Source of the DNA: Paenibacillus alvei DSM 29
GTDB taxonomy: Bacteria > Bacillota > Bacilli > Paenibacillales > Paenibacillaceae
Assembly (NCBI RefSeq): GCF_000293805.1
Contig: NZ_AMBZ01000001.1
Coordinates: 1,020,001 to 1,084,000 of the forward strand
Length of the DNA stretch: 64,000 nt
Reading direction: 5' to 3'
Made by a program: the position numbers and the translations under genes. The notes below the pieces were generated by a model that was not told the DNA's origin, ran no database searches, and was given only the letters and a program-made list of their open reading frames with translations. Below are positions 1 to 64,000 of the stretch, piece after piece (the first letter of the stretch is position 1; each line of letters starts with the position of its first letter).

Positions 1-93
1 TGTTACTATTTGGCCGCTCCCATACAAAAATTGAAGCGAGGGTACGACGATTGCGCCGACACCAGAAAACCAATTCAAACTTTTTACTTCCAC
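1..93 (-). CDS. Phage holin, N-terminal fragment
   Basis: Only the first 31 codons are in the window; the gene continues past the left edge. It starts with GTG, chosen because an AGGAGG lies seven bases upstream, whereas the nearby ATG runs into a stop after four codons. The visible protein begins VEVKSLNWFSGVGAIV and enters a hydrophobic stretch, like the start of small holins of the phage_holin_4 / toxin-secretion type, which let the lysin through the membrane. It is the last gene of the late operon seen here and follows the XkdX-like gene, where lysis genes usually sit. Confidence 0.6.
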   Translation of the reverse strand, partial: MEVKSLNWFSGVGAIVVPSLQFLYGSGQIVT

Positions 94-142
94 TTCATTT
101 CCTCCTCGGATTAAAGTAGCCCTTGGAATCCCAAGGGCATAA

Positions 143-170
143 TAAAAGCGCCACCTATGCGGTAGCGCCT
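143..170 (-). terminator. Rho-independent terminator after xkdX-like gene
   Basis: On the minus strand the stem GCGCTACC/GGTGGCGC (one G-T wobble, loop GCATA) is followed by TTTTATT. It overlaps the stop of the XkdX-like gene and probably ends or attenuates the tail transcript before the lysis genes. A second perfect 7-bp hairpin (CCCTTGG/CCAAGGG) lies at 121-138 without a T-run. Confidence 0.6.
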
Positions 171-313
171 TATTTCTTAAAGTCTTTCCCCGTAATTTCT
201 TTGTACTGTTCTGGTGTAATTTCTCCGAACTGATTCGCATCTGTCTTTACGGCTGCACATAGTCCATCTGCATCTATCCATTTACAATCAAAAGCAAGCT
301 TCCAAAAACTCAT
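170..313 (-). CDS. xkdX: XkdX family tail protein
   Basis: A 47-residue protein, typical for the XkdX family, which follows tail-fibre genes in PBSX-like phages; its role is not established. It has the usual hydrophobic start (MSFWKLAFDCKWIDADGL), a middle with small residues, and the end QYKEITGKDFKK. Its ATG overlaps the stop of the preceding gene as ATGA, so it is probably translated by coupling. The gene lies between the fibre-associated protein and the holin. Confidence 0.8.
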   Translation of the reverse strand: MSFWKLAFDCKWIDADGLCAAVKTDANQFGEITPEQYKEITGKDFKK

Positions 314-861
314 GCTGTTTGTCCCCCTTTTAGCTGCATGATTTCGAGTTTGGCCTTTGTAAGCTCCCGGCCAAGCCCGTCGATAATGCTCTGCTGCTGG
401 ATATTCTTAATCTTCATCTGTGTGAATTCTTGGCCGAGTACATCGGTCTGTGAAGGCTGCGGTTTCGGCTTTAGTGCTTCGATTTCCTCGCCAGTCAATC
501 CATTCCGCCAAAAGCTTGAGCCATCAACACTCTTAGGCGGTTGCGGAGTTTGATCCTCACCTTCTGGATCGTGCAAAGCCATTGCGTTGAGGTATTTCGC
601 ATATGCTGCCTCGTACGCCTTCATAGCCTTACGATATCCGGTGACATCGAATATCGGCTCGTACAGTCCGTCAGGCAACGTAACGGCCACCGTATATCCG
701 ATTAGCACCGTTTCCGGCTCGTCAGACTCAGCTGCAGCCTGTGGCGTTTCATCCTCCGTTTTGACTGGTTCCAGCCTATCAAAAACGCCCGTCACGGAGT
801 CCGCAACGAGCGTTGGTTCGATGTATCGACCGTTAAGGTCAGTTATGATTGCTTCTTTCAC
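310..861 (-). CDS. Tail-fibre-associated phage protein
   Basis: A 183-residue protein directly downstream of the tail fibre gene, in the place held in PBSX-like phages by XkdW-type and fibre-assembly proteins. It opens with a short beta-rich part (around LNGRYIEPTLV and GYTVAVTLPDGLYEPIFD), has an acidic, Pro/Gln-rich middle and ends in a predicted coiled coil (about residues 140-180). No enzymatic motif is visible. The fibre gene ends 13 bases upstream of its start codon. A role in fibre attachment or assembly is inferred from position only. Confidence 0.65.
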   Translation of the reverse strand: MKEAIITDLNGRYIEPTLVADSVTGVFDRLEPVKTEDETPQAAAESDEPETVLIGYTVAVTLPDGLYEPIFDVTGYRKAMKAYEAAYAKYLNAMALHDPEGEDQTPQPPKSVDGSSFWRNGLTGEEIEALKPKPQPSQTDVLGQEFTQMKIKNIQQQSIIDGLGRELTKAKLEIMQLKGGQTA

Positions 862-873
862 TTTGCGTCCTCC

Positions 874-3447
874 TTATTGTTCTGCTTGGAAAATAGTCGA
901 AACGATTACCCAAAAGTTCCCGCCACCATCCATCGATACAACACCATTACGATTAATATCCAGACGATACGGAACTTGAACATCTCCGTCAAAAGACAAC
1001 GATGATTCCGATACTGGCGCGTTTGGTCGGTATCCTTTTGGCAGATTAAAAATTGCCTTGCCTACTACGCCAGAGGAAACCATCCCTCGGATGTGTACGA
1101 ATCCATTTGGATCTTTTGTATACTCGACCTTCCCTCCGCTAAAACCTTTCCAGTCGTTTAGCAGTGTAGAGGTAATCCACTGAGGCGCGTCCTTCTCCGC
1201 TTTCTTCGTCTCAACTACGCTCAACCGCCGCTCTGCATCACTTGCCCACGATACCATATCCGTTACCGTGCCGCGTAGATTCACCGCTATGCTACCGCTG
1301 ATTGGTGCTGTTAGCGTTGAGTCTAGCATCGTGTATGTGACGTGGTAGACTGCGTTTGGGTCGTAATCTGATGTCTTCGCGAATCCATACCCTAATGTTC
1401 CAACATACTCTGATTTCGGATTCCTGCGTTCAAGCGAATACGTAACATCTCTCATGTTGTTTCGGAACACAGATGACATAGAATCAACTCGATACTTTGT
1501 CGGGTTCGATAATGTATTTATAGAATATGTACCGTCACCGTTTGGATATGGATTCGTCTTCTCACGGATCACAATGCCTCTGCCGACTTCAACCATATTC
1601 CAGCCTTTTAAGAACGTCAGACCAGTTTCGTAATTCTTGACGGCCTCTACGGTTGGCTTAGCTTTTAGATATTGGAGACGGTATGGCTGCCATTGACTGT
1701 TGATTGGCGCTTGTGTCGTTGGTACAGTTGTATGCGTGCCATTACCATACGTCCCATCATCCTGCCTCATTACCCATGCTTTTGTTCCAGTTCCTCCGTT
1801 AAATGTTCCGCTTACATCCTTGCCCCACTCAAACATCTTCCAGCCGTTAAAATACGCCTTGATTTCGTCGGCTGTCGGCGTGTAGCTGTCGCCCCATCCG
1901 CTGTCAGTGTTGGATACCGTCAACTGAATCCTGTTAATATCAACGGCAAATTCATCTTTTCCCCAACCATTATTAGTCGAATTAAAAAGATTTAATTTAG
2001 TACCGTCGTATTTAATGAGTTCCCCAGACCAGTTAGTATTACTATCAGGATACGACGTCTTATTTTTCGCTATAGATACGACTTTAAAAGTATTATCTCC
2101 ATAAGAAACATGCTCCCACGGTAGCCATCCGTCCAACGTTATCTTTGCCCACTTTTCCAGCACATACGGTAATCCATCGTCACCCACGTAAAGCACGTCT
2201 GTATTCGTCCCGTCCACCGGATTAGCAGCAAGCTGGCATTCGGCTGCCCACATGCTTCGAGATTGCGGCGTAAATGGATGCGGTTTATCGCCGGGAACGA
2301 GCATCGGGTTTTTGAACGTATAGGATCCAGCTCCTTTCGGACCGTTACCTATGATTACATTTACGTATTTTGCATTTTTCTGCGTGGTAATGTGTAACTC
2401 CTTATCGACAACATACCCGGAGTTCTGAAGCAGGTTCCCGTCGATGTCCATGTCCTGTAAGGCAACCGCACCATCATGTTCAACCGTCAGCGTATATTGG
2501 GAGTTTGGCACGCACGGTACGCGGAATGACCACCCCATACTATCTGCTGTTGCATTTAATACCGCCTGATATGAACTCGATGGCGACTGACCTATACCGT
2601 GATACAGCGTTGCTTCCGTAAACGGAGGCAATAGGTTTCCACCCGTCGCGATAGCATACGGATTCGTGACGTTGGTCATGCTGTCTACGTATGGGTAGCG
2701 TGCTGCTACTTGTTCGGCTGACATGGCGTTTACTTTTACCAAATCTGACGAGGTGATTTCATAAACGCGTACTAACTCAAAGTTGCCACCTGAGATGTTT
2801 TTACTCCCACTTGGCGCGGTGATCGTTACCTTGATTGTCATACTCGTGGCGTTTTGGTCGCAAAGTAGCCCCTTAAAGATGGTTAACGTTTTTTGACGAT
2901 CGGTAAAGCTTCCGATTTCTTTAGCGGTAGTTCCCATTATCGCTTCTATTTTGATATACGCCGAGTCCCGATTATAGAGTTTCCCTACTACGAGATAAGC
3001 CTTCCCCCCAGTAACCTTAACTGGGTCGAAGCTGAACGATGCGGTAGTGCTAGTTTCTGTTGTTTCTAAATTTCGTTTCTTACCACCGGAGCTCCCGAGT
3101 AGGTTGATCAACGTGCGACCGCGAATCTCACCCACGCGAAACGGTACAGTATCCGGTGCATCTACTATTTGGATACCTGGTTGTAATTCGATTTCTCGCT
3201 GTTTCGATTCGATCACTGACGCGTCAAAATCTGCCTTCTTCACCGCGCCAATTTTATCAGCTGTTAAGTCTTTTTTTTCAGCTGCATTCTCTTGAAGTTC
3301 TTTCAGCGCCTCGTAAGTCGTGTTCATTTGCCAATTTAGCCAATCTGCGGGTGGTCTGTCTTCTACTTCCCATCCCTTCGCCCTCTTGGATTCTGGCGGT
3401 TGTATCCCTGTCGCTTTCCATTCTGGAAGTTGCTTTTCAAATCCCAT
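874..3447 (-). CDS. Tail fibre / receptor-binding protein
   Basis: At 857 residues this is the largest gene after the tape measure and lies directly below the baseplate genes, the usual place of the host-recognition fibre. The first 60 residues, rich in Trp and Pro (around PPADWLNWQMNTTYEAL), resemble the baseplate-attachment part of Firmicute phage fibres. The rest is beta-rich, with Gly/Asn/Thr-rich stretches and several 'GWNMVEVG'-like turns, consistent with a trimeric fibre and a knob at the C-terminus. AGGAGG lies ahead of the ATG. Receptor specificity cannot be read from sequence. Confidence 0.8.
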   Translation of the reverse strand: MGFEKQLPEWKATGIQPPESKRAKGWEVEDRPPADWLNWQMNTTYEALKELQENAAEKKDLTADKIGAVKKADFDASVIESKQREIELQPGIQIVDAPDTVPFRVGEIRGRTLINLLGSSGGKKRNLETTETSTTASFSFDPVKVTGGKAYLVVGKLYNRDSAYIKIEAIMGTTAKEIGSFTDRQKTLTIFKGLLCDQNATSMTIKVTITAPSGSKNISGGNFELVRVYEITSSDLVKVNAMSAEQVAARYPYVDSMTNVTNPYAIATGGNLLPPFTEATLYHGIGQSPSSSYQAVLNATADSMGWSFRVPCVPNSQYTLTVEHDGAVALQDMDIDGNLLQNSGYVVDKELHITTQKNAKYVNVIIGNGPKGAGSYTFKNPMLVPGDKPHPFTPQSRSMWAAECQLAANPVDGTNTDVLYVGDDGLPYVLEKWAKITLDGWLPWEHVSYGDNTFKVVSIAKNKTSYPDSNTNWSGELIKYDGTKLNLFNSTNNGWGKDEFAVDINRIQLTVSNTDSGWGDSYTPTADEIKAYFNGWKMFEWGKDVSGTFNGGTGTKAWVMRQDDGTYGNGTHTTVPTTQAPINSQWQPYRLQYLKAKPTVEAVKNYETGLTFLKGWNMVEVGRGIVIREKTNPYPNGDGTYSINTLSNPTKYRVDSMSSVFRNNMRDVTYSLERRNPKSEYVGTLGYGFAKTSDYDPNAVYHVTYTMLDSTLTAPISGSIAVNLRGTVTDMVSWASDAERRLSVVETKKAEKDAPQWITSTLLNDWKGFSGGKVEYTKDPNGFVHIRGMVSSGVVGKAIFNLPKGYRPNAPVSESSLSFDGDVQVPYRLDINRNGVVSMDGGGNFWVIVSTIFQAEQ

Positions 3448-3458
3448 GATGTCCCTCC

Positions 3459-4100
3459 TTAAATCGGCAACTCATAATCATTACCCGGCACAAATACCGT
3501 GCCAAGCTTGCCCCCAGTTGTCATTCCAATATCTGAGAGGCCGAATTTACTCTTTTCAACTTCTGAACGCCTAGAAGATAATAAAAATGTACCGGATAAA
3601 TCAATCTGCGACACTCGGACTCCCGCGGCTACTGTCTTCTGGATTACCTGCGCAAACTGATACGGAGACATTCCAACTTCATTTAGCCGCATTATCGGCA
3701 CACGTAGCAAGGAAAGAGCTGCTGGTTCGGGTTCGTTTTGATCGGTATACTTTTCCTCGATCCGTATTTCCTGATAGTCGCAATCAAGTGCTAGTGCTAA
3801 TACTTCTATAATTGTGTTAATGTCTGTTTTTGATAGGTTTCTGGCAACCTTTGATTTCAGCAAGATCCGATAAATTTCATCGGTAGAAGCCCCGCGAGGC
3901 TGCACTATGTTTTCCCCTATCTTATCTAATGTTGTACCTTGTGCCTTGTCCAAATCACGCCATTCATCCACTTTTACAAGAGTTTGTTCGACGTTTTGCA
4001 ATTGATAATGCAGGATGGAAACTAACTTTCCTAGATTGCTGTTGGGATCTTTGTTGTACACGTCCGTAAATCTTCTCAACATGTCCTTAAAACTAAACAT
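3459..4100 (-). CDS. YmfQ/DUF2313-type baseplate protein
   Basis: A 213-residue protein of the family that includes Mu gp48 and PBSX XkdU/YmfQ, a baseplate wedge component. Family-like features are the N-terminal helix (MFSFKDMLRRFTDVYNKDP), the DKIGENIVQPRGASTDE motif near residues 57-73 and the YRILLKSKVARNLSKTDI block after it. The start overlaps the end of the baseplate J gene by eight bases, as in related phages. It probably links the wedge to the fibre encoded next. Confidence 0.8.
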   Translation of the reverse strand: MFSFKDMLRRFTDVYNKDPNSNLGKLVSILHYQLQNVEQTLVKVDEWRDLDKAQGTTLDKIGENIVQPRGASTDEIYRILLKSKVARNLSKTDINTIIEVLALALDCDYQEIRIEEKYTDQNEPEPAALSLLRVPIMRLNEVGMSPYQFAQVIQKTVAAGVRVSQIDLSGTFLLSSRRSEVEKSKFGLSDIGMTTGGKLGTVFVPGNDYELPI

Positions 4101-5250
4101 GGGACACCTCTATATTGCTGTCTTTGATTCTCGCTACTTGATGAGCTGCTATATCAACGTTTTTTGCGTTGCCATTCAATAACAACTCAACATCATCAAC
4201 ACCTGGCACTTTGTATAACGCACTAATTAGTTTGTTATAGACCACATCCGCACCCATTGACAAGCCGTTATAATACTTGCCATCAAACTCTCCGCCGATG
4301 TATTGGACTATTTCATTCTTCACCCTCTCGATCCCATCTGCCGGAAATTCAAATGTTCGTTTAATCTTGACTTTCACATCCATAGGAACTTCTTCTGCGC
4401 GGCTAAATTTCACTTTATGAATGTAGCCAGCAACGTCAGTTACATCACGGATTATATCCCCGTGCGCTTCTATTCCCCCTGCCTTTGTTGCAAAGATGGT
4501 GTTCGCTATTTCCTGTTCGTCTCCGCCAAGCACATAGCACTGGAATGACTTACCCGGCCTACCTGCTACATCAGTTGTAAGTGAGCTATTTTCAATGACG
4601 GCGACTGCCCGGACGCTCGGGAGCCGTAACAAAGCTCCTCGCAAAGCATCGACCGATGCAGCACCTCCGCCAGCGACAGAAAGTTGGAATCGTGTGCGGA
4701 ACTCCGAATCCGTTTCCCTCTCTCGCCCGCCAGTGGTTGGACGCTCGTTTGTGATACTCTTAATATTTGTGTCGGGGTTCAGCAACATGATCACTGTTCC
4801 GGTCGCTACGTTCCAACCACTACCCGGCTCTTGCGCCATGATTTCTCCAACGCCCCGTCCTGTATCATCAAGCGTGATATCATCAGTGAGATTAAAATAT
4901 TTGCCCGATGTCGTCCCGAGCACTGTTCCTTCATAGATCGTATATCCAGGAGTGCCAGAAAACGATACCTCGCCATATGCGAATTGCTCCTGAAATCTCT
5001 TGATTCCTACTAACGGAGCAATTCTATCAAGCGATACGCCAGTGGCGGTGTCACGGTAACCGCTATAATAAACTTGTTCTGCCCCTTGCCAAACGTGGGA
5101 AAGGAAGAAGGCGAAAATTCGCAAGATCATCCCGAGCGGAGATAGTGCCGATGTATTCACCGTTTCCCCATATTTCGCCCTAGCCTGTTCCTCCATCTGC
5201 TCCAATAGATCGCTATATCGCATGCGTTTGAAACCTTTTTCATCAAGCAT
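4093..5250 (-). CDS. xkdT: Baseplate J / gp47 family protein
   Basis: A 385-residue protein with the hallmarks of baseplate J (Mu gp47, PBSX XkdT), which forms the wedge of the contractile baseplate. The N-terminus (SDLLEQMEEQARAKYGE) is followed by a beta-sandwich segment and by the diagnostic TTGGRERETDSEFRTRF block around residue 170. Length matches the family. It sits between DUF2634 and DUF2313 genes with overlaps on both sides, the standard order of a myovirus baseplate operon. Confidence 0.92.
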   Translation of the reverse strand: MLDEKGFKRMRYSDLLEQMEEQARAKYGETVNTSALSPLGMILRIFAFFLSHVWQGAEQVYYSGYRDTATGVSLDRIAPLVGIKRFQEQFAYGEVSFSGTPGYTIYEGTVLGTTSGKYFNLTDDITLDDTGRGVGEIMAQEPGSGWNVATGTVIMLLNPDTNIKSITNERPTTGGRERETDSEFRTRFQLSVAGGGAASVDALRGALLRLPSVRAVAVIENSSLTTDVAGRPGKSFQCYVLGGDEQEIANTIFATKAGGIEAHGDIIRDVTDVAGYIHKVKFSRAEEVPMDVKVKIKRTFEFPADGIERVKNEIVQYIGGEFDGKYYNGLSMGADVVYNKLISALYKVPGVDDVELLLNGNAKNVDIAAHQVARIKDSNIEVSHV

Positions 5251-5602
5251 CTAATATCACCTCGCTTTCAATTTTTTCTCCATCTGTCGCAGTCGCAGAG
5301 AAGGATATATAGAGCATACGGTTTGCACGGTCAAATCTAATTTCGATGTTATCGACTTTCTGTATTTGTTCCACCTGCTCAAGAGCGGCGTACACAGCCG
5401 CGCGAATGGCCTCCTCGTTCGGTTGCTTCTGCAACAGAACATCATAATCCGTACCCGCTTCCGGATCTAAAAACCACTCATTCAGATTCGTGCCCAAAAC
5501 GATACGGACTTGCTGAACAACTTCATCCTTCCCGGATACCATTTGCATATCATCATTGACGATCACAATGTCGCCTGTTTCGTCTAACTTGAAGTTGTTC
5601 AC
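5243..5602 (-). CDS. xkdS: DUF2634 baseplate protein (XkdS-like)
   Basis: A 119-residue protein of the gp25/lysozyme-like baseplate class without catalytic residues. The EWFLDPEAGTDYDVLLQK motif and the following helix (NEEAIRAAVYAALEQVEQI) are typical of DUF2634 proteins, which bind baseplate J in the wedge. GTG start; it overlaps both neighbours by a few bases. Confidence 0.85.
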   Translation of the reverse strand: MNNFKLDETGDIVIVNDDMQMVSGKDEVVQQVRIVLGTNLNEWFLDPEAGTDYDVLLQKQPNEEAIRAAVYAALEQVEQIQKVDNIEIRFDRANRMLYISFSATATDGEKIESEVILDA

Positions 5603-5976
5603 GATATCACCCCGACCACGACCGCATCCGTTAAGCTATGTCTCCGGCGCGAGTCAGGAAACGCTATGCTACCGGATAAGCTCTGATCCATAGCTCGCTC
5701 CACGCATACGAGTAGAACCACATCGCCTTGCTTTAAAACAGGTATGCACTCCCTTTCGGCTCCATCTATTTCATAACGTTGGAACATTACTGGCACATCA
5801 GTCAGAACCGCGTGTGGTGACGGCTGCTTTCCCATCATCTTTTGCATGATAAGCGGCTGAATAGTTGCCCGTCTCCGCACCCTGTCGTATGCCTCCACTT
5901 TCCCAATAGTGGACGTGTGGAGCTGCCGTAGTGCATTTTCAAGCCACCCATTCAAGCTTTCATCTAGCTTCGCCAT
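5599..5976 (-). CDS. xkdR: DUF2577 baseplate protein (XkdR-like)
   Basis: A 125-residue protein whose second half (VYDRVRR to IQPL, then a Lys/Gly OB-like stretch with the block ECIPVLKQGDVVLLVCVE) matches the OB-fold spike-hub proteins of the DUF2577/XkdR family. The ATG is preceded by GGAGG. It lies between the hub gene and the DUF2634 gene as in PBSX. It probably forms part of the central spike or hub. Confidence 0.8.
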   Translation of the reverse strand: MAKLDESLNGWLENALRQLHTSTIGKVEAYDRVRRRATIQPLIMQKMMGKQPSPHAVLTDVPVMFQRYEIDGAERECIPVLKQGDVVLLVCVERAMDQSLSGSIAFPDSRRRHSLTDAVVVGVIS

Positions 5977-6765
5977 TTAGAACACCGCCTCCACTTCTGT
6001 TGTGAAGTCACTTCCAGTGTAAGAGTGTCGTCCGCTTCGGACTCGCATTGAAGCCTCGACAACACGGCTTTCTATTGTAATCAAGCTTCCGGTGGTCAAC
6101 CGATGGTTTAACAGACATCGAGCTTGGAATCCTGCCCCGCCATCATCTGAAAAGAAGGTGGGAGTGCCTAGCAGCCCTGTTTTCGGAGAAAGAACAAAAT
6201 TTGTCACATCTCCTTGTGATAGTGGACGAATATACAAGCGACCTTTCAAAATATAGAATGACGTTTGACAGTCCGCCGCTATCCTTTTGATAGCTTCAAT
6301 AACAGAACCTTCAACCGTCATTCCCTCGCTGTATGTGACATCCTTTACTAAATTCATTGCTGCAGCAGACAACTTGCCTCGCTTCATCAAGTCTTTGATA
6401 ATGGTGGATGCTTTTGTGTTTTTGGCATAGGAGATACTGGGCACTGTCCGTTCATCTAAAGGCTCTGAATCTAATACAGTGAACGAAGTTACTTTATCGG
6501 GACCATCCCACCGCGTTTCATAAAACGCTATGAACCCGGATAGGATTGTTCCTACATCCCCTTTATATCCTGCATTCAGCACAACTTTTGAGTAATGGGC
6601 GATGTTGTTTATCGTGTTATCGCTCAGATTGTAAATATCAACCCGCGCCTCATTTGGATCTGGCGAGTCTGAAAATGGAACATCAAAATGAATTTCAAGA
6701 TCTGGTGTCTTTAATGTTTTCCCGCCTACTATTAGCTCAACAACACGGCCATATGATTCACTCAT
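5977..6765 (-). CDS. xkdQ: XkdQ-like baseplate hub protein
   Basis: A protein of about 262 residues related to XkdQ/YqbQ, the Gram-positive counterpart of the T4 gp27 / phage late control D hub. The start MSESYGRVVELIVGG is preferred over an upstream ATG because it overlaps the previous stop and has a GGGGGAAGAAG Shine-Dalgarno run. Internal features are a beta-rich N-terminus with 'DVPFSDSPDPNEARVDIYNL' and a central 'GSVIEAIKRIAADCQTSFYI' helix-strand unit. It carries the spike at the tube tip. Confidence 0.8.
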   Translation of the reverse strand: MSESYGRVVELIVGGKTLKTPDLEIHFDVPFSDSPDPNEARVDIYNLSDNTINNIAHYSKVVLNAGYKGDVGTILSGFIAFYETRWDGPDKVTSFTVLDSEPLDERTVPSISYAKNTKASTIIKDLMKRGKLSAAAMNLVKDVTYSEGMTVEGSVIEAIKRIAADCQTSFYILKGRLYIRPLSQGDVTNFVLSPKTGLLGTPTFFSDDGGAGFQARCLLNHRLTTGSLITIESRVVEASMRVRSGRHSYTGSDFTTEVEAVF

Positions 6766-7084
6766 CTTCTTCCCCCTCTCCTTCTCCATATGCAAGGAAC
6801 ACAGTTTCTCCGAAGTTGTCCCATGTCACGGCCGTTTCCTTGCCAGCTTCATCAAACGGAACGATCAAAGGGACAGGGAAACGATGATCTTCAATTCCAG
6901 TGAAGACAGGAACACCATATACGAGCTTCGCACCCTGAACTAAAACATCATCGTCTTTGATAAGATCAATTGTGAAAAAATCAAAACGCTCGTTGTAGTT
7001 AACTTCGAATGAGAAGAGATCTACGCCGAGCGCTATGTCAAATTGATAAGGTATGTTCTCTTTTTCAATCGGGATGAACTCCAT
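6758..7084 (-). CDS. DUF6983-type baseplate plug protein
   Basis: A 108-residue protein with the opening MEFIPIEKENIPYQFDIALG, typical of small baseplate plug proteins of the DUF6983 / cyanophage plug type. Its acidic tail (EGEGEEDE) is encoded by the bases that also carry the Shine-Dalgarno and start of the hub gene. It is placed between the LysM protein and the hub, where the plug sits in myoviruses. A strong GGAGG precedes the ATG. Confidence 0.7.
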   Translation of the reverse strand: MEFIPIEKENIPYQFDIALGVDLFSFEVNYNERFDFFTIDLIKDDDVLVQGAKLVYGVPVFTGIEDHRFPVPLIVPFDEAGKETAVTWDNFGETVFLAYGEGEGEEDE

Positions 7085-7092
7085 AACGCCTC

Positions 7093-7740
7093 CTATCCGA
7101 CTATGACAACCATACCTGGTTTAAGTCTCGTTCCTTTTGGTATCTGTGGATTCCATGAGCGTAATGTTTTCAAGGGAACTTTGTACGTATAAGCAAGCGC
7201 CTCCCATGTTTGATTGTCCCTTACAGTGTGCTTCTTGCCTGTTGGTCCTTTATTTTTTGATTTCCCCTTGGCTCCAGTCGACTTCCCTTTTCCTTTGCTC
7301 TGGTTCTTGCTCTTTTTTGTTGTCTTGGTTTGCTTGCGGCCTGACTTATTCAAAACCTTTACAATCGTTTGCGTCTTTGTGGGGAGCTTCTTCGAAAACA
7401 ACGGTTTTACTTTTTTGATCTCCTGCAACTGCATTGTAAATCCCATGCCGGCTGCATTTGTATATTCGTGCGTGCTCTCGAAGGAGACGATAACACAGTT
7501 TACAAAGGAGTTACGGCCAATATACTTGACTGTAGCCCCTGCATTCATTTTTGCAAGCAACTCATTTCGTATTTTGGACGCGTCATTTATAAGTAGCCCG
7601 GTAATGTTCAATGTGATCAATTGCGGTTCTACGTGATCCGTAATTGCCGCCCCGCCCTCGATAGGGTATGTAGATACCCTAACCGAGTATGACGGCTTCT
7701 CGCTCGTCACATGGATGCTAATGCCGTCGATAGTCGCCAT
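7093..7740 (-). CDS. xkdP: LysM-domain baseplate protein (XkdP-like)
   Basis: A 215-residue protein with two parts. Residues 1-120 form a beta-rich domain with the TYPIEGGAAITDHV motif seen in XkdP and Dit-like proteins. After a Lys/Ser/Gly-rich linker (about 120-165) comes a LysM domain ending in GTRLKPGMVVIVG, with HTVRDNQTWEALAYTYKVPL at its start. LysM domains bind peptidoglycan; here it may also fasten the hub to the tube. It follows the tape measure and precedes the hub genes, as in PBSX. Confidence 0.85.
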   Translation of the reverse strand: MATIDGISIHVTSEKPSYSVRVSTYPIEGGAAITDHVEPQLITLNITGLLINDASKIRNELLAKMNAGATVKYIGRNSFVNCVIVSFESTHEYTNAAGMGFTMQLQEIKKVKPLFSKKLPTKTQTIVKVLNKSGRKQTKTTKKSKNQSKGKGKSTGAKGKSKNKGPTGKKHTVRDNQTWEALAYTYKVPLKTLRSWNPQIPKGTRLKPGMVVIVG

Positions 7741-7747
7741 GTATCTA

Positions 7748-10700
7748 TCACCCCTCGATATATTGCGGATTCTTTATACCAAATGACTTGAATAGTTGTT
7801 CCAACTCTTTCTTTACCTCTTGAGCCACATCTTTTGCAGCACCAGCGCCTTGCCCGCCTTCGATTTTAATTTCAATCTTTGGCGAAATAACGTTCTTGCT
7901 TTGCGTTGAGCTATGACTGTATGTTGGCGCCAGCCCCTGCGTATCCGGCTGTGATACTTCCGGTGAAGTTGCAGCCGATGCCATACCATTCACCGCGTGC
8001 GTGATTTCCGGGATTTTATCTTGGATACCTATCTGGAATCCCTCGGATGTATATTGTCCAAGCTTCTTCATCACACGGGAAGGCGAATGAATATCTAGTG
8101 CGCCAGTGATACCGTCCTTGACGGTGTTCGCTACATTTGATACCGCATCACCCACAGCACTGACAGTTCCCTTCACACCATCCACAAAACCTTGAATCGC
8201 ATTCTTGCCCATTTCCCACATCTTGTTTGGCAAATCCGCAACCCAATCAATAGCGCCTTGTATAGCTTCTACAATGGCATCCCAGATTCTAGTGCTCGTG
8301 TCCTTTATGCCGTTCCATGTGTTTGAGAAGAATGTTTTTATTCCATTCCACACAGTCTCTGTTGCTGTCTTAATGGTTTCCCATGCTCCGTCAAGGCCGC
8401 CTTTGATAGCCTCAAGTGTACCGGAGAAGATGAGTTTTATTCCTTCCCACGCCCGTCCAATTGCTCCCTTGATGTTTTCCCAAATCTGTACGGCGTGTTC
8501 CTTCATGGCGCTAAAGTTGCCCGTGAACAGATCCATTATCAACAGGATTGCGCCGAGGAAGATGTTTTTAATCACTTCCCATGCCGCACTAAAATATATC
8601 TTCAACCCTTCCCAAATCATCCGGACACCACTTACGACTCGGGCGAATGAAGCTCGGATATTTTCAATGAATGGTGAAATTATCGCCACAACCATGCTGA
8701 CGATTGAATTCCATAAGGTTATGGCAGTGGTTTTGATTGAATTCCATGTATTTGTAAGGAAGCCCAAGATTGAGTTCCAAGAATCCGTAAACCATTGCGA
8801 AATAGACGTCCAAAGGTTTTTGAAAAACGCGGTTATTGGCTTCCAATACTTAATAATCAAATAAGCAGCTGCAGCGACCGCAGCAACCACTGCAATGATT
8901 CCCAGCATCGGACCCGATAAACCCATGATGATTGGTCGAACTGCCGATAGCATTTTGAACCCGGCGACAACATTGGGAATGAATGATACTAGAATCGTTA
9001 AAGCCCCACCTAATAACAGAACTGCTCCAGCGATTGCAGCGAAAATAGCAATGCCTTGTTTTAGGCCATCCGGCAATGCGTTGAATTTATCAACTAAGCC
9101 ATTGACGTATTCGGCTAGTTTTGTAAGGACTGGAATAAATGTTTCCCCGATGGATAACCTTGCGCCCTCCATAGCAGAGCTTACCTTTTCCATTGCACCA
9201 TTGAGATTATCTAGCTGTTTATCTGCGATTGTCTTCGCAACCCCGCCGCTCTTTTCAAGATTTCCGCGAAACGCTTCCAACGCTGGTTGTCCTGAATCCA
9301 TCAGAGCAAGGAAGGCACTTGCTGCCTCGGTGCCGACTACTGTAGATACTGCGGCCAATCTTTGCGCGTCTGTCAGACCTTTTGTCTTCTCCACAAACTG
9401 CCCGACCACATTAGAAAGCGGCAGAACCTTTCCCGCTTGATCCGCGACACTGACGCCTAATTGATCCAGAACGTCTGCCGCTTCCTTCGACGGCTTTGCC
9501 AATCTAATCATGCTTGCTCGTAGTGCTGTACCCGCTTCACTACCCTGAATACCAGCATTACCGAGCATCGCAGTTGCTGCGGCCATCTCTTCAAGCGACT
9601 GACCGGACGCTTTAGCGATAGGAGCAATATATTTCATGGTATCGCCCAGCATGTTCAAGTCCGTGTTTGAGTTGGTGAATGTGGCGGTCAGGATATCTGC
9701 TACCTTTGTTGTATCCTTTGCTGCAATACCAAAGCCCGTAAGGATGTTGGAAGTAATGTCTGCCGCTCGTCCGAGGTCGATCTGTCCCGCCGCGGCAGTA
9801 TCAAGCAGCCCTGGCATGGCTGCAATCGTATCATTGGTTTGAAATCCAGCCATAGCCAGGTACTGCATGCCTTCTGCTGCTTGGCTGGACGTGAATACTG
9901 TTGCGGCGCCGAGTTGCTTTGCGGTATCAGTAAGGCGCTGCATTTCCTCGGTGGATGCCCCTGACAATGCACCGACACGTGACATAGACGATTCGAAATC
10001 TGCTGCCAATTTAATCGACGAGCCGATCCCAGCGGTCAGAATGCCGCCAGCAGCCCCCATTGCTACACCAGCTACTCGAACATTACCCGATGCTTGATCG
10101 AGTTGATCTAGCGCCTTTAAGGAGCCTCTTGAGAAGTCACCGTACTTGTCACGCAACTTAGACATTTCTTGAGCTGCGCGGGAAGCCGCTTTTGATTGTT
10201 TCTCAACAGCTGCCGTAACGCTTGCGGCTGACTGTTTAACCCTATTGCCAGCAGCCGCCGCTTGTTCTTGAGCAATCCGGAATTTTTCTTCTGCTTTCTG
10301 TGCGCGAACGGCTGCGGCAGTAGCTTTTTCATTGGCTGACTGCGCACGCTGAACAGCTTTGACCACTTTCTCTTGGGCGCTCGTCGATACCATCGCGATA
10401 TCAGCAGCCCGTGCAGTCGCGGCTCTAGCCTTCTCGGTCGCCTTGGCTGCTGCTTCGTTAGCAGCTTTAACGCGTTCAGATGCTTTTGTCAGTTTTTCAT
10501 TGGCCGCTGCTGCTTTCTGTGCCGCCTTTGCCGCTTGCTCAGATGCCGCTTGCGACTTAGAAACCGCCGTTGTCATACCGGAAGACTTATCCGCCATGCC
10601 CTGCATGGCTTTGCCAGCCTTCCCCATACTTGTATCCATTCGGTCAAAAACTTTCGAGTTTACACCAGATAGCTTGTTTAGCCTTTTGTCCAGCATTTCA

Positions 10701-10756
10701 AGAGGGCTTGTGCTGATGTTATATCCAACGTCTACCGTCATTTTGCGGAGTGACAT
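7748..10756 (-). CDS. Tail tape measure protein
   Basis: At 1002 residues this sets tail length. Residues 20-210 are a long Ala/Lys/Glu-rich coiled coil; next comes the TP901-type core (about 225-540, with GALSGASTEEMQRL and AAEGMQYLAMAGF), then two hydrophobic segments near 565-595 and 610-640, then a series of Trp-containing repeats (IWEGLK, WNGIK, WENIKG) up to about 870. The C-terminus has the typical HSPSRVMKKLGQYTSEGFQIG motif. Its ATG overlaps the stop of the frameshifted chaperone extension as TAATG, supporting this start. Confidence 0.93.
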   Translation of the reverse strand: MSLRKMTVDVGYNISTSPLEMLDKRLNKLSGVNSKVFDRMDTSMGKAGKAMQGMADKSSGMTTAVSKSQAASEQAAKAAQKAAAANEKLTKASERVKAANEAAAKATEKARAATARAADIAMVSTSAQEKVVKAVQRAQSANEKATAAAVRAQKAEEKFRIAQEQAAAAGNRVKQSAASVTAAVEKQSKAASRAAQEMSKLRDKYGDFSRGSLKALDQLDQASGNVRVAGVAMGAAGGILTAGIGSSIKLAADFESSMSRVGALSGASTEEMQRLTDTAKQLGAATVFTSSQAAEGMQYLAMAGFQTNDTIAAMPGLLDTAAAGQIDLGRAADITSNILTGFGIAAKDTTKVADILTATFTNSNTDLNMLGDTMKYIAPIAKASGQSLEEMAAATAMLGNAGIQGSEAGTALRASMIRLAKPSKEAADVLDQLGVSVADQAGKVLPLSNVVGQFVEKTKGLTDAQRLAAVSTVVGTEAASAFLALMDSGQPALEAFRGNLEKSGGVAKTIADKQLDNLNGAMEKVSSAMEGARLSIGETFIPVLTKLAEYVNGLVDKFNALPDGLKQGIAIFAAIAGAVLLLGGALTILVSFIPNVVAGFKMLSAVRPIIMGLSGPMLGIIAVVAAVAAAAYLIIKYWKPITAFFKNLWTSISQWFTDSWNSILGFLTNTWNSIKTTAITLWNSIVSMVVAIISPFIENIRASFARVVSGVRMIWEGLKIYFSAAWEVIKNIFLGAILLIMDLFTGNFSAMKEHAVQIWENIKGAIGRAWEGIKLIFSGTLEAIKGGLDGAWETIKTATETVWNGIKTFFSNTWNGIKDTSTRIWDAIVEAIQGAIDWVADLPNKMWEMGKNAIQGFVDGVKGTVSAVGDAVSNVANTVKDGITGALDIHSPSRVMKKLGQYTSEGFQIGIQDKIPEITHAVNGMASAATSPEVSQPDTQGLAPTYSHSSTQSKNVISPKIEIKIEGGQGAGAAKDVAQEVKKELEQLFKSFGIKNPQYIEG

Positions 10757-10951
10757 TATCTCGCCCCCTTCTTGCCTTTTGGTTTCTGCTGCTCGGCTAA
10801 GATGTCAATTGCTGCGTTTGCTTCATACAGCTCATCCCAATCCATTTCGGCTGCATCGCCGTAGCTGATCCCTCCGTCGGAAAGAACAACGCGCCAGAAG
10901 ATCCAATTCTCCTTGGCGCGTTGTTTATATTCTGAATTACTTGTCGCTGGG
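10756..10951 (-). CDS. Tail assembly chaperone extension, reached by frameshift
   Basis: An open frame of about 60 codons lies between the chaperone stop and the tape measure, with no credible start codon of its own. Its product includes KENWIFWRVVLSDGGISYGD and MDWDELYEANAAIDIL, the kind of Trp/acidic segment found in the T part of gpG-T tail chaperones. The frame is +1 (or -2) relative to the upstream gene and is closed upstream by a stop, so the switch must occur within a short window containing CCG CCC A at about 10949-10954. Its stop overlaps the tape measure start. Confidence 0.6.
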
Positions 10952-11200
10952 CGGATTCAAGAATTCAACCGCCGCAAGCATCACGTCATCGAATGCTTCT
11001 GGATGCTCATCGAAGTAATCCCAGCTTACTTTCGGCTGCACAATTACGTGTGTCATCAGTTCGTTGTAGTATTTTTCCTCTACCAATTGCCCTGCTTTAT
11101 TTTTGGAACGGTCACGCAGTCGCACCGACTCGCGCACGCCTGGATGCTGGAATGTATACTCTACACCTTGAATTGTTTCAGTTGCTTGCTTCTTTGCCAT
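10937..11200 (-). CDS. Tail assembly chaperone (XkdN/gpG-like)
   Basis: An 87-residue protein between tail tube and tape measure, the conserved position of the tail assembly chaperone. It contains TIQGVEYTFQHPGVRESVRL, typical of these proteins, and ends FLNPPSDK. The ATG at MAKKQ is chosen over a GTG nine bases upstream because the GTG is too close to the AGGAG. A longer product is likely made by frameshifting near the end (separate entry). The chaperone coats the tape measure before tube growth. Confidence 0.8.
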   Translation of the reverse strand: MAKKQATETIQGVEYTFQHPGVRESVRLRDRSKNKAGQLVEEKYYNELMTHVIVQPKVSWDYFDEHPEAFDDVMLAAVEFLNPPSDK

Positions 11201-11258
11201 GTAAATCACTTCTCCTTTTGTCTAATTGGATTAAAAAGAACCGCTGTAATGGCGGCTC

Positions 11259-11657
11259 TTAGTTCTCTACCGTATAGTCGAATACTTGTAATTCAAATTC
11301 TCGATCCTCTGCCTCGTTGCTGTAACTCGATGTAGCCGGCTTCTTAATTCGCGCACGGCTGCCACCGAACTTCTCCTTTGGTGTCCCGTTATAAATGACC
11401 CATACCGGAACTTCTTTTTTCGTATTGGCAAGCTTATTCAAAAAGGAGACGGATGGAGATGTTTGCTGCAACGTGATCGTAATCGTTCCAAGTGGGTTGT
11501 TTACCTCACTTACAACCACATCCCCTTGAGCTCCGACCGAAGCAGAAAAGTTTTCCTCGTCCTTCTCCCCTTCGACCATGCTCCCGTCAGCAAAGCCCGT
11601 AATAAACGTCTCGTCCACCATCACCGTTACGTCCATTGCATCATAATTAGTTGACAT
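11259..11657 (-). CDS. Tail tube protein (DUF3277 type)
   Basis: A 132-residue tube subunit. The motif NNPLGTITITLQQTSPS around residue 56 and the end EDREFELQVFDYTVEN are typical of the DUF3277/Phage_tube_2 family, the inner tube of contractile tails. It follows the sheath gene, as usual. A homologous tube gene with a changed C-terminus lies at the other end of the prophage (34229-34693) and belongs to the resident tail locus. This copy serves as the in-window reference for an intact C-terminus. Confidence 0.9.
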   Translation of the reverse strand: MSTNYDAMDVTVMVDETFITGFADGSMVEGEKDEENFSASVGAQGDVVVSEVNNPLGTITITLQQTSPSVSFLNKLANTKKEVPVWVIYNGTPKEKFGGSRARIKKPATSSYSNEAEDREFELQVFDYTVEN

Positions 11658-11674
11658 GTTCTATTTCACCTCAC

Positions 11675-12694
11675 TTAGAATCTGATCGACCCTTTGATTT
11701 TCACGCCATGAACAGCACCAGCCAGCTCAAATTCGAACGAACCCTCGTTGTATTCCCGCTTCGCTCGAATATCAGCAGGAATCTCGCTGCGCTTCTTAAA
11801 GTTCACCGAATACAGAGGAAGCCCATTTTCATCCGCTGCAATAACCCCATTGTTAAATGCTTCTTTCAGCACGCTTGTACATTGCGCTTCGATAAGGGCG
11901 ATCCCTGCATCTGTATATGGGATCTTGGGTGTATTGTTGAGTAATTGCTGCAACTTATATTCCATGTTGAACTTCACGTAATCTTTAGCGTGAATGATGT
12001 CGATGTACACACCAGTTGATGTTATCCCCTCACTGGTTCCACCACGCCCTGCCTTCTGTACATAAGTGATTGCCCCAGCTTCATGTACGGCCGTTAATTC
12101 ACCAGTAGAAAGCTCCATAGGTGATAAGCCTTTGATTTCTTTAAACTTCCAAGTAACCGAGCCGACGGGAGCCGCAGCGACTGCACCGATCAAGCCCGCT
12201 TCCGGGTACTTATTTACTTCTTTGTGGTAGACCACAACGGTTCGTTCCTTACCCGCTTTCTTGATCTCTGCGGCATCCTCGACTTTATCCGTTCTCGTAA
12301 AAAACATCTTCGAACCATCAAGCTCAATCATTTCTGAAATCTTCAAAACATCTTCTTTTACGGCACTAGTGCTAATCAGGAAATACCAATCTTTATCGAG
12401 TAGTGTTTCGAGCGCATCCGTAACAAGCCCATCTTTCACCACTGAATCACGGCATGCAATCGCGATTTTTGCAGGGCGGTTATCCCCTTGTTCGAATATC
12501 GCTTTTGCCGCTTCATACTCGGGCGTTTTATCTGTGAAGTCCTTTTTGATTTCTTCCAGTTCATAATAATATTTCAGGTCATGCCCCTTTGCCTTAGAGC
12601 CATAAATCAATGGTGTACCAAATCCCAATCTCCCGATTGGTTGGACAAGATCGATTGTAACTGTAACGTCCTTGAGTGTACCCAAATAACTCAC
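11675..12694 (-). CDS. Tail sheath protein (DUF3383 type)
   Basis: A 339-residue contractile sheath protein of the short DUF3383 kind rather than the 460-residue XkdK kind. It opens with VTVTIDLVQPIGRLGFGTPL and has a conserved AGAITYVQKAGRGGTSEGI stretch near residue 210; the end (ELAGAVHGVKIKGSIRF) matches the resident copy at 34805-35803 closely. It starts with GTG overlapping the previous stop. Contraction of this layer drives the tube through the envelope. Confidence 0.88.
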   Translation of the reverse strand: MSYLGTLKDVTVTIDLVQPIGRLGFGTPLIYGSKAKGHDLKYYYELEEIKKDFTDKTPEYEAAKAIFEQGDNRPAKIAIACRDSVVKDGLVTDALETLLDKDWYFLISTSAVKEDVLKISEMIELDGSKMFFTRTDKVEDAAEIKKAGKERTVVVYHKEVNKYPEAGLIGAVAAAPVGSVTWKFKEIKGLSPMELSTGELTAVHEAGAITYVQKAGRGGTSEGITSTGVYIDIIHAKDYVKFNMEYKLQQLLNNTPKIPYTDAGIALIEAQCTSVLKEAFNNGVIAADENGLPLYSVNFKKRSEIPADIRAKREYNEGSFEFELAGAVHGVKIKGSIRF

Positions 12695-13164
12695 CCTTTC
12701 GTTTTGATTTTTGCGATCATGTCTTCCTTGTACTCAATTACATCCATCATTCGCAGTTGAACATCAAAGCCAACTTTTCGCTCGTATTCGTAAGTAAGCA
12801 GCGTATCCCGCGCCGTCGTCTCTTCCAATTTCACAACTACAATACCTTGATCCTTGAGAGATACACGGCCATACCCCTGAAACCAGTCTCTCGCCTGTCC
12901 AGATATGCGAAAAGCATCTTGCGCCAACTTTGCATAACAAGTGATCGAAATCGTTGTTGCTGCTATTTTCTCGATCCTGTGACGATCGTTCGTAATGGAA
13001 TGGTTGCCGTACGGTGACCTATCGATATATGGCGCTACAAATGTAAAGCCAATGAAAGGATATGGAGGCTGTGGCGCTGCTTGATCCGTCATGATAACAG
13101 GTATTCCAAGGTGCTTATGCAAATGACCGACGAACGCCTCTTTAATCTTCTGGTGATCAATCAT
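12691..13164 (-). CDS. Neck / tail terminator protein (LIC_12616 type)
   Basis: A 157-residue protein preceding the sheath. The PPYPFIGFTF...YIDRSP motif near residues 32-51 and a helix-rich centre are typical of LIC_12616 family proteins and gp12-like neck terminators, which cap the tube and join it to the head. A homologue with the matching motif (PLIAYDVAEPYIDCSP) is encoded in the resident locus at 35810-36271. The ATG overlapping the previous gene is preferred to a GTG two codons upstream. Confidence 0.75.
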   Translation of the reverse strand: MIDHQKIKEAFVGHLHKHLGIPVIMTDQAAPQPPYPFIGFTFVAPYIDRSPYGNHSITNDRHRIEKIAATTISITCYAKLAQDAFRISGQARDWFQGYGRVSLKDQGIVVVKLEETTARDTLLTYEYERKVGFDVQLRMMDVIEYKEDMIAKIKTKG

Positions 13165-13507
13165 GCACACTCACCCGCTTCAGCACATATCGGTTTACAG
13201 TCGTGTACCCGGCGTAATCGTTATCGTCTTGAGAGGTGTATTTCACACCTTCGTAAGTAACCTCGGTTTGCGATGGAATTTTGCGCTTCGTATACAAGTG
13301 ACGATCCGCTTGGGTGTACATACCACCAGAAGCAAATACCACCCGTTCTGGCAGGGCGACAATCGCCCCGTAATCTGTTACTGTTTCCGTCTCGCCTCCA
13401 GCAATCCAATCACCCGTTGATTGATCCCAATGCCCTTCTGATTCTACAACCACTTGAAACGGCTTGCGAAAGCGGCGCAGTAATCCTTCAAATTGCCTTG
13501 GATTCAT
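13157..13507 (-). CDS. Head-tail joining protein
   Basis: A 116-residue beta-rich protein between the connector and neck genes. The pattern of a basic N-terminus (MNPRQFEGLLRRFRK), a central TDYGAIVALPERV and a Tyr-rich end fits small head-closure or stopper proteins of HK97-headed phages, but no family can be named with certainty. It overlaps both neighbours by a few bases, so it belongs to the head-completion block. Confidence 0.65.
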   Translation of the reverse strand: MNPRQFEGLLRRFRKPFQVVVESEGHWDQSTGDWIAGGETETVTDYGAIVALPERVVFASGGMYTQADRHLYTKRKIPSQTEVTYEGVKYTSQDDNDYAGYTTVNRYVLKRVSVHD

Positions 13508-14019
13508 TTCATATGCACCTCATATTCCAATGTGTCCATCAATTTCTGTTCGTCAATCAATGGATGGTTGCCACCTTTGAGCTTTTGCGTTAGCTCCGCA
13601 TTGGGTGCGAATGAACCCTTCTCGATGTGCGATTGTATATGCTTCTTGAGTTCCTTGGCCGCACGTTCCAATGCTTTCTCAGGTGTGATGGTTCCGTCAA
13701 GCGCCTGTCCCACCAGTGATTGCATGAGCTTGTTCAGCTCTCTCTCGTATGCATCGTAACCGGCGCGTAAGAAAGGACGCTCCGGGATAGAAATGAAATG
13801 GGTGTCATCTCGAAGATGAACACCCATCGTAAGTAGCTTTTTTCTCATTTTGTCGGTCACAGGTATATTGGCGCCGTATTCGTTAAAGACGGCTTTCAAT
13901 ACCTGCTCCCTATCACCTATCCATCCAACTTCTGCACGGGAGCGTGAAAGCTTCTCAGCCTGTTTCTTGTGCTTACGGAACTCTTTCTTGTCTTCTTTTA
14001 CCTTAAGCTTGATGCGCAT
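13504..14019 (-). CDS. HK97 gp10 / Mu gpG-like tail completion protein
   Basis: A protein of 171 residues, highly charged at the N-terminus (KVKEDKKEFRKHKKQAEK), followed by VGWIGDREQVLKAVFNEYG and IPERPFLRAGYD. The latter two motifs are typical of phage virion morphogenesis proteins (Mu gpG / HK97 gp10), which help join head and tail. The start overlaps the previous stop as TGATG. It sits between the gp6-like connector and the joining protein, as expected. Confidence 0.75.
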   Translation of the reverse strand: MRIKLKVKEDKKEFRKHKKQAEKLSRSRAEVGWIGDREQVLKAVFNEYGANIPVTDKMRKKLLTMGVHLRDDTHFISIPERPFLRAGYDAYERELNKLMQSLVGQALDGTITPEKALERAAKELKKHIQSHIEKGSFAPNAELTQKLKGGNHPLIDEQKLMDTLEYEVHMK

Positions 14020-14585
14020 CAGTACCACCGCCCCACATAAGGATTAATTAGTGATACAACTGTTGGCGGCATTTGACTACTCTTGTCCGTTTGATGTTGG
14101 GCATAGGTGACTGACATTTCCCCTAATCGCTCCGTCTGGATACCAGTCGGTATGAATTGACTATCGTATAATGACTGAGCGTAAATAATACAAGCAAATT
14201 CCAATGATTCAGGGAGCGTCCTAGGTTCGTCTTTGGTTTCCTCTCCTGGTAGTACATACCCGCCAACATACGTAATGGTTAGGTTATGCTTCCCGCTAGG
14301 CCATCCACAAGAGCGATAGAGACGGCCTTCACCAACACTTTCAAAACCAGTCACAACCGAGTTGCTAGATTTCACTGATACCACATCGTGAACGGGGTAG
14401 TTCCTCAAATTGATATAAGGCGATTCGCCGTAACCGTTAAGCTGCTCCGTGTATGTTTGCTTTCGAAATGACCGTCTGCAATAATTCTCAATCCCTTGAC
14501 TAGCAACCATTAGGTATAGTGTTAGCTCATCATCTGTCCCGATATCACCCATATGTCGTCTGAACTTTTCAAGGGTGGTGAGCAT
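14019..14585 (-). CDS. Head-tail connector protein (gp6-like)
   Basis: A 188-residue connector of the HK97 gp6 type (Phage_connect family). The N-terminal helices (LEKFRRHMGDIGTDDELTLY, then SQGIENYCRRSFRKQTY) are characteristic, followed by a beta-rich insertion and a C-terminal helix. It forms the ring below the portal through which DNA passes. The ATG is coupled to the previous stop as TGATG. Confidence 0.85.
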   Translation of the reverse strand: MLTTLEKFRRHMGDIGTDDELTLYLMVASQGIENYCRRSFRKQTYTEQLNGYGESPYINLRNYPVHDVVSVKSSNSVVTGFESVGEGRLYRSCGWPSGKHNLTITYVGGYVLPGEETKDEPRTLPESLEFACIIYAQSLYDSQFIPTGIQTERLGEMSVTYAQHQTDKSSQMPPTVVSLINPYVGRWY

Positions 14586-14977
14586 CACGTCTGCTCCGCC
14601 TTACTCTTTCCATTTGCCCCTTCAAGCTCTTCTACACGGGCAACTAATTTGTCCCATTCTTCTTTAGTAGGAAATCCGGGGTCACCTTTTGCCCCCGCTG
14701 AACCCTTAGCGCCTGTTTCTCCCTTTTCCCCTTGCACTCCCGCTTCGCCAGTCGAGCCAATCAGAGAAGTGAGCCATTCTTCCTCGGTGCCTTCAAAACC
14801 ATGTTTCACTGCAATTTCATATGCTGATTGCCCGGCAGTTCTATCAGATGGAAGGCCTACACCAAAAAAGACTTCTTCACCATCTTTTGTAATGCGCCCG
14901 TCACCTACCAAGGCCAATTCGCCTTCGATTACCCAACGGCGGCCACCGGGTTCCTTGTAGTTCTTTGTCGTGTACAT
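14585..14977 (-). CDS. Head fibre protein with collagen-like segment
   Basis: A 130-residue protein starting MYTTKNYKEPGGRRWVI, typical of phage head fibre proteins. Residues 58-77 (AYEIAVKHGFEGTEEEWLTS) are an EGTEEEW-type motif common ahead of collagen-like parts, and about eight Gly-X-Y triplets follow (GSTGEAGVQGEKGETGAKG and onward). A helical C-terminus closes it. The ATG with CTAGGAGTG upstream is preferred to an earlier ATG that overlaps the capsid gene. It decorates the capsid surface and may help the virion stick to glycans. Confidence 0.8.
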   Translation of the reverse strand: MYTTKNYKEPGGRRWVIEGELALVGDGRITKDGEEVFFGVGLPSDRTAGQSAYEIAVKHGFEGTEEEWLTSLIGSTGEAGVQGEKGETGAKGSAGAKGDPGFPTKEEWDKLVARVEELEGANGKSKAEQT

Positions 14978-14987
14978 GCTATCACTC

Positions 14988-16148
14988 CTAGGCAACTGTA
15001 ATTTGGCCGTAAACAATGGCTTCCATATCAAATTCTCGAACATCTTCGCGTTGGATAGCGCGAACATCCGTAGAATTACGAGCGAATGATTTACCGCCTA
15101 CATTTGTTGATGCAATGGAATATTGTTGGCGGTCGAACAGAACAACCGCTTCTTTCAGGTCACCGATAATAATAGGAGCCTTTTTATCAACCGTCTTCAA
15201 CCAACGGTTCGAGACGACAATAATCGGCTTGCCTTTGAGCATTTTCTGAGTAGGGTTCGTCGGGTTTGTTTGCAACAGGTCACGCCCTTCACTGTCCTTT
15301 TGCATGTCCAAGAAATGAAACCCGTCTTGATTGGTTAAAATGACAGCGTTGTTGCTAATAGCAGGATCTAGCTGTACATTCAACACGCGCTTAATGTCAT
15401 CAATCCCCGTGATGGCAACCTTTGTTTTCTTGTTGAGCAAAGATAGAATAAGCTCATTCCGCGTTACAACAGATTTTTTCGCAATCCATTTTGCTATATA
15501 ACTCATCAAATTTTGATCAGTATCCTGCAATAAACTGTTACTGATTGGAAGGATGCCACCACGATCTTTAATGAGGTATGCGAGTGACGAAAATTTCGGA
15601 TTATCCATGTCGTCCAAATCTGTCAATTCGTTGATTTCCGTGAACGATGTAATGTCCGCATTTTTTTCGATTACTCGTGAACCACTACGCGTAGAAACTG
15701 GCTCTACTGTAACAAAGCTCTCCAATTGTACAAATTGACGTTTGAATTCGCGGATCATTGTGTCGATATCTTTCGGCACTATTAAGCCACCGTCTTCATC
15801 AACTCCGCCCTGCATTCCGGAACGAATCTCCTCAATGCCTTCCTCAATCAGCGCACGTTCTTCTGTATTTAGCGGTTTATTCCGAAGTGATTTAAGGAAC
15901 GCCATTCTATACTGCGTTGCCTTGTTCTTGTCTCCATCTGTGCGAGCCTCCGGCTCAACAACAGGATCTGTTGCTACGGGCGTGTCTGTCTCACGCAATT
16001 CTGTTAAAAAGTCAATCTGTTTTCTTAGCTCTTGAGCTTCATCCTTTGCAGTTCGAGCTTCATTCAATTTCCCTTCTGCAGCAAGGTTGCGCGCTTCATC
16101 CAATTTTGTTGCCAGCTGTTGGCGTAGTTCACGTTCCTTTTGATCCAT
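14988..16148 (-). CDS. Major capsid protein, HK97 fold
   Basis: A 386-residue capsid protein. Residues 1-75 form a charged coiled coil, the delta/scaffold domain removed by the prohead protease encoded next to it; the HK97-fold body follows, with SRVIEKNADITSFTEINELT and the AIQREDVREFDMEAIVYGQI end typical of the family. Length is normal. It lies downstream of the protease gene, with 46 bases between them. AGTGAGGAAT supplies a modest Shine-Dalgarno. Confidence 0.93.
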   Translation of the reverse strand: MDQKERELRQQLATKLDEARNLAAEGKLNEARTAKDEAQELRKQIDFLTELRETDTPVATDPVVEPEARTDGDKNKATQYRMAFLKSLRNKPLNTEERALIEEGIEEIRSGMQGGVDEDGGLIVPKDIDTMIREFKRQFVQLESFVTVEPVSTRSGSRVIEKNADITSFTEINELTDLDDMDNPKFSSLAYLIKDRGGILPISNSLLQDTDQNLMSYIAKWIAKKSVVTRNELILSLLNKKTKVAITGIDDIKRVLNVQLDPAISNNAVILTNQDGFHFLDMQKDSEGRDLLQTNPTNPTQKMLKGKPIIVVSNRWLKTVDKKAPIIIGDLKEAVVLFDRQQYSIASTNVGGKSFARNSTDVRAIQREDVREFDMEAIVYGQITVA

Positions 16149-16193
16149 ATTAATTCCTCACTTTCGAATTTTGGGTATAAAAAAATCGTCCTC

Positions 16194-16799
16194 CTAGATT
16201 CCTAAAAGGTCGATTTCGAGAAGTAACTTTTCTTGTTCTTGTTTCCTGCGCAGCTCGTTTTGATAACATTCCAAACTGCGGTTGGATACCAGCGATTCAG
16301 CTTGCGCATAAGCAGGGTACGTGACCACACTTACATCAAATATTCGTTTAATCTTGCGGACTGTTCGAAGGTGGATTCCTTTTTCCTCATCGTAATCCCA
16401 CTCGTCACCACCGTTTTCATAATCGATTCTAAACGCGAAACTCGATTGATTAACATCCCCGCGTTTCATAACTGTAATCAAGTCATTAGCGTATGTTGTA
16501 TCTGGCGGATCTGCATCATATCTAAGACCGAATTCATCTACGGATAGTTGGAGTGTTCCAGACGTTGTTCTTCCGATTATTTTTCCACTCTCGTGATCAA
16601 TCAGACAACGAACATCGGACATATCCGCGCCATTAAGAGCCTTGGGATCTATCCTTTCAATGAATCCGCCCAAATCCTGTGACCAGACGTTGAACCGCAA
16701 CCCGTATCCAACAATTCGCGGCGATGAGTCATCATTATCTGTTCTAAATTCAACCTTATTAGTTAGCAGCCGTCGTTCCTTGTCCATCGTCCTCAGCAT
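16194..16799 (-). CDS. HK97 family prohead protease
   Basis: A serine protease of about 201 residues that matures the capsid. It has GYGLRFNVWSQDLGGFIERI near the start, the catalytic-region block VRCLIDHESGKIIGRT (with the family's His in LIDHE) and the SFAFRI...DVSVVTYPAYAQA segment typical of the U35 family. The ATG in front of LRTMDKERR has GGGGGTG ahead of it and is preferred over an upstream one inside the portal gene. The gene overlaps the portal end by 41 bases. Confidence 0.88.
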   Translation of the reverse strand: MLRTMDKERRLLTNKVEFRTDNDDSSPRIVGYGLRFNVWSQDLGGFIERIDPKALNGADMSDVRCLIDHESGKIIGRTTSGTLQLSVDEFGLRYDADPPDTTYANDLITVMKRGDVNQSSFAFRIDYENGGDEWDYDEEKGIHLRTVRKIKRIFDVSVVTYPAYAQAESLVSNRSLECYQNELRRKQEQEKLLLEIDLLGI

Positions 16800-18087
16800 C
16801 TTCACCCCCTTCCTCAATGTCAGCATCCTTAATCCCTGCCTTCGTGAGCTGGTACTTTTCTAAAATATCAAGCGTTGTGAAATTAAGGCTCATGTAATGC
16901 TTGTCCCCTAATTCACCAATGCTGTCCTCGTCTTCCAGCTCAAGCACTTTATTGATTGAATAAGGACCCATTTGGATCATATTTTTATAGAATTCTGCTC
17001 GACTCTTTGAATCGCCGCGCAATTCGCTTGTAACATTGAATTTCGCGTAATAAGTTCGCCTTTCTGACTCAACGAACAACTTCCAATCTATTTCTTGCTC
17101 CCAGTTCGTAAAGATTGGTTGTAAGGTGCTTTTTACATACTCAAGCGACAAGTTTTCCATATTGCTATATTTCATGTCAGTAAGACCAAGTTTGTAAGGC
17201 GGTATCTTATATATCTTCGATACTTCCGATATACCAAATTTCGCGGTTTCAATAAACTGAGCATCTGCCAACGGCATCCCGATACTTTGATAGTCAAAAC
17301 CAGCATCCAAAATAGCCACGCGGTGTGCATTGGTCAGACCTGAGTTTACCTTCTGCCATTCATCCCGAACTATATCCTTTGCTGACTTGTCTAGCGGAGT
17401 CGGAGTTTTCAGAATTCCGCCTGTTGTTGTCCCGTTGCCGTAGAAACTACCAATAAATTTCTTTTGAGATTGTTGGGCGCCAATTTCCTCGCGAATAACT
17501 TGGATAGGAGTAATCCCCTTAAGCCCAGATTTACTAATGGACTTAAAATGAAGGACATCCCAATGCTTGAGTTTTCGCGTTTCGCCATTCGGCAACGTTG
17601 TAACATACCATACCTCGCCAGTCACATTATCGACATGAACATCCGTTTTAGATGGATCGAGAGGCCATAATGCCTTGGGCTTTCCGTTATGCACACCGCT
17701 TGTATGCCATTCGATGTTGGCATAGCCATTTCCCCAAGCCACCATATGAACCATCATCAATTCTTTGAATGTATATGCCGACATGTAGGGATTAGCTCGA
17801 ACTCCAAGTATTTGCGCTACAGGGTGATTTCGGACTCTTTTTCGGCCTGTTTTCGTCTTCTGGTATACTTGGATCGGCAATTTACCAATGTCTCCACCTA
17901 GGATGCTGGCACAAGTATAAACGTTACTGTTCATGAGAGATGATTCACTAGTTACCCATTCCCCGCTAGTTGTCTCGCTCCCCCGAAACAAATCCAAAAA
18001 CCACGACTTAAGATTCCTCAAATCTGACGTATCGGAACGTTTCAACAAGGAAGGGAGCCATCCCATACGAAACTTTTTTATCCGCAA
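16759..18087 (-). CDS. Portal protein (HK97 type)
   Basis: A 442-residue portal, the dodecameric ring at the DNA-packaging vertex. Visible family features are SNVYTCASILGGDIGKLPIQ near residue 53, a wing region with HWDVLHFKS, and LSLEYVKSTLQPIFTNWEQE near 300. The start is TTG behind GGGAGGGGGTG. The C-terminus is acidic and disordered (DADIEEGGEDAEDDGQG), as in many portals. It lies between large terminase and protease. Confidence 0.92.
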   Translation of the reverse strand: MRIKKFRMGWLPSLLKRSDTSDLRNLKSWFLDLFRGSETTSGEWVTSESSLMNSNVYTCASILGGDIGKLPIQVYQKTKTGRKRVRNHPVAQILGVRANPYMSAYTFKELMMVHMVAWGNGYANIEWHTSGVHNGKPKALWPLDPSKTDVHVDNVTGEVWYVTTLPNGETRKLKHWDVLHFKSISKSGLKGITPIQVIREEIGAQQSQKKFIGSFYGNGTTTGGILKTPTPLDKSAKDIVRDEWQKVNSGLTNAHRVAILDAGFDYQSIGMPLADAQFIETAKFGISEVSKIYKIPPYKLGLTDMKYSNMENLSLEYVKSTLQPIFTNWEQEIDWKLFVESERRTYYAKFNVTSELRGDSKSRAEFYKNMIQMGPYSINKVLELEDEDSIGELGDKHYMSLNFTTLDILEKYQLTKAGIKDADIEEGGEDAEDDGQGTTAAN

Positions 18088-18102
18088 ACTTTCACCCCCT
18101 CC

Positions 18103-19896
18103 CTAGAATGAAAATTCATCATCCTTGATATGCCCATTCAAGTCGATCCGACCATCTCCAACCATTGCGCGCACCATTGCATTGATGATTGCGGCTATCA
18201 GGTCGATACGCTGACTATCATCTTTGTGCTTCTTGCTCAGTTTGATATTGCCGTTACTGTCGATTATTTCAACTGCATTTGATAAGCACCAAGTCAACAA
18301 TGGGCTGCCGTCATGAACAATCAAGCCTTTAAGCACAAGCTCACGGAAAAATTTCGTTGGCTCTGATAACGTTTGAACGCCCTGCCTGATTTCAACCCGT
18401 TCGTAGCCCTCAGCCTCAAGCTGCTGCGTGAAATGAGTTGCGTTATATGGATCGTAGCAAATCTCCTTTACAAACCAATCCTGATCCTGTTCCATCTTCT
18501 CCATGTGTGAGCGAATGAAACTATAGTCCACAACCTCACCGGGCGTAAGTGTACACCAGTCTTCCTTCGCCCATTGACGATATGGCACTCTATCACTATG
18601 TTCATGCTGTTTTGCTCGCTCCTCAGGCATAAACCCATGAGCAGTAACAGCATAACGCCCCTCTGGTAATCGGAACACATAGCCTACAGCGGTTAAATCT
18701 GTTGTTTTAGATAAATCCAAACCGCTCCACGTCTCATAACCACGAACCAATTCAAAAAAGGCATCTCGCGACACTGCGAGCACCTTCCACTTGTCCATAA
18801 TTCCAGACATATATTTATTCTCAGAATCTGACTGCCAAAGATTCACGCGCTTGGTCAAAAACTCACGTATTTTAGCAGAATCACCGGAGTTAAAAGCCGC
18901 ATCATGTTCAGTTCTAATCTGCTTCCGCAGAACTCGGGAATATTCGTTGTCTTCCTGCAATATCGGATTGGCTTTCACCCACTTTTCCTCATCATGTGGA
19001 TCATCGCCTTTGTCCAATGTCCGAATCATAACAAAAGTTGTTTCAATCATAGGAATTGTTCCACGCAGCATCTTCTCCAATGAATCGCGTTCTGTTTTGC
19101 AAGGATTATTTTCAGCGTTTTTTCCCGCTGTAGTGATGATAATCATGAGTGATTGGAGCCGCTTCCCGAATCCAGAAAACAACACATCTACAATTTCACT
19201 AGTTGGGTGAGCATGATATTCGTCGATAATAACAATGCATGGTGCGCCAGAATCCTTGTTTTTGGTGTCCTTCGATAGTGGACGCAACCAGCCGCCCCGA
19301 GTCGCATGTTCAATATACGTTCGTTTAATTCGCAAGCGCTTAGCTATATCAGGGCTACCTTCACCCATCTTCTGTGCATCGCCCCAAACCCGCTTAGCTT
19401 GTTGCTTATCAACCGCTGCGCATTCCACTTCTGGCATATCCTCATATCTTTTAAAAGACGGATCACCGGGTGGATAGACACAATCACTGCACATTCCGTA
19501 CAAAGCTACGCCCGACATTTCAGTAGATTTTACGTTCCCTCTGGCACGCTCGTTATAAGCGAGAGAAAAACGGCGTTGACCAGTATCTTTATGAACCCAG
19601 CCAAATAGACATCCTAGATCAAACTTTTGGAATGGAAGAAGTTCTATCAGTTGCCCGGAAAATGGCCCCCTAACATGACGGCAGCAGCGTTCGAACCATT
19701 CAAAGATTCGATCCGCTCTACTCTCGTCGAAAACATAAGGGAACTCCGGCGTTGCTTGACGCTGCAAATCATCCAAATGTCGCTGACAGGAAAGGCGTTC
19801 TAATTCGCAGCTCATTCGAATCCCTAGAACTATTTCGACTGCGTAGCGGTTGGTTGGATGCACGTCCTCCCAATCAATCGAAGAGGTCTGCATTTC
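18103..19896 (-). CDS. Terminase large subunit
   Basis: About 597 residues, the packaging ATPase and nuclease. The P-loop area reads ARGNVKSTEMSG, so the usual glycine of RGNGKS is valine. Walker B is CIVIIDEYHAHP, and the RNase H-like nuclease begins at ETWSGLDLSKTTDLTAVGYV with its metal-binding Asp. An ATG overlapping the small-subunit stop by 23 bases is preferred to one 63 bases further upstream. It pairs with the P27-like small subunit, and an HNH gene lies upstream as in many cos phages. Confidence 0.92.
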   Translation of the reverse strand, partial: EMQTSSIDWEDVHPTNRYAVEIVLGIRMSCELERLSCQRHLDDLQRQATPEFPYVFDESRADRIFEWFERCCRHVRGPFSGQLIELLPFQKFDLGCLFGWVHKDTGQRRFSLAYNERARGNVKSTEMSGVALYGMCSDCVYPPGDPSFKRYEDMPEVECAAVDKQQAKRVWGDAQKMGEGSPDIAKRLRIKRTYIEHATRGGWLRPLSKDTKNKDSGAPCIVIIDEYHAHPTSEIVDVLFSGFGKRLQSLMIIITTAGKNAENNPCKTERDSLEKMLRGTIPMIETTFVMIRTLDKGDDPHDEEKWVKANPILQEDNEYSRVLRKQIRTEHDAAFNSGDSAKIREFLTKRVNLWQSDSENKYMSGIMDKWKVLAVSRDAFFELVRGYETWSGLDLSKTTDLTAVGYVFRLPEGRYAVTAHGFMPEERAKQHEHSDRVPYRQWAKEDWCTLTPGEVVDYSFIRSHMEKMEQDQDWFVKEICYDPYNATHFTQQLEAEGYERVEIRQGVQTLSEPTKFFRELVLKGLIVHDGSPLLTWCLSNAVEIIDSNGNIKLSKKHKDDSQRIDLIAAIINAMVRAMVGDGRIDLNGHIKDDEFSF

Positions 19897-20359
19897 CATC
19901 CGCCTCACTGTCCGCCTCACGTTTTGCCAGTCGAGCGCGTGATTCTGCATTAAGTCCAAGCTTATTCGAATACTGCAACGCTATATTCGCGTAACGTTGA
20001 GACATTTGGACGTATGCATTAGGTACTTTTACGCCTGATCTATTGATTTCCGTATACCCATATTGATCAATGAGGCGATTGGCTTCTTGCACCTTTGAAA
20101 CTGCGTCACAATAAATGCCTAGCACATCCTCATCCACTTTATCAAGCACACTGAACTCTTCCATGTCTTTGACTGTCTTGCGCCATATCTTTCTTGCTGA
20201 ATCATCCAGCCAATCAGGTATGCGCAATTTGAGTTTTTTCTTACGCGTGAATTTTTTAGCGGCTTCTTCCCAGGACTCGACTTCCTTTTTCGTCCAGTTC
20301 TTACCGCCGCCTTTTTTTCCCACTCTCATGTGGTTGAAATTAATAACAGGATTGCCCAA
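19874..20359 (-). CDS. Terminase small subunit (P27 family)
   Basis: A 161-residue protein that recognises the packaging site and feeds DNA to the large subunit. The basic N-terminus is followed by IPDWLDDSARKIWRKTVKDM, LDKVDEDVLGIYCDAVSKVQ and NAYVQMSQRYANIALQYSNK, the helical signature of the P27 family. The start is TTG behind GGAGGTG. The 111 bases upstream up to the next gene have no open frame and may include the packaging site, though none could be identified. Confidence 0.88.
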   Translation of the reverse strand: MGNPVINFNHMRVGKKGGGKNWTKKEVESWEEAAKKFTRKKKLKLRIPDWLDDSARKIWRKTVKDMEEFSVLDKVDEDVLGIYCDAVSKVQEANRLIDQYGYTEINRSGVKVPNAYVQMSQRYANIALQYSNKLGLNAESRARLAKREADSEADGNADLFD

Positions 20360-20470
20360 CTTAACACCTCCACTCTCCCAATTTCTTCACGGGGACTTTT
20401 TTTCACGAGCGAGGGGCACGCGGTCTACGCTGAGACACCTCCACTTTTTCGACCCCTGGGGGGCTGCTGC

Positions 20471-20695
20471 CTAACCCTCGACCGAAACTTTTTTGTTTCC
20501 GGTTAATGACTTGAGAACGCCCATAAGCTCACTTGTGAGCGCTTGAACCGAATCGTTTGAAACCTTAACTTGAGGCGTATTAACTACGGTCGTTTTGCGC
20601 CCTGCATCTGCATCTAGCAAGTCACTCAACCGTTGGAACTCCACAAGCTCATTCGGCGTACCTTCCAGCACAATAGATCCAATGTGTATCTTCAT
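20471..20695 (-). CDS. Small phage protein of unknown function
   Basis: A 74-residue protein starting MKIHIGSIVLEGTPNEL; this ATG has GGAGG eight bases upstream and is preferred to one eight codons earlier. It reads as a short beta-hairpin and helix (LVEFQRLSDLLDAD) followed by a low-complexity linker and a helical end. No family could be assigned. It belongs to the transcript that carries HNH and terminase genes. Confidence 0.65.
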   Translation of the reverse strand: MKIHIGSIVLEGTPNELVEFQRLSDLLDADAGRKTTVVNTPQVKVSNDSVQALTSELMGVLKSLTGNKKVSVEG

Positions 20696-20732
20696 TCCGT
20701 CTTCCTCCATTCCATTCAATGCGCGAGATTCT

Positions 20733-20900
20733 TCACTGACTGATATCTATTAGACATAGATCCTCTTCAATGGAATTGCATACTACGTCAATTTTATCGA
20801 GGAGCCTAGCCCTCCCCATACCATTTAAGAAATCTGCATTAACAAGCTTGACTAACTGTTCCAAGTAATGCAGTTTAGCCCCTAACTTAAATTCATCCAT
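20733..20900 (-). CDS. Small phage protein (55 residues)
   Basis: A short gene in the gap between the HNH nuclease and the small protein above. It has GGAGGG eight bases ahead of its ATG, and its start overlaps the HNH stop. The product, MDEFKLGAKLHYLEQLVKLV and onward to CLIDISQ, is predicted mostly helical and leucine-rich. No family could be named. Its RBS and overlap make it a likely real gene. Confidence 0.6.
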   Translation of the reverse strand: MDEFKLGAKLHYLEQLVKLVNADFLNGMGRARLLDKIDVVCNSIEEDLCLIDISQ

Positions 20901-21258
20901 TACCAAACCCTCCGTCCTCTCTGGCTGTCTTCTTGTCGTGACAGCGCTTGTTCATTGGCTGGTGGTTCTTTGGGTTCCAGAACAATTTGTAATCTCCCTT
21001 GTGAGGCTGGATATGGTCTACTACATCGGCGGGCAAGGGAACCACTTTCCTTCTGCATTCATCACATACACATAACGGATGGCGTGCAAGGTAATCTTCC
21101 CTATACTTTCGCCATCGGCGGCCATACCCACGCTTGGATGATGATTCGCGAACGCAGTCATACTTCCTTGCTGACTTGGCATGTTCGGAACAAAATCCCT
21201 CTCTCGTAAGTTCACCGCACCCCGGTTTTTTGCATGGTTTTTTGGGTGACAATCCCAC
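20893..21258 (-). CDS. HNH endonuclease
   Basis: A protein of about 121 residues with two zinc-binding CxxC-type pairs (KKPGCGELTREGFCSEH and CVCDEC) and an HNH core (DVVDHIQPHKGDYKLFWNP, then NHQPMNKRCHDKKTARED). Such nucleases lie beside terminase genes in many HK97-like cos phages and work with the terminase in cleaving the packaging site; that role is inferred from position. GTG is chosen as start because AGAGGTG lies seven bases upstream. It is the first gene after the putative late promoter. Confidence 0.85.
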   Translation of the reverse strand: MGLSPKKPCKKPGCGELTREGFCSEHAKSARKYDCVRESSSKRGYGRRWRKYREDYLARHPLCVCDECRRKVVPLPADVVDHIQPHKGDYKLFWNPKNHQPMNKRCHDKKTAREDGGFGNG

Positions 21259-21349
21259 CAAAATGCACCTCTTAATTGTGAACATTTTCCCCTGTTTGAA
21301 TTACACATACTGTGGGTTTTGTTAAACTCAATAGATAACAGAAAAGTCA

Positions 21350-21392
21350 AGCGTATCACGGTTTTATTACTATTCAGTTAAACGAGTTTAAC
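21350..21392 (-). promoter_or_regulatory. Putative late promoter with palindromic box
   Basis: The 16-bp palindrome GTTAAACGAGTTTAAC (21377-21392) is followed on minus, exactly 22 bases after GTTTAA, by TACGCT (21350-21355) as a -10-like element. The resident tail operon has nearly the same box 22 bases from TATACT (36418-36460). There is no good -35, as expected for an activator-dependent promoter. It precedes HNH, terminase and all structural genes. Likely target of Xpf; not proven. Confidence 0.5.
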
Positions 21393-21415
21393 CTATTCCA
21401 TATATGAGGAACTGA

Positions 21416-21964
21416 TCACCTTCTGTGCCGTTTAAGAGCCATGTCCATCGTGTCCTGTGTCATCCCGATATAACGAAGTGTTTCCTGTGTAGAGGAATGA
21501 TTAAAATAGTTCATCAACAGAGCGATGTCCTTCTTCGTCGTGACATTGTAGAAGATATATCCGAATGTTTTTCTAAGCGTGTGACATCCGATCTCCGACA
21601 AACCAAACTCGTCGCCAACAGCACGGATGATCTTGTACGCCATTTCGCGCGTGATTGGCCTGTTAAGCCCTTCGCGACTACGTATTAGAAACTCGTTCGG
21701 CGGCTTGCCTTCTATATATGGGGCGAGCTTTTGTTTCAACTCTGTAGTAATAAGTATCCTTTTCTGCTTTCCTGTCTTCTTTTCTCGAATAGAAATGTGT
21801 GAGCCTGTAACGTCCCTGACTCGCAAACGCAATATATCACTAATCCGAAGCCCGGTGTCGATACCTATAAGGAACATAATGAAGTTTCGATAGTTCGTGC
21901 TCTCCAAGTAATCAAGGATGTCCTGTAATAGTTCATGGTCGCGAATCGGTTGTACTGTGTTCAT
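21416..21964 (-). CDS. Second tyrosine recombinase, in the packaging region
   Basis: A 182-residue protein of the catalytic-domain-only XerD-like type. Active-site motifs are IDTGLRISDILRL (Arg), KKTGKQKRI (Lys), CHTLRKTFGY (His-x-x-Arg), NHSSTQETLRYIGM (His and Tyr). The ATG overlapping the upstream small gene's stop as ATGA fixes the start. It lacks the SAM-like and arm-binding domains of the integrase at the right end, so it is probably not the integration enzyme. Such recombinases often lie next to terminase genes in Firmicute phages; their function is unclear. Confidence 0.85.
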   Translation of the reverse strand: MNTVQPIRDHELLQDILDYLESTNYRNFIMFLIGIDTGLRISDILRLRVRDVTGSHISIREKKTGKQKRILITTELKQKLAPYIEGKPPNEFLIRSREGLNRPITREMAYKIIRAVGDEFGLSEIGCHTLRKTFGYIFYNVTTKKDIALLMNYFNHSSTQETLRYIGMTQDTMDMALKRHRR

Positions 21965-22122
21965 TTGCGAACACCGTCCTTGCGCGGACATGGGATTGGT
22001 CTTAGACAAAATTGTGCGACGCCATCCCATCTACCCCATTCACAACCTTTGCAGCCTTCGGGCTGTTCTCTCTTGTCTTGCTTTTCTGCAAATAGCAATA
22101 TGGTGTTACGTTTTCTTGCCAT
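21961..22122 (-). CDS. Small Cys-rich phage protein
   Basis: A 53-residue protein with CKGCEWGRWDGVAQFCLRPIP followed by CPRKD: four cysteines in C-x2-C ... C ... C spacing suggest a single zinc knuckle. The basic N-terminus is MARKRNTILLFAEKQDK. Its stop overlaps the recombinase start as ATGA, and GGGGTGAACG lies upstream of the ATG. Function unknown; a small DNA- or RNA-binding regulator is possible. Confidence 0.6.
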   Translation of the reverse strand: MARKRNTILLFAEKQDKREQPEGCKGCEWGRWDGVAQFCLRPIPCPRKDGVRK

Positions 22123-22223
22123 GCCTACGTTCACCCCGATTCCTCGGGATGTCCCGATTACGGAAAGCGGTGACTTTCACCAACCACGCCAATAGATTCA
22201 ATGGTTTCACACCCTTTCTGTAC

Positions 22224-22253
22224 AAAAATAAAAAGCCGCTCGTATTAAGCGAC
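22224..22253 (-). terminator. Minus-strand terminator left of hicAB
   Basis: On minus, AGTCGCT and AGCGGCT form a 7-bp stem (one wobble) followed by TTTTTATTTTT. A near-copy lies on the other side of hicAB at 23122-23153, so the toxin-antitoxin cassette is bracketed by two like terminators. Confidence 0.65.
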
Positions 22254-22376
22254 TAATAGAGGAGCCGCCCCCGAAGAGACGGCTTATAAAAAGGTTATGT
22301 TGTTAATGATTTTAGGCTTTCACATATAGGTGGCAACCGTACGACAAAAAAGGCATATATTCGCCCGCGCCACATA

Positions 22377-22431
22377 TACACGTGTAAAAACATGTGTTAT
22401 TTCTATTTACACGTGTTATTACATGTGTTAT
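22377..22431 (+). repeat. Two 24-bp direct repeats, putative HicAB operator
   Basis: Copies at 22377-22400 and 22408-22431 differ at only three positions and are 31 bases apart start to start, about three helical turns. Each contains two palindrome-like parts, ACACGTGT and ACATGTGT. The second copy covers the -35 and reaches the -10 of the hicAB promoter, so binding there would repress transcription. HicB-type antitoxins repress their own operons; here the C-terminal helix bundle of HicB is the likely reader. Confidence 0.65.
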
Positions 22432-22434
22432 AAT
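22406..22434 (+). promoter_or_regulatory. hicAB promoter
   Basis: TTTACA and a perfect TATAAT are separated by 17 bases, 21 bases upstream of the hicA ATG, with AGAAAGGAGG between. It overlaps the second operator repeat. It faces plus, against the surrounding prophage transcripts. Confidence 0.8.
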
Positions 22435-22455
22435 GAATATAGAAAGGAGGTCAAC

Positions 22456-22659
22456 ATGGTCAACCTAGATAAAGCATACTCATCACGTGAAATCATCAAA
22501 ATCCTAAAAGCTGATGGTTGGGTACATAAAAATACAGAAGGTGACCACTATCACTTCAAGCATCCAACCAAAAAGGGTAAGGTTTCCGTCCCTCACCCGA
22601 AGAAAGACATTAGACGGAAAACAAGAGAAAGCATCTTCAAACAGGCGGGGCTAATATAG
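22456..22659 (+). CDS. hicA: HicA toxin, mRNA interferase
   Basis: A 67-residue toxin of the double-stranded-RNA-binding fold. The family motif is clear: SREIIKILKADGWVHKNTEG, the catalytic His in GDHYHFKHPTKKGKVSVPHP, and the helix KDIRRKTRESIFKQAGL. HicA cleaves mRNA when not bound by HicB. The ATG after GGAGG is the start; upstream in-frame codons cover the promoter. hicB follows after 26 bases. It is probably a prophage-borne addiction or defence module. Confidence 0.92.
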   Translation: MVNLDKAYSSREIIKILKADGWVHKNTEGDHYHFKHPTKKGKVSVPHPKKDIRRKTRESIFKQAGLI

Positions 22660-22685
22660 CCCGCCTTCCAAGGAGGTTAATATAT

Positions 22686-23102
22686 ATGAGTAAGTACATT
22701 TACCCTGCTGTATTCAGCCCTGGCGAACCGGAAGAAGGCGGTTATACTGTCACATTCCCTGATCTTCCTGGATGCATCACAGAAGGCGACACAATCGAAG
22801 AAGCTCTCCACATGGCTAAAGATGCCCTTGGTGGTCACCTGTACCTTATGGAAGAGGATAAAGACAACATACCGCAATCATCGAAGCCGGACTCTGTTCA
22901 ACTGGAAGCTGGTGAATTTGTGTCTCTAATCCAAGTGAATACCGACTTTGTTCGCGAACGCATCCGTAATAAGGCTATAAACAAGACCGTCACCCTTCCT
23001 AAGTGGTTAAATGATGAAGCTTCGCAGGAAGGTATCAATTTTTCTCAGACGCTGCAGGATGCTTTGAAAGAAAAACTCGGCATTAAAGACTTCTCTTCAT
23101 GA
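22686..23102 (+). CDS. hicB: HicB antitoxin
   Basis: A 138-residue antitoxin. Residues 4-60 form the partial RNase H-like HicB fold (YIYPAVFSPGEPEEGGYTVT, FPDLPGCITEGDTIEEAL), which blocks HicA. The C-terminus (VTLPKWLNDEASQEGINFSQ then LQDALKEKL) is a ribbon-helix-helix-like DNA-binding part, suitable for reading the direct repeats upstream. AAGGAGG precedes the ATG. A terminator overlaps its last codons, so hicAB is a self-contained unit. Confidence 0.92.
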   Translation: MSKYIYPAVFSPGEPEEGGYTVTFPDLPGCITEGDTIEEALHMAKDALGGHLYLMEEDKDNIPQSSKPDSVQLEAGEFVSLIQVNTDFVRERIRNKAINKTVTLPKWLNDEASQEGINFSQTLQDALKEKLGIKDFSS

Positions 23103-23114
23103 GGAGTCTTTTTT
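23087..23114 (+). terminator. hicAB terminator
   Basis: The stem AGACTTCT/AGGAGTCT (one wobble, 7-base loop) is followed by TTTTTT. It begins within the last codons of hicB and ends the plus-strand cassette. Confidence 0.8.
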
Positions 23115-23121
23115 GCAACCG

Positions 23122-23153
23122 AAAGAAAAAAGCCGCTGATTAATTCAGCGACT
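23122..23153 (-). terminator. Minus-strand terminator after xpf
   Basis: On minus, GTCGCTGA and TCAGCGGC form a stem followed by TTTTTTCTTT, directly below the late-regulator gene. It would end the early/replication transcript before hicAB. The left bracket at 22224-22253 has the same arms (AGTCGCT / AGCGGCT). Confidence 0.8.
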
Positions 23154-23163
23154 TACTACCTCA

Positions 23164-23643
23164 TTATCCCGTTAGGAAGAAGCTGTTTTGCTTCTTCCTA
23201 GTTATTTTTTCTTCTGCTCGTTCTAAGCATGTTTGAACCGAACTCTTCGTCAAATCCATTTCGAGAGCAATTTGTCTAAGGGAAAACCCTAGCCCGCGAT
23301 GAAGGGTGAATACTTGCCGTTCTTGTTCGGTCAGTTCAGACATTGCGTCCTCGATCTGAAAGCGTTGATAGTCTGAAAGTGTTGTATAACTCCCACACGA
23401 TCCGGGTGAAGCGAACGATTGCATGTAAAGTGGATTTATTGGGATTGTCCTTTGTGCAACTGATCTCCGATGAATACCCCTTCTATTTTCGGGGTGAAAC
23501 CCCTTTGTAATCCAATCCAACGAAAATTGCGTACTGGATATCATTTCGCCAATCATTTTTTTCTCGACTTCGTCATGCGCTGACTCTTTCGCCAGCATTA
23601 ACTTTTTGATCGTCTTCTTGTACTTGGGAATCAAGTCTTCCAT
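23164..23643 (-). CDS. xpf: Xpf-like late transcription regulator (sigma-like)
   Basis: A protein of about 159 residues resembling the PBSX positive control factor Xpf. The N-terminal half has MEDLIPKYKKTIKKLMLAKE and NRRGIHRRSVAQRTIPINPL, as in Xpf; the C-terminal half (about 100-155) is a sigma-70 region-4-like helix-turn-helix with MSELTEQERQVFTLHRGLGF and SLRQIALEMDLTKSSVQTCL. Xpf activates PBSX late genes. The ATG at MEDL has GGGGAGG upstream. Last gene of the early operon; its likely target is the late promoter at 21350-21392. Confidence 0.85.
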   Translation of the reverse strand: MEDLIPKYKKTIKKLMLAKESAHDEVEKKMIGEMISSTQFSLDWITKGFHPENRRGIHRRSVAQRTIPINPLYMQSFASPGSCGSYTTLSDYQRFQIEDAMSELTEQERQVFTLHRGLGFSLRQIALEMDLTKSSVQTCLERAEEKITRKKQNSFFLTG

Positions 23644-23713
23644 ACTCTTCGTCCTCCCCACCTTCGATAATGAGAACGCCGTCCTTAATCACCATTTCGA
23701 TTTGCTCTTCCAT
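23573..23713 (-). CDS. Small acidic ORF overlapping xpf start
   Basis: A 46-codon frame (MEEQIEMVIKDGVLIIEGGE and onward) with GGGAGG ahead of its ATG. The ATG overlaps the clamp stop as TGATG, and the last 70 bases overlap the start of xpf in another frame. The product is acidic and short. Strong translation signals argue that it is made, possibly as a coupling peptide for xpf. Function unknown. Confidence 0.45.
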   Translation of the reverse strand: MEEQIEMVIKDGVLIIEGGEDEEYGRLDSQVQEDDQKVNAGERVSA

Positions 23714-24779
23714 CAAGACACCTCCCTAGTTAAAACTGCACCGACTAAAAAGCTGCTGGAATCACCATTTATTATTACTGGGCCATTTTTTCCTACGAAT
23801 CCAAGTGCTACTTTTGCCATATCTGCCGCTCGTAGTGCATGGATTAGGTAACCCGAATCATAAGCACAAACCATTTCCTCGCCATGTGTTTCTGCGCTTA
23901 TGAAATCTGTTGTTTTCCCCAGTTCGTTACGAGCCGCTATTTCTATGCCACCATCAACAGTTTTTATTGATACGGCTCTAATTCCCTTGGAAGCCTTGTC
24001 TGCCGTAATAGTTGCCAATTCGATTGAGTTAATTAACTCCGAGGACTCTATCTCGACCTGGCACTTTGGCTCCTTACTCAAAACGGGTGGCGCTGGTGGG
24101 TAATTCTCGTTCAATAACCTTGTATATAAAACATGTGTCTCTGTAGCAAACACTCCAAAGTTGTTAGAAACAACGAAACTAATCTCTTTCTCAGTTAAAA
24201 TGTTTTCAATTAATTTCAAATGCTCCTTCGGAATGATGGCGACGAAATTCTCTTGACTCGGCAATTCTACGGTGTACATTGCGAATTGCTTTGTATCGCA
24301 TCCCGAGAATGTAAGAATAGAACCATCTGCTTTTATGCACATCCCTTTAAGGGCATTCGGAACTTTTTCGGTGATGATAGCGTGCGCCGTTTTTTAATAG
24401 CTTTCTTTAGAACATCTGAATCAATGGTGAAGCTCCATGTATCAGGTTCGGACAAATTAAATGGGAATGATTCAACGTCCAACAACGCCACTACAATCTG
24501 AGCGCGATTCCCCTTGATGCACAAGTTCCCTTCTTTTACCTCAAGATCAATTTTGTCGCCCCTGATTTTCATCAATATATCTAATAGAATCGGAGTTGCC
24601 ACGCAGCAGGTTCCAGCTTGGGTAATCTCTGCGTCCACCTGTGACTTGATTACAACGGTATCATCTGAGCTAGATAGCTTTACGGTGCCGCCTGCCGCCT
24701 CGATAAGCAGCTTTGACTTAGGAAATGTCATACACCGAATGGATTTTATCAGGTCATTTTTCTTTGCGCTCAGTTTCAA
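23713..24779 (-). pseudogene. dnaN: DnaN-like sliding clamp, split by one missing base
   Basis: Two adjacent frames together give a beta-clamp homologue of about 355 residues. The first part (KLSAKKNDLIKSIRCMTFPK to FTIDSDVLKKAIKK) is clamp domain 1; after the break come TAHAIITEKVPNALKGMCIK, domain 2, and domain 3 (AADMAKVALGFVGKNGPVII). The break is at a run of six A on minus (24390-24395): with seven A the two halves read as one protein. TTG behind GGGGGTG is the likely start. Either a true mutation, a sequence error, or -1 slippage on the A-run. If whole, it would serve phage DNA replication with the DnaB-type helicase. Confidence 0.75.
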
Positions 24780-25230
24780 AGATATCACCCCCATATGCTT
24801 CCTTAATGACCGTTCGTAGTCTGTGGTGAATGGTTGCGGATTCTGTATACGCCGCCGCCTTGCTGGTAGCTCCCAGCGTGTTCATAACTGCATCGAACAG
24901 CTTCTGTTCTCTAATCATCGTAGTTCCGAAAGCTTTGATAAATTCAGACCAGGAATCGAAGCGCAGCGTGGTTAGCTGCCCGACATCGTTCAAGTGAGAA
25001 ATACCCAATACTACGAATCCATCTTGCAGATACGGCGAGTCTTTGAGGATGTAAGTGACTTTGCACCAGAACACTTCCCCTGTGTACTCTTCTTTCAATG
25101 AATCCCATTCGCGCAATACCAATACATCACCAGTCCGATAACCTCTATCATTTTTGCGAACCTCGAACTTTTTATTCCCTTCAACTACCTCGGAAAAATA
25201 CTCTGGCAGGATTTTAAGATCATGCAGCAT
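24754..25230 (-). CDS. DUF3850 / ASCH-like protein
   Basis: A 158-residue protein. Residues 1-82 are a DUF3850 domain of the PUA/ASCH-like fold (HDLKILPEYFSEVVEGNKKF, EVRKNDRGYRTGDVLVLREW, then DGFVVLGISHL), likely an RNA- or nucleotide-binding module. The rest is helical and unassigned. GGGGAGG precedes the ATG. It overlaps the clamp start by some 26 bases. Such proteins are common in phage replication regions; their activity is not known. Confidence 0.8.
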   Translation of the reverse strand: MLHDLKILPEYFSEVVEGNKKFEVRKNDRGYRTGDVLVLREWDSLKEEYTGEVFWCKVTYILKDSPYLQDGFVVLGISHLNDVGQLTTLRFDSWSEFIKAFGTTMIREQKLFDAVMNTLGATSKAAAYTESATIHHRLRTVIKEAYGGDIFETERKEK

Positions 25231-25321
25231 TTCAGTACCTCCCCTAGAGGGCTTATAAAAGCCCTCAACGAATTCAATTCTCTTTTTCGTCGTACCAAAG
25301 TTGATTCAAATGTTTTCCCTC

Positions 25322-26008
25322 TTACCAGTCTTCGCGTGGGTAATACATGTCCACATTGTCCTCGTCCACAACCAAATCAGCACCAATTGTAAACATTTTG
25401 AACAAAGTTGCTTCTAGCCCATGCAGCCCACCCATAATCGCGTTGTTATTAAGTTCTTTGTCATGGATTTTAACCGTGTTGATTTTTCCAACTTTCCCGC
25501 CCTTAGGCTCTAGAATTGAAATTTGGTATTTACAATCGTAAGGTAGCTTGTCTTCTTCTGGATCGAAATCTATGAACCATAAAACAGTTCCTTTTCTGAC
25601 ATGAAGAGAAACTTCATTATCATCAACGTCGCCATACTCGGTTGCCTCATTCTTCATGGCTTCAATAATTTCCGAAAGACGATATTCTTTCTCTGCTCCG
25701 CACAAAATCTCATCCATATGAGCCTTGATCTTTTCGACACCTTGGATTGTAACGGCTTTATCCAGTTGTTCCTTGACAACATTCAAGACCATTTGATTGT
25801 AAGTTGGGATATCCAACTTTTTAAGGTTGATATCGAGTTGAGATTCAACTTCCTTCTTGAGTTGTTTGCCAAAATCGCTGTAGCTGCTCAATACGTCGTC
25901 AACAACACTAGCCAACGTCTTTTCCAACTTCTGACGAACTAACTGCTCCACAACCTGTTCCTTTTGGATACCAGCCAATGCGTCTTGCACCATTTTGTTC
26001 AAGTCCAT
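25322..26008 (-). CDS. Phage protein of unknown function, coiled-coil N-terminus
   Basis: A 228-residue protein not recognised. Residues 1-100 are strongly helical with heptads (EQLVRQKLEKTLASVVDDVL, FGKQLKKEVESQLDINLKKL), suggesting an oligomer; residues 125-228 are mixed alpha/beta (LHVRKGTVLWFIDFDPEEDK) and acidic, ending MYYPREDW. AGGGAGAG lies ahead of the ATG. It lies between the methyltransferase and DUF3850 genes. A DNA-binding or structural role cannot be decided. Confidence 0.65.
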   Translation of the reverse strand: MDLNKMVQDALAGIQKEQVVEQLVRQKLEKTLASVVDDVLSSYSDFGKQLKKEVESQLDINLKKLDIPTYNQMVLNVVKEQLDKAVTIQGVEKIKAHMDEILCGAEKEYRLSEIIEAMKNEATEYGDVDDNEVSLHVRKGTVLWFIDFDPEEDKLPYDCKYQISILEPKGGKVGKINTVKIHDKELNNNAIMGGLHGLEATLFKMFTIGADLVVDEDNVDMYYPREDW

Positions 26009-26036
26009 TTATAAACACTCTCCCTTTTGTTTTGAG

Positions 26037-27161
26037 TTAGAAATTCAGTACAGTTTGAACAACCGCATTTCTCTTTTCAGCAATTTCGATGTAAGCAGGA
26101 TTTATCTCTATAGATGTACATTTTCTATGATGCTTGATTGATACTTTCTCCGTAGTGCCGGATCCCCCGAATGGATCGAACACTTTTCCTCCTGCCGGCG
26201 AACCTGCAAGAATACATGGTTCTATTAACATTTCTGGAAATGTTGCAAAATGTGCATCTGTTGTCTTAGATGTTGCTACCGTCCAGACTGATCGTTTATT
26301 CCTTTTCGTACCTTCCCACGGAACGGACGTGCCAAGATGTGAATTGGGACGATCTCGCTGATCACCATATTTCCTTTCTTTGTTACCACTTCTATTCCTA
26401 GATTGAGGCTGTCCAAATGCCCCTTTCGAGCCTCCAACGGCTTTCATATTGCCGTTCTTTTTAGCTCCGCCATTCGCCCTTGTGGATCCGGCCTGAGAAG
26501 CTATATCTTGCGATAGTCGTTTTATACTTGAAGATGCTAGCGGCTCTTTTATCGCTTCTGCATCGTAATAATAGCGATCTGATTTCGAGAATAGAAAAAC
26601 ATATTCATGCGCTTTCGTAGGTCTGTCCCTGACGCTTTCCGGCATACAATTCGGCTTGTTCCAAATGTTATCCATTCTCAGATACCAACCATCAGCTTGC
26701 AAAGCGAATGCAACGCGCCAAGGAATTCCAACTAGGTCTTTAGATTTTAGTCCGCTTGGTAGTTTAGGAACCTTGCATTGTGGGCTGTCTGGATCGGCAA
26801 TGTAAGTTTCCTTTTGACGTTCTTTGTTTCTCCAAGCACCTTTCCCACTACCTGCGAACGAATCCCCGAAATTCAACCATAGCGTTCCATCTTTTCGTAG
26901 GACTCGCCAGACTCCCCTGAATATCAGAACCATGTGCGCAACAAACATTTCTATGGTTGGTTCTAGTCCTAGACAGCCCGTCCAAGATGGAACAGTTATA
27001 GAATGCATTCCCGTCATAGGTGTGTAAGTCACTTCTGGCCAATCACTAGGAGGAACACCATAATCACGTAGTGCCCAATAAGGGGGCGAAGTGACACAAG
27101 TATGAAATTGTTCGGGATTCATACTCTGCATTACCAGTCTGCAATCCCCCTGTATTATCAT
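26037..27161 (-). CDS. DNA methyltransferase (class beta, N4-C / N6-A)
   Basis: About 374 residues. Motif IV TSPPYWALRDYG is near residue 24 and motif I DPFGGSGTTEKVSIKHHRKC near 338, the order of class beta amino-methyltransferases; SPPYW is frequent in N4-cytosine enzymes but does not settle the base. A basic, Gly/Asn-rich linker (about 230-300) is probably the target-recognition region. The ATG at MIIQGD follows GGGAGGG. No restriction enzyme lies nearby, so it probably protects phage DNA from host restriction. Confidence 0.88.
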   Translation of the reverse strand: MIIQGDCRLVMQSMNPEQFHTCVTSPPYWALRDYGVPPSDWPEVTYTPMTGMHSITVPSWTGCLGLEPTIEMFVAHMVLIFRGVWRVLRKDGTLWLNFGDSFAGSGKGAWRNKERQKETYIADPDSPQCKVPKLPSGLKSKDLVGIPWRVAFALQADGWYLRMDNIWNKPNCMPESVRDRPTKAHEYVFLFSKSDRYYYDAEAIKEPLASSSIKRLSQDIASQAGSTRANGGAKKNGNMKAVGGSKGAFGQPQSRNRSGNKERKYGDQRDRPNSHLGTSVPWEGTKRNKRSVWTVATSKTTDAHFATFPEMLIEPCILAGSPAGGKVFDPFGGSGTTEKVSIKHHRKCTSIEINPAYIEIAEKRNAVVQTVLNF

Positions 27162-27174
27162 TTCATGCCCTCCC

Positions 27175-28482
27175 TTACGAACCGCTATATTCGATATCAG
27201 CAAATTTACTGTAGTTTTTGAAATAGACCATCTCAATCAAACCCGTCCCGGTGTTTCTTCCCTTTGCAACAATGACTTCAACAATGTTTTTCTTCTCGGT
27301 ATCTGCGTTGTAATAGTCATCGCGGTACAGGAAAATTACCATGTCGGCATCAAATTCGATCTTCCCAGATTCCCGAAGGTCGGACATCATCGGGCGCTTG
27401 TCCTGCCGCTGCTCTACGCTTCGACTCAATGAGCTAATGACGACAATAGGACAATCATTTTCCCGCGCTATCTGCTTCAATTTTCCGCTTATGTAGCCCA
27501 CTTCCTCGTTTTTATTCGCGAAACGTTTCCCGCCGTCGATAAGCTGTAGATAGTCGATGAAGATGATTACTCGTCCATGCTGCTTGCGGAACGCTTTCAC
27601 CTTGGCGGCAATCTGCTGGATCGTTACGCCCGGGGAATCGTCAATCCATAGCGGTAAGTCAGCTACTATCTGGCGCGACATTGTGTATTTTCCCCATTCA
27701 TCGTCTGCCAGCAATCCGGTTCTAATCTTCATGCCATCGATATGCCCCACAGCCGATACAACTCGTTCAGCTACGGGCATGTCTGGCATTTCAAGGCTAA
27801 TTATGCCGACCGCATCCACCGTCTTAGAACGAGCCGCCGAAATTGCATCGTTCAGCATATACGCCGTTTTTCCGATGGAAGGCCGAGCCGCGATAATAAC
27901 CAAGTCTTGTTTCTGGTATCCACCAGTAAGCCTATCCATTGCAGAACTCGCCGTCTTCACGCCTGTAAGACCCTTTTGTTTCTGGCGCTCGATTATGATG
28001 TCTTCGTGATTGTTTAGGACATCACCCATAGATTTGAATGACTTGGTCGGCTCGGTTTGCTTCGCTAGGGCTTCTATTTCGTCCTGTATGGACGCTAAGA
28101 ACTCTTCTGGATCATTTACCCCTTTTCCCTCATCAAACTTCTTCTTGAGGGTTTCTAGCGTCTTACGGCGCATTGATGATTCCCATATGATAGTTTCATA
28201 GAAATCAAAGTTCGAGATGGACGGAGCGGCGTTGCTCAGTTGTGTCAGATATGACACGCCACCCATCCCCATCAATTCGTTGCCCATCCTATCAGCGAGT
28301 GTAATTGCATCAATGGGCTTTCCTTCGTCGTTCAGCCCTTGCATAGATTCAAAGATGAATCGATGTCCAGCGTAATAATAGTCTTCCGGTTTCAAACGGC
28401 TGCTTTCTATCAATTCCGGTTGGACAAGGATGCAACCAAGTGCCGACTGTTCCGTTTCAATACTCGCGAATTGACTAATCAT
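27175..28482 (-). CDS. dnaB: Replicative DNA helicase (DnaB-like)
   Basis: About 435 residues. An N-terminal helical domain (MISQFASIETEQSALGCILV) is followed by a RecA-like C-terminal domain with Walker A AARPSIGKTAYML near residue 205, Walker B VIIFIDYLQLIDGG near 310, and DLRESGKIEFDADMVIFLYR. It unwinds the phage origin fork as a hexamer. The ATG with GGAGGG ahead is preferred to an earlier start. The helicase-loader gene overlaps it upstream, matching a phage-encoded replication initiation set. Confidence 0.93.
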   Translation of the reverse strand: MISQFASIETEQSALGCILVQPELIESSRLKPEDYYYAGHRFIFESMQGLNDEGKPIDAITLADRMGNELMGMGGVSYLTQLSNAAPSISNFDFYETIIWESSMRRKTLETLKKKFDEGKGVNDPEEFLASIQDEIEALAKQTEPTKSFKSMGDVLNNHEDIIIERQKQKGLTGVKTASSAMDRLTGGYQKQDLVIIAARPSIGKTAYMLNDAISAARSKTVDAVGIISLEMPDMPVAERVVSAVGHIDGMKIRTGLLADDEWGKYTMSRQIVADLPLWIDDSPGVTIQQIAAKVKAFRKQHGRVIIFIDYLQLIDGGKRFANKNEEVGYISGKLKQIARENDCPIVVISSLSRSVEQRQDKRPMMSDLRESGKIEFDADMVIFLYRDDYYNADTEKKNIVEVIVAKGRNTGTGLIEMVYFKNYSKFADIEYSGS

Positions 28483-28783
28483 TCCGGTTCCCTCCTGCTG
28501 GCAAGCAAGCGGCGCTATTCCAGCCCTCAAGCATTGCCAGTCGTTCGATTGTCTCTTGCTTCTTTCGCTCTGCGTTTACACTACCTGACGAAGCCGAAAC
28601 CTCGGCAATCGTAGGCGGATATTTTGAATTTTGAATATGGTTAGTAAGGTTATTGATAGCTACATCAAAACGAACGTTGCGCATCATCATTTCCCAAAGC
28701 TTGATATATTCATCCGTTAGGGTTACCGTCGGGTACGCCGTTGAGAGCAAGGAAAGGATTTGAAGTGTCTCCTTCGGACTCAT
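28475..28783 (-). CDS. Helicase loader/inhibitor (G39P-like)
   Basis: A protein of about 102 residues with MSPKETLQILSLLSTAYP and DEYIKLWEMMMRNVRFDVAI, the N-terminal helical domain of SPP1 G39P-type loaders, and a flexible tail (KKQETIERLAMLEGWN). G39P holds the helicase in an inactive form and hands it to the origin protein. The ATG after GGAGGTACAGA is the start. It lies between the replisome organizer and DnaB genes, as in SPP1-like phages. Confidence 0.78.
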   Translation of the reverse strand: MSPKETLQILSLLSTAYPTVTLTDEYIKLWEMMMRNVRFDVAINNLTNHIQNSKYPPTIAEVSASSGSVNAERKKQETIERLAMLEGWNSAACLPAGGNRND

Positions 28784-29672
28784 TCTGTACCTCCTCCATT
28801 CTGCGCCGTAATAAATCTTTGTTGGCATCTGTCCGGTTCGCTGTATTTGAACTAGGCTTTCGCTTCATCTGCAAGCCAAGTTCCGTGTATTTCTCCCTGA
28901 GCTTCTTGGGGCTTAGAACAACAGAACTCCAAAATGAATTTGTTGTACACCAGTCGATAACGGTTTGAAGCTCCTTGGTATCACGTTTATCTAATTCGAT
29001 TATCTTTCTGAAATCATCCGACCAATTTTGCATATTGGGTTTTCTTATCAAATGAGCAACCTTGTTTGCTTCTGCATGCTCCATCACTTTCCGATGAAAA
29101 TATAATGCCATTTGAAAGTAGACATTTCCCTCATCATATTTTTGATGAGATAAGGTATTATCTTTTTCTATATCTATATCTATATCTATATCTGTTGCGT
29201 GACTGTCACGATTTGTCACGTCTGATTCTGTGACTTGTCCCGTGACTGTCACGTGACTATTTCCACTCTCTTGAAGAAGTAGCGCGCGTTGCTTTTCACG
29301 TTGCTTCCTCTTTCGATTCCGGTCTAGCTCTCTAATGCGCTCCATACCGTCAACATTTTGGTGTTTCTCCCAACTAGATAAGTAAACCCGACCATCTTCC
29401 CAAATCTCGATCATTCCGTATTGTTTGAACAGATTGAACGCAGCCCTTACGGTTGTGATTGGTCTGTTCATCAATGAAATGAGTTGGTCTTCTGTATAAG
29501 GAATGGTGTCGGTAAGCATGATTGAACCGCCAGCGTTAGACTTTCCAGCCATAGTAAGGAGCTTTAGCCAAATAACGATGAGCGTATCTGCTTCTGGAAG
29601 GGTTTCTATAACCTCTATTTTCTTGTTGTCAAATAACCCGACACTTAACTTAATCCACTTGATTTCTGACAC
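28710..29672 (-). CDS. Phage replisome organizer (origin-binding protein)
   Basis: About 320 residues. Residues 1-120 form the winged-helix N-terminal domain of phage replisome organizers (SEIKWIKLSVGLFDNKKIEV, YTEDQLISLMNRPITTVRAA). A charged Gln/Arg linker follows, with an Asp-Ile run (TDIDIDIDIE) encoded by a 6-bp repeat. The C-terminal helical part (HRKVMEHAEANKVAHLIRKP) would bind helicase or loader. GTG behind AGGAGGG is chosen. It probably melts an origin within or near its own gene. Confidence 0.85.
   Translation of the reverse strand: MSEIKWIKLSVGLFDNKKIEVIETLPEADTLIVIWLKLLTMAGKSNAGGSIMLTDTIPYTEDQLISLMNRPITTVRAAFNLFKQYGMIEIWEDGRVYLSSWEKHQNVDGMERIRELDRNRKRKQREKQRALLLQESGNSHVTVTGQVTESDVTNRDSHATDIDIDIDIEKDNTLSHQKYDEGNVYFQMALYFHRKVMEHAEANKVAHLIRKPNMQNWSDDFRKIIELDKRDTKELQTVIDWCTTNSFWSSVVLSPKKLREKYTELGLQMKRKPSSNTANRTDANKDLLRRRMEEVQNESEGDTSNPFLALNGVPDGNPNG
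29168..29196. repeat. 6-bp tandem repeat in replisome organizer gene
   Basis: About four to five copies of TATATC (GATATA on minus) code for alternating Asp-Ile. As the unit is two codons, copy-number change alters linker length but keeps the frame. Confidence 0.8.
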
Positions 29673-29686
29673 GTGATTTCTCCCTC

Positions 29687-29854
29687 CTATTGCAAAGGAG
29701 CAAAATTTTGTATACAATTGCCGTAACTTTTGTTTTCAAGCTGACCCTCTGCAAAGGGTCTTTTTTCTTTCTTCTCGCAGATATTGCGAACGATGATTGC
29801 ATGTTGCAGCGGACTACGGTAGAACCATAGGCGAGCAAGTTCGGGTAAAGTCAT
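29687..29854 (-). CDS. Small phage protein (55 residues)
   Basis: MTLPELARLWFYRSPLQHAI begins a 55-residue protein rich in aromatic and basic residues. Its ATG overlaps the stop of the preceding gene as ATGA, and its stop lies just ahead of the AGGAGGG of the replisome organizer, so it fills the gap of the operon exactly. No family could be named. A hairpin with a plus-strand T-run (29743-29766) lies inside it. Confidence 0.6.
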   Translation of the reverse strand: MTLPELARLWFYRSPLQHAIIVRNICEKKEKRPFAEGQLENKSYGNCIQNFAPLQ

Positions 29855-30378
29855 GACTCTTTACCGTTGATGTATCCAACAGTTAAAATTTGTTCGCCGC
29901 CGCCCAATACTTTCGCGTTCTTAATGACTCTTCCTTCAACTAACAATTGATTCATGTAGTTTAGTGATTCATCGAAATCTGTTGATAATACGTTCAACTT
30001 GATTACTTCATCTTCTGTATCATCGCAACCATTAGCTAATTCAATAGCTTCTTGAGGTAATGCATCACTGTTAAACCAGGCTGCGTATTCTTCATTCACT
30101 ATACATATAAGGATCTGGCAGTCAGTAACTTCCTTGGCGAACGAATGAGAATCAACATCAAACGTTAAATCGGTTTCCCCAAGACTTACGACTAAGACTT
30201 CCCCTTCTTCTTCTACGAAATATTCCGTTGATACAGGCTCTTGAGCAATTGCGACAAAAGGATCATTGTGTTTACCGATGTTTATTTCCAAACTGCATTT
30301 TGCATTGTACTTCTTCATCACCTCGAATAAATGCATAACTTCTCTAGCTTTTGATTCTTTCAATTGGATAGTTGACAT
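29851..30378 (-). CDS. Early phage protein of unknown function
   Basis: A 175-residue acidic protein starting MSTIQLKESKAREVMHLFEV behind AAAAGGAG. It has a basic N-terminal helix, a beta-rich centre (EGEVLVVSLGETDLTFDVDS) and a C-terminal helix-strand unit (SLNYMNQLLVEGRVIKNAKV). No family is recognised. It is the gene just after the ORF6N regulator in the early operon, so an early takeover or regulatory role is possible. Confidence 0.65.
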   Translation of the reverse strand: MSTIQLKESKAREVMHLFEVMKKYNAKCSLEINIGKHNDPFVAIAQEPVSTEYFVEEEGEVLVVSLGETDLTFDVDSHSFAKEVTDCQILICIVNEEYAAWFNSDALPQEAIELANGCDDTEDEVIKLNVLSTDFDESLNYMNQLLVEGRVIKNAKVLGGGEQILTVGYINGKES

Positions 30379-30406
30379 ATAAAAAACTCCTTTTCTATTT
30401 AGTAAA

Positions 30407-31321
30407 TCAGTAATGTTGTCGGATACTGGTGTTTGCACTCTTTGCTTTGGCTAACATACCAACCAAAATTGAATGAAATTTGTCCAGAACACCCATACGA
30501 ACCATTACGTCGATTCCGCTTACCTTTTGCTTCAGTGTCTTTTCGGCATAATGCCGACCAGTACGTTCGAAGTAATCTACATCAATACGTTCACGCTCAT
30601 TATTCAATCTCCGTGGTATATCCAAGCCGTGTTGGTCTAGCATAATTTCATAGATTGAACAATATATTTGGTCATATTCAAGCCTTGTCCATCGTTGGTA
30701 CTCGTTTATCAGATCCTTGACCTTCGCTGGATCCGGGACTGCTGTAAGATTTTCTGTCAGTGTATCAAGCCCATTCTGTAAAGTTGCGACATCTCTTTTC
30801 AAGGCTTTTTGTTCAAGTTCATTTTTAATCATGAGTTGAAGAATTGGGCTAAGTTCATCAACGTTTGGGGTAGTACCTCTCTTTCGAAAATATCCATCAA
30901 TGATCTCCTCGTATTTGTCCCAAGCAAGATCATCATCAAAGATTTTTAGAAGTTTGGCATATCCGCGCTCCGAAAGGATAAAGATATTGTTGGCTGCGTT
31001 CACTGCATTTTGAGTCATTATTCCGCTATCCACCAAAAGGATAGCGAATTCTTTATACTCTGGACGCTTTACATCAATAATGTCCACTCGATACACAAAC
31101 CTCTTCTCATTGTTGTTGATAGCTTCATTGACTTTAAACAACTGTCTACCATGAATCGCTGCAATGTCCTTGACAAGCATTGATTTTTTGTCATCTCCAA
31201 AACCTCCAGAGATGTTTGGCACCTCAATACCACCTATGTTTGTTGTACCATTAATAACAGGTTTGTTTTGCTGTGCCTTCATCCAATCATTCATGGATGA
31301 ATTGAATTTATCTTTGTTCAC
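30407..31321 (-). CDS. ORF6N/ORF6C-type phage regulator (antirepressor-like)
   Basis: A 304-residue protein. Residues 35-130 are an ORF6N (KilA-N-like) DNA-binding domain with KSMLVKDIAAIHGRQLFKVN and FILSERGYAKLLKIFDDDLA; a helical linker follows, and the C-terminal ORF6C domain is marked by RIDVDYFERTGRHYAEKTL and IDVMVRMGVLDKFHSILVG. Such proteins act as antirepressors or regulators in temperate phages. GTG behind GAGGAGG is chosen as start. First large gene after the immunity switch. Confidence 0.85.
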   Translation of the reverse strand: MNKDKFNSSMNDWMKAQQNKPVINGTTNIGGIEVPNISGGFGDDKKSMLVKDIAAIHGRQLFKVNEAINNNEKRFVYRVDIIDVKRPEYKEFAILLVDSGIMTQNAVNAANNIFILSERGYAKLLKIFDDDLAWDKYEEIIDGYFRKRGTTPNVDELSPILQLMIKNELEQKALKRDVATLQNGLDTLTENLTAVPDPAKVKDLINEYQRWTRLEYDQIYCSIYEIMLDQHGLDIPRRLNNERERIDVDYFERTGRHYAEKTLKQKVSGIDVMVRMGVLDKFHSILVGMLAKAKSANTSIRQHY

Positions 31322-31472
31322 TGACTCTTTCCTCCTCTGATAATTCAATTGAATGTTCAATAGTTCAGATCTAACCACATGAACGCTTGACCACTAGCTT
31401 AGAGTCAAGTCCGCTATCGACCATAACGATAGTGAATTAACCTCGTTACAGAGTAGATACCAATCATGACGA

Positions 31473-31661
31473 TTACCCCATCAATCGATGTTCGTATTCA
31501 AGTAGCCATTCTCGACGAATGCGATGTTCCTGACCTTCCTTGTAGCTGCGGAGTTCGCCAGACTTTATTCGCCGTCTTATTGTTTTGGTGGAGCGTTGAA
31601 AATACTCTGCAGCATCCTTAATGGTTAGAACAAGGGGCAAGTAGTTTGTCGGTGTCTTCAT
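31473..31661 (-). CDS. Excisionase-like helix-turn-helix protein
   Basis: A 62-residue protein with a MerR/excisionase-type winged helix: LTIKDAAEYFQRSTKTIRRR then IKSGELRSYKEGQEHRIRRE. Small proteins of this sort bind attachment-site arms and turn the integrase towards excision, or act as early regulators. It is read in the lytic direction right after the Cro-like gene, apt for an excisionase. GGAGG lies ahead of its ATG. Confidence 0.75.
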   Translation of the reverse strand: MKTPTNYLPLVLTIKDAAEYFQRSTKTIRRRIKSGELRSYKEGQEHRIRREWLLEYEHRLMG

Positions 31662-31690
31662 CGGATGTCCACCTCCTTCCTTGCAAAAAA

Positions 31691-31888
31691 TTACCTTACA
31701 AGTTCATCTACTGTTACATCTAAAGCGTTTGCTAACTTCACCAACGTTTCTGCGTTAGGGCCTTGCTTTTTCGCACCGAGACCATACAATACAGTTAGAG
31801 ATACCCCACTCTCTTTTCCAAGACGGTAAACAGTCCATCTTTTTTCTTCAAGAAGCTTATGGACGTTTTCTGCGATTGTCATTCCCAT
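31691..31888 (-). CDS. Cro-like repressor (XRE family)
   Basis: A 65-residue XRE helix-turn-helix protein (IAENVHKLLEEKRWTVYRLG then KESGVSLTVLYGLGAKKQGP). It starts at MGMTIAEN behind AGGAGGTGAACGACAG; the longer reading would run through the operators. It is the first gene in the lytic direction and diverges from the repressor, so it plays the Cro part. Confidence 0.8.
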   Translation of the reverse strand: MGMTIAENVHKLLEEKRWTVYRLGKESGVSLTVLYGLGAKKQGPNAETLVKLANALDVTVDELVR

Positions 31889-31915
31889 CTGTCGTTCACC
31901 TCCTGAACATATCTT

Positions 31916-32047
31916 ATAACTCATACGGGTTATATACAATCCCGATAATAACCCGTATGAGTAATACAACACCCTTTTTTCTCCATCTTACTCTTTTGTT
32001 CTTGACATATCGCACTATCTCCATGTAATATAACCGTATCGGGTTAT
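31916..32047. promoter_or_regulatory. Three operators of the lysogeny switch
   Basis: Three related 18-bp sites lie between cro and repressor: ATAACTCATACGGGTTAT (31916-31933), its inverted near-copy ATAACCCGTATGAGTAAT (31948-31965) and ATAACCGTATCGGGTTAT (32030-32047). The half-site is ATAACC. The first two are 32 bases apart, near the leftward promoter; the third overlaps the -10 of the repressor promoter and would give autoregulation. The layout recalls lambda's two operator groups. Confidence 0.75.
32002..32031 (+). promoter_or_regulatory. Repressor promoter
   Basis: TTGACA and TAATAT are 18 bases apart, upstream of the repressor gene. Operator three begins at the end of the -10. Confidence 0.75.
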
Positions 32048-32069
32048 AACTCAATTAGGTAGGTGTGGA

Positions 32070-32561
32070 ATGGTGAGCATTGTTGAAAGAATCGATGCGC
32101 TGATGAAAGCTAAAAAGATAAGCCGTTATCAGCTAGCAAAAGATACTGACATACCTTACACGACGTTAACAAATATCTTGATAGGCAGAACAAAAGACCC
32201 TCAGATCAGCACTCTCCAGGTCATTGCAGACTATTTTGGCGTCCCCTTAGATCGAATCACAGGTAATAAACACCAAGAAGACCACCCTGAATGGGCCAAT
32301 CAAAAAGACAAAAGAGACTTCAAAAAGATGCTCGAAGATGATGCGAGTCTAATGTTCGACGGCGTACCAATCGAAGGGGAGGACAGGGAGAAAGTTATGC
32401 GAGTTCTTGAAGCCCTCTTCTGGGATGCGAAGCATAGAAGCAAGGAAAAGTTTACAAACAAGCGCTATAAAGAGAAATCAGACGATACAAAAAATAACTG
32501 TCTGAGGAGTGTTTGTATACATGATAAATCGGGCTATCAGGATATTGATGCAGAAATATAA
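32070..32561 (+). CDS. C1-like prophage repressor (XRE family)
   Basis: A 163-residue protein with an N-terminal XRE domain (RIDALMKAKKISRYQLAKDT, then DIPYTTLTNILIGRTKDPQI) and a helical C-terminus without a LexA-type peptidase. It thus fits the ImmR class, removed by an ImmA-like protease, which the next gene encodes. AGGTAGGTG precedes the ATG. It probably binds the three 18-bp operators. The gene overlaps its successor by 41 bases. Confidence 0.88.
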   Translation: MVSIVERIDALMKAKKISRYQLAKDTDIPYTTLTNILIGRTKDPQISTLQVIADYFGVPLDRITGNKHQEDHPEWANQKDKRDFKKMLEDDASLMFDGVPIEGEDREKVMRVLEALFWDAKHRSKEKFTNKRYKEKSDDTKNNCLRSVCIHDKSGYQDIDAEI

Positions 32562-32943
32562 GACAAATTGCCCTTTCGAGATAGCAAAACTAAGAGGAAT
32601 AATATTGAGATTCGAGGATCTAGGGGATTCTACTTTCGGAATGTATTATACAAAATTCCGGCAGCGCTACATTGTTATCAATAACAAAATTAGCGAGGAA
32701 TGGCAGCGTGTCGTATGTGCACACGAGTTGGGACATGACCTCTTGCATTTTGGCGTTAACCGATTCTTTGTTGATAGCCATACATTCTTTTTGTCCGCCA
32801 AGCAGGAACGACAGGCTAATATTTTCGCAGTACAGTTGCTCACGGCAAACGATACAATTTACGATGGTGAATCTGTTTTTAATTATTTTTGCCGTATTAA
32901 GATCCCAGATGAAATGGTTTCTTACTACAAAGGCGTTTCATAG
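32521..32943 (+). CDS. ImmA/IrrE-like metallopeptidase
   Basis: A 140-residue M78 protease with the zinc motif VCAHELGHDLLHFG (HExxH) near residue 67 and the third-ligand region KQERQANIFAVQLL. ImmA-type enzymes cut the phage repressor upon DNA damage or signalling, which starts the lytic cycle. The ATG behind GAGGAGTG is chosen. It overlaps the repressor gene, so the two are translated together, as in ICEBs1. Confidence 0.88.
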   Translation: MINRAIRILMQKYKTNCPFEIAKLRGIILRFEDLGDSTFGMYYTKFRQRYIVINNKISEEWQRVVCAHELGHDLLHFGVNRFFVDSHTFFLSAKQERQANIFAVQLLTANDTIYDGESVFNYFCRIKIPDEMVSYYKGVS

Positions 32944-33027
32944 TCACCACGCCTTCGCGCTTTCCAGCCGTAAGGCTGTTTATTATACGCATTTAACCGA
33001 ACATACATTCTATGCGGAGGAAATGAG

Positions 33028-34232
33028 ATGGAAAAAAAAGCTCCAAAGAAGAAGAAACTCCCGCCCGGAGTCCGAGAACGAGATGGTCGTTACACATATA
33101 GGTACAGTGTGCCTGTCATCGTAGACGGAAAAAAGAAACGGAAACAAAAGGAAACGGAAGCATATCCAACAGCTCAGGAGGCTTACGAGGCTGGGATATT
33201 AATAAGAGCCGATCAGTTACGGGGAAAGTTGGTTGATGAGAAGGAAATTACATTAGAGAAGTGGCTGGAACGTTGGTTAGAGAACTACATTATAGAAAAT
33301 GACCCCAGGGGAAACACAATAAGCAACAAAAAGACTGTAATCTCATCGTTAAAGAGGTTTCTAGGTAAGGACACTAAAGTCAAAGAAATAACAGGCGATG
33401 ATTATCAGCAGTGGCTGAACGACTTGAAGAAGAAAGGGCGAGAGGAGGGGACATTAAAGGAATACCATAGTAATGCACGTATGATGTTTGGAAATGCCGT
33501 TCACAAAAAATAATTACCAATGATCCCACAGAAGGATCGAAAGTCCCCGTATTTAAACAAACACTCGAGGAGATCGAGTCTGGAGAAACAGACTTGCCAA
33601 AATATTTAGAAAAAGAACAATTGAAACATTTACTGAACACCGCTAGGTTTCGAGGTTCTACCCAGAACTACAACCTGTTCGCTGCCCTTGCCTACACAGG
33701 ACTACGGATCGGGGAGTTGTTGGCACTCAAGATAGATGATTTCAACGAAAGTGAACGATTCATTTCCGTCACTAAAACATTAACCGATATCGGTGGTGTC
33801 CGAAAATATACGCTAGGACCGCCTAAGAATAAATCGTCCATCCGCAAGGTAAGTATCGGTGAAACGGTAATTAAAGCTATCAAGTCTCAGTTAGCTTGGC
33901 AGGAACGGAAAAGGAAGGAAGTAGGGATTAAGCACGACGTGGGGTTTATCTTTTGGAGTTCGAAGTTTCCGGGATACCCAGGCAATATAAACATGGTAGA
34001 GTATCATTTCAAGAAATTGCTTACGCTCGCAGGACTTCCAACGTCCCTAACACCGCACAGCCTGAGGCATACACACGTAACACTATTAGCTGAGGCGGGT
34101 GAAGATCTAGCTGTCATCCAAGACAGATTAGGACATAAAAACGATAAGATTACTACTCAGGTCTATCTGCACGTTACCCAATCGCGGAAAAAGCTTGTTC
34201 CTGATAAATTTGAACGACTCATGAATTCCTAG
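33028..34232 (+). pseudogene. int: Phage integrase (tyrosine recombinase), split by one missing base
   Basis: Two frames together give an integrase of about 401 residues. The first part has an AP2-like arm-binding domain (RERDGRYTYRYSVPVIVDGK) and a SAM-like core-binding domain (ITLEKWLERWLENYI). The second has the catalytic set: YTGLRIGELLALK (Arg), TPHSLRHTHVTLL (His-x-x-Arg), LGHKNDKITTQVYLHV (His, Tyr). The break is in six A (33505-33510) just before TAA: a seventh A restores the frame (KKIITNDPTEGSK). If genuine, the prophage may be unable to excise by itself; a sequence error is equally likely. Confidence 0.85.
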
Positions 34233-34693
34233 ATCATTGTGGGTAACGTGTGGGTAAACCACTCCTCAGAAAACGGAATATCCGCTTTATTACAGGGTTT
34301 TCTCTTTTCGTCCAGCACTTGGATTTCAAATTCACGATCCTCAAGCTCCGAGCCGTACGTAGCCGCCGGAACCTTTTTCACAACAGCCTGCGTACCGCCG
34401 ATCGTTTCATTTGGTTGATTGTTGGACTTCACCCAAATTTGGAACAACTTCTTCTCGCGTGCAAGACGATACAGGAGCGGAAGCTGAGGCGACGTCGACA
34501 TCAATGTCAACTTAATTGTTCCGAGCGGATTGTTCTTATGGGCAATCGCTACCTCGCCGCGCGCACCAACATGCGCAACCGTCTGCTCCTCGTCCTTTTC
34601 ACAGGAAACGAATGTATTTTCGCCGAATCCCGTAAGGTAACCGTTGTTGATTGTTACAGAAACTTGCTTTGCATCATAAATACCGATACTCAT
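34229..34693 (-). CDS. Resident tail tube protein, 3' end replaced by prophage
   Basis: A 154-residue DUF3277-type tube protein with NNPLGTIKLTLMSTSPQLPL and EDREFEIQVLDEK, clearly homologous to the prophage tube protein (11259-11657), which stops a few residues later. Here about 23 unrelated residues follow (RKPCNKADIPFSEEW and more), coded by prophage-end DNA. The gene thus lies across the right junction. The fusion keeps the whole conserved tube fold, so it may still work. AAAGGATGG precedes the ATG. Confidence 0.85.
   Translation of the reverse strand: MSIGIYDAKQVSVTINNGYLTGFGENTFVSCEKDEEQTVAHVGARGEVAIAHKNNPLGTIKLTLMSTSPQLPLLYRLAREKKLFQIWVKSNNQPNETIGGTQAVVKKVPAATYGSELEDREFEIQVLDEKRKPCNKADIPFSEEWFTHTLPTMI
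34239..34257 (+). repeat. Phased GTGGGTAA repeats next to prophage right end
   Basis: Two copies of GTGGGTAA start at 34239 and 34250, 11 bases apart, right after the integrase stop. Phased repeats of this kind are typical arm sites of AP2-domain integrases, so the right attachment site should lie close by, between here and 34310. Confidence 0.5.
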
Positions 34694-34804
34694 AGATAAG
34701 CACCATCCTTTAATAGAAAATGTTTTGTGATAAACAAATCACTTTTAGCACCAAGAAGGTTGCAAGAAATCGAAGCGTCATGCTTCGTGATGGAAAGTGA
34801 TCCA

Positions 34805-35803
34805 CTAAAAGCGGATAACACCGTTCACCTTCACCTGATGCACCGCGCCCGCGATCTCGAACCAGAACGAGCCGCCGCGGTATTCGCGATTCGCGCGATC
34901 GGTTGGATTCACCTCATTGCGCTGCAAGAAGGACGTACCGAACAACGGCTCGCCGCTGTCGTCTGTCGCGATGATGCCCATACGGGAAGATTCCAACAGC
35001 ACATTAATGACCGCACTCTCGATTTGGACAATTCCTGCATCCGTGTACGGAATTTTGCTCGATTGATTAAGCAAATTCTGAATTTGCATTTCCATGCGGG
35101 CACGCACATAATCACGCGCCATAATGACGTCGATATACTCACCGGACAGCGTCTTGCCTTCCGAAGTGCGGGCCTCACCCTGCTTGTTCACGTACGTAAT
35201 CGCGCCGCTGTCGTGGATTTCCATCAACTCGCCAGCCGTTACCTTCATCGCCTCGATTCCTGTGCACTTCTTGAACTTCCACGTCACAGAGCCAACTTCA
35301 GCGGAACCAACCGAACCTACGAGCGCAGCTTCTGGGTATACCGCGGCATCCGTGTGATAGAACACGACCGTTCGCGTATAGGCCTTGGACTTCAGCGCTT
35401 GAAGCTTTGTCTTATCAGCAGCACGGGTAAAGAACAGACGGTAATCTTCCTTCTCTATTTCTGCGGCCAATGCCTCAACTACAGCTTCACTGTTATCGGA
35501 GGAGAGCAGATAGTACCAGCCGTTATCGAATACAGAACGAAGGCGAACTACCGGTTCTTCATTCTCATCACAAGCTGTAATCGCAATGCGAGCCGGTGAG
35601 CGGTCACCTTGTCCAAAGAGCGCCTCCGCCATTTTGTATTCCACCGTCGTATCCGCGAAATCATCCTTGACTGCCTTTAGATCCCCATATTCTTTATAGG
35701 CAGAACCTCCGGTCTTTTTCCCGATAATAAGCGGCATTCCGAAGGACAACCGACCTGTAGGCTTTTGTAAATCAATCGTTACTTGCACATCTTGAATAGA
35801 CAT
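34805..35803 (-). CDS. Resident tail sheath protein (DUF3383 type)
   Basis: A 332-residue sheath protein homologous end to end with the prophage sheath: VQVTIDLQKPTGRLSFGMPL at the start, AVYPEAALVGSVGSAEVGSV in the middle, EIAGAVHQVKVNGVIRF at the end. Base composition is more GC-rich than the prophage copy. AAGGAGTG precedes the ATG. The 110-base gap to the tube gene holds a nested stem (ATCACTTT/AAAGTGAT around CGAAGC/GCTTCG), perhaps adjusting tube levels. As a tailocin part it would drive killing by contraction. Confidence 0.88.
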   Translation of the reverse strand: MSIQDVQVTIDLQKPTGRLSFGMPLIIGKKTGGSAYKEYGDLKAVKDDFADTTVEYKMAEALFGQGDRSPARIAITACDENEEPVVRLRSVFDNGWYYLLSSDNSEAVVEALAAEIEKEDYRLFFTRAADKTKLQALKSKAYTRTVVFYHTDAAVYPEAALVGSVGSAEVGSVTWKFKKCTGIEAMKVTAGELMEIHDSGAITYVNKQGEARTSEGKTLSGEYIDVIMARDYVRARMEMQIQNLLNQSSKIPYTDAGIVQIESAVINVLLESSRMGIIATDDSGEPLFGTSFLQRNEVNPTDRANREYRGGSFWFEIAGAVHQVKVNGVIRF

Positions 35804-35809
35804 GAACAA

Positions 35810-36271
35810 TCACTCCTTCTTTTCGTTTCGTTGTAATTCCACTTTTTCAATGAACGTAATGGTTCGCTCAAAGCGATCCTTCATTCGGAGCCTAATGTGG
35901 AGACCTAGTCCGGCAGTCGGCTCCGTCTTCCACTGCGCGGGCCCAATATGCACCTGCACGGCTGGGATTGTCGTCAAGCACTCCAACCCTTCCGTCCACT
36001 GCCAGCCGAGCAAATCTCGGCAGCGTTCCGCCATATCCATGCGTTCTTTGGAGCAAATGAGAAGAAGCCACTCCATTTCGATGACCTTCTCGATCATCCC
36101 CTCTGACTCCGCATGATGCGGCGAGCAATCAATGTAGGGCTCAGCCACGTCATACGCGATAAGCGGTTCCGTCTGATCCGCCCTTAGGCCGTCCAAGGGA
36201 ACAATCGGCATGTTCAATGCCTTCCCCATGGGCAAGAGCCATCGTTCTACGATGTCGCGATATACAATCAA
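35810..36271 (-). CDS. Resident neck / tail terminator protein (LIC_12616 type)
   Basis: A 153-residue protein homologous to the prophage neck protein; the shared motif is EPLIAYDVAEPYIDCSP near residue 35. It starts with TTG behind GGGAGGTGATGTG. It is the first gene of the resident tail operon, with 350 non-coding bases upstream that hold two divergent promoters. In a headless particle it would cap the tube. Confidence 0.78.
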   Translation of the reverse strand: MIVYRDIVERWLLPMGKALNMPIVPLDGLRADQTEPLIAYDVAEPYIDCSPHHAESEGMIEKVIEMEWLLLICSKERMDMAERCRDLLGWQWTEGLECLTTIPAVQVHIGPAQWKTEPTAGLGLHIRLRMKDRFERTITFIEKVELQRNEKKE

Positions 36272-36417
36272 TTCACATCACCTCCCTTCATCTACTGGGA
36301 AAATTGCTAAAGTTTTTATTGCTAATTTTGCTAGTCGGACATCTGAGTTGAGCGTCATACTGCTTGCTTGAAAACAATTAATGCAGCATCCTTTCTGCTC
36401 ACGATGTCCACGTTAAT

Positions 36418-36460
36418 AGTATAAAACGGCGAACATGCGTTTGCTTTAAACTCGTTTTAT
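36418..36460 (-). promoter_or_regulatory. Promoter of resident tail operon with late-type box
   Basis: On minus, the box TAAAACGAGTTTAA (36447-36460 region) is followed 22 bases later by TATACT (36418-36423). Box and spacing match the prophage late promoter (21350-21392). No clear -35 is present. The 150 bases from here to the first gene have only AT-rich leader with three TTGCTA-like motifs. Confidence 0.5.
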
Positions 36461-36493
36461 AGTTTCTTTTTGATTTGTTTTTAATTATTTATA

Positions 36494-36524
36494 AGAACAC
36501 ATGTTCCTGTTTTTGTGGTATAAT
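36494..36524 (+). promoter_or_regulatory. LexA box and extended -10 promoter of arpU
   Basis: AGAACACATGTTCC (36494-36507) fits the Gram-positive LexA consensus GAAC-N4-GTTC and covers the place of the -35. TGGTATAAT (36516-36524) is an extended -10. ArpU would thus be made upon DNA damage, in line with SOS-induced bacteriocins. Confidence 0.75.
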
Positions 36525-36626
36525 GGGAATACCTGCCCACGGTGTTCCATTTCGATGCTGGACCCAATAGATAAATAGGAAGTACACAACCTCGAGTATG
36601 AATGGAAACGAAGGAGGCCTTGCCTA

Positions 36627-37091
36627 ATGATGATGGGGTTCTTGGACATGCCAGAGCATGAAGCGATGGATGTGAAGCAAGCAAAAGCACGAATTGATGA
36701 GGTATTTGCCAAATACAGAATGTGTAAAGTGATGAGGTTCACAGTTCGCGAAGCGCGCATTACAACGAATTATGAAGCGAGAGAAAATGGCGCGACCAAC
36801 CGGTTCGGCGACCCAACTGCCGCTGTAGCGGTCTATAATACAGATAAAGCAAGCGAATGTCTGGCGTTTTGCGAATTGATTGAATCCATCGTGCACGAAT
36901 TGGAGCCGGACGAGCAACTGCTTATCCGCGAGCGATATATGAAGGAAGCCCGCATGACGGATACGAAGGTATACAATTTCCGATTCGATCCCCCAATCAG
37001 CGCCGTAACCTACGGACAAATCCGCAAGCGCGCATTCGCCAAGCTGCTGAATGCCTTCCAGTACGCCTTTCGTTCAACCAGGACATCGTAA
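36627..37091 (+). CDS. ArpU family late transcription regulator
   Basis: A 154-residue protein of the ArpU family, regulators of phage packaging, lysis and late genes. Family features are AKARIDEVFAKYRMCKVMRF at the N-terminus and a C-terminal sigma-like region with EPDEQLLIRERYMKEARMTD and ISAVTYGQIRKRAFAKLL. The ATG follows GGAGG. It diverges from the resident tail operon, probably switches it on through the box at 36447-36460, and is itself under LexA. Confidence 0.85.
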   Translation: MMMGFLDMPEHEAMDVKQAKARIDEVFAKYRMCKVMRFTVREARITTNYEARENGATNRFGDPTAAVAVYNTDKASECLAFCELIESIVHELEPDEQLLIRERYMKEARMTDTKVYNFRFDPPISAVTYGQIRKRAFAKLLNAFQYAFRSTRTS

Positions 37092-37118
37092 TGAATGCAA
37101 TCGATGCTGCAAATAAGC

Positions 37119-37154
37119 AAGCCGGCCAGGATGCTTCATCTTGGACCGGCTTGT
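37119..37154 (+). terminator. Putative arpU terminator
   Basis: A strong stem CAAGCCGG/CCGGCTTG encloses a partly paired loop; only TTGTTC follows, so termination would be weak. Confidence 0.4.
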
Positions 37155-37203
37155 TCGCGTCTTATAGAGCACAACAGATTGGACACGCAGGAATACTTTT
37201 CTG

Positions 37204-37241
37204 TTGCATACAATCAATAAGGTTACTATAATAGTAGTAAC
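37204..37241 (+). promoter_or_regulatory. MFS gene promoter with palindromic operator
   Basis: TTGCAT and TATAAT (37227-37232) are 17 bases apart. The palindrome GTTACTA...TAGTAAC (37222-37241) surrounds the -10, a position at which a bound repressor would block RNA polymerase. No regulator gene is adjacent. Confidence 0.65.
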
Positions 37242-37272
37242 TTTTTATTCAAAACAGAAAGGAATGTCTCTT

Positions 37273-38448
37273 TTGAATTTTCGTGTATATATTTTAGCAG
37301 TAGCGGCATTCGTGGTCGGTACGGTAGAACTCATTATTGGAGGAATCCTCGATCAGATTGCCTCGGATTTGAACATTTCCGTCAGTGCAGCCGGGCAGCT
37401 GATTACAATCTTCTCGATTGCTTTTGCTGTATCGGCGCCTATATTAATGAATCTCACGGCCAAATTTGAGCGCAAAAAATTGTATATTGTCTTTTTGTTC
37501 ATTTTCCTGATCTCGAATCTTATCGTAGCGTTCAGCTCGAATTATGCAACATTGCTCGCGGCCAGAGCCTTGTCTGCATCCAGCGGCTCGCTGCTTGTCG
37601 TGTTGTCGATCACAATTGCCTCGAAACTCGTCCAACCGGAATATAAAGGACGCGCCATTGGCGTAATCTACATGGGCATCAGCGGTTCACTTGTCTTAGG
37701 GGTTCCTATTGGCATGGTTATTGGGAATGCGTACGGATGGCGAGCACCGTTCCTGCTTGTTGTGGGATTAACGGCAATTGCGATCATCGGGATTTACGCC
37801 TTCTTATCGAAGGTACCTCCTTCCGGGGTTACGACATTGCGCACCCAGCTTGCATCTCTGAAAAGTGCGAAGCTAGTTAGCGGCCATCTCATTTCGTACT
37901 TGATGCTGACAGGACATTTGACTCTCTATGCATACTTGACTCCTTATTTACAGAAGACGTTCCAGCTTAGCCCAGGCATGACCAGCATCGTGTACTTCTT
38001 GTTCGGCTTGGCAGCCGTATCTGGCGGAGGACTTGGCGGCTTGCTGGCGGATAAGTGGGGAACAAAACGTTCCATTCTGCTTATTGTATCGAGCTTCGCG
38101 GTGATTATGTTTGTCCTGCCGCTAACGGCACAAGTATCGTTCTACGTCTTCTTGATCTCTATGGTGATCTGGAGTGCGCTCAGTTGGGCATTATCCCCGG
38201 CGCAGCAAAGCTATCTCATGCAGTCTGCTCCCGATACGGCTGACATTCAGCTTAGCCTGAACTCATCAGTACTTCATCTTGGTATTGCAAGCGGTTCTGT
38301 CGTGGGCGGTCTTGTCATTGAACAGAGCTCAGTAGCCAATAATGCATGGGTTGGCTGTCTGTTCGTCCTGCTGGCGCTGGGTAGTGCCATGTTCTCTCTG
38401 ACTCGTTCTTCCCAAGTTAAGGCAACTACAGCTGCTGCAGCTGAATAA
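37273..38448 (+). CDS. MFS transporter, DHA1-like efflux family
   Basis: A protein of about 391 residues with twelve predicted membrane segments. Motif A-like sequence is degenerate (NLTAKFERKKLYI), and GRAIGVIYMGISGSLVLGVP is the DHA1 motif C region of drug exporters. It resembles AraJ/YdhP-type exporters of small molecules. TTG at LNFRVYIL is preferred because AAAGGA lies nine bases upstream, while the ATG three codons before touches it. The palindromic promoter suggests induction by a substrate. Substrate unknown. Confidence 0.82.
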   Translation: MNFRVYILAVAAFVVGTVELIIGGILDQIASDLNISVSAAGQLITIFSIAFAVSAPILMNLTAKFERKKLYIVFLFIFLISNLIVAFSSNYATLLAARALSASSGSLLVVLSITIASKLVQPEYKGRAIGVIYMGISGSLVLGVPIGMVIGNAYGWRAPFLLVVGLTAIAIIGIYAFLSKVPPSGVTTLRTQLASLKSAKLVSGHLISYLMLTGHLTLYAYLTPYLQKTFQLSPGMTSIVYFLFGLAAVSGGGLGGLLADKWGTKRSILLIVSSFAVIMFVLPLTAQVSFYVFLISMVIWSALSWALSPAQQSYLMQSAPDTADIQLSLNSSVLHLGIASGSVVGGLVIEQSSVANNAWVGCLFVLLALGSAMFSLTRSSQVKATTAAAAE

Positions 38449-38557
38449 ATGAAGCAAGCCGAAGGCAGCCGATATGATGCAAATTCCACGCGTTTATATT
38501 TGGTTAACCACCTGGTTAATTGGAAGCGAATTTATATTCAATGCAGGAAATAAGCCC

Positions 38558-38605
38558 AAAAAACGACACTCTACTCCGAAAATTGGTATAGAGTGTCGTT
38601 TTTAC
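38558..38605. terminator. Bidirectional terminator after MFS gene
   Basis: A perfect stem AACGACACTCTA/TAGAGTGTCGTT has a T-run on plus and an A-run ahead of it, so it can work both ways. Confidence 0.85.
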
Positions 38606-38656
38606 TTTTAATTTTACGAAATTTAATTTTAGTTACATTTCGTTAACATGAAAGCG

Positions 38657-38685
38657 TTGACACGATACAATATATATCATATATT
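38657..38685 (+). promoter_or_regulatory. Promoter of subtilisin gene
   Basis: TTGACA and TATATT are separated by 17 bases. The 97-base leader that follows contains an AAAGGAGGTG not followed by a long frame, then the true AGAGGAGTG. Confidence 0.75.
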
Positions 38686-38781
38686 CTTAGTTGTACCGCC
38701 ATCATTTTCAGAATATGAAAGGAGGTGTAAAAAACCTGGTAAGTGCTATCTATAATTTATAGAAGAGGAGTGTAAAGCCGG

Positions 38782-41700
38782 TTGAAGAATCTACGTTTAT
38801 TTGTAAGCCATTTGCTAGTAGTCGTATTGACGCTATTTTCCCTCCTGTTTCCGATTTCCGCATACGCATTTGATTCATACACAGAATTGACGGGGCAGGC
38901 ACTGAGTCCTGAAGTGCGCGCAAAAATGCAGCAGATTGTTGATCAGAATACATTTACAGAAGGTCAAGAGCCAGTACTGCATCCCGATTTACAAAACCTT
39001 ACCGACGACAAGGAAATTTCAGTTATCGTCCAATTATCCGAAGCCCCGGTAGCTCTAGCGAAGGGTATGAGTATGCTTGAGGGCAAATCATTTACTGCAG
39101 CCTCAGAACAGAACACGAAACAAAAAATCGCTAAACAGCAACAAAGCTTTGTTAGCCAATTAAGCAGCAACAAAATCAAAGCTAGCGTAGGCTTTACATA
39201 CAAGTATGCATTTAATGGAGTCTCTCTTAAGGCAAAAGCAAGTCAAGTGGAACAGTTGCTTAAGCTGAACGGTGTACAAATGGTAGAGCCTGACGTGGAA
39301 GTCCACGCTCTAGGGATAGAGTCCTCAAAGCTGCCGGATAGTGAAGTTCATCCAATGATGAACACAAGTAATCCATTCCTTGAAGTTCCAGCCGTATGGG
39401 CCTTAGGCTATACAGGCCAAGGAGTTAAAGTAGGCGTTATTGACACCGGAATCGATTATTATCATCCGGAATTAAAAGACGTTTATAAAGGCGGACATAA
39501 CTTTATTACGCAAGTAGTAGATGGTTCTGAGACGGGATACGCTCGCGCTAGAGCGGATGACGATCCGTATGAAACAACACCGCTGGATCACCCTGATAAT
39601 AGACCGTGGGTGCACCCTACTACTGGAGAACCTTTTAATACCCAACATGGAACCCATGTTGCCGGGACTATTGCTGCTCAAGGCAAGAACCCTTTTGGTA
39701 TAAAGGGGCTTGCCCCTTCGATTGAATTGTATGCCTATCGCGTGCTGGGCGCGTACGGGAGCGGCTCGAATTCAGGAGTTATTGCGGGTATCGATAAAGC
39801 CGTAGCCGAGCAAATGGACATTATTAATCTATCTTTGGGCGGACCTAACAATAGCCAAGTTGCTTCTGACGCAATCGCCATCAACAATGCGGTTCTAGCG
39901 GGCACGGTAGCAGTCGTTTCTACGGGTAACTCAGGTCCAAACAGAGGGACCATCGGCAGTCCAGGCACGGCAGCTTTTGCGATATCGGTAGGCAACTCTA
40001 CTGTTCCGGAAAAAACGATGGCTGGAAAGGCTTCCGTAACTCTAGACAAAGCGGGAACCAGCACACCATATATCATGAATTTGATGGCATGGAAATTCGG
40101 CACAGAACCGAAAAATATTTTGACGGGAACGTATGATGTCGTTGCAATCCCTGGCGTAGGCCAAACGACGGATTACACAGGTCTGAATGTGAACGGCAAA
40201 GTCGCTCTCGTTGCCCGCGGAGATATTGCCTTCGTGGATAAAATCGCAGCAGCAAAAAGCGCAGGTGCCGTAGCGGTTATTGTTCACAACTCTTCGAGCG
40301 GAACGAATACTCCAGGGCCAGCGGGGGTTCTTGTAGGAGATTCCTTCGCGTCCATCCCAACGTTTGATATGTCCTACACAGACGGAAGCGCGCTGCGAAA
40401 GGCTCTTGCGAACGACACAGGAACCGTTACCTTCGGAGAATTCACTACCGGTTCGACTTTAGGCGACGATATCAATAATTCCAGTTCGCGCGGGCCTGCC
40501 AATCCGGTCTTTGATATTAAACCGGACGTCTCCGCTCCAGGAACCAACATCATGTCATCGATTCCTGCCTATGGCAAAGATTATGCCGATCAAGGACAGC
40601 CTCAGCCTGACTATACCGAATCCTACGACCGTTTTACAGGAACGAGTATGGCGGCTCCACACGTAGCAGCGGTTGCAGCTTTGCTTAAATCGCAGCATCC
40701 GGATTGGACTCCGTTCGATATCAAAGTCGCGATTTCGAATACGGCTAAGCAACTGGACGTAACCAAAAACGACGTATTCGCTCAAGGTCCGGGACGTATT
40801 CAGCCGCTTAAAGCAGCGACGACCGAAGCGCTCGCGTATGAATCGGAACCGACCACCTTTTCCAATAAGACCTATGACAATATCAAAGGCACGATCACCT
40901 TCGGCAACGTGTTTCCGAATGCGAATAATCCAACAACGGTAACGCGGTCTATTCTAGTCAAAAACGTAACGGGAAGCCCAAGCGACTATACGGTATCCGT
41001 CCAAACGACAAAAGCGGCAACAGGCACGTTAGCGAGTTCGAACGTAACGGTCGACAAGTCCAGCTTTACGTTAACAGATGAACAAAATTTAACCGTGACG
41101 CTAAACGTTCCGAAAGGGACTGGAACAACCGGTAACGAAATGCTGGGTTACGTGAAGATTACAAACGGAACGACAAATCTAATTCTTCCCTTCGCGGCGA
41201 ATTTCACCCCACCTACGGGATTGAAGACCTATACGATCGACAGCAACCATATCTCTCCAAACGGGGATGGCAAGCTGGACAGCACGACTGTGAGATATGA
41301 ATTCTACGATAGGCAAGCAGCTACGTACATTGAACTTTATGATCTAAACGATCTAACTGGCGGACCTTACGGAGACGGTTCTATCGGATGGATTTTGAAC
41401 ACCGGCAGCACGACAACGGGAGCAAAAACGTTAAACTTTACCGGTAAATATCATCCGTGGGGACAATCGGGATCAACCCTGAGCGCGTTGGCTCCGGAAA
41501 GCGTCTATGCCATGCAGATTACAACGCTAAACTCCACCCAAACGGCGGTCGTAGCAAGGGGATTTCTTCCGGTATATATCAAGACGAGCACGCCTAAAAT
41601 CGTTTCGTCCGACAGTCTGAATGTCACAGGTTCGAATTTGCAGTTCTCCGGTTCGATCGACGATTCTTACGTGAAATTCGGACCCGTCGTTGAAAAAGAA

Positions 41701-43890
41701 TTGAACTTGGATTACAACATTAACGACAACTTGCACATGAAATACGAACTATCGGACAGTAACGACAACTTGATTTCTTCGCAACCGGTAACGCTTGATC
41801 AAAATGGAAACTTCGGAATCACGTTAAACGGTTTAACAACCGGAATAAATAAGCTGAAATTGATCGTAGATGATGCGGCGGCTAATCATGCGGAGAAAGT
41901 CGTTACGATTACTAGCGCAGATCCCGTGTTAAGCGGAATTAAAGTACAGCCAGAGGCTTTAACCTTAGGCGTCGGTTCCACTGCGGATCTTATAGTAACG
42001 GCTCAATATATTGATGCGGACGGCAAGCCATTCCCGGTAAGCGTTAGTGACGTTACGTATGGGGCCATCTATACCGATTACGATCTGAGTGTCATAGACG
42101 TTGTCTATGGTAAAGTAACGGCGGTAGGTGAAGGCAGCACATCGATAACGGTATCTTATGGAGGGAAATCGGCTTCGGTACCCGTTACCGTCACTACAAC
42201 TCCAGTCGATCCTGTATTAACGTCCATTTCGGTATCGCCGAACAGCGTGGCTCTAAAAGTTGGGAAGGATGCTCAGCTTACGGTTAACGCGGTGTATAGC
42301 GACGGAAGCAAGAAAGACGTTACAAACGATGCTGATTATAGTGTAGCTCATTCAGCCATTGCTACGGTAAGCGACACCGGAAAGGTGGCAGCCATAGGAA
42401 AAGGTGAAACGACAGTAACCGTATCTTACGAAGGTAAAACCTACGAGGCACCTGTTACTGTCACAGAAGAAACGACAACCCCAGTCAAATTAACGTCGAT
42501 TTCGGTATCGCCGGACAGCGTGGCTCTAAAAGTTGGGAAGGATGCTCAACTTACAGTCTCCGCGGCATATAGCGATAAAAGTAAGAAAGACGTTACAAAG
42601 GATGCAAAGTATAGCGTACCTGGTACGAACATTGTTACAGTAAGCAATACCGGCAAGGTGACAGCCGTTGGAGCAGGGAAAACGACAATCACTGTATCTT
42701 ATGAAGGCAAATCTTACGAGGTGTCAGTCACCGTAACCAAGGATTCTAGCACAACGAATCCAGGAACACCGACTTCTCCAAGCTCGCCATCGACTTCCAC
42801 ACCAAGCTCACCATCGACTCCTGCACCATCGGGTAAGAAAGCAAAAGCGGGCACGCTCTATATGAAGAAAAATGATAAGGGTATGACTTTCGCAACGATA
42901 AGCGTATCGACTGAGGCCTTGATCGCCCAGTTGAAAGATTCAAAAGCGGCCGACGTCACGCTGGACCTTACCGATATTGGCTTCAACGACTACAACAGTG
43001 TAGATGCAATCTTCGACAAAGCAACGGCCGACAAACTACTGGCATCCGGCAAAGGGTTAACCCTTACCGGCAATGGATTCACTATCAGAGTCCCTGCGGA
43101 TGCATTGGCTGATTTTATTGGTGAAAAAGGTTTTAAATTAATCTTATCGGTAAAAGATCCTGACAATGGTGAAGTGAAGATCCTGTCGGTAAATCAAACA
43201 ACCATCGTATCGAAGATCGTAACGATCGGCAACGATAAAGGAAAATTGAGCCATCCGATTGAAATCGGCCTTAAGCCGTCCAACAAAGTAATCGATTTGC
43301 AAAAAGTAGGCGTATACCAGCAAGACGGAAGCGGGAAATGGGGATATGTAGGATACAATGCCGCGCATCAGCCGGGGAACATTCAACTTACGACGTCAAC
43401 GTTCGGTTCCTTCGAATTGATGGAGGTTCAAATTTCGTTCGACGATATTCAAACCCATTGGGCAAAACATGAAATCGAAGTTATCGCGGCTCAACACGTA
43501 ACCAACGGAAAAAGCGAATCCAAATTCGTTCCGAACGATACGATAACGCGCGCAGAATTCGTGGCGCACTTGGATCGTATTCTTGGCCAAGAGAAAGAAT
43601 GGAGTCATTACGTCACGATGGCAGGGGCAAATGATATCCTGGGCCGCCAAGAAATGGTCGTATTGATGGTCAATGCCATGAAAGTCGATCTGCAAGGCGA
43701 GAAAGTGCAATTAAACTTCAAGGATAAAGATCGGATTTCGGCGAATGCCCAAGCCGCGGTAGCGTATGCGGTAAATAAAGGATTGATCAATGGCATGTCT
43801 AACAACACTTTCGCTCCCGATCAAAGCTCCACTCGCGCGCAAGTGGCTTCTATTCTCTATCGTATGATGAAACTCTTAGGCACAATTTAA
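38782..43890 (+). CDS. Secreted S8 subtilisin with Ig-like and SLH domains
   Basis: A 1,702-residue secreted protease. Order: signal peptide (1-29); I9 prodomain (about 70-175); S8 catalytic domain with Asp221 (GVIDTGIDYYHPEL), His289 (QHGTHVAGT) and Ser622 (GTSMAAPHVA), split by a PA domain near 440-560; Fn3-like and Ig-like modules (about 680-1060); three Big_2-type Ig repeats (about 1050-1320), of which the last two are near-identical; a Ser/Thr/Pro linker; a beta domain; and SLH motifs at the end. The middle SLH motif is shortened. TTG start behind AGAGGAGTG. Probably Vpr-like, held on the cell wall through SLH. Confidence 0.93.
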   Translation: MKNLRLFVSHLLVVVLTLFSLLFPISAYAFDSYTELTGQALSPEVRAKMQQIVDQNTFTEGQEPVLHPDLQNLTDDKEISVIVQLSEAPVALAKGMSMLEGKSFTAASEQNTKQKIAKQQQSFVSQLSSNKIKASVGFTYKYAFNGVSLKAKASQVEQLLKLNGVQMVEPDVEVHALGIESSKLPDSEVHPMMNTSNPFLEVPAVWALGYTGQGVKVGVIDTGIDYYHPELKDVYKGGHNFITQVVDGSETGYARARADDDPYETTPLDHPDNRPWVHPTTGEPFNTQHGTHVAGTIAAQGKNPFGIKGLAPSIELYAYRVLGAYGSGSNSGVIAGIDKAVAEQMDIINLSLGGPNNSQVASDAIAINNAVLAGTVAVVSTGNSGPNRGTIGSPGTAAFAISVGNSTVPEKTMAGKASVTLDKAGTSTPYIMNLMAWKFGTEPKNILTGTYDVVAIPGVGQTTDYTGLNVNGKVALVARGDIAFVDKIAAAKSAGAVAVIVHNSSSGTNTPGPAGVLVGDSFASIPTFDMSYTDGSALRKALANDTGTVTFGEFTTGSTLGDDINNSSSRGPANPVFDIKPDVSAPGTNIMSSIPAYGKDYADQGQPQPDYTESYDRFTGTSMAAPHVAAVAALLKSQHPDWTPFDIKVAISNTAKQLDVTKNDVFAQGPGRIQPLKAATTEALAYESEPTTFSNKTYDNIKGTITFGNVFPNANNPTTVTRSILVKNVTGSPSDYTVSVQTTKAATGTLASSNVTVDKSSFTLTDEQNLTVTLNVPKGTGTTGNEMLGYVKITNGTTNLILPFAANFTPPTGLKTYTIDSNHISPNGDGKLDSTTVRYEFYDRQAATYIELYDLNDLTGGPYGDGSIGWILNTGSTTTGAKTLNFTGKYHPWGQSGSTLSALAPESVYAMQITTLNSTQTAVVARGFLPVYIKTSTPKIVSSDSLNVTGSNLQFSGSIDDSYVKFGPVVEKELNLDYNINDNLHMKYELSDSNDNLISSQPVTLDQNGNFGITLNGLTTGINKLKLIVDDAAANHAEKVVTITSADPVLSGIKVQPEALTLGVGSTADLIVTAQYIDADGKPFPVSVSDVTYGAIYTDYDLSVIDVVYGKVTAVGEGSTSITVSYGGKSASVPVTVTTTPVDPVLTSISVSPNSVALKVGKDAQLTVNAVYSDGSKKDVTNDADYSVAHSAIATVSDTGKVAAIGKGETTVTVSYEGKTYEAPVTVTEETTTPVKLTSISVSPDSVALKVGKDAQLTVSAAYSDKSKKDVTKDAKYSVPGTNIVTVSNTGKVTAVGAGKTTITVSYEGKSYEVSVTVTKDSSTTNPGTPTSPSSPSTSTPSSPSTPAPSGKKAKAGTLYMKKNDKGMTFATISVSTEALIAQLKDSKAADVTLDLTDIGFNDYNSVDAIFDKATADKLLASGKGLTLTGNGFTIRVPADALADFIGEKGFKLILSVKDPDNGEVKILSVNQTTIVSKIVTIGNDKGKLSHPIEIGLKPSNKVIDLQKVGVYQQDGSGKWGYVGYNAAHQPGNIQLTTSTFGSFELMEVQISFDDIQTHWAKHEIEVIAAQHVTNGKSESKFVPNDTITRAEFVAHLDRILGQEKEWSHYVTMAGANDILGRQEMVVLMVNAMKVDLQGEKVQLNFKDKDRISANAQAAVAYAVNKGLINGMSNNTFAPDQSSTRAQVASILYRMMKLLGTI
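42217..42740 (+). repeat. Recent tandem duplication of an Ig-like domain
   Basis: Two 273-bp units (42217-42489, 42490 to about 42740) within the subtilisin gene are nearly identical at the DNA level in their first 65 bases and code for 91-residue Big_2-like domains. Confidence 0.85.
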
Positions 43891-43927
43891 TCTGAATAAG
43901 TAATATCAGTTCCATAGGATGAATAAA

Positions 43928-43956
43928 AAGCAGACCTCTTCGGAGGCCTGCTTCTT
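43928..43956. terminator. Bidirectional terminator between subtilisin and TrmB genes
   Basis: AAGCAG-x-CCTC TTCG GAGG-x-CTGCTT is a UUCG-capped stem, with TTCTT on plus and TTTTTATTC on minus. It serves both convergent genes. Confidence 0.85.
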
Positions 43957-44000
43957 ACTTCCTTTCACTTGAGGCTCTTCATGCAACAGTTTAATCCTCT

Positions 44001-44765
44001 TTAATAGCGCAGCCGCATAAGCAAGGATTTCATTTCTTCGTCCGCTAGTAGCTCTGCATTATATTTTTGCGAAATTTTCGCCAATGCAACATCATGGTAA
44101 AAGAACTCAATGAAGAATTTAACGAACGGCTGCGCCCCGGTGCGCATGGCCTGCCATTCCCCCTGCTCCATCCCCGCGAACATAATTTGCGAAGAGTCGG
44201 CTGCGACCAGCATGTATCGTTCCAGCGTATGATGCTCTTCCGTGGGCGATAACGTATGCAGCTTCGATACTTGTGCCTGCGGCACGTTCTTCCCCATTAC
44301 AAAAGCCTCTACGCGTACACCATCCCGCTCCCGCTGTTCGAGCAGAGGCACATATTTTCTGAATTCATCGCTCCACATCGAGACGATAATCGTGTCTGCC
44401 GCCTCTTCGAGGATATGCTGGCAGTACGCCGCAATCGAGGCTTCGGACTTCAAGCTCCACACTTGATTGTCCGTGACGATTTTGCGTTCATTCATCAGCT
44501 TCAGTTGCTCAATGCTCTGCTCAAATTCCTTGGACAGCTTGTCGATGACAACCTGAAGCGGCAGCGCTAAATATGTCTTTTTCTTTTCTGATATGGAATC
44601 CGAAATTAAGCCTTTATCGATAAGGCGCGACAGCACCTCATATATTTTCGCCTTTGGCACACCCGAATATTTCACTACACTTGTAGCATCCATTGGGCCA
44701 TCTCCTGCCACCAGCGCCTCATATACCTTGCTTTCATATTGTGAAAAACCGAATTTCTGAAGCAT
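44001..44765 (-). CDS. TrmB family transcriptional regulator
   Basis: A protein of 254 residues. Residues 1-70 form the TrmB winged helix (MLQKFGFSQYESKVYEALVA, then SVVKYSGVPKAKIYEVLSRL), a short coiled coil follows, and the C-terminal part (ASIAAYCQHILEEAADTIIV, VEAFVMGKNVPQAQVS) is the phospholipase D-like effector domain, which binds sugars in known members. ATG at MLQKF follows AAGGAGGAG. The upstream 287 bases are AT-rich and hold no long gene; the target may be the penicillin-binding protein gene on the other side, but no operator was seen. Confidence 0.82.
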   Translation of the reverse strand: MLQKFGFSQYESKVYEALVAGDGPMDATSVVKYSGVPKAKIYEVLSRLIDKGLISDSISEKKKTYLALPLQVVIDKLSKEFEQSIEQLKLMNERKIVTDNQVWSLKSEASIAAYCQHILEEAADTIIVSMWSDEFRKYVPLLEQRERDGVRVEAFVMGKNVPQAQVSKLHTLSPTEEHHTLERYMLVAADSSQIMFAGMEQGEWQAMRTGAQPFVKFFIEFFYHDVALAKISQKYNAELLADEEMKSLLMRLRY

Positions 44766-45051
44766 GGCTCCTCCTTCGCATTCCTGCAACGTATTGGAAC
44801 TTGTCCGTATCATGATGATGTTAGGATTATCTTACTCCAGTCGATTCAAAATGAAAAGTCGAACACTAAGCGAAGCCGCTGAACAGTTACATCAATTTGT
44901 AAATTATTACAAGAAACCATCGCAATCGCTGCTGCATCTAATAGACGTATAAGTCTGCTTTTTCTCATATTGAATATTAATTTGGACAATAATTATATTC
45001 TTGTTGTATATATGAATATATGATCATTAACAAACAAAGGATTAGGTTCAC

Positions 45052-47156
45052 TTGGACAAAATAAATGACGAACTAGGTAAACGGAACAAGATACGCAGAT
45101 GCAGAAAGGAAATTAGTGTTTTGAATCTATCGAATGAAACGCACGCAAACAAACAGAAATCAGAAAATGAACGCAAGTTTTCTGTCCGGCTGACTGGATT
45201 TTTCTTTCTTACATTCGCCTTATTTGCCATACTTATTATACGCTTGGCGTTACTGCAATTCGTAGATGGTCCCGCCCTCAAGCAAAAAGAAACTTCATTG
45301 GGCTACCGGACTACAGCTATCGCACCGATTCGCGGCACCATCTATGATGCTGGCAATCATAAGATCGCTTATTCCACATCGAGACAATCTCTTTACTTTA
45401 ACGTGAACAAAAATTACAAGAAGAAAGAAAATATAGCGGAAGCCAAGGAGCTCGCTGAAAAGCTCGTCGAAAGATTTAAAAGTAATACCAAAACGGGAGA
45501 GGAAAAACAATCTGTCGAGGATATCGTAAAGCGTATGGATTTGAATGCCAATGTAAATCCCGTACATGTCCCCCGCTTGATCAAAACGGATCTATCTCCG
45601 AAGGATATTGCTTACTTTTTGGAGCATAAGTCCGAATATAAGGATCTTGAGATTAGGGAAGACAGCGTCAGAAACTATGATCAGGATACAGTCGCGGTGC
45701 AAACGATCGGCTATCTGAAAAAGTTCAGAGGTGTCCGAGAGTCTTACGATTATTATAAGGAGATATACGAAAATAGAAATTCCCGGCTCGAGGAACTCAA
45801 ATACCTTGATTATGAGGATGTCGGCGTCGACGGGCTTGAGTTCATGTTCCAGGAAGAGCTCCGCGGCAAAAACGGACTCAAAAAGTTCCCGGTTAACGTA
45901 ACAGGACGAATTATGGGCCCAATGGAATTGACAAAGCCCGAGCGCGGCAACAATCTTCACCTAACCATTCACAAAAGCATTCAGATGAAGACCGAAGACG
46001 CGATTACGAATACGCTGCAGAAAATACGCAACTCCTCCAATTCCGTGGAGCGAGCCCCTAACGCACGTACGGGCTATGCCGTCGCCATGGAAGTAAAGAC
46101 GGGCAATATCGTCGCTATGGCCAGCATGCCGGATTATGACAGCAATGTCTGGAAGAACGGCTCCATCAGCGTTGAGGATTACGAAAAAATAAATCCTTTA
46201 TGAACAACGGCACGATTAAAGCAGCCTACGGCCCATACGAGGAAAAAGAAATGAACAAGCACCCGAACTCCATCGTGTATCTTGGCTCTACAATCAAGCC
46301 GTTGTCCGTCCTTATCGGTTTGAAGGAAAAGCTGTTCAGCGTGTACGATGATTATCCTGACATCGGCTATGCCGAAATCGGACTCGAAAAAAGGAAAATC
46401 CGGAATGCGAACAACAAGTCGCATGGTCGCATCGATGCCGCAAAAGCGCTGGAATTCTCCTCCAATGCCTTTATGATCGATATGATCGGCAAACGTTTAT
46501 ATTCCCGAACGGATGTGAACGGACTGAAGACATGGGACAAATATATGGAAATGTTCGGACTTGGTGTAAAAACCGGCAGCGGACTGCCTGGAGAGATAGC
46601 CGGCCTAAAGGACTACATGAGCGAAGCCGAGCGCGCCAGCGCGCAATCCGCTCTTGCATACGCTTCGTTCGGCCAGCAGGGCAAGTATACAACGCTTCAG
46701 CTCGCCCAGTATGCGGCTACGCTGGCTTCGCATGGCAAGCGAATGAAGCCGCAGTTCGTCAGCAAAATTACGGATCCGGACGGAAAGGTAGTAAAAGAGT
46801 TTAAGCCGGAGATGCTAAACGAAGCAAAGTTCGATAAAGCCTATTGGGACTTGATTGAGCTTGGCATGAGCCGAGTGAAGGTACAGGGATTTGAAGGGTT
46901 CAATTATGACTATTATCGGAAAACGGGAACATCCGAACAGGAAGTCGCAAAAGGCATCAGAGTAGAAAATGGAGTGTTCATTGCGTACGCTCCCGCGCAA
47001 AATCCGACCTTAGCTGTCGCAGTCGTTGTTCCAGAGGGCAATTACGGGGCTTATAGCGCAGCGCCAATCGCGCGAGCTATATTTGATGCGTACGACGAAG
47101 TTGTCGGGCTTACGGGTACGCCGCGCCAAACTTCGACTAATCAGCAAGTTAAATAG
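45052..47156 (+). pseudogene. Class B penicillin-binding protein, split by one missing base
   Basis: Two frames together give a class B transpeptidase of about 702 residues of the PBP2/PbpA-like kind. After a charged cytoplasmic start comes one membrane segment (FFFLTFALFAILIIRLALL), the dimerisation region beginning YRTTAIAPIRGTIYD, then the transpeptidase domain with STIK (Ser near residue 412), SSN in ALEFSSNAFMID and KTG in YYRKTGTSE. All three active-site motifs are kept. The break lies in CCTTTATG at 46195-46202: one more T restores NPFMNNGTIKAAYG. TTG start. Sequence error or recent mutation. Confidence 0.85.
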
Positions 47157-47163
47157 TAAATGA

Positions 47164-47206
47164 CAAGCGATGGCCTTCGATTAAATTGGGGTCGTCGCTT
47201 TTTTGA
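47164..47206 (+). terminator. Terminator after penicillin-binding protein gene
   Basis: AAGCGATGGCC pairs with GGGGTCGTCGCTT (imperfect stem) and is followed by TTTTTTG. Confidence 0.7.
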
Positions 47207-47305
47207 TTAGGCTGAAGCTCGCTATCAGACTAACTTACCTAGTTTTCGATAAATTTTATGACCAAAATTAGCTTTATTTGTTATGATAAAGTCCATACTG
47301 TGAAT

Positions 47306-47333
47306 GGTGTCACACGAGAGAGAAAGTGGCACC
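47306..47333 (+). promoter_or_regulatory. Hairpin in leader of NiaP-like gene
   Basis: GGTGTCAC and GTGGCACC form an 8-bp stem with a 12-base purine-rich loop, 86 bases ahead of the start. No T-run follows. It could be an operator or part of a leader RNA; no known riboswitch class is recognised. Confidence 0.35.
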
Positions 47334-47418
47334 TCATTAAAGGATGTTCTAGAGTTCGCTTGTGATCTTTTGAACAAACTCATATCCAAACTCATATCAA
47401 GTGGAGGCAGATAATGAA

Positions 47419-48645
47419 ATGAATACGGTGAAAACGTTGGATAAGCCGAAGCAGCGCAAGCTGCTGATGAGTGCCGGACTGAGCTGGATGTTCGACGCGA
47501 TGGATATCGGCATCATTTCCTTTATCGCGGCTGCACTGGCAGCCGAATGGAGCTTAACCCCGCAGCAGACGGGACTATTTACAAGCATGAACTCGGTCGG
47601 CATGGCAGTAGGAGCCTTGCTGGCCGGGTCATTGGCAGACAAGTATGGCCGAAAATCTGTACTGCTCTGGACGCTGGTCATCTTTTCAATTGCCAGCGGG
47701 CTATCCGCGGCTGCAACGAGCTTCACGATGCTGTGCATATTACGCTTCATCGCCGGAGCGGGCCTTGGCGGTGAATTACCTGTCGCTTCCACACTCGTCT
47801 CTGAATCCGTTCCCGCGAAGGAGCGCGGTCGTGCCGTCGTTCTGCTGGAAAGCTTCTGGGCGGCTGGCTGGATCGCTTCTGCATTGATTGCTTATTTCGT
47901 CATCCCTACCTATGGCTGGCAAGCTGCATTTCTCATCTGCGCAGCCCCAGCACTATACGCACTGTACTTGCGGAAAGCCATCCAAGATCCACCGCGCTTC
48001 ACCGAACAGGCCAATCGCAGTAAGCAGCAAAAGCTGTCCTTCCGCGACCGCTTCGTATCGGTATGGTCCGGTTCGCACCGCCGCTCCACGATCATGCTAT
48101 GGGTATTATGGTTTACCGTAGTTTTTTCCTATTACGGCATGTTTCTGTGGCTCCCCTCTGTCATGGTGCTGAAGGGCTTCAGCTTGGTCAAAAGCTTCGA
48201 ATACGTGCTCATCATGACGCTTGCCCAGTTGCCCGGATATTTTACCGCGGCTTACTTCATCGAAAAGTTCGGGCGCAAGTTCGTCCTTGTCGTCTATTTA
48301 GTATTAACTGCGGCAAGCGCCGCCTGGTTCGGCAGCGCGACAACGGAAGGAATGTTGATCGCAGCCGGAATTTGCCTGTCGTTCTTCAACCTCGGCGCAT
48401 GGGGAGGCATGTACGCGTATACACCTGAACTGTATCCAACTAAGGTGCGTTCAACCGGCGTTGGTCTTGCTGCATCCTTCGGCAGAGTCGGAGGCATCGT
48501 CGCCCCTTACCTCGTCGGCATGATGGTTGCACGCCAAGTCGCCGTCAGCGCGATCTTCTGGTTGTTCTTCGTCACCATTCTGATTGGTGCGATTGCCGTA
48601 CTTTGGCTCGGTACGGAAACGAAAGGTAAAGAGCTCGTTGAATAA
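47419..48645 (+). CDS. NiaP-like MFS transporter
   Basis: A 408-residue transporter with twelve predicted membrane segments, resembling the niacin transporter NiaP (YceI) of Bacillus: LSWMFDAMDIGIISFIAAAL, GSLADKYGRKSVLL (motif A), GLGGELPVASTLVSE and VLLESFWAAGWIASALIAYF are close matches to that family. The likely substrate is nicotinate or another small aromatic acid. The ATG has GGAGG eleven bases upstream. It is convergent with the carbamate kinase gene across a shared terminator, so not part of that operon. Confidence 0.8.
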   Translation: MNTVKTLDKPKQRKLLMSAGLSWMFDAMDIGIISFIAAALAAEWSLTPQQTGLFTSMNSVGMAVGALLAGSLADKYGRKSVLLWTLVIFSIASGLSAAATSFTMLCILRFIAGAGLGGELPVASTLVSESVPAKERGRAVVLLESFWAAGWIASALIAYFVIPTYGWQAAFLICAAPALYALYLRKAIQDPPRFTEQANRSKQQKLSFRDRFVSVWSGSHRRSTIMLWVLWFTVVFSYYGMFLWLPSVMVLKGFSLVKSFEYVLIMTLAQLPGYFTAAYFIEKFGRKFVLVVYLVLTAASAAWFGSATTEGMLIAAGICLSFFNLGAWGGMYAYTPELYPTKVRSTGVGLAASFGRVGGIVAPYLVGMMVARQVAVSAIFWLFFVTILIGAIAVLWLGTETKGKELVE

Positions 48646-48667
48646 TATGAATGACATACCTACATAC

Positions 48668-48714
48668 AATAGCACCAGCGTCCCTCTAACGAGAGAAATG
48701 CTGGTGCTATTTCT
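48668..48714. terminator. Bidirectional terminator, convergent genes
   Basis: ATAGCACCAGC and GCTGGTGCTAT form an 11-bp perfect stem, with TTTCTT on plus; it separates the NiaP-like gene from the ureide operon end. Confidence 0.8.
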
Positions 48715-48779
48715 TCAATGCAACTGCAACAGAATTGATAACCGTCTGATGCAATCCTCTCTTTAGCGCCAACTTAGGA

Positions 48780-49715
48780 TTAGGAAATATGCGTTCCCGA
48801 CGTTCCCTGGAGAGCCAAGGCCGCTTCCTGAAGGGAACAAATGATAGCATGCTTCCCTTGGTCGGCGAATGCGACGGCTGCCTCCATCTTTGGTCCCATG
48901 CTGCCTGCGGAAAAATGGCCCTCCCGGACATATTGCTTCGCTTCCGCCGTGCTGATATGATTTAGTGCCCGCTGCTCCGGCATGCCGTAATGGATAAAAA
49001 CATGATTCACATCGGTTACCATCATGAAAATATCGGCACTCGCTTCATGAGCAAGCTTGAGGCCGCTGCGATCCTTGTCCACGACCGCCTCGACGCCGGA
49101 AATCGTTCCATCCGCTGCCTGCACAACCGGAATGCCGCCTCCGCCGGATGCAATGACAATGTTGCCGTCTGCAGCCAGCTTCATGATCGTCTCCGCTTCC
49201 ATAATGGATTGCGGCTGCGGCGAGGGAACGACGCGCCGCCACCCTCGACCTGCATCCTCCATCATGTTCCAGCCCTTCTCCCGCATCATGCGCTTGGCCT
49301 CCTCCTCACTATAGAAGGTGCCGATCGGCTTCGTCGGTTGCCGGAACGCTTCATCTTCTGGAGACACTTGCGTTTGCGTCAGCACGCTAACAACATGCTG
49401 CGTTAAGCCGCGCTTGCGAAGTTCATTTTTTAAGCATTGATCAAGCATGTATCCGATCATCCCTTGAGACTTTGCATTGCATACGTCCAATGGGAAGGGA
49501 GAAACGACATCCTTTGCCTCCTCATTCTGTTGCAAAATCAAACCGACCTGCGGACCGTTGCCATGCGTAACGATCACCTCGTAGCCTTGCTGCACGATAT
49601 CGGCGATGATCTCGCTGCTTCTGCGCACATTTTCAAGTTGATTCTCATAGGTCGCTTCTTGATGAGGCCGCAAAATGGCGTTGCCTCCCAATGCGATCAC
49701 AACTCGTTCTGACAT
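48780..49715 (-). CDS. arcC: Catabolic carbamate kinase
   Basis: A 311-residue carbamate kinase turning carbamoyl phosphate and ADP into ATP, ammonia and CO2. Family motifs: VVIALGGNAIL (phosphate loop), VTHGNGPQVGLIL, VIASGGGGIPVV and FSAGSMGPKMEAA. It starts at the second ATG, seven bases after AGGAGG. It is the last gene of the ureide operon and overlaps allH by about 70 bases. In this setting it corresponds to E. coli AllK (YbcF) rather than to the arginine deiminase enzyme, as no arc genes are near. Confidence 0.9.
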   Translation of the reverse strand: MSERVVIALGGNAILRPHQEATYENQLENVRRSSEIIADIVQQGYEVIVTHGNGPQVGLILQQNEEAKDVVSPFPLDVCNAKSQGMIGYMLDQCLKNELRKRGLTQHVVSVLTQTQVSPEDEAFRQPTKPIGTFYSEEEAKRMMREKGWNMMEDAGRGWRRVVPSPQPQSIMEAETIMKLAADGNIVIASGGGGIPVVQAADGTISGVEAVVDKDRSGLKLAHEASADIFMMVTDVNHVFIHYGMPEQRALNHISTAEAKQYVREGHFSAGSMGPKMEAAVAFADQGKHAIICSLQEAALALQGTSGTHIS

Positions 49716-50655
49716 GCTCATACCTCCTTAGTGCCATAATGGAATTAGCGATTCCGAATGCTGTATCGATCCCGGAGCTATGTCCGGAATGCAGCAATTG
49801 TACAAGCTTGGCTTGAAAATAAAGGGCATCCTCCATCATCATCGCGTTCAGCACCTTAACCACCTTGTCACTAAAGCGCCCGCGCAGCGCATGTCGCAAA
49901 TAAGCCTTGCTCACATCCGTCGTAATCTCTTCTCTTTCTATAATATGATGCAAAATGCTCAATAACGCAGGGTGAAAAGCTTGCGTCAATGCCTGAACGG
50001 CCAGTATGCCGACCAGACAATCGTCTCCCGCTGGCGTCAGTCCTTGTCCGCGGCCAAGGAAAAAGCGCAAATGTTCTGCAATCGCCTGAACTTCGCCGCA
50101 TACCAAGCTGATCATCAATTGTTCCATATGCCGTAACGTGATCGATTGCAGCTCATCTGGGTAATAATCCTCCGCAAGAAATCGGTCCCACTCCACGCCA
50201 AGCCCGGTTGATACGCCCCATGCCCGGCATGCATGCAGCATCGTGTCGATATGAATCAAATTACGATAACTGCGGTAATGTTCTTGTTCGATATGATATT
50301 GAAAGGGTTCTGCCTGAGACAAGTCTAGAACGAGTGGACGAGATGGATGCCGGAATAGCAGCATATCCGGCGTTGAGGCAATCACGGGATCGCCACAGCG
50401 AACAGAGCAGCGCAGCCTTCTTACGCGTTCCACTCCCATATGGATGCCGAATGGTAATCTGCCGTTCTTCGTCGTCCCGATAAAGACGAGTTCCTCACCC
50501 TCTCCTATCGCCAAATTGATGCCGTTTTCGAAAACGCTGTGGACAAAGCCAAGCCGCCTCTGGGATAGGAGCGCCGGCAGTTCCGCATGAATCTCCTCTC
50601 CCCTGAGGCAAGACGTATACAACGGCGCGCTATAGAAGTCCAAGTCTGGCCGCAT
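49645..50655 (-). CDS. allH: Oxamate carbamoyltransferase subunit AllH-like (DUF2877)
   Basis: A protein of about 336 residues of the DUF2877 family (E. coli YlbF/AllH). Features are FENGINLAIGEGEELVFIGT near residue 50 and FLGRGQGLTPAGDDCLVGIL near 220, the conserved Gly/Asp block of the family. AllF, AllG and AllH form the enzyme that phosphorolyses oxalurate to oxamate and carbamoyl phosphate. The start at MRPDLDFYS overlaps the allG end; no strong ribosome site is seen, so translation is probably coupled. Confidence 0.8.
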   Translation of the reverse strand: MRPDLDFYSAPLYTSCLRGEEIHAELPALLSQRRLGFVHSVFENGINLAIGEGEELVFIGTTKNGRLPFGIHMGVERVRRLRCSVRCGDPVIASTPDMLLFRHPSRPLVLDLSQAEPFQYHIEQEHYRSYRNLIHIDTMLHACRAWGVSTGLGVEWDRFLAEDYYPDELQSITLRHMEQLMISLVCGEVQAIAEHLRFFLGRGQGLTPAGDDCLVGILAVQALTQAFHPALLSILHHIIEREEITTDVSKAYLRHALRGRFSDKVVKVLNAMMMEDALYFQAKLVQLLHSGHSSGIDTAFGIANSIMALRRYEHVRTSCDRIGRQRHFAASSRSDL

Positions 50656-51889
50656 ACGCTTCAAGCGCCTTCTCGAAGCACTCGACTGGCGGACGAACCG
50701 TGCCTGCTCCGATCTGCCCGACTCCCGGCTCCTTATGGGCGATGCCGGTATTAATAACTGGCGTAATTCCGGTTTCGACGACTTTTCGGGCGTCAATGCC
50801 GAGACAGATGCCGCGGAAGTTCCATGTCGGAACGGTAAAATTCGGGTTCTGATCGATGGAGATCTCGATCATCTCATTGCTTGTCGCCAAGGCATCCTGG
50901 AATCCACCAGCGCCGACGAACCGCGTAACGCCCGGTGCAGCAATCATCGCCATCCCGCCTACGCCGAATGTTTCCGTAATTGCACTGTCGCCGATATCCG
51001 GGTTGGCATCATCCTGCGAGTATCCCGTGAAGAACAGCCCTTGCGGCGTATTGACGGGCGCAGTAAACCATTCATCGCCCATGCCGCTTATGCGAATGCC
51101 GAATTCTTTGCCGTTCCGGCACATCGCTGTAACGACCGTGCCTGCTTCAATTGTGCGGGCGCCGTCCATGACTGCCTTGGCCGCTGCCATCATGATGTTC
51201 AAGAAGAATTGGTCGGTGTCCGCCAAAAACTTGATGACGCTCTGTATCTCCCGTTTTTCCATGTCGAGATTGACGATATAAGGGCTTATCTCCTTCAAGA
51301 AGACAAGCGAAGCCGCGATATTGCGCTGGTGGAACTCGTCACCCATCGTTATGGCCTTCGCGATCATGACATTCAGATTCAGCCCGCCCTTGGTTGCTTT
51401 AAGCGCACGCGACAGCGTCGGACCCAGCACATCCTTCATCCAAGTCAAGCGAGCAATCACTTCCTCCGAATAAGCGCCGAAGCGAAGCACCTTGCCGATT
51501 CCCTCATTCATAATACAGTAGGCCTCATTGCCTTCGGTGCGGTTCTGCACGACGAATACCGGCATATTGCCCGACGTGATGCCGCCCATCGGACCTACGG
51601 CTTTCACATGGTGACACGGAATGAAGCGGATCTCGCCCTGCTCCAGCATCGTACGGGCCTCCGCTTCCTCCTTCGCCCAGCCTTCGAATAGCACGGCGCC
51701 TACGCAAGAGCCCTGCATGGGGCCTGTCATGTCCGCATAAACGATCGGCGGTCCCGCATGGAGCAGCGTCTTGCCTTTCAGCTCTGGAATAACGGTATGG
51801 GCCGCCACGACATCGACGAGGAACGGCGTACCGCCGGAGATTTTATCAATAACCGCCTGATTGGCTTCATCAATGGTGTTATAATTCAT
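50630..51889 (-). CDS. allG: Oxamate carbamoyltransferase subunit AllG-like (DUF1116)
   Basis: A 419-residue DUF1116 protein (E. coli YlbE/AllG). Conserved parts include CVGAVLFEGWAKEEAEARTM, GPMGGITSGNMPVFVVQN and NGKEFGIRISGMGDEWFTAP. It works with FdrA/AllF and AllH in splitting oxalurate. GGAGG precedes the ATG. The fdrA gene lies 113 bases upstream, with a non-coding gap that shows no strong structure. Confidence 0.88.
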   Translation of the reverse strand: MNYNTIDEANQAVIDKISGGTPFLVDVVAAHTVIPELKGKTLLHAGPPIVYADMTGPMQGSCVGAVLFEGWAKEEAEARTMLEQGEIRFIPCHHVKAVGPMGGITSGNMPVFVVQNRTEGNEAYCIMNEGIGKVLRFGAYSEEVIARLTWMKDVLGPTLSRALKATKGGLNLNVMIAKAITMGDEFHQRNIAASLVFLKEISPYIVNLDMEKREIQSVIKFLADTDQFFLNIMMAAAKAVMDGARTIEAGTVVTAMCRNGKEFGIRISGMGDEWFTAPVNTPQGLFFTGYSQDDANPDIGDSAITETFGVGGMAMIAAPGVTRFVGAGGFQDALATSNEMIEISIDQNPNFTVPTWNFRGICLGIDARKVVETGITPVINTGIAHKEPGVGQIGAGTVRPPVECFEKALEAYAARLGLL

Positions 51890-52002
51890 GCGAATTTCCT
51901 CCCAGTTGTTTGTTCTGCAGGATCCATAAAGGTCTTGGCAATTGCAATACAGACCGCTTGTTAGTTCCCATTCACTAGTTCGCGCATTTCACTGGTCATC
52001 GC

Positions 52003-53790
52003 TTATGCATGAACCAATCTTATTCGCCCGTTAAATCGGTATTGATTCAATTGCTTCAAGATATGCTGCATCTTGGCGCTGCCGCCCGCAACCGGACGCC
52101 AGTCGTACTGCACCACCGTGGCGCCGCTGCCGCTCGCCGCAATGGCTTCCGCGAACTTGGACAGTCCTACGTTAATAATGGATGGCTTTCCGTTAAGCAG
52201 TTGCTGAACGAATGAGGAAGATTCACGGTTGTCGGCAGAGACCGTAGCTGCCGGACGATATGATTTCGGTACATCTTCAAGGCTAAGATTCATCATCGCT
52301 AGCACCGTGCGCACTGCTTGATTGTTGCTCTCTTTCACGAGCACGCCCGCCTGCTCGAATCTGCGCTTCTGTTCCGCATATGACTGCGGATCCTGCAAAG
52401 TCCCACATAATGCAGCTACAAAATAAATGTTGCGCCCTTCCGCCTTCGCCTTGGACGAAGCTTTCTCGACTGCTGGCGCCAGCACTCCTGCCATGTCGTC
52501 ATGACCGCCGTAGCCGAGCACGACATCGAATAAAATGACGGCCGTAGCGGGATCGGCCGCAGCCTTCTCGATATGTTGAATTCGCGTGGCCGGGTCAATC
52601 ATCGGATGCGGCTTGCCTTGGGTGTACATGTCATCCCCCAGATCGACAATGGCATGGCCGTTCGAGCGAAGCACATAACCCGCTTCGTGGATAAGTCCAT
52701 CCTGCAACTGAAGCGCATCCGCAATGAGCATGGCCGCCTCCGCAGCCAAAGTGCCTCCGGCATATAAACCTTGAATCGAGGTTTGATCCGATTGCAATTC
52801 CGTCTCCGGCACTTCAAGCGGCACACTGTACAGAGGCAGCACCGGGTTGCCTTTCCCCAAATCAATCGCGATCCTCGCCGCTTCCTCCAACGTGTATGCT
52901 TGATACATATTACCTTCATGCGCGGAAGGCTTTTCTCCCAGGAATAGGGCAACTACCGGCTTTGAGATCCCCTGCAGCTGGTGAACGACCCGATCGCGCA
53001 CCTCCTTCGCCGGCGGCTTGGAGATGACGACAATGACGTCGGTTTGGTCGCTATGCTCCAATCCGTGAATGCCATCCAGCATCGTAATCGCGCCAATCCC
53101 CTCCGAGAGATCGCGCCCGCCTGTGCCGATCGCGTGGCTGATGCCGCCGCCCATGCGATCGATCAATGTCGATACTTCTTGAATGCCGGTGCCCGATGCG
53201 CCGACGATGCCGATATTGCCTCCCTTTACGCGATTCGCGAACGCGAGCGGAACGCCGGATATAATCCCGGTACCGCAATCCGGCCCCATGACGAGCAAGC
53301 CTTTTTCATGCGCCTTGCGCTTCAAATTCAATTCTGCTTCGATCGGCACATTATCGCTGAAAATGAATGCATGCAGACCAAGTTCAAGCGCTTTGTCCGC
53401 CTCTTCGGCCGCGTACTGTCCCGGTACCGAGATCATCGCCAGATTGGCGCCCGGATTCTCCTTCAAAGCGCGTTCCCATGAGCGAACGCTCAACGTGGAA
53501 GACTGGCTGCCGCTCACAGATTGATCGCTTAAAAAGCGGTCAACGGCGGCGAGCATATCGTCCACATTCCCGTTCGCCTCTGCATCAATGACAATGCACA
53601 TATCGTTGGCTCCCGCCTTCTCCAGTTCATCCGTATAGAGTCCGGAATTGCCCATGATATCCTTGTTGGCTGGCGTCCCCATCATGATCGAGGCTTGGAC
53701 TACGCCCTCTAATGCTGATATATGATTCGTCAAGAGCATCAAATTGACGGAATCTTGATATGAATTCGGCTTAATGATCGTATGCAGCAT
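52003..53790 (-). CDS. fdrA: FdrA/AllF, oxamate carbamoyltransferase subunit
   Basis: A 595-residue protein of the FdrA family, built from succinyl-CoA-synthetase-alpha-like parts: a CoA-binding-type Rossmann domain (GNIGIVGASGTGIQEVSTLI, GPDCGTGIISGVPLAF) and ligase-like domains with AIGTGGRDLSEGIG. The N-terminal 150 residues are a further alpha/beta domain. FdrA is the AllF subunit of the oxalurate-splitting enzyme in E. coli. GGGGTG precedes the ATG. A 130-base gap separates it from allD. Confidence 0.88.
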   Translation of the reverse strand: MLHTIIKPNSYQDSVNLMLLTNHISALEGVVQASIMMGTPANKDIMGNSGLYTDELEKAGANDMCIVIDAEANGNVDDMLAAVDRFLSDQSVSGSQSSTLSVRSWERALKENPGANLAMISVPGQYAAEEADKALELGLHAFIFSDNVPIEAELNLKRKAHEKGLLVMGPDCGTGIISGVPLAFANRVKGGNIGIVGASGTGIQEVSTLIDRMGGGISHAIGTGGRDLSEGIGAITMLDGIHGLEHSDQTDVIVVISKPPAKEVRDRVVHQLQGISKPVVALFLGEKPSAHEGNMYQAYTLEEAARIAIDLGKGNPVLPLYSVPLEVPETELQSDQTSIQGLYAGGTLAAEAAMLIADALQLQDGLIHEAGYVLRSNGHAIVDLGDDMYTQGKPHPMIDPATRIQHIEKAAADPATAVILFDVVLGYGGHDDMAGVLAPAVEKASSKAKAEGRNIYFVAALCGTLQDPQSYAEQKRRFEQAGVLVKESNNQAVRTVLAMMNLSLEDVPKSYRPAATVSADNRESSSFVQQLLNGKPSIINVGLSKFAEAIAASGSGATVVQYDWRPVAGGSAKMQHILKQLNQYRFNGRIRLVHA

Positions 53791-53856
53791 CTTGATTCAC
53801 CCCTGGTTGTCCGTAATGTTGGCACGATTGCAAGTACAGTTGCTACAGTTACTAAT

Positions 53857-53883
53857 GCGAGTTCAGCGAGTTCAGCGAGTTCG
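53857..53883. repeat. Three copies of a 9-bp repeat between fdrA and allD
   Basis: GCGAGTTCA is repeated three times (last copy one mismatch). It lies in the gap of the operon; no function is evident. Confidence 0.6.
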
Positions 53884-53920
53884 AATGTTCATCAGAATCG
53901 TCATTGAATAACGGATTGGT

Positions 53921-54970
53921 TTACGTGGCAAACGGATCTTTATGATCATACTTGTTGTAATGAATAACGTCCGATACGAGATACTCGTAGACTTCGTCTA
54001 CAATCTCGATTCCGTTCGCCTCGTTCTCCTGCTCGATCAAATCGTAATTTTGCCCCGGATACAGTACCTTTTCGAAGCCCGGTGCAGGCTGAATGCTGTT
54101 CAGGTCGCGCATCGTCTGCGTGATGTTGCGGCGAAATTCCTCCAAATTGGTAAAGAAGGACGGATCAAGCACGATATGGAGTTGGCCCAGATTTCTGCCT
54201 TCGGTCAAATCGTGATACATCGAGCTGACGCGATTGCCGAACGGCAGGCCGAGCAGAATGCCTGACAGCACATCTACCATCATCATAAGGCCGTATCCCT
54301 TTGGCCCTGCGATCGGCAGGAGCGCATGCACTTGAAATGGATCGTTCGTCTTCACGCCTTGATTATCGACCGCCCATGTATCGGGAATCGCCTCGTGCTT
54401 CGAACGAGCGTGCAAAATTTTCCCCCAAGCCTGTACGGTCGTCGCCATATCAAAGGTAATGAGCGTATTTCCTTCGCCCGGAGCAGCAAAAGCAATCGGA
54501 TTCGTGCCGTAATAAGCCTCAGCTCCGCCATAAGGAACAACCATCGGATCGGATTGGCACACTGAGATGCCGATAAGCCCCTCGCGAGCCGCTTGCTGCA
54601 CATAGTAGGACAAGGCGCCGCTATGTCCAATTCGTCTCACGCCGACCACGGCGACTCCGTTCTCCTTGGCCATGTTCACCGCATGCTCCATTGCTTGCCT
54701 CGCTGCAACATGCCCGGCCCCGTTATCCCCGTCTAATACGGCAGAACATGGGCCTGTCTTTTCAAACGTAAAGTTCGGACTTACATTCGTACCGCCTTTG
54801 GAAATGCGTTCCGCATAGTATTCGACCCGCATCGCGCCATGGGAATGGACGCCGCGAACATCGGCATGAACAAGCACGTCCGCCACCACGTCCGCATGGC
54901 TTGCGGACAGGCCGGCACGGGTCAACTTCGTACATATAAGCTGATGCAGGTTCTGCTTGGTTACTTTCAT
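53921..54970 (-). CDS. allD: Ureidoglycolate dehydrogenase
   Basis: A 349-residue NAD-dependent oxidoreductase of the malate/L-lactate dehydrogenase (Ldh2) type. HADVRGVHSHGAMRVEYYAE near residue 37 holds the active-site His and Arg; GAYYGTNPIAFAAP-like AYYGTNPIAFAAPGEGN and KGYGLMMMVDVLSGILLG are family blocks. Among such enzymes, AllD oxidises (S)-ureidoglycolate to oxalurate, which FdrA/AllGH then splits, so the context decides the assignment. The ATG after AGAGAGGTG is the start. Confidence 0.9.
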   Translation of the reverse strand: MKVTKQNLHQLICTKLTRAGLSASHADVVADVLVHADVRGVHSHGAMRVEYYAERISKGGTNVSPNFTFEKTGPCSAVLDGDNGAGHVAARQAMEHAVNMAKENGVAVVGVRRIGHSGALSYYVQQAAREGLIGISVCQSDPMVVPYGGAEAYYGTNPIAFAAPGEGNTLITFDMATTVQAWGKILHARSKHEAIPDTWAVDNQGVKTNDPFQVHALLPIAGPKGYGLMMMVDVLSGILLGLPFGNRVSSMYHDLTEGRNLGQLHIVLDPSFFTNLEEFRRNITQTMRDLNSIQPAPGFEKVLYPGQNYDLIEQENEANGIEIVDEVYEYLVSDVIHYNKYDHKDPFAT

Positions 54971-55148
54971 GTCAGCACCTCTCTGCAATTATTCCGCCTT
55001 CCTCCCGCTGCCATCAATCAGCTTACGCATTGCTGCACCAGCAGCGGAAGACGGTTCATTATCTTAATCCGTATTGCCGTTCAACCGTATGTTCTATTTC
55101 TGTTCTATCTCTTGCATACCATTTATGGTTCAAAAAGCGCCTGACCAC

Positions 55149-55916
55149 TTACAAGGAAGCGTCACGGTTGCAGTCTTTCGAATACAAATAAGCGAAAGGC
55201 TCTCTGCCTACTGCGTAAGTCGCTTGGGGGACGTAAGGCCCCATGTACAGGTAATCGCCCTTTTTGATCGGAATCCATTCATTGTCCAGATTGTAGACGC
55301 CTTCGCCGGACAGCATAATGGCTCCGTGTTCCTGGTAATGCGTCTCGACGAACGGATGGCAGCCGCCCGGTTCGAACGATAAAATATGAAAGTTCATGTC
55401 AAATGCCAGATCTGTCGGCAGCAAATCCTTCAGCTTGACGTTTGTCATATTGTCGTAATCCATCGCTTCAAGTTCATGCACATTTCCGGATACGACCCAC
55501 GGAGCATGCTCGCTTCCATCGAGCGGGACATATTTTTGCTTGTACAAGAACAATTTCGTATCTTGCACCTGTTCATTTTCCAAATACAGCTTCACTCCCG
55601 GAGGACAGTACAGGTAGCCGCCTTCTTGCAGTGAGAAGGACTGCTTATCCGCCGAAGCTTTTACGCGTCCTTCCATGCAGTACACGAACGTTTCGACGCC
55701 GGCTTCGCCGAAACCCTGCACGTTTTTGCCGCCTTCATGCATCGTCACCACATAATCGACGAATTTGGCGCCCAATCGTGGTGAAGCCAGTATCGTAAGA
55801 TCACACTGTTCAAAGCCCGGCACGACATTTTTGACCAAGCCTTCCGGCGGGATCAGTGCAAAATTGCCTCGTTTAATAATCGAACGACTCGCTAACAAAT
55901 CTTGTGGGTAACCCAT
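55149..55916 (-). CDS. allE: (S)-ureidoglycine aminohydrolase
   Basis: A 255-residue bicupin that releases ammonia from (S)-ureidoglycine. Both cupin halves are visible: GFGEAGVETFVYCMEGRVKA and EGGYLYCPPGVKLYLENE in the first; HPFVETHYQEHGAIMLSGEG with its metal-binding His/Glu/Gln, and DEWIPIKKGDYLYMGPYVP-like NEWIPIKKGDYLYMGPYV, in the second. ATG is preferred over a GTG three codons before, which touches the GGAGC. It stands between the permease and allD, in pathway order. Confidence 0.92.
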   Translation of the reverse strand: MGYPQDLLASRSIIKRGNFALIPPEGLVKNVVPGFEQCDLTILASPRLGAKFVDYVVTMHEGGKNVQGFGEAGVETFVYCMEGRVKASADKQSFSLQEGGYLYCPPGVKLYLENEQVQDTKLFLYKQKYVPLDGSEHAPWVVSGNVHELEAMDYDNMTNVKLKDLLPTDLAFDMNFHILSFEPGGCHPFVETHYQEHGAIMLSGEGVYNLDNEWIPIKKGDYLYMGPYVPQATYAVGREPFAYLYSKDCNRDASL

Positions 55917-55984
55917 GGTATACACGCTCCTTTAGAAATTGAATTCGCTTGCAGAGGGAAAAGCAATAAATACGTATCCTAACA

Positions 55985-57247
55985 TCATGCAGACTGCTTA
56001 TGTTCCTCGCCCTTGGTTGCTTGCGGCTCCTTCTTCAAATTCGCCAGCACCATAACCGTCGAGCCGATGACAATGATGACCGTGGCCAGATAGAAGCCCA
56101 ATACTTTACTGCCCGTTGCGTCCGATATGAGTCCCGTAACGAACGGAGCCACAACCGAAGACATCATACCGAAGAAGTTGAAGAAACCGAATGTTGCCCC
56201 GACTCCCTGCTTCGGCGCAATATCCGCCACATACGAGATTAAGAGCGGCTCGACCGCCAGCTTCCCGAAGAAACCGTACAGAATGAGGCAAACGATCAGC
56301 AGCGTATTCGTGCTTACGGAAACCGTCAAGTACAGCATGACCGCAGCCAGCAGCTCCAATAGAATAATGAACGTAATCTTCTTATGCATGAATTTGTCGG
56401 ACAGCCGACTGAAGAGCAGCGCACCAGGCACGGCGCTGAATGCGACCAAGGCAGCCGCAAAGCCAATCGCAGTTCCGTGGAAGCCCCGTTCCTCCTGCAA
56501 ATAAGAGGGAAGCCAGGTCACGATCATGTAATAGCCGTAGCAGGTTGCAAAATATAGCACATAAGAAGCAATCATCTTCGGATTGGCAAGCAAACGTTTC
56601 AATGTCGCCTTATCTTGCGTATCGCCCTGCGCGTTGGCCGCTGCATTGGATGGTGCAGTGCTTTTTTTAATGTTCTTGACAAATACCAGCATTAATAGAA
56701 ATGCCAATCCTGCCGTAATGAAGAGAAGCACCCGCCAATTCCATCCGGCATCCTTTACGAGAAAGCTGGAGCCGATCAGGCCAATCGCCATGCCGATGGC
56801 AGAACCGCTGTTAATAATCGCGGTGGAGACACCCCGCTTCTCCTTCGGGATCGTCTCCGAAGATATCGAATAGGCTGGCCCGTAGTAGGTTCCTTGCCCC
56901 AATCCCGTAATGAAGCTCGCCACTAAGATGAACATGAGTGAACTGGAGAACCCGACGAGAATTGCGCCTAACGTGAATAGAATGAACCCCGGAATAATTA
57001 TCGTCTTTCGTCCGAACTTATCCGCCAGCAAACCCGACGGAATTTGCATCATTGTATACGCGAAGAAAAACACACTGAAGATGAGACCCATGCTTGCATC
57101 TGACGTCACATTCAAATCTCGTTGTATTTCGGGAAGAATTGGATTCAAGATGGTGCGGTATATCCAAATGACCGTCCATCCGAGACAAAGCATCACGATG
57201 ACCTTTTTCCAATACTCCCACTTTTCCTGTTGGCCCGTGTCCCTCAC
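55985..57247 (-). CDS. MFS permease in ureide operon
   Basis: A 420-residue transporter with twelve predicted membrane segments; GLLADKFGRKTIIIPGF is motif A and GLGQGTYYGPAYSISSETIP a following family block. It resembles anion:cation symporters that take up organic acids. As it lies between allC and allE, its substrate is probably allantoate, allantoin or a related ureide. GTG behind GAGGAGAG. It is not an NCS1-type allantoin permease, so substrate assignment is inference. Confidence 0.8.
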   Translation of the reverse strand: MRDTGQQEKWEYWKKVIVMLCLGWTVIWIYRTILNPILPEIQRDLNVTSDASMGLIFSVFFFAYTMMQIPSGLLADKFGRKTIIIPGFILFTLGAILVGFSSSLMFILVASFITGLGQGTYYGPAYSISSETIPKEKRGVSTAIINSGSAIGMAIGLIGSSFLVKDAGWNWRVLLFITAGLAFLLMLVFVKNIKKSTAPSNAAANAQGDTQDKATLKRLLANPKMIASYVLYFATCYGYYMIVTWLPSYLQEERGFHGTAIGFAAALVAFSAVPGALLFSRLSDKFMHKKITFIILLELLAAVMLYLTVSVSTNTLLIVCLILYGFFGKLAVEPLLISYVADIAPKQGVGATFGFFNFFGMMSSVVAPFVTGLISDATGSKVLGFYLATVIIVIGSTVMVLANLKKEPQATKGEEHKQSA

Positions 57248-57309
57248 AATTTCACTCTCCTCAGCGTACCTAGTTGTATGTCTGCCTGCTTGTCCGGCTC
57301 ACGATGTTC

Positions 57310-58542
57310 TTATGCCTCGTATGCCAGCTCATACAGCGCATGGGTCAAGGCTTGAACGCCGGCTGCCAGATGCTCAGGGCTGGTATACTCGGCCGGATTG
57401 TGACTGATCCCTTTGCGGCTCGGTACGAACAGCATCGCTGTCGGCACAAATTTCGCCATAATTTGGGAATCATGTCCAGCCCCGCTGTGCATCAGCTTGA
57501 ACGGGATGCCATGCTTCTCGCATTGCCGCTCCAGTACATCGAGAATTCGGGGATCCATCGGAACGGGATCCTCATCCATCCACATCTCGATCTTAAGCTC
57601 GACTCCGATTGCTCTGGCGGTGCGCTCCATCAATTCAGTAACCTCATCGCTGAATCGAACCAATGCTGACTTGTCCGTATGACGGATATCCAAAGTGAAC
57701 AGCGCGCTGCCCGGCACGACATTGACCACGTTCGGCTTTACTTCGATCTTGCCAACCGTCGTCACTAACGGATCGCCGTGGGCTTGGGCAAGATCCAGAA
57801 TTTGTTGAATCATGCGTCCCGCCGCATGCACGGCATCTTTGCGATATCCCATCGGCGTAGTTCCCGCATGATTGGCTTCCCCTGAGAGCTCAATCGTGAA
57901 GCGCCGCTGGCCGACGATGCTGTGAACGACGCCGACCGGCAAGCCTTCATGCTCCAGCACGCTGCCTTGTTCAATATGCAGCTCCACGAAGGCCTGAATA
58001 TCGCTGCGCTTTTCCGTCTTGCTATCGGGGAATTGAAAACCCGCCTGCTCCATCGCTTCAACAAAGCGAACGCCTTGGAAGTCGGCTATATTCTGAACAT
58101 CCTCCTTGTTTGCTGTGCCCGCAAGATTTTTGCTTCCCCAGAACGTAAAGGGGAAACGGCTGCCTTCCTCTTCCGCAAATGAGACCACTTCCAAGTTGCG
58201 AAGCGGTTGCCCGTGCTTCTGCTTTAATGTCTTCATAGCCAGCAAAGCCCCTATGATGCCATATTGCCCGTCGTATTTCCCACCGTTGCGCACCGTATCT
58301 ACATGAGATCCGCTCATTATCGTTTCTTCCGGATACAGGCTGCCTTCCAGCCGCCCGTACAAGTTGCCGATCTCGTCATAATACGTAATGAATCCTTCCT
58401 CTTTCATGCATTGCTCCAATGCTTTTTGCGCAGCCGTCCACTCCTTGGAATACAGCAGGCGGGAAACGCCTCCATTCGGGTCGTTGCCGAATTGGCTCAG
58501 CCACTCGACAAGACGAACGGTTTCCGTTTGGATATGATCCAT
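57310..58542 (-). CDS. allC: Allantoate amidohydrolase
   Basis: A 410-residue M20/hydantoinase-type amidase, which hydrolyses allantoate to ureidoglycine, ammonia and CO2. Metal-binding and family motifs: MSGSHVDTVRNGGKYDGQYG, SFAEEEGSRFPFTFWGSKNL, VELHIEQGSVLE, GEANHAGTTPMGYRKDA and HSGAGHDSQIMAKFVPTAML. Other members hydrolyse carbamoyl-amino acids; the allE/allD neighbours decide for AllC. GAAAGGAC precedes the ATG. It is the first gene of the operon. Confidence 0.92.
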   Translation of the reverse strand: MDHIQTETVRLVEWLSQFGNDPNGGVSRLLYSKEWTAAQKALEQCMKEEGFITYYDEIGNLYGRLEGSLYPEETIMSGSHVDTVRNGGKYDGQYGIIGALLAMKTLKQKHGQPLRNLEVVSFAEEEGSRFPFTFWGSKNLAGTANKEDVQNIADFQGVRFVEAMEQAGFQFPDSKTEKRSDIQAFVELHIEQGSVLEHEGLPVGVVHSIVGQRRFTIELSGEANHAGTTPMGYRKDAVHAAGRMIQQILDLAQAHGDPLVTTVGKIEVKPNVVNVVPGSALFTLDIRHTDKSALVRFSDEVTELMERTARAIGVELKIEMWMDEDPVPMDPRILDVLERQCEKHGIPFKLMHSGAGHDSQIMAKFVPTAMLFVPSRKGISHNPAEYTSPEHLAAGVQALTHALYELAYEA

Positions 58543-58691
58543 AGTCGTATCTGTCCTTTCTGCAAGATGTGTGTGCATGACCCAAGCGAGATAAACGGCG
58601 CACGCGTCCGCCTATCCGCGGTGCAATAAAGAGCGTTCTTTCAGCGGCCTTATGTACTTGCTGCCAAGGCCGTTTGTGCTTTCACCTTGAT

Positions 58692-58705
58692 TGTAAACGC
58701 TTTAA
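58692..58705 (-). promoter_or_regulatory. cre-like site upstream of allC
   Basis: TGTAAACGCTTTAA matches the cre consensus TGWAANCGNTNWCA at 13 of 14 positions and lies 150 bases upstream of the allC start, in the promoter region. CcpA would repress or tune ureide use by carbon supply. Confidence 0.55.
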
Positions 58706-58750
58706 AAATGAATAACATCGAGGCAACTCGATAAAAAACGGGGTGTCTTT

Positions 58751-58767
58751 TTATCCATTTTGGATAA
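58751..58767. promoter_or_regulatory. Palindrome upstream of ureide operon
   Basis: TTATCCATTTTGGATAA is a perfect 7-bp inverted repeat with a 3-base centre, 210 bases upstream of allC and between it and pucR. A possible operator for the PucR-type regulator or another factor; no known consensus fits. Confidence 0.4.
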
Positions 58768-58788
58768 GCGAGGAACAAGAGGAGCCTA

Positions 58789-58842
58789 TAAAAAACAGAC
58801 TTAGTCTCATGAACGTACTTTGCATTCATGAGACTAAGTCTG
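58789..58842 (-). terminator. pucR terminator, perfect 18-bp stem
   Basis: CAGACTTAGTCTCATGAA and its exact complement enclose an 11-base loop; on minus TTTTTT follows. It lies 33 bases below the pucR stop. Confidence 0.88.
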
Positions 58843-58874
58843 AGAGCTCAAAACATAATTCGATTGTTATCCGA

Positions 58875-60563
58875 TTATCCGATTGCGATATGGGGCGCCA
58901 ACGGTTTGTCCTCCAACAGCACAAGAATCTTCAACCCGACCTGCACGGACAGCATCTCATCCGGATCGTCCATGTCCATGCCGGTAATTTCCTTGATGCG
59001 CTCCATGCGATACGTCACCGTCTTATAATGACAGAACAATTCCTCGGCCGTCTTGGCCGCGTTTTGATGGTGCTGCAAAAACGTTTGCAGCGTTTTAATT
59101 AAATCGTTGCGGTTCGGCTGCTTGTAAGCAAGCAATTTATGCAGCGATGGCGGAATGAACTTCGCCAGTTCTCCGGCATCTTCGATTTGACAAAGCAAGC
59201 GATAAATTCCCAAATCCGAAAAAGCCGCAATGGCGGACCTGCCGTTCATCATCGTGCCGAGGTGCAATGCATCCTGTGCCTCCTTGTAGCTCCGCGGCAG
59301 CTCCAAAAGATCCGCCGCCGCGCTTCCGATTCCGACCTGCACCTCTATTTGCTGAACGCGCTTACAGAAGATCTGTTGAATATCGCGAACCGCTTCCTTT
59401 ATCGAACGGATACAAGCTGTTTTATCCCCCTGCTCACTATCCGCGCTCCACAGTACGACTAGCTGATCGCTTCGGCTCCGTATGATTCCTTCCGGCAGCC
59501 GCTGCTGAATGAGCTCGTACAGCATGCGTTGATTCGGATTATGAAGACCGTATCGTTCCGCATCATTTATACGGCCATGATCCGGACTCTGTAGGCGAAA
59601 CAGTACGACAATGTGCGTCTTGCTTAGATTCCAGCCGATTACATTAGCCCGTTGATATACACTCTGCAGCGATTCAAACTTCGCGTGCAGCAAATCGTCG
59701 ATTAAGTCGTCCTTGAATTTCATTTCCACCTCGGCGACCGCATATTGCTTAATAAGCTCAAGCGACAAGGAGGTGGCCGCATTCTCTATCGCGATGAAGT
59801 CTAGCGCCTCCACCTGTTTGCATGTCTCATGGATAACCAGATGCACTTTAATATGATTGACTGTCTCAACCGGGATCACGAGTTGATGGGCGGTGCTTCC
59901 ATTCCAGTCCGGATAATTCACGCGCTGCCTGAAACAAGAAAATTCGGTATCGATTCGAACGTTATCGTCGTTCTCCTCCTGTTCCAGCACTACAAACGCC
60001 GCCAACCGCGGATCGGTCGCCGCTATCGTCCCGAAGTTCCGGTCATACAACGTAACCGGATTCCCGATGAGCTTCGTTAAGGAGGCAATCATATTGTCCG
60101 AGCCTTTATTCGCCAGCGTCAGCGCGATGAAGCGATCATGAACCTCCTTGAAATATTTGAGCTTGACCACTTGACTGTTGAACAGTGATTCCATGACCGG
60201 ATACATAATTTCGCGGTAAGGAACCTGCTTCGGAATTTGAATGACGGGAATATGGTATCTATCCGACGCTTCGATGATGCCTGACGGGATATCATGCACG
60301 AACCGACCGGTTTTGATTACTAAAGCGCTTACATTCTTTTCAGACAATTGAGTCATAAAGGCTTGCTGTTCGCAGTCATCATATGATTGCAGCGGGTACA
60401 GGCTGCTTAACAGCAATTCTCCTCCGCTAATCCATTCCGCAATATCCGGCGCCTCAATGATGGTAACGCCCCGAATCGGGTTGTGCAATCCTTGCTTGCC
60501 GCTGACCACGAATGCTTGCTTTAATGTTTCGATTTGAAATAAGTCCTTTACTCTGAATTCCAT
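58875..60563 (-). CDS. pucR: PucR family transcriptional regulator
   Basis: A 562-residue regulator. Residues 5-125 form the PucR N-terminal domain (FRVKDLFQIETLKQAFVVSG, IRGVTIIEAPDIAEWISGGE); a GGDEF-like CdaR middle follows; the C-terminal PucR helix-turn-helix reads LLKTLQTFLQHHQNAAKTAE and LFCHYKTVTYRMERIKEITG. PucR controls purine and ureide catabolism in Bacillus. It lies just upstream of the allC operon on the same strand, with its own terminator, so it is probably that operon's regulator. ATG after GGGAGCTGG. Confidence 0.9.
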   Translation of the reverse strand: MEFRVKDLFQIETLKQAFVVSGKQGLHNPIRGVTIIEAPDIAEWISGGELLLSSLYPLQSYDDCEQQAFMTQLSEKNVSALVIKTGRFVHDIPSGIIEASDRYHIPVIQIPKQVPYREIMYPVMESLFNSQVVKLKYFKEVHDRFIALTLANKGSDNMIASLTKLIGNPVTLYDRNFGTIAATDPRLAAFVVLEQEENDDNVRIDTEFSCFRQRVNYPDWNGSTAHQLVIPVETVNHIKVHLVIHETCKQVEALDFIAIENAATSLSLELIKQYAVAEVEMKFKDDLIDDLLHAKFESLQSVYQRANVIGWNLSKTHIVVLFRLQSPDHGRINDAERYGLHNPNQRMLYELIQQRLPEGIIRSRSDQLVVLWSADSEQGDKTACIRSIKEAVRDIQQIFCKRVQQIEVQVGIGSAAADLLELPRSYKEAQDALHLGTMMNGRSAIAAFSDLGIYRLLCQIEDAGELAKFIPPSLHKLLAYKQPNRNDLIKTLQTFLQHHQNAAKTAEELFCHYKTVTYRMERIKEITGMDMDDPDEMLSVQVGLKILVLLEDKPLAPHIAIG

Positions 60564-60718
60564 CTTTCCAGCTCCCATCGATGTAGAAGTAGATTCAGTC
60601 GAGTACAGAATAAGAGCTAACTTACATATGATTGCTGTTCTACTAGATTACCTTACTTTTGCAGACAATTCATCCGCTATAACGTTAGCGCCGTGAAAAC
60701 TTTGTGACCTTATAATAA

Positions 60719-60766
60719 GAAAAAGGCCGATCATGGGCATGTCTGACCATCAATCGACCCAACGCT
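60719..60766 (-). terminator. Terminator after histidine kinase gene
   Basis: On minus, GGTCGATTGATGG and CCATGATCGGCC pair imperfectly and TTTTTCTT follows. It ends the two-component operon. The rest of the gap up to the pucR start shows no gene. Confidence 0.6.
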
Positions 60767-60810
60767 CGTCATGAAATGGCATTCATTTAGCTACGGTTGC
60801 GTTCCCGTCT

Positions 60811-62280
60811 CTAACTAGTGATCCCTTGTTCCGATAACGGAATCACAGCTTCAAATAGAACCCCTTGTCCGATATTGTGCATAGAGAATGAGATGCCAAG
60901 AGCATCAAAAATCTGCTTTACAATATATAACCCTAGACCGCTTCCTCCTGTATTGCGGTTTCGTGATTTTTCGATGCGAAAGAAAGGTTCGAAAATATGC
61001 TGCAGATCCTCCTCTTTTATGCTCACTCCCGTATTAACGACTTGAAATTGGAGGCAGCTCCGCTGTAAATTCCGAGTTAGTCGAATGAATACTTTTTCTC
61101 CCTGCGGCGAGTACATAATCGCGTTATGAATAATATTTTTGCACGCCTTTTCCAACAGAATGCGATCAGTATGGATCATGATATTTGAATCGATCTGCTT
61201 CAGAAGCTGAATATCCCGTTGACCGGCAAAAAATTCAAGGTTTTCAGTAACGGTATCCACAAGCTGCGAAACATTTACTTCTTCCGGCTGCAGCTTGAAC
61301 GTATGTCGCTCCAGCCTCGACATACTTAAAATCTCGCGCACCAGCTTCTCCATTTCCTCAATAATTTGGTGATTTTTACGCAAATATTGATCGCGATCCT
61401 GATAAGGGCCGATATGATAAATCATCCCTTCCAAATACCCCTTCATCACGGTTAGCGGTGTCTTCAACTCGTGTGCTGCAATCGCGAAAAACTCTCTGCG
61501 TTTCGTTTCTGCCTCCCTTTCTTTTTCTATATCGCTTTTTAGCTGCCGATTCGCAGTTTGCAAATCCAGCATCGATTGCTGCAAATTAACGGACATTTCA
61601 TTTAAGCTATTGGACAGCTCCCCCAATTCATCCGAGGAACGAACCTCGATTTGTTCGCTAAAATCCAATTTCGCCATCTTCCGCGCGCCCTGATTAATGT
61701 AAAGCAGCGGCTTGGTAATAAACCTGGAGTACAAATAAGCGCTCCCTATGCCAATCACGATCACGATAATACTCATATAAGGGAGGAAAAGAGCCAGCAC
61801 CTGCGAAGCCTCATCAATCGGCTGAAAGGTAGCTGATACGACAAGCGTGGCAGCCATATCCCGATATTGAATAGGAACGTTGACATTATAGGAATTTGTA
61901 CTTATAGACGTCTTGGCCGTTCCAGCTCTTATTTCCGCCGATAGCGTCGATAGCGGATAAGCTTTATGAATCGAAGGAAAATATGGCGAGTATATGATGG
62001 CTCCCTCTTTATTTTGAAGATAGACGTTTGCATTATTTTTTTTGGAAAAAGTATCAAGAAGCAGCACGCCATACTGCAAATCAAGCTCCTTCGATTTCGT
62101 TATGATTTCTTCAATCCCAGTCTTTAGCTGATCCGTCTTGTACTGCTCGTAAAAGGTTGGCAGAAAAAAGTACAACGATACATAAATCAGGACGGCAAAG
62201 GATAACAAAATGAGCGAGGTAATCACAAAAAGCTTATGAGTGATGCGCTTCATCTTCAGCATGTCCAACCATTTACTCAT
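60811..62280 (-). CDS. Sensor histidine kinase
   Basis: A 489-residue membrane kinase. Segments: TM1 about 18-40; an extracytoplasmic sensor of about 120 residues; TM2 about 163-188; HAMP (FITKPLLYINQGARKMAKLD); coiled linker; HisKA with phospho-acceptor His near 270 (FFAIAAHELKTPLTVM); HATPase with N box CKNIIHNAIMYSP and G2 box GGSGLGLYIVKQI. The start overlaps the response-regulator end, so the two are coupled. It resembles envelope-signal kinases; the divergent secreted repeat protein is a candidate target. Confidence 0.92.
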   Translation of the reverse strand: MSKWLDMLKMKRITHKLFVITSLILLSFAVLIYVSLYFFLPTFYEQYKTDQLKTGIEEIITKSKELDLQYGVLLLDTFSKKNNANVYLQNKEGAIIYSPYFPSIHKAYPLSTLSAEIRAGTAKTSISTNSYNVNVPIQYRDMAATLVVSATFQPIDEASQVLALFLPYMSIIVIVIGIGSAYLYSRFITKPLLYINQGARKMAKLDFSEQIEVRSSDELGELSNSLNEMSVNLQQSMLDLQTANRQLKSDIEKEREAETKRREFFAIAAHELKTPLTVMKGYLEGMIYHIGPYQDRDQYLRKNHQIIEEMEKLVREILSMSRLERHTFKLQPEEVNVSQLVDTVTENLEFFAGQRDIQLLKQIDSNIMIHTDRILLEKACKNIIHNAIMYSPQGEKVFIRLTRNLQRSCLQFQVVNTGVSIKEEDLQHIFEPFFRIEKSRNRNTGGSGLGLYIVKQIFDALGISFSMHNIGQGVLFEAVIPLSEQGITS

Positions 62281-62935
62281 CAATTTTATAGCCGATCCCC
62301 TTTACCGTTTTAATGTAGGGTATGTCTAATTTCTTTCTAATATTTTTAATATGCGTATCGATAACGCGCGTCTCTCCGTAATAATCAAAGCCCCATACCT
62401 TCTCGACAATGCTTTCTCGGGTGAGTACTTTTTTCTCGTTTTGAACCAGCAGCTGCACGATTTCAAATTCTTTGGTCGTTAAAGGGATATCTACCTCATT
62501 CACAAACACTTTATAGGCGTCGCAATCTACTCGAACCTCCTTGAAAACCAAGCCATTATTCGTTCCTTGATCCTTGCTTCTTCTCAGCACGGCCTCAACT
62601 CTCCGTATCAATACGTGAAAAGAAAAAGGCTTCGTAATATAATCGTCGATCCCGAGATCGAACCCCTTCAATTGATCCTGTTCTTCCTCTAATGCCGTCA
62701 GCAAGATGATCGGAACATTGGACTCGCTTCGAATCATCGTGGCTACCTCAAATCCGTTTAAATTGGGCATCATGACATCCAATAAAATTAAATCGAAGGC
62801 TTGCTTATTAAATTGCTTCATGCCCTCTATTCCATCACATGCAACTTCAACACCATATTGTTGAGTCATCAAAAATTGTTTGATGAGTTCCCGAATCTCT
62901 TGATCATCCTCGATTACTAGAATTCGATCATTCAT
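62273..62935 (-). CDS. OmpR-family response regulator
   Basis: A 220-residue regulator. The receiver has the acidic pair DD (10-11), phospho-acceptor Asp53 in LILLDVMMPN, and Lys in DYITKPFSFHVLIRRVEAVL. The C-terminal winged helix is of the trans_reg_C type (LTTKEFEIVQLLVQNEKKVL, VIDTHIKNIRKKLDI). The second of two near ATGs is chosen for its eight-base distance from GAGGTGAG. First gene of the two-component operon; the 166 bases upstream are shared with the divergent repeat-protein gene. Confidence 0.93.
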   Translation of the reverse strand: MNDRILVIEDDQEIRELIKQFLMTQQYGVEVACDGIEGMKQFNKQAFDLILLDVMMPNLNGFEVATMIRSESNVPIILLTALEEEQDQLKGFDLGIDDYITKPFSFHVLIRRVEAVLRRSKDQGTNNGLVFKEVRVDCDAYKVFVNEVDIPLTTKEFEIVQLLVQNEKKVLTRESIVEKVWGFDYYGETRVIDTHIKNIRKKLDIPYIKTVKGIGYKIDE

Positions 62936-63101
62936 TGCCATCTCACCTCGTAAACCAGTATAGCTGCGGAATCTGAAGTTTATATGAAGACGTGCATGAA
63001 ATCCCCACTGAAACTCTACACGAGCTTCATCATAACTCCAGATACAAGCCATACAATGAGGCTGTCAACAAAAATACGACTGCAAAGGAGATTGACGACA
63101 A

Positions 63102-63972
63102 TGAAAAAGACATTAACTACAACTGCTTTAGGTGCTGTACTTACCTTCGCCTCTTTGGGATCTGCATTCGCGGCTGAGGTTCCAGCACAATCTATCGGAC
63201 AACTGGCAGCAACTGCTATTAAGGTAAAGGCAACAAGTAATCTTGATGAAACTTCTAAAGAAAAGTAAAAGCGATTTTCGAGCAAATGCAGAAGGGAACG
63301 CTTACGAAAGAGCAAGCGAAAGCTCAGCTGCAAGAGCTTGGCGTCGATGTGGAGTTTGGTATCAAAGGAGATCATGACGGCATCAAGTTTAAATTAGGCA
63401 AAGTGAATTCTGTTAATCTCGATGACGCCACCAAAGAAAAGGTAAAAGCGATTCTTGAGCAAGCTCAAGCCGGTTCCCTTACGAAAGAACAAGTGAAAGC
63501 TCAACTGCAAGAGCTCGGCATCGACATGGATGTGGATTTCAGCAAAGCAACTCATGGCGTAATGGTAAGCGCAGCAAAACTCGATAACCTTGACGAAGCT
63601 GCGAAAGAAAAGGTGAAGGCAATTCTTGAGCAAATGAGAACAGGAGCCCTTACGAATGAACAAGTAAAATCCCAACTGCAAGAGCTTGGCATCGACATGG
63701 ATGTGGATTTCAGCAAGGGTCATTACTTCCAAGTAAAGATGGATAAATCGAAGATGGATACCCTTGATGAAGCAACCAAGGAAAAAGTGAAATCCATTCT
63801 TGACCAAATGAAAGCGGGGACGCTTACCGAAGAACAAGTAAAAGCTCAGCTTCAAGAGCTTGGCATCAATATAGAAGTGAAGTCCGGCATGGTTAACGGC
63901 ATGACGAAAGACGGAAATAAAGTGATGAAGGTAGTTAAGTTTGATGATGCTGCTGCCCAGCAAAAGATGTAA
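63102..63972 (+). pseudogene. Secreted four-repeat protein, split by one missing base
   Basis: A signal peptide (MKKTLTTTALGAVLTFASLG, cleavage after AFA) is followed by four repeats of about 55 residues whose core is KEKVKAILEQM-x-x-G-x-LT-x-EQVKAQLQELG. The frame breaks at 63265: AAAGAAAAGTAAAA has one G where the equivalent place of the next repeat has GG. With it restored the protein is about 290 residues. No family is recognised with certainty; the repeats resemble helical hairpins like those in DUF2680-type proteins. AAAGGAG precedes the ATG. Divergent from the two-component system, so maybe its target. Confidence 0.75.
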
Positions 63973-64000
63973 GCCCGTTTTGATCAATCAAGAGAAGGGC

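Follow-up and report, generated by a model that had tools for sequence, protein, structure and literature searches.

The resident contractile tailocin of Paenibacillus alvei DSM 29 carries a prophage inside its tail-tube gene. We consider it very probable that a temperate phage integrated site-specifically in this gene and that the tailocin was split and disabled. A host weapon, itself a tamed phage tail, would have been used as a parking place by an incoming phage and was probably switched off in the process. The window, meaning the whole stretch of 64,000 nucleotides that was analyzed, corresponds to G000:C5:1020001-1084000, where C5 is the contig that bears it. It contains the proximal half of the tailocin:

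34229-34693, minus strand: hybrid tail-tube gene, 154 aa; PHROG 280, E 5.9e-30, residues 1-130
34314-34333, minus strand: attachment core within tube codons EFEIQVL; GAATTTGAAATCCAAGTGCT on the coding strand
34805-35809, minus strand: resident tail sheath; PHROG 205, E 8.5e-81
35810-36271, minus strand: resident neck or tail-terminator-like protein; weak PHROG 1232, E 7.8e-4
36627-37091, plus strand: ArpU-like late regulator; PHROG 248, transcriptional activator, E 3.5e-16

Residues 1-128 of the hybrid tube match the tubes of related Paenibacillus by sequence comparison, and the 26 residues past EFEIQVLD are encoded by prophage-end DNA, so that the protein of 154 aa ends in EFEIQVLD followed by EKRKPCNKADIPFSEEWFTHTLPTMI. 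The original prediction had placed the right prophage end within a second tube gene, with a change to prophage-end coding after EFEIQVLDE, and that reading holds for 34229-34693. Its statement that sheath, neck, and ArpU stand beside the resident tube without head genes also agrees with the PHROG scan, in which the neck match is weak; no head gene was found among the sheath, the neck-like gene, and the regulator proximal to the hybrid tube. The neck-like gene occupies the same position in the relatives compared. The regulator, which we take to be of the ArpU type, has no Pfam match; it is divergent from the tailocin genes and neighbors the tailocin in all five relatives compared. A fold model of the hybrid tube has a mean pLDDT of 58.5, with residues 135-154 of the extension below 50. 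The model is weak overall, and it is plausible that the tube fold is kept despite the extension and the loss of the last six residues.

The prophage, hereafter prophage A, occupies the left half of the window, and its left end lies outside it:

1-31378, minus strand: prophage body with anti-repressor, replication, head, and tail genes (PHROG matches for the genes scanned)
134-174: 41-bp terminator-like repeat, with an exact copy in prophage B at C5:88364-88404
11259-11657, within 11259-12694 on the minus strand: prophage tube; PHROG 280
11675-12694, within 11259-12694 on the minus strand: prophage sheath; PHROG 205
28442-29889: 1448-bp exact repeat shared with prophage B at C5:127190-128637, with a replisome-organiser gene inside
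31691-31972 and 32070-32561: prophage switch of divergent repressor/Cro-like regulators; PHROG transcription-regulation matches
32509-32943: ImmA/IrrE-type metalloprotease gene; Peptidase_M78 PF06114, E 5.3e-14; phrog_87
33028-34232, plus strand: tyrosine integrase in two frames; the frameshift lies in the interval from about 33504 to 33549
34235-34265, plus strand: phage end between the integrase and the core, with two GTGGGTA repeats

The attachment core is what ties this phage to the tube gene. The original prediction had expected a repeated core matching 34233-34310; a repeated core exists, with an exact second copy at C5:85086-85105, and its window copy lies at 34314-34333 instead. Genome-wide, with up to 3 mismatches over 6.83 Mb, the core occurs only at C5:85086-85105 and C5:1054314-1054333, exact and on the minus strand in both places, with a control pattern giving one match. 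The match is not a matter of chance, because only these two exact copies exist in 6.83 Mb and a like junction occurs in an independent genome. A search with a degenerate core returned 46 loci, two of which are these cores, the other 44 being ordinary tube ends or chance frames. The second copy adjoins the missing 3' part of the tube gene, which lies behind it, and the distal half of the tailocin (C5 ~75-85 kb). The uninterrupted region of the closest relative (G016) aligns to both halves, namely the proximal one from C5:1054311 rightwards and the distal one at C5 ~75.8-85.1 kb, and the two alignments overlap by 23 bp, at the core. Joining the flanks in silico at the core yields a tube of 134 aa ending in DYTHRTE that is identical, letter for letter, to database protein P0001 (two member sequences on 25 contigs, a figure that covers both forms together).

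The two copies are 969,228 bp apart in the assembly. A repeat search over window positions 1-38000 and a search for exact 12-mers over the window plus 30 kb to its left did not find attL; the partner core lay 969 kb away. As expected for a site-specific prophage, an integrase is adjacent, the cores are identical, and relatives have empty sites; in the assembly, however, the cores do not flank one contiguous prophage, and other prophage ends lie between them. The integrase pieces end at 34232, opposite the 3' end of the tube gene, and the core lies at 34314-34333. The sequence of 34235-34265 in this interval is unique in the genome when up to 3 mismatches are allowed, and its GTGGGTA repeats may be arm-site-like. 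Similar repeats occur near the core at C5:85.2 kb, at the end of another contig (C14), and at a junction with a DedA-like gene. Read in the tube frame, the repeat DNA encodes the THTLPT of the extension (ACCCACACGTTACCCACA).

The disrupted locus belongs to a family that is widespread in the genus. We searched 19 genomes for the sheath and counted 61-100% identity as the resident type: a sheath match was found in every genome and the resident type in 18, the exception being G009, which was excluded from the resident count with a match of only 49% that resembles the prophage copy. The resident sheath is 61-96% identical to that of the 17 other genomes. As the original prediction had proposed looking in related genomes without the prophage, we note that the tube is uninterrupted and 132-134 aa long in 16 of the 18 resident tailocins. 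Only this genome (154 aa) and Paenibacillus sp. 2.1 (G008; 160 aa) have an extended tube, and in both the phage DNA begins after the same codons with an integrase adjoining. In four related loci (L039, L040, L041, and L047), the regulator, neck, sheath, and tube are followed by unbroken distal genes, homologues of the chaperone-position, baseplate, and fibre genes of prophage A. An amidase follows in L041, the only locus of the four in which the stretch compared includes one. Pfam supports Dit-like/LysM, baseplate J, and amidase assignments in the related loci, and PHROGs support holin and amidase in the distal half of this genome. No head or terminase gene was found in the loci of the four relatives, over most or all of their length, nor in the two halves here. 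The flanks are syntenic with G016, the genome covered by the flank comparison. By its gene content, the locus is a putative headless contractile tailocin; it is conserved in the genus.

The identity of the long ORF in the distal half is presumed from position and length to be that of a tape measure. The five proteins or pieces scanned from this position in resident loci match no PHROG or Pfam family, and the corresponding protein of one relative has a weak match (27%) to the tape measure of prophage A. Here the ORF is broken into pieces of 284, 129, and 287 aa, and a single open frame of 581-898 aa is present in all 12 relatives counted. This count uses 12 of 15 loci and leaves out L038, whose contig ends in the prophage, L050, which is a prophage tube, and L052, which comes from a distant MAG.

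The second lysogen, G008, provides an independent instance of the same insertion. Its tube reads EFEIQIHDITCKPCNKAD at the junction and continues into an extension that also contains THTLPT, whose conservation across two lysogens may reflect DNA sites rather than protein function. Both half-sites were found, on two contigs: the proximal half at a contig end (L038) and the distal half from position 16317 of G008:C16 (L161), with CGCGAATTTGAAATTCAA common to both junctions. The integrase of G008, a Phage_integrase (PF00589), is open, and the two pieces of the integrase in the window are 76% and 82% identical to it; homologues of the switch genes adjoin the G008 integrase. The presumed tape measure of G008 is likewise open. 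On the distal side, 16 kb of prophage contain a neck-to-fibre stretch that is homologous and colinear with prophage A; its longest piece is about 72% identical at the nucleotide level. This colinearity supports the view that the body of prophage A belongs to the tube-site phage. With cores at both junctions, empty sites, a displaced gene end, and a second lysogen, the earlier proposal that a phage uses a tailocin structural gene as its attachment site is well founded.

In the reading that we favor, a temperate phage of the family whose right end lies in the window integrated by means of its own tyrosine integrase, with a core of 15-20 bp in the last tube codons as target. Integration removed the last six tube residues and brought in 26 phage-coded ones. 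It also separated neck, sheath, and tube from the remaining genes of the locus (chaperone-like gene, presumed tape measure, baseplate, fibre, holin, and amidase). We infer that the split stops coordinated expression and that the lysogen makes no tailocin. In this strain the loss looks fixed because the integrase is frameshifted and the tape-measure gene fragmented. The decay of these two genes fits disuse. Compared with G016, 5 of 7 ORFs in the distal tailocin half are full length, and in a control set of ORFs from the chromosome and the proximal half, each 150 aa or longer, the figure is 27 of 29, with one clear split and one shortened. The frameshifts in the integrase and tape-measure genes could also be sequencing errors. 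A read-through transcript could express the distal half, since the distal tailocin genes run in the same direction as the phage lysis genes at C5:87-88 kb. One minus-strand terminator-like place lies between the phage amidase gene and the core, at C5:~87.03 kb; a terminator scan of 3.8 kb gave seven matches on both strands, where 3.3 are expected, and two overlapping matches make up that place.

The original prediction had suggested that the split might be regulated by excision. A reversible switch of the active-lysogeny type, in which induction excises the prophage and so restores the operon and a tube of 134 aa, the tailocin being made only then, is unlikely in our judgement. Joining the flanks does restore a native-type tube exactly, the G008 integrase and its presumed tape measure (610 aa) are open, and coupling of a prophage with a tailocin is reported in Listeria (PMC6872733), but this genome has a frameshifted integrase and a fragmented presumed tape measure, and a cell in which the phage is induced should lyse in any case. 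Excision as a means of regulation is doubtful here, with both genes broken, and possible in G008, where both are open. Two further readings concern the junction itself. An assembly artefact at the boundary of tube and integrase would be in keeping with a contig that mixes the ends of three prophages and with the identical stretches of 1448 and 41 bp in prophages A and B. It is nevertheless very improbable, as an independent species has a like junction with a diverged phage and the core copies and displaced gene end fit site-specific integration exactly. The notion that the phage could swap tail parts with its host, also raised at the outset, did not survive comparison. Resident and phage tails have tubes and sheaths of the same families, but recombination between them by homology is hardly credible: the two tubes are 45% and the two sheaths 48% identical, the junction is an integrase core rather than a homologous crossover, the integrase is directly adjacent, and the added residues do not come from the phage tube.

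Site-specific integration, our preferred reading, leaves the distance between the two tailocin halves to be explained. The original prediction had expected a second tail set to the left of the prophage; no tail genes lie in about 12 kb beyond its left end, and the distal half of the set is instead at C5 ~75-85 kb. The left end of prophage A, at C5 ~1017.4 kb, adjoins a tyrosyl-tRNA synthetase gene, and its 21-bp core recurs at the 3' end of groEL (C5 ~11.46 kb). The groEL site borders another prophage, which has an integrase of its own and stands at the start of contig C5; the contig begins about 11 kb inside it. Prophage B (C5:85.1-133.5 kb) is bounded on the left by the tube core and on the right by a junction with a DedA-like (VTT domain) gene; the opposite side of the DedA site is found at the end of C14, which stops about 0.2 kb inside one of these prophages. 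Three att pairs are present, and the prophage ends are joined in rotated order. As assembled, the left end of prophage A appears to be that of another phage.

Later recombination among prophages and misassembly are about equally likely sources of the 969-kb separation. A real rearrangement, which is compatible with site-specific integration at the tube gene, is quite possible, if a little short of an even chance: the 1448-bp repeat, found in two places in the genome with exact identity and unrelated left flanks, offers a substrate, and a study of E. coli (PMC8112680) refers to inter-prophage recombination that translocates segments of the chromosome. Such a rearrangement would have to exchange prophage ends among three sites (tube, groEL, and DedA), however, and C14 and C5 break inside prophages, as expected for assemblies broken at repeats. 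The 1448-bp repeat was also considered as the point of a wrong join between A and B. It was abandoned when the G008 amidase and core-proximal sequence moved that point to the lysis region near 134-174. The G008 prophage is A-like through tail and fibre, its amidase is closer to B (67%) than to A (62%), and about 170 bp beside its core resemble the end of prophage B, not the left end of A. On this modest evidence, a switch point between A and B possibly lies near the 41-bp repeat at 134-174.

Phages inside prophages are known. In E. coli (Nakamura et al. 2021, PMC8112680), incoming phages integrate at a short attB of 21 or 96 bp within a resident prophage, which gives rise to clusters with complex configurations. 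Most of the host prophages are described there as defective; the attB copies are reported to come from host chromosomes, and they are associated with effector-gene regions or lie near an integrase gene. The present case is alike in that an incoming phage enters a resident phage-derived element at a short site. It differs in that the site consists of native structural codons of a genus-conserved headless tail; in the main text of that paper, no word beginning with "tail" was found. In Listeria, phage phi10403S and a co-regulated bacteriocin (monocin) locus are present in one cell and are both able to lyse it (PMC6872733); there, separate elements are joined by regulation, whereas here the phage sits in the tailocin. 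The open-licence literature searched yielded no report of a phage whose attachment site lies in a tailocin or tail gene, and the tube gene of a tailocin appears to be new in this role.

The PBSX-like contractile tailocins of Bacillales are the natural comparison for the locus as a whole. The gene order is alike, with regulator, neck, sheath, tube, chaperone-like gene, and tape measure (by position), then LysM/Dit-like protein, hub, baseplate J, fibre, holin, and amidase. Unlike those tailocins, the locus here shows no head genes, and a prophage breaks it up in 2 of the 18 genomes.

A broader scenario is speculative and rather doubtful. A lineage of Paenibacillus phages may have specialised on the tube gene, uncoupling the distal tail and holin/amidase genes from the promoter side, so that DNA damage would set off only the phage lysis programme. 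Lysogens with a working integrase would regain the tailocin by excision, and late phage transcription, which is directed into the distal tailocin half, may supply its fibre and baseplate genes. Whether two lysis programmes compete, a switch operates, or a conserved gene end was used by chance can be tested, given lysogens from two species, sister species with native alleles, and a gene that can be restored.

Two IMG/VR contigs (2827179085_000007 and _000009) were considered as a possible second strain and set aside, the three stretches compared being letter for letter this assembly. The integrases at the other two att sites, of prophage B and of the prophage that starts C5, are also split. Homologues of the tube-site integrase are present on C9, C22, and C24, with open copies on C9 and C22, and frameshifts are therefore not universal among homologous integrases. 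Five of 30 integrase loci were examined, one being the tube site of G008 and two giving no clear picture; at the other two, the integrase end faces other genes (AraC-type regulator, D-Ala-D-Ala ligase gene).

The window prophage shares 1448 bp (28442-29889), identical letter for letter, with a second prophage of the same genome (C5:85.1-133.5 kb, C5 being the contig that carries the window); the replisome-organiser gene lies within this stretch, and the sequence on its left flank is unrelated. Inside the window prophage and distant from both of its ends, a gene at 21416-22030 encodes a second integrase-like protein of 204 residues (phrog_216 and PF00589). At 23713-24794, a DNA polymerase processivity-factor homologue (phrog_947) is spread over two overlapping frames and is apparently frameshifted.

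The third attachment site, which belongs to a related integrase, is the 3' terminus of a DedA-like gene, located at C5 ~133590 (locus L071) and at the end of C14, another contig of this genome (locus L110); a contig break falls at this site. The groEL 3' end is the integration site of a different prophage (C5:1-11458, locus L100) with its own, split integrase, and the window prophage, too, has the core of that prophage at its left end (C5 ~1017430, locus L004).

Adjoining the ArpU-like tailocin regulator, 37204-43890 encodes an MFS transporter and a 1702-residue subtilase-family protein with S-layer homology domains.
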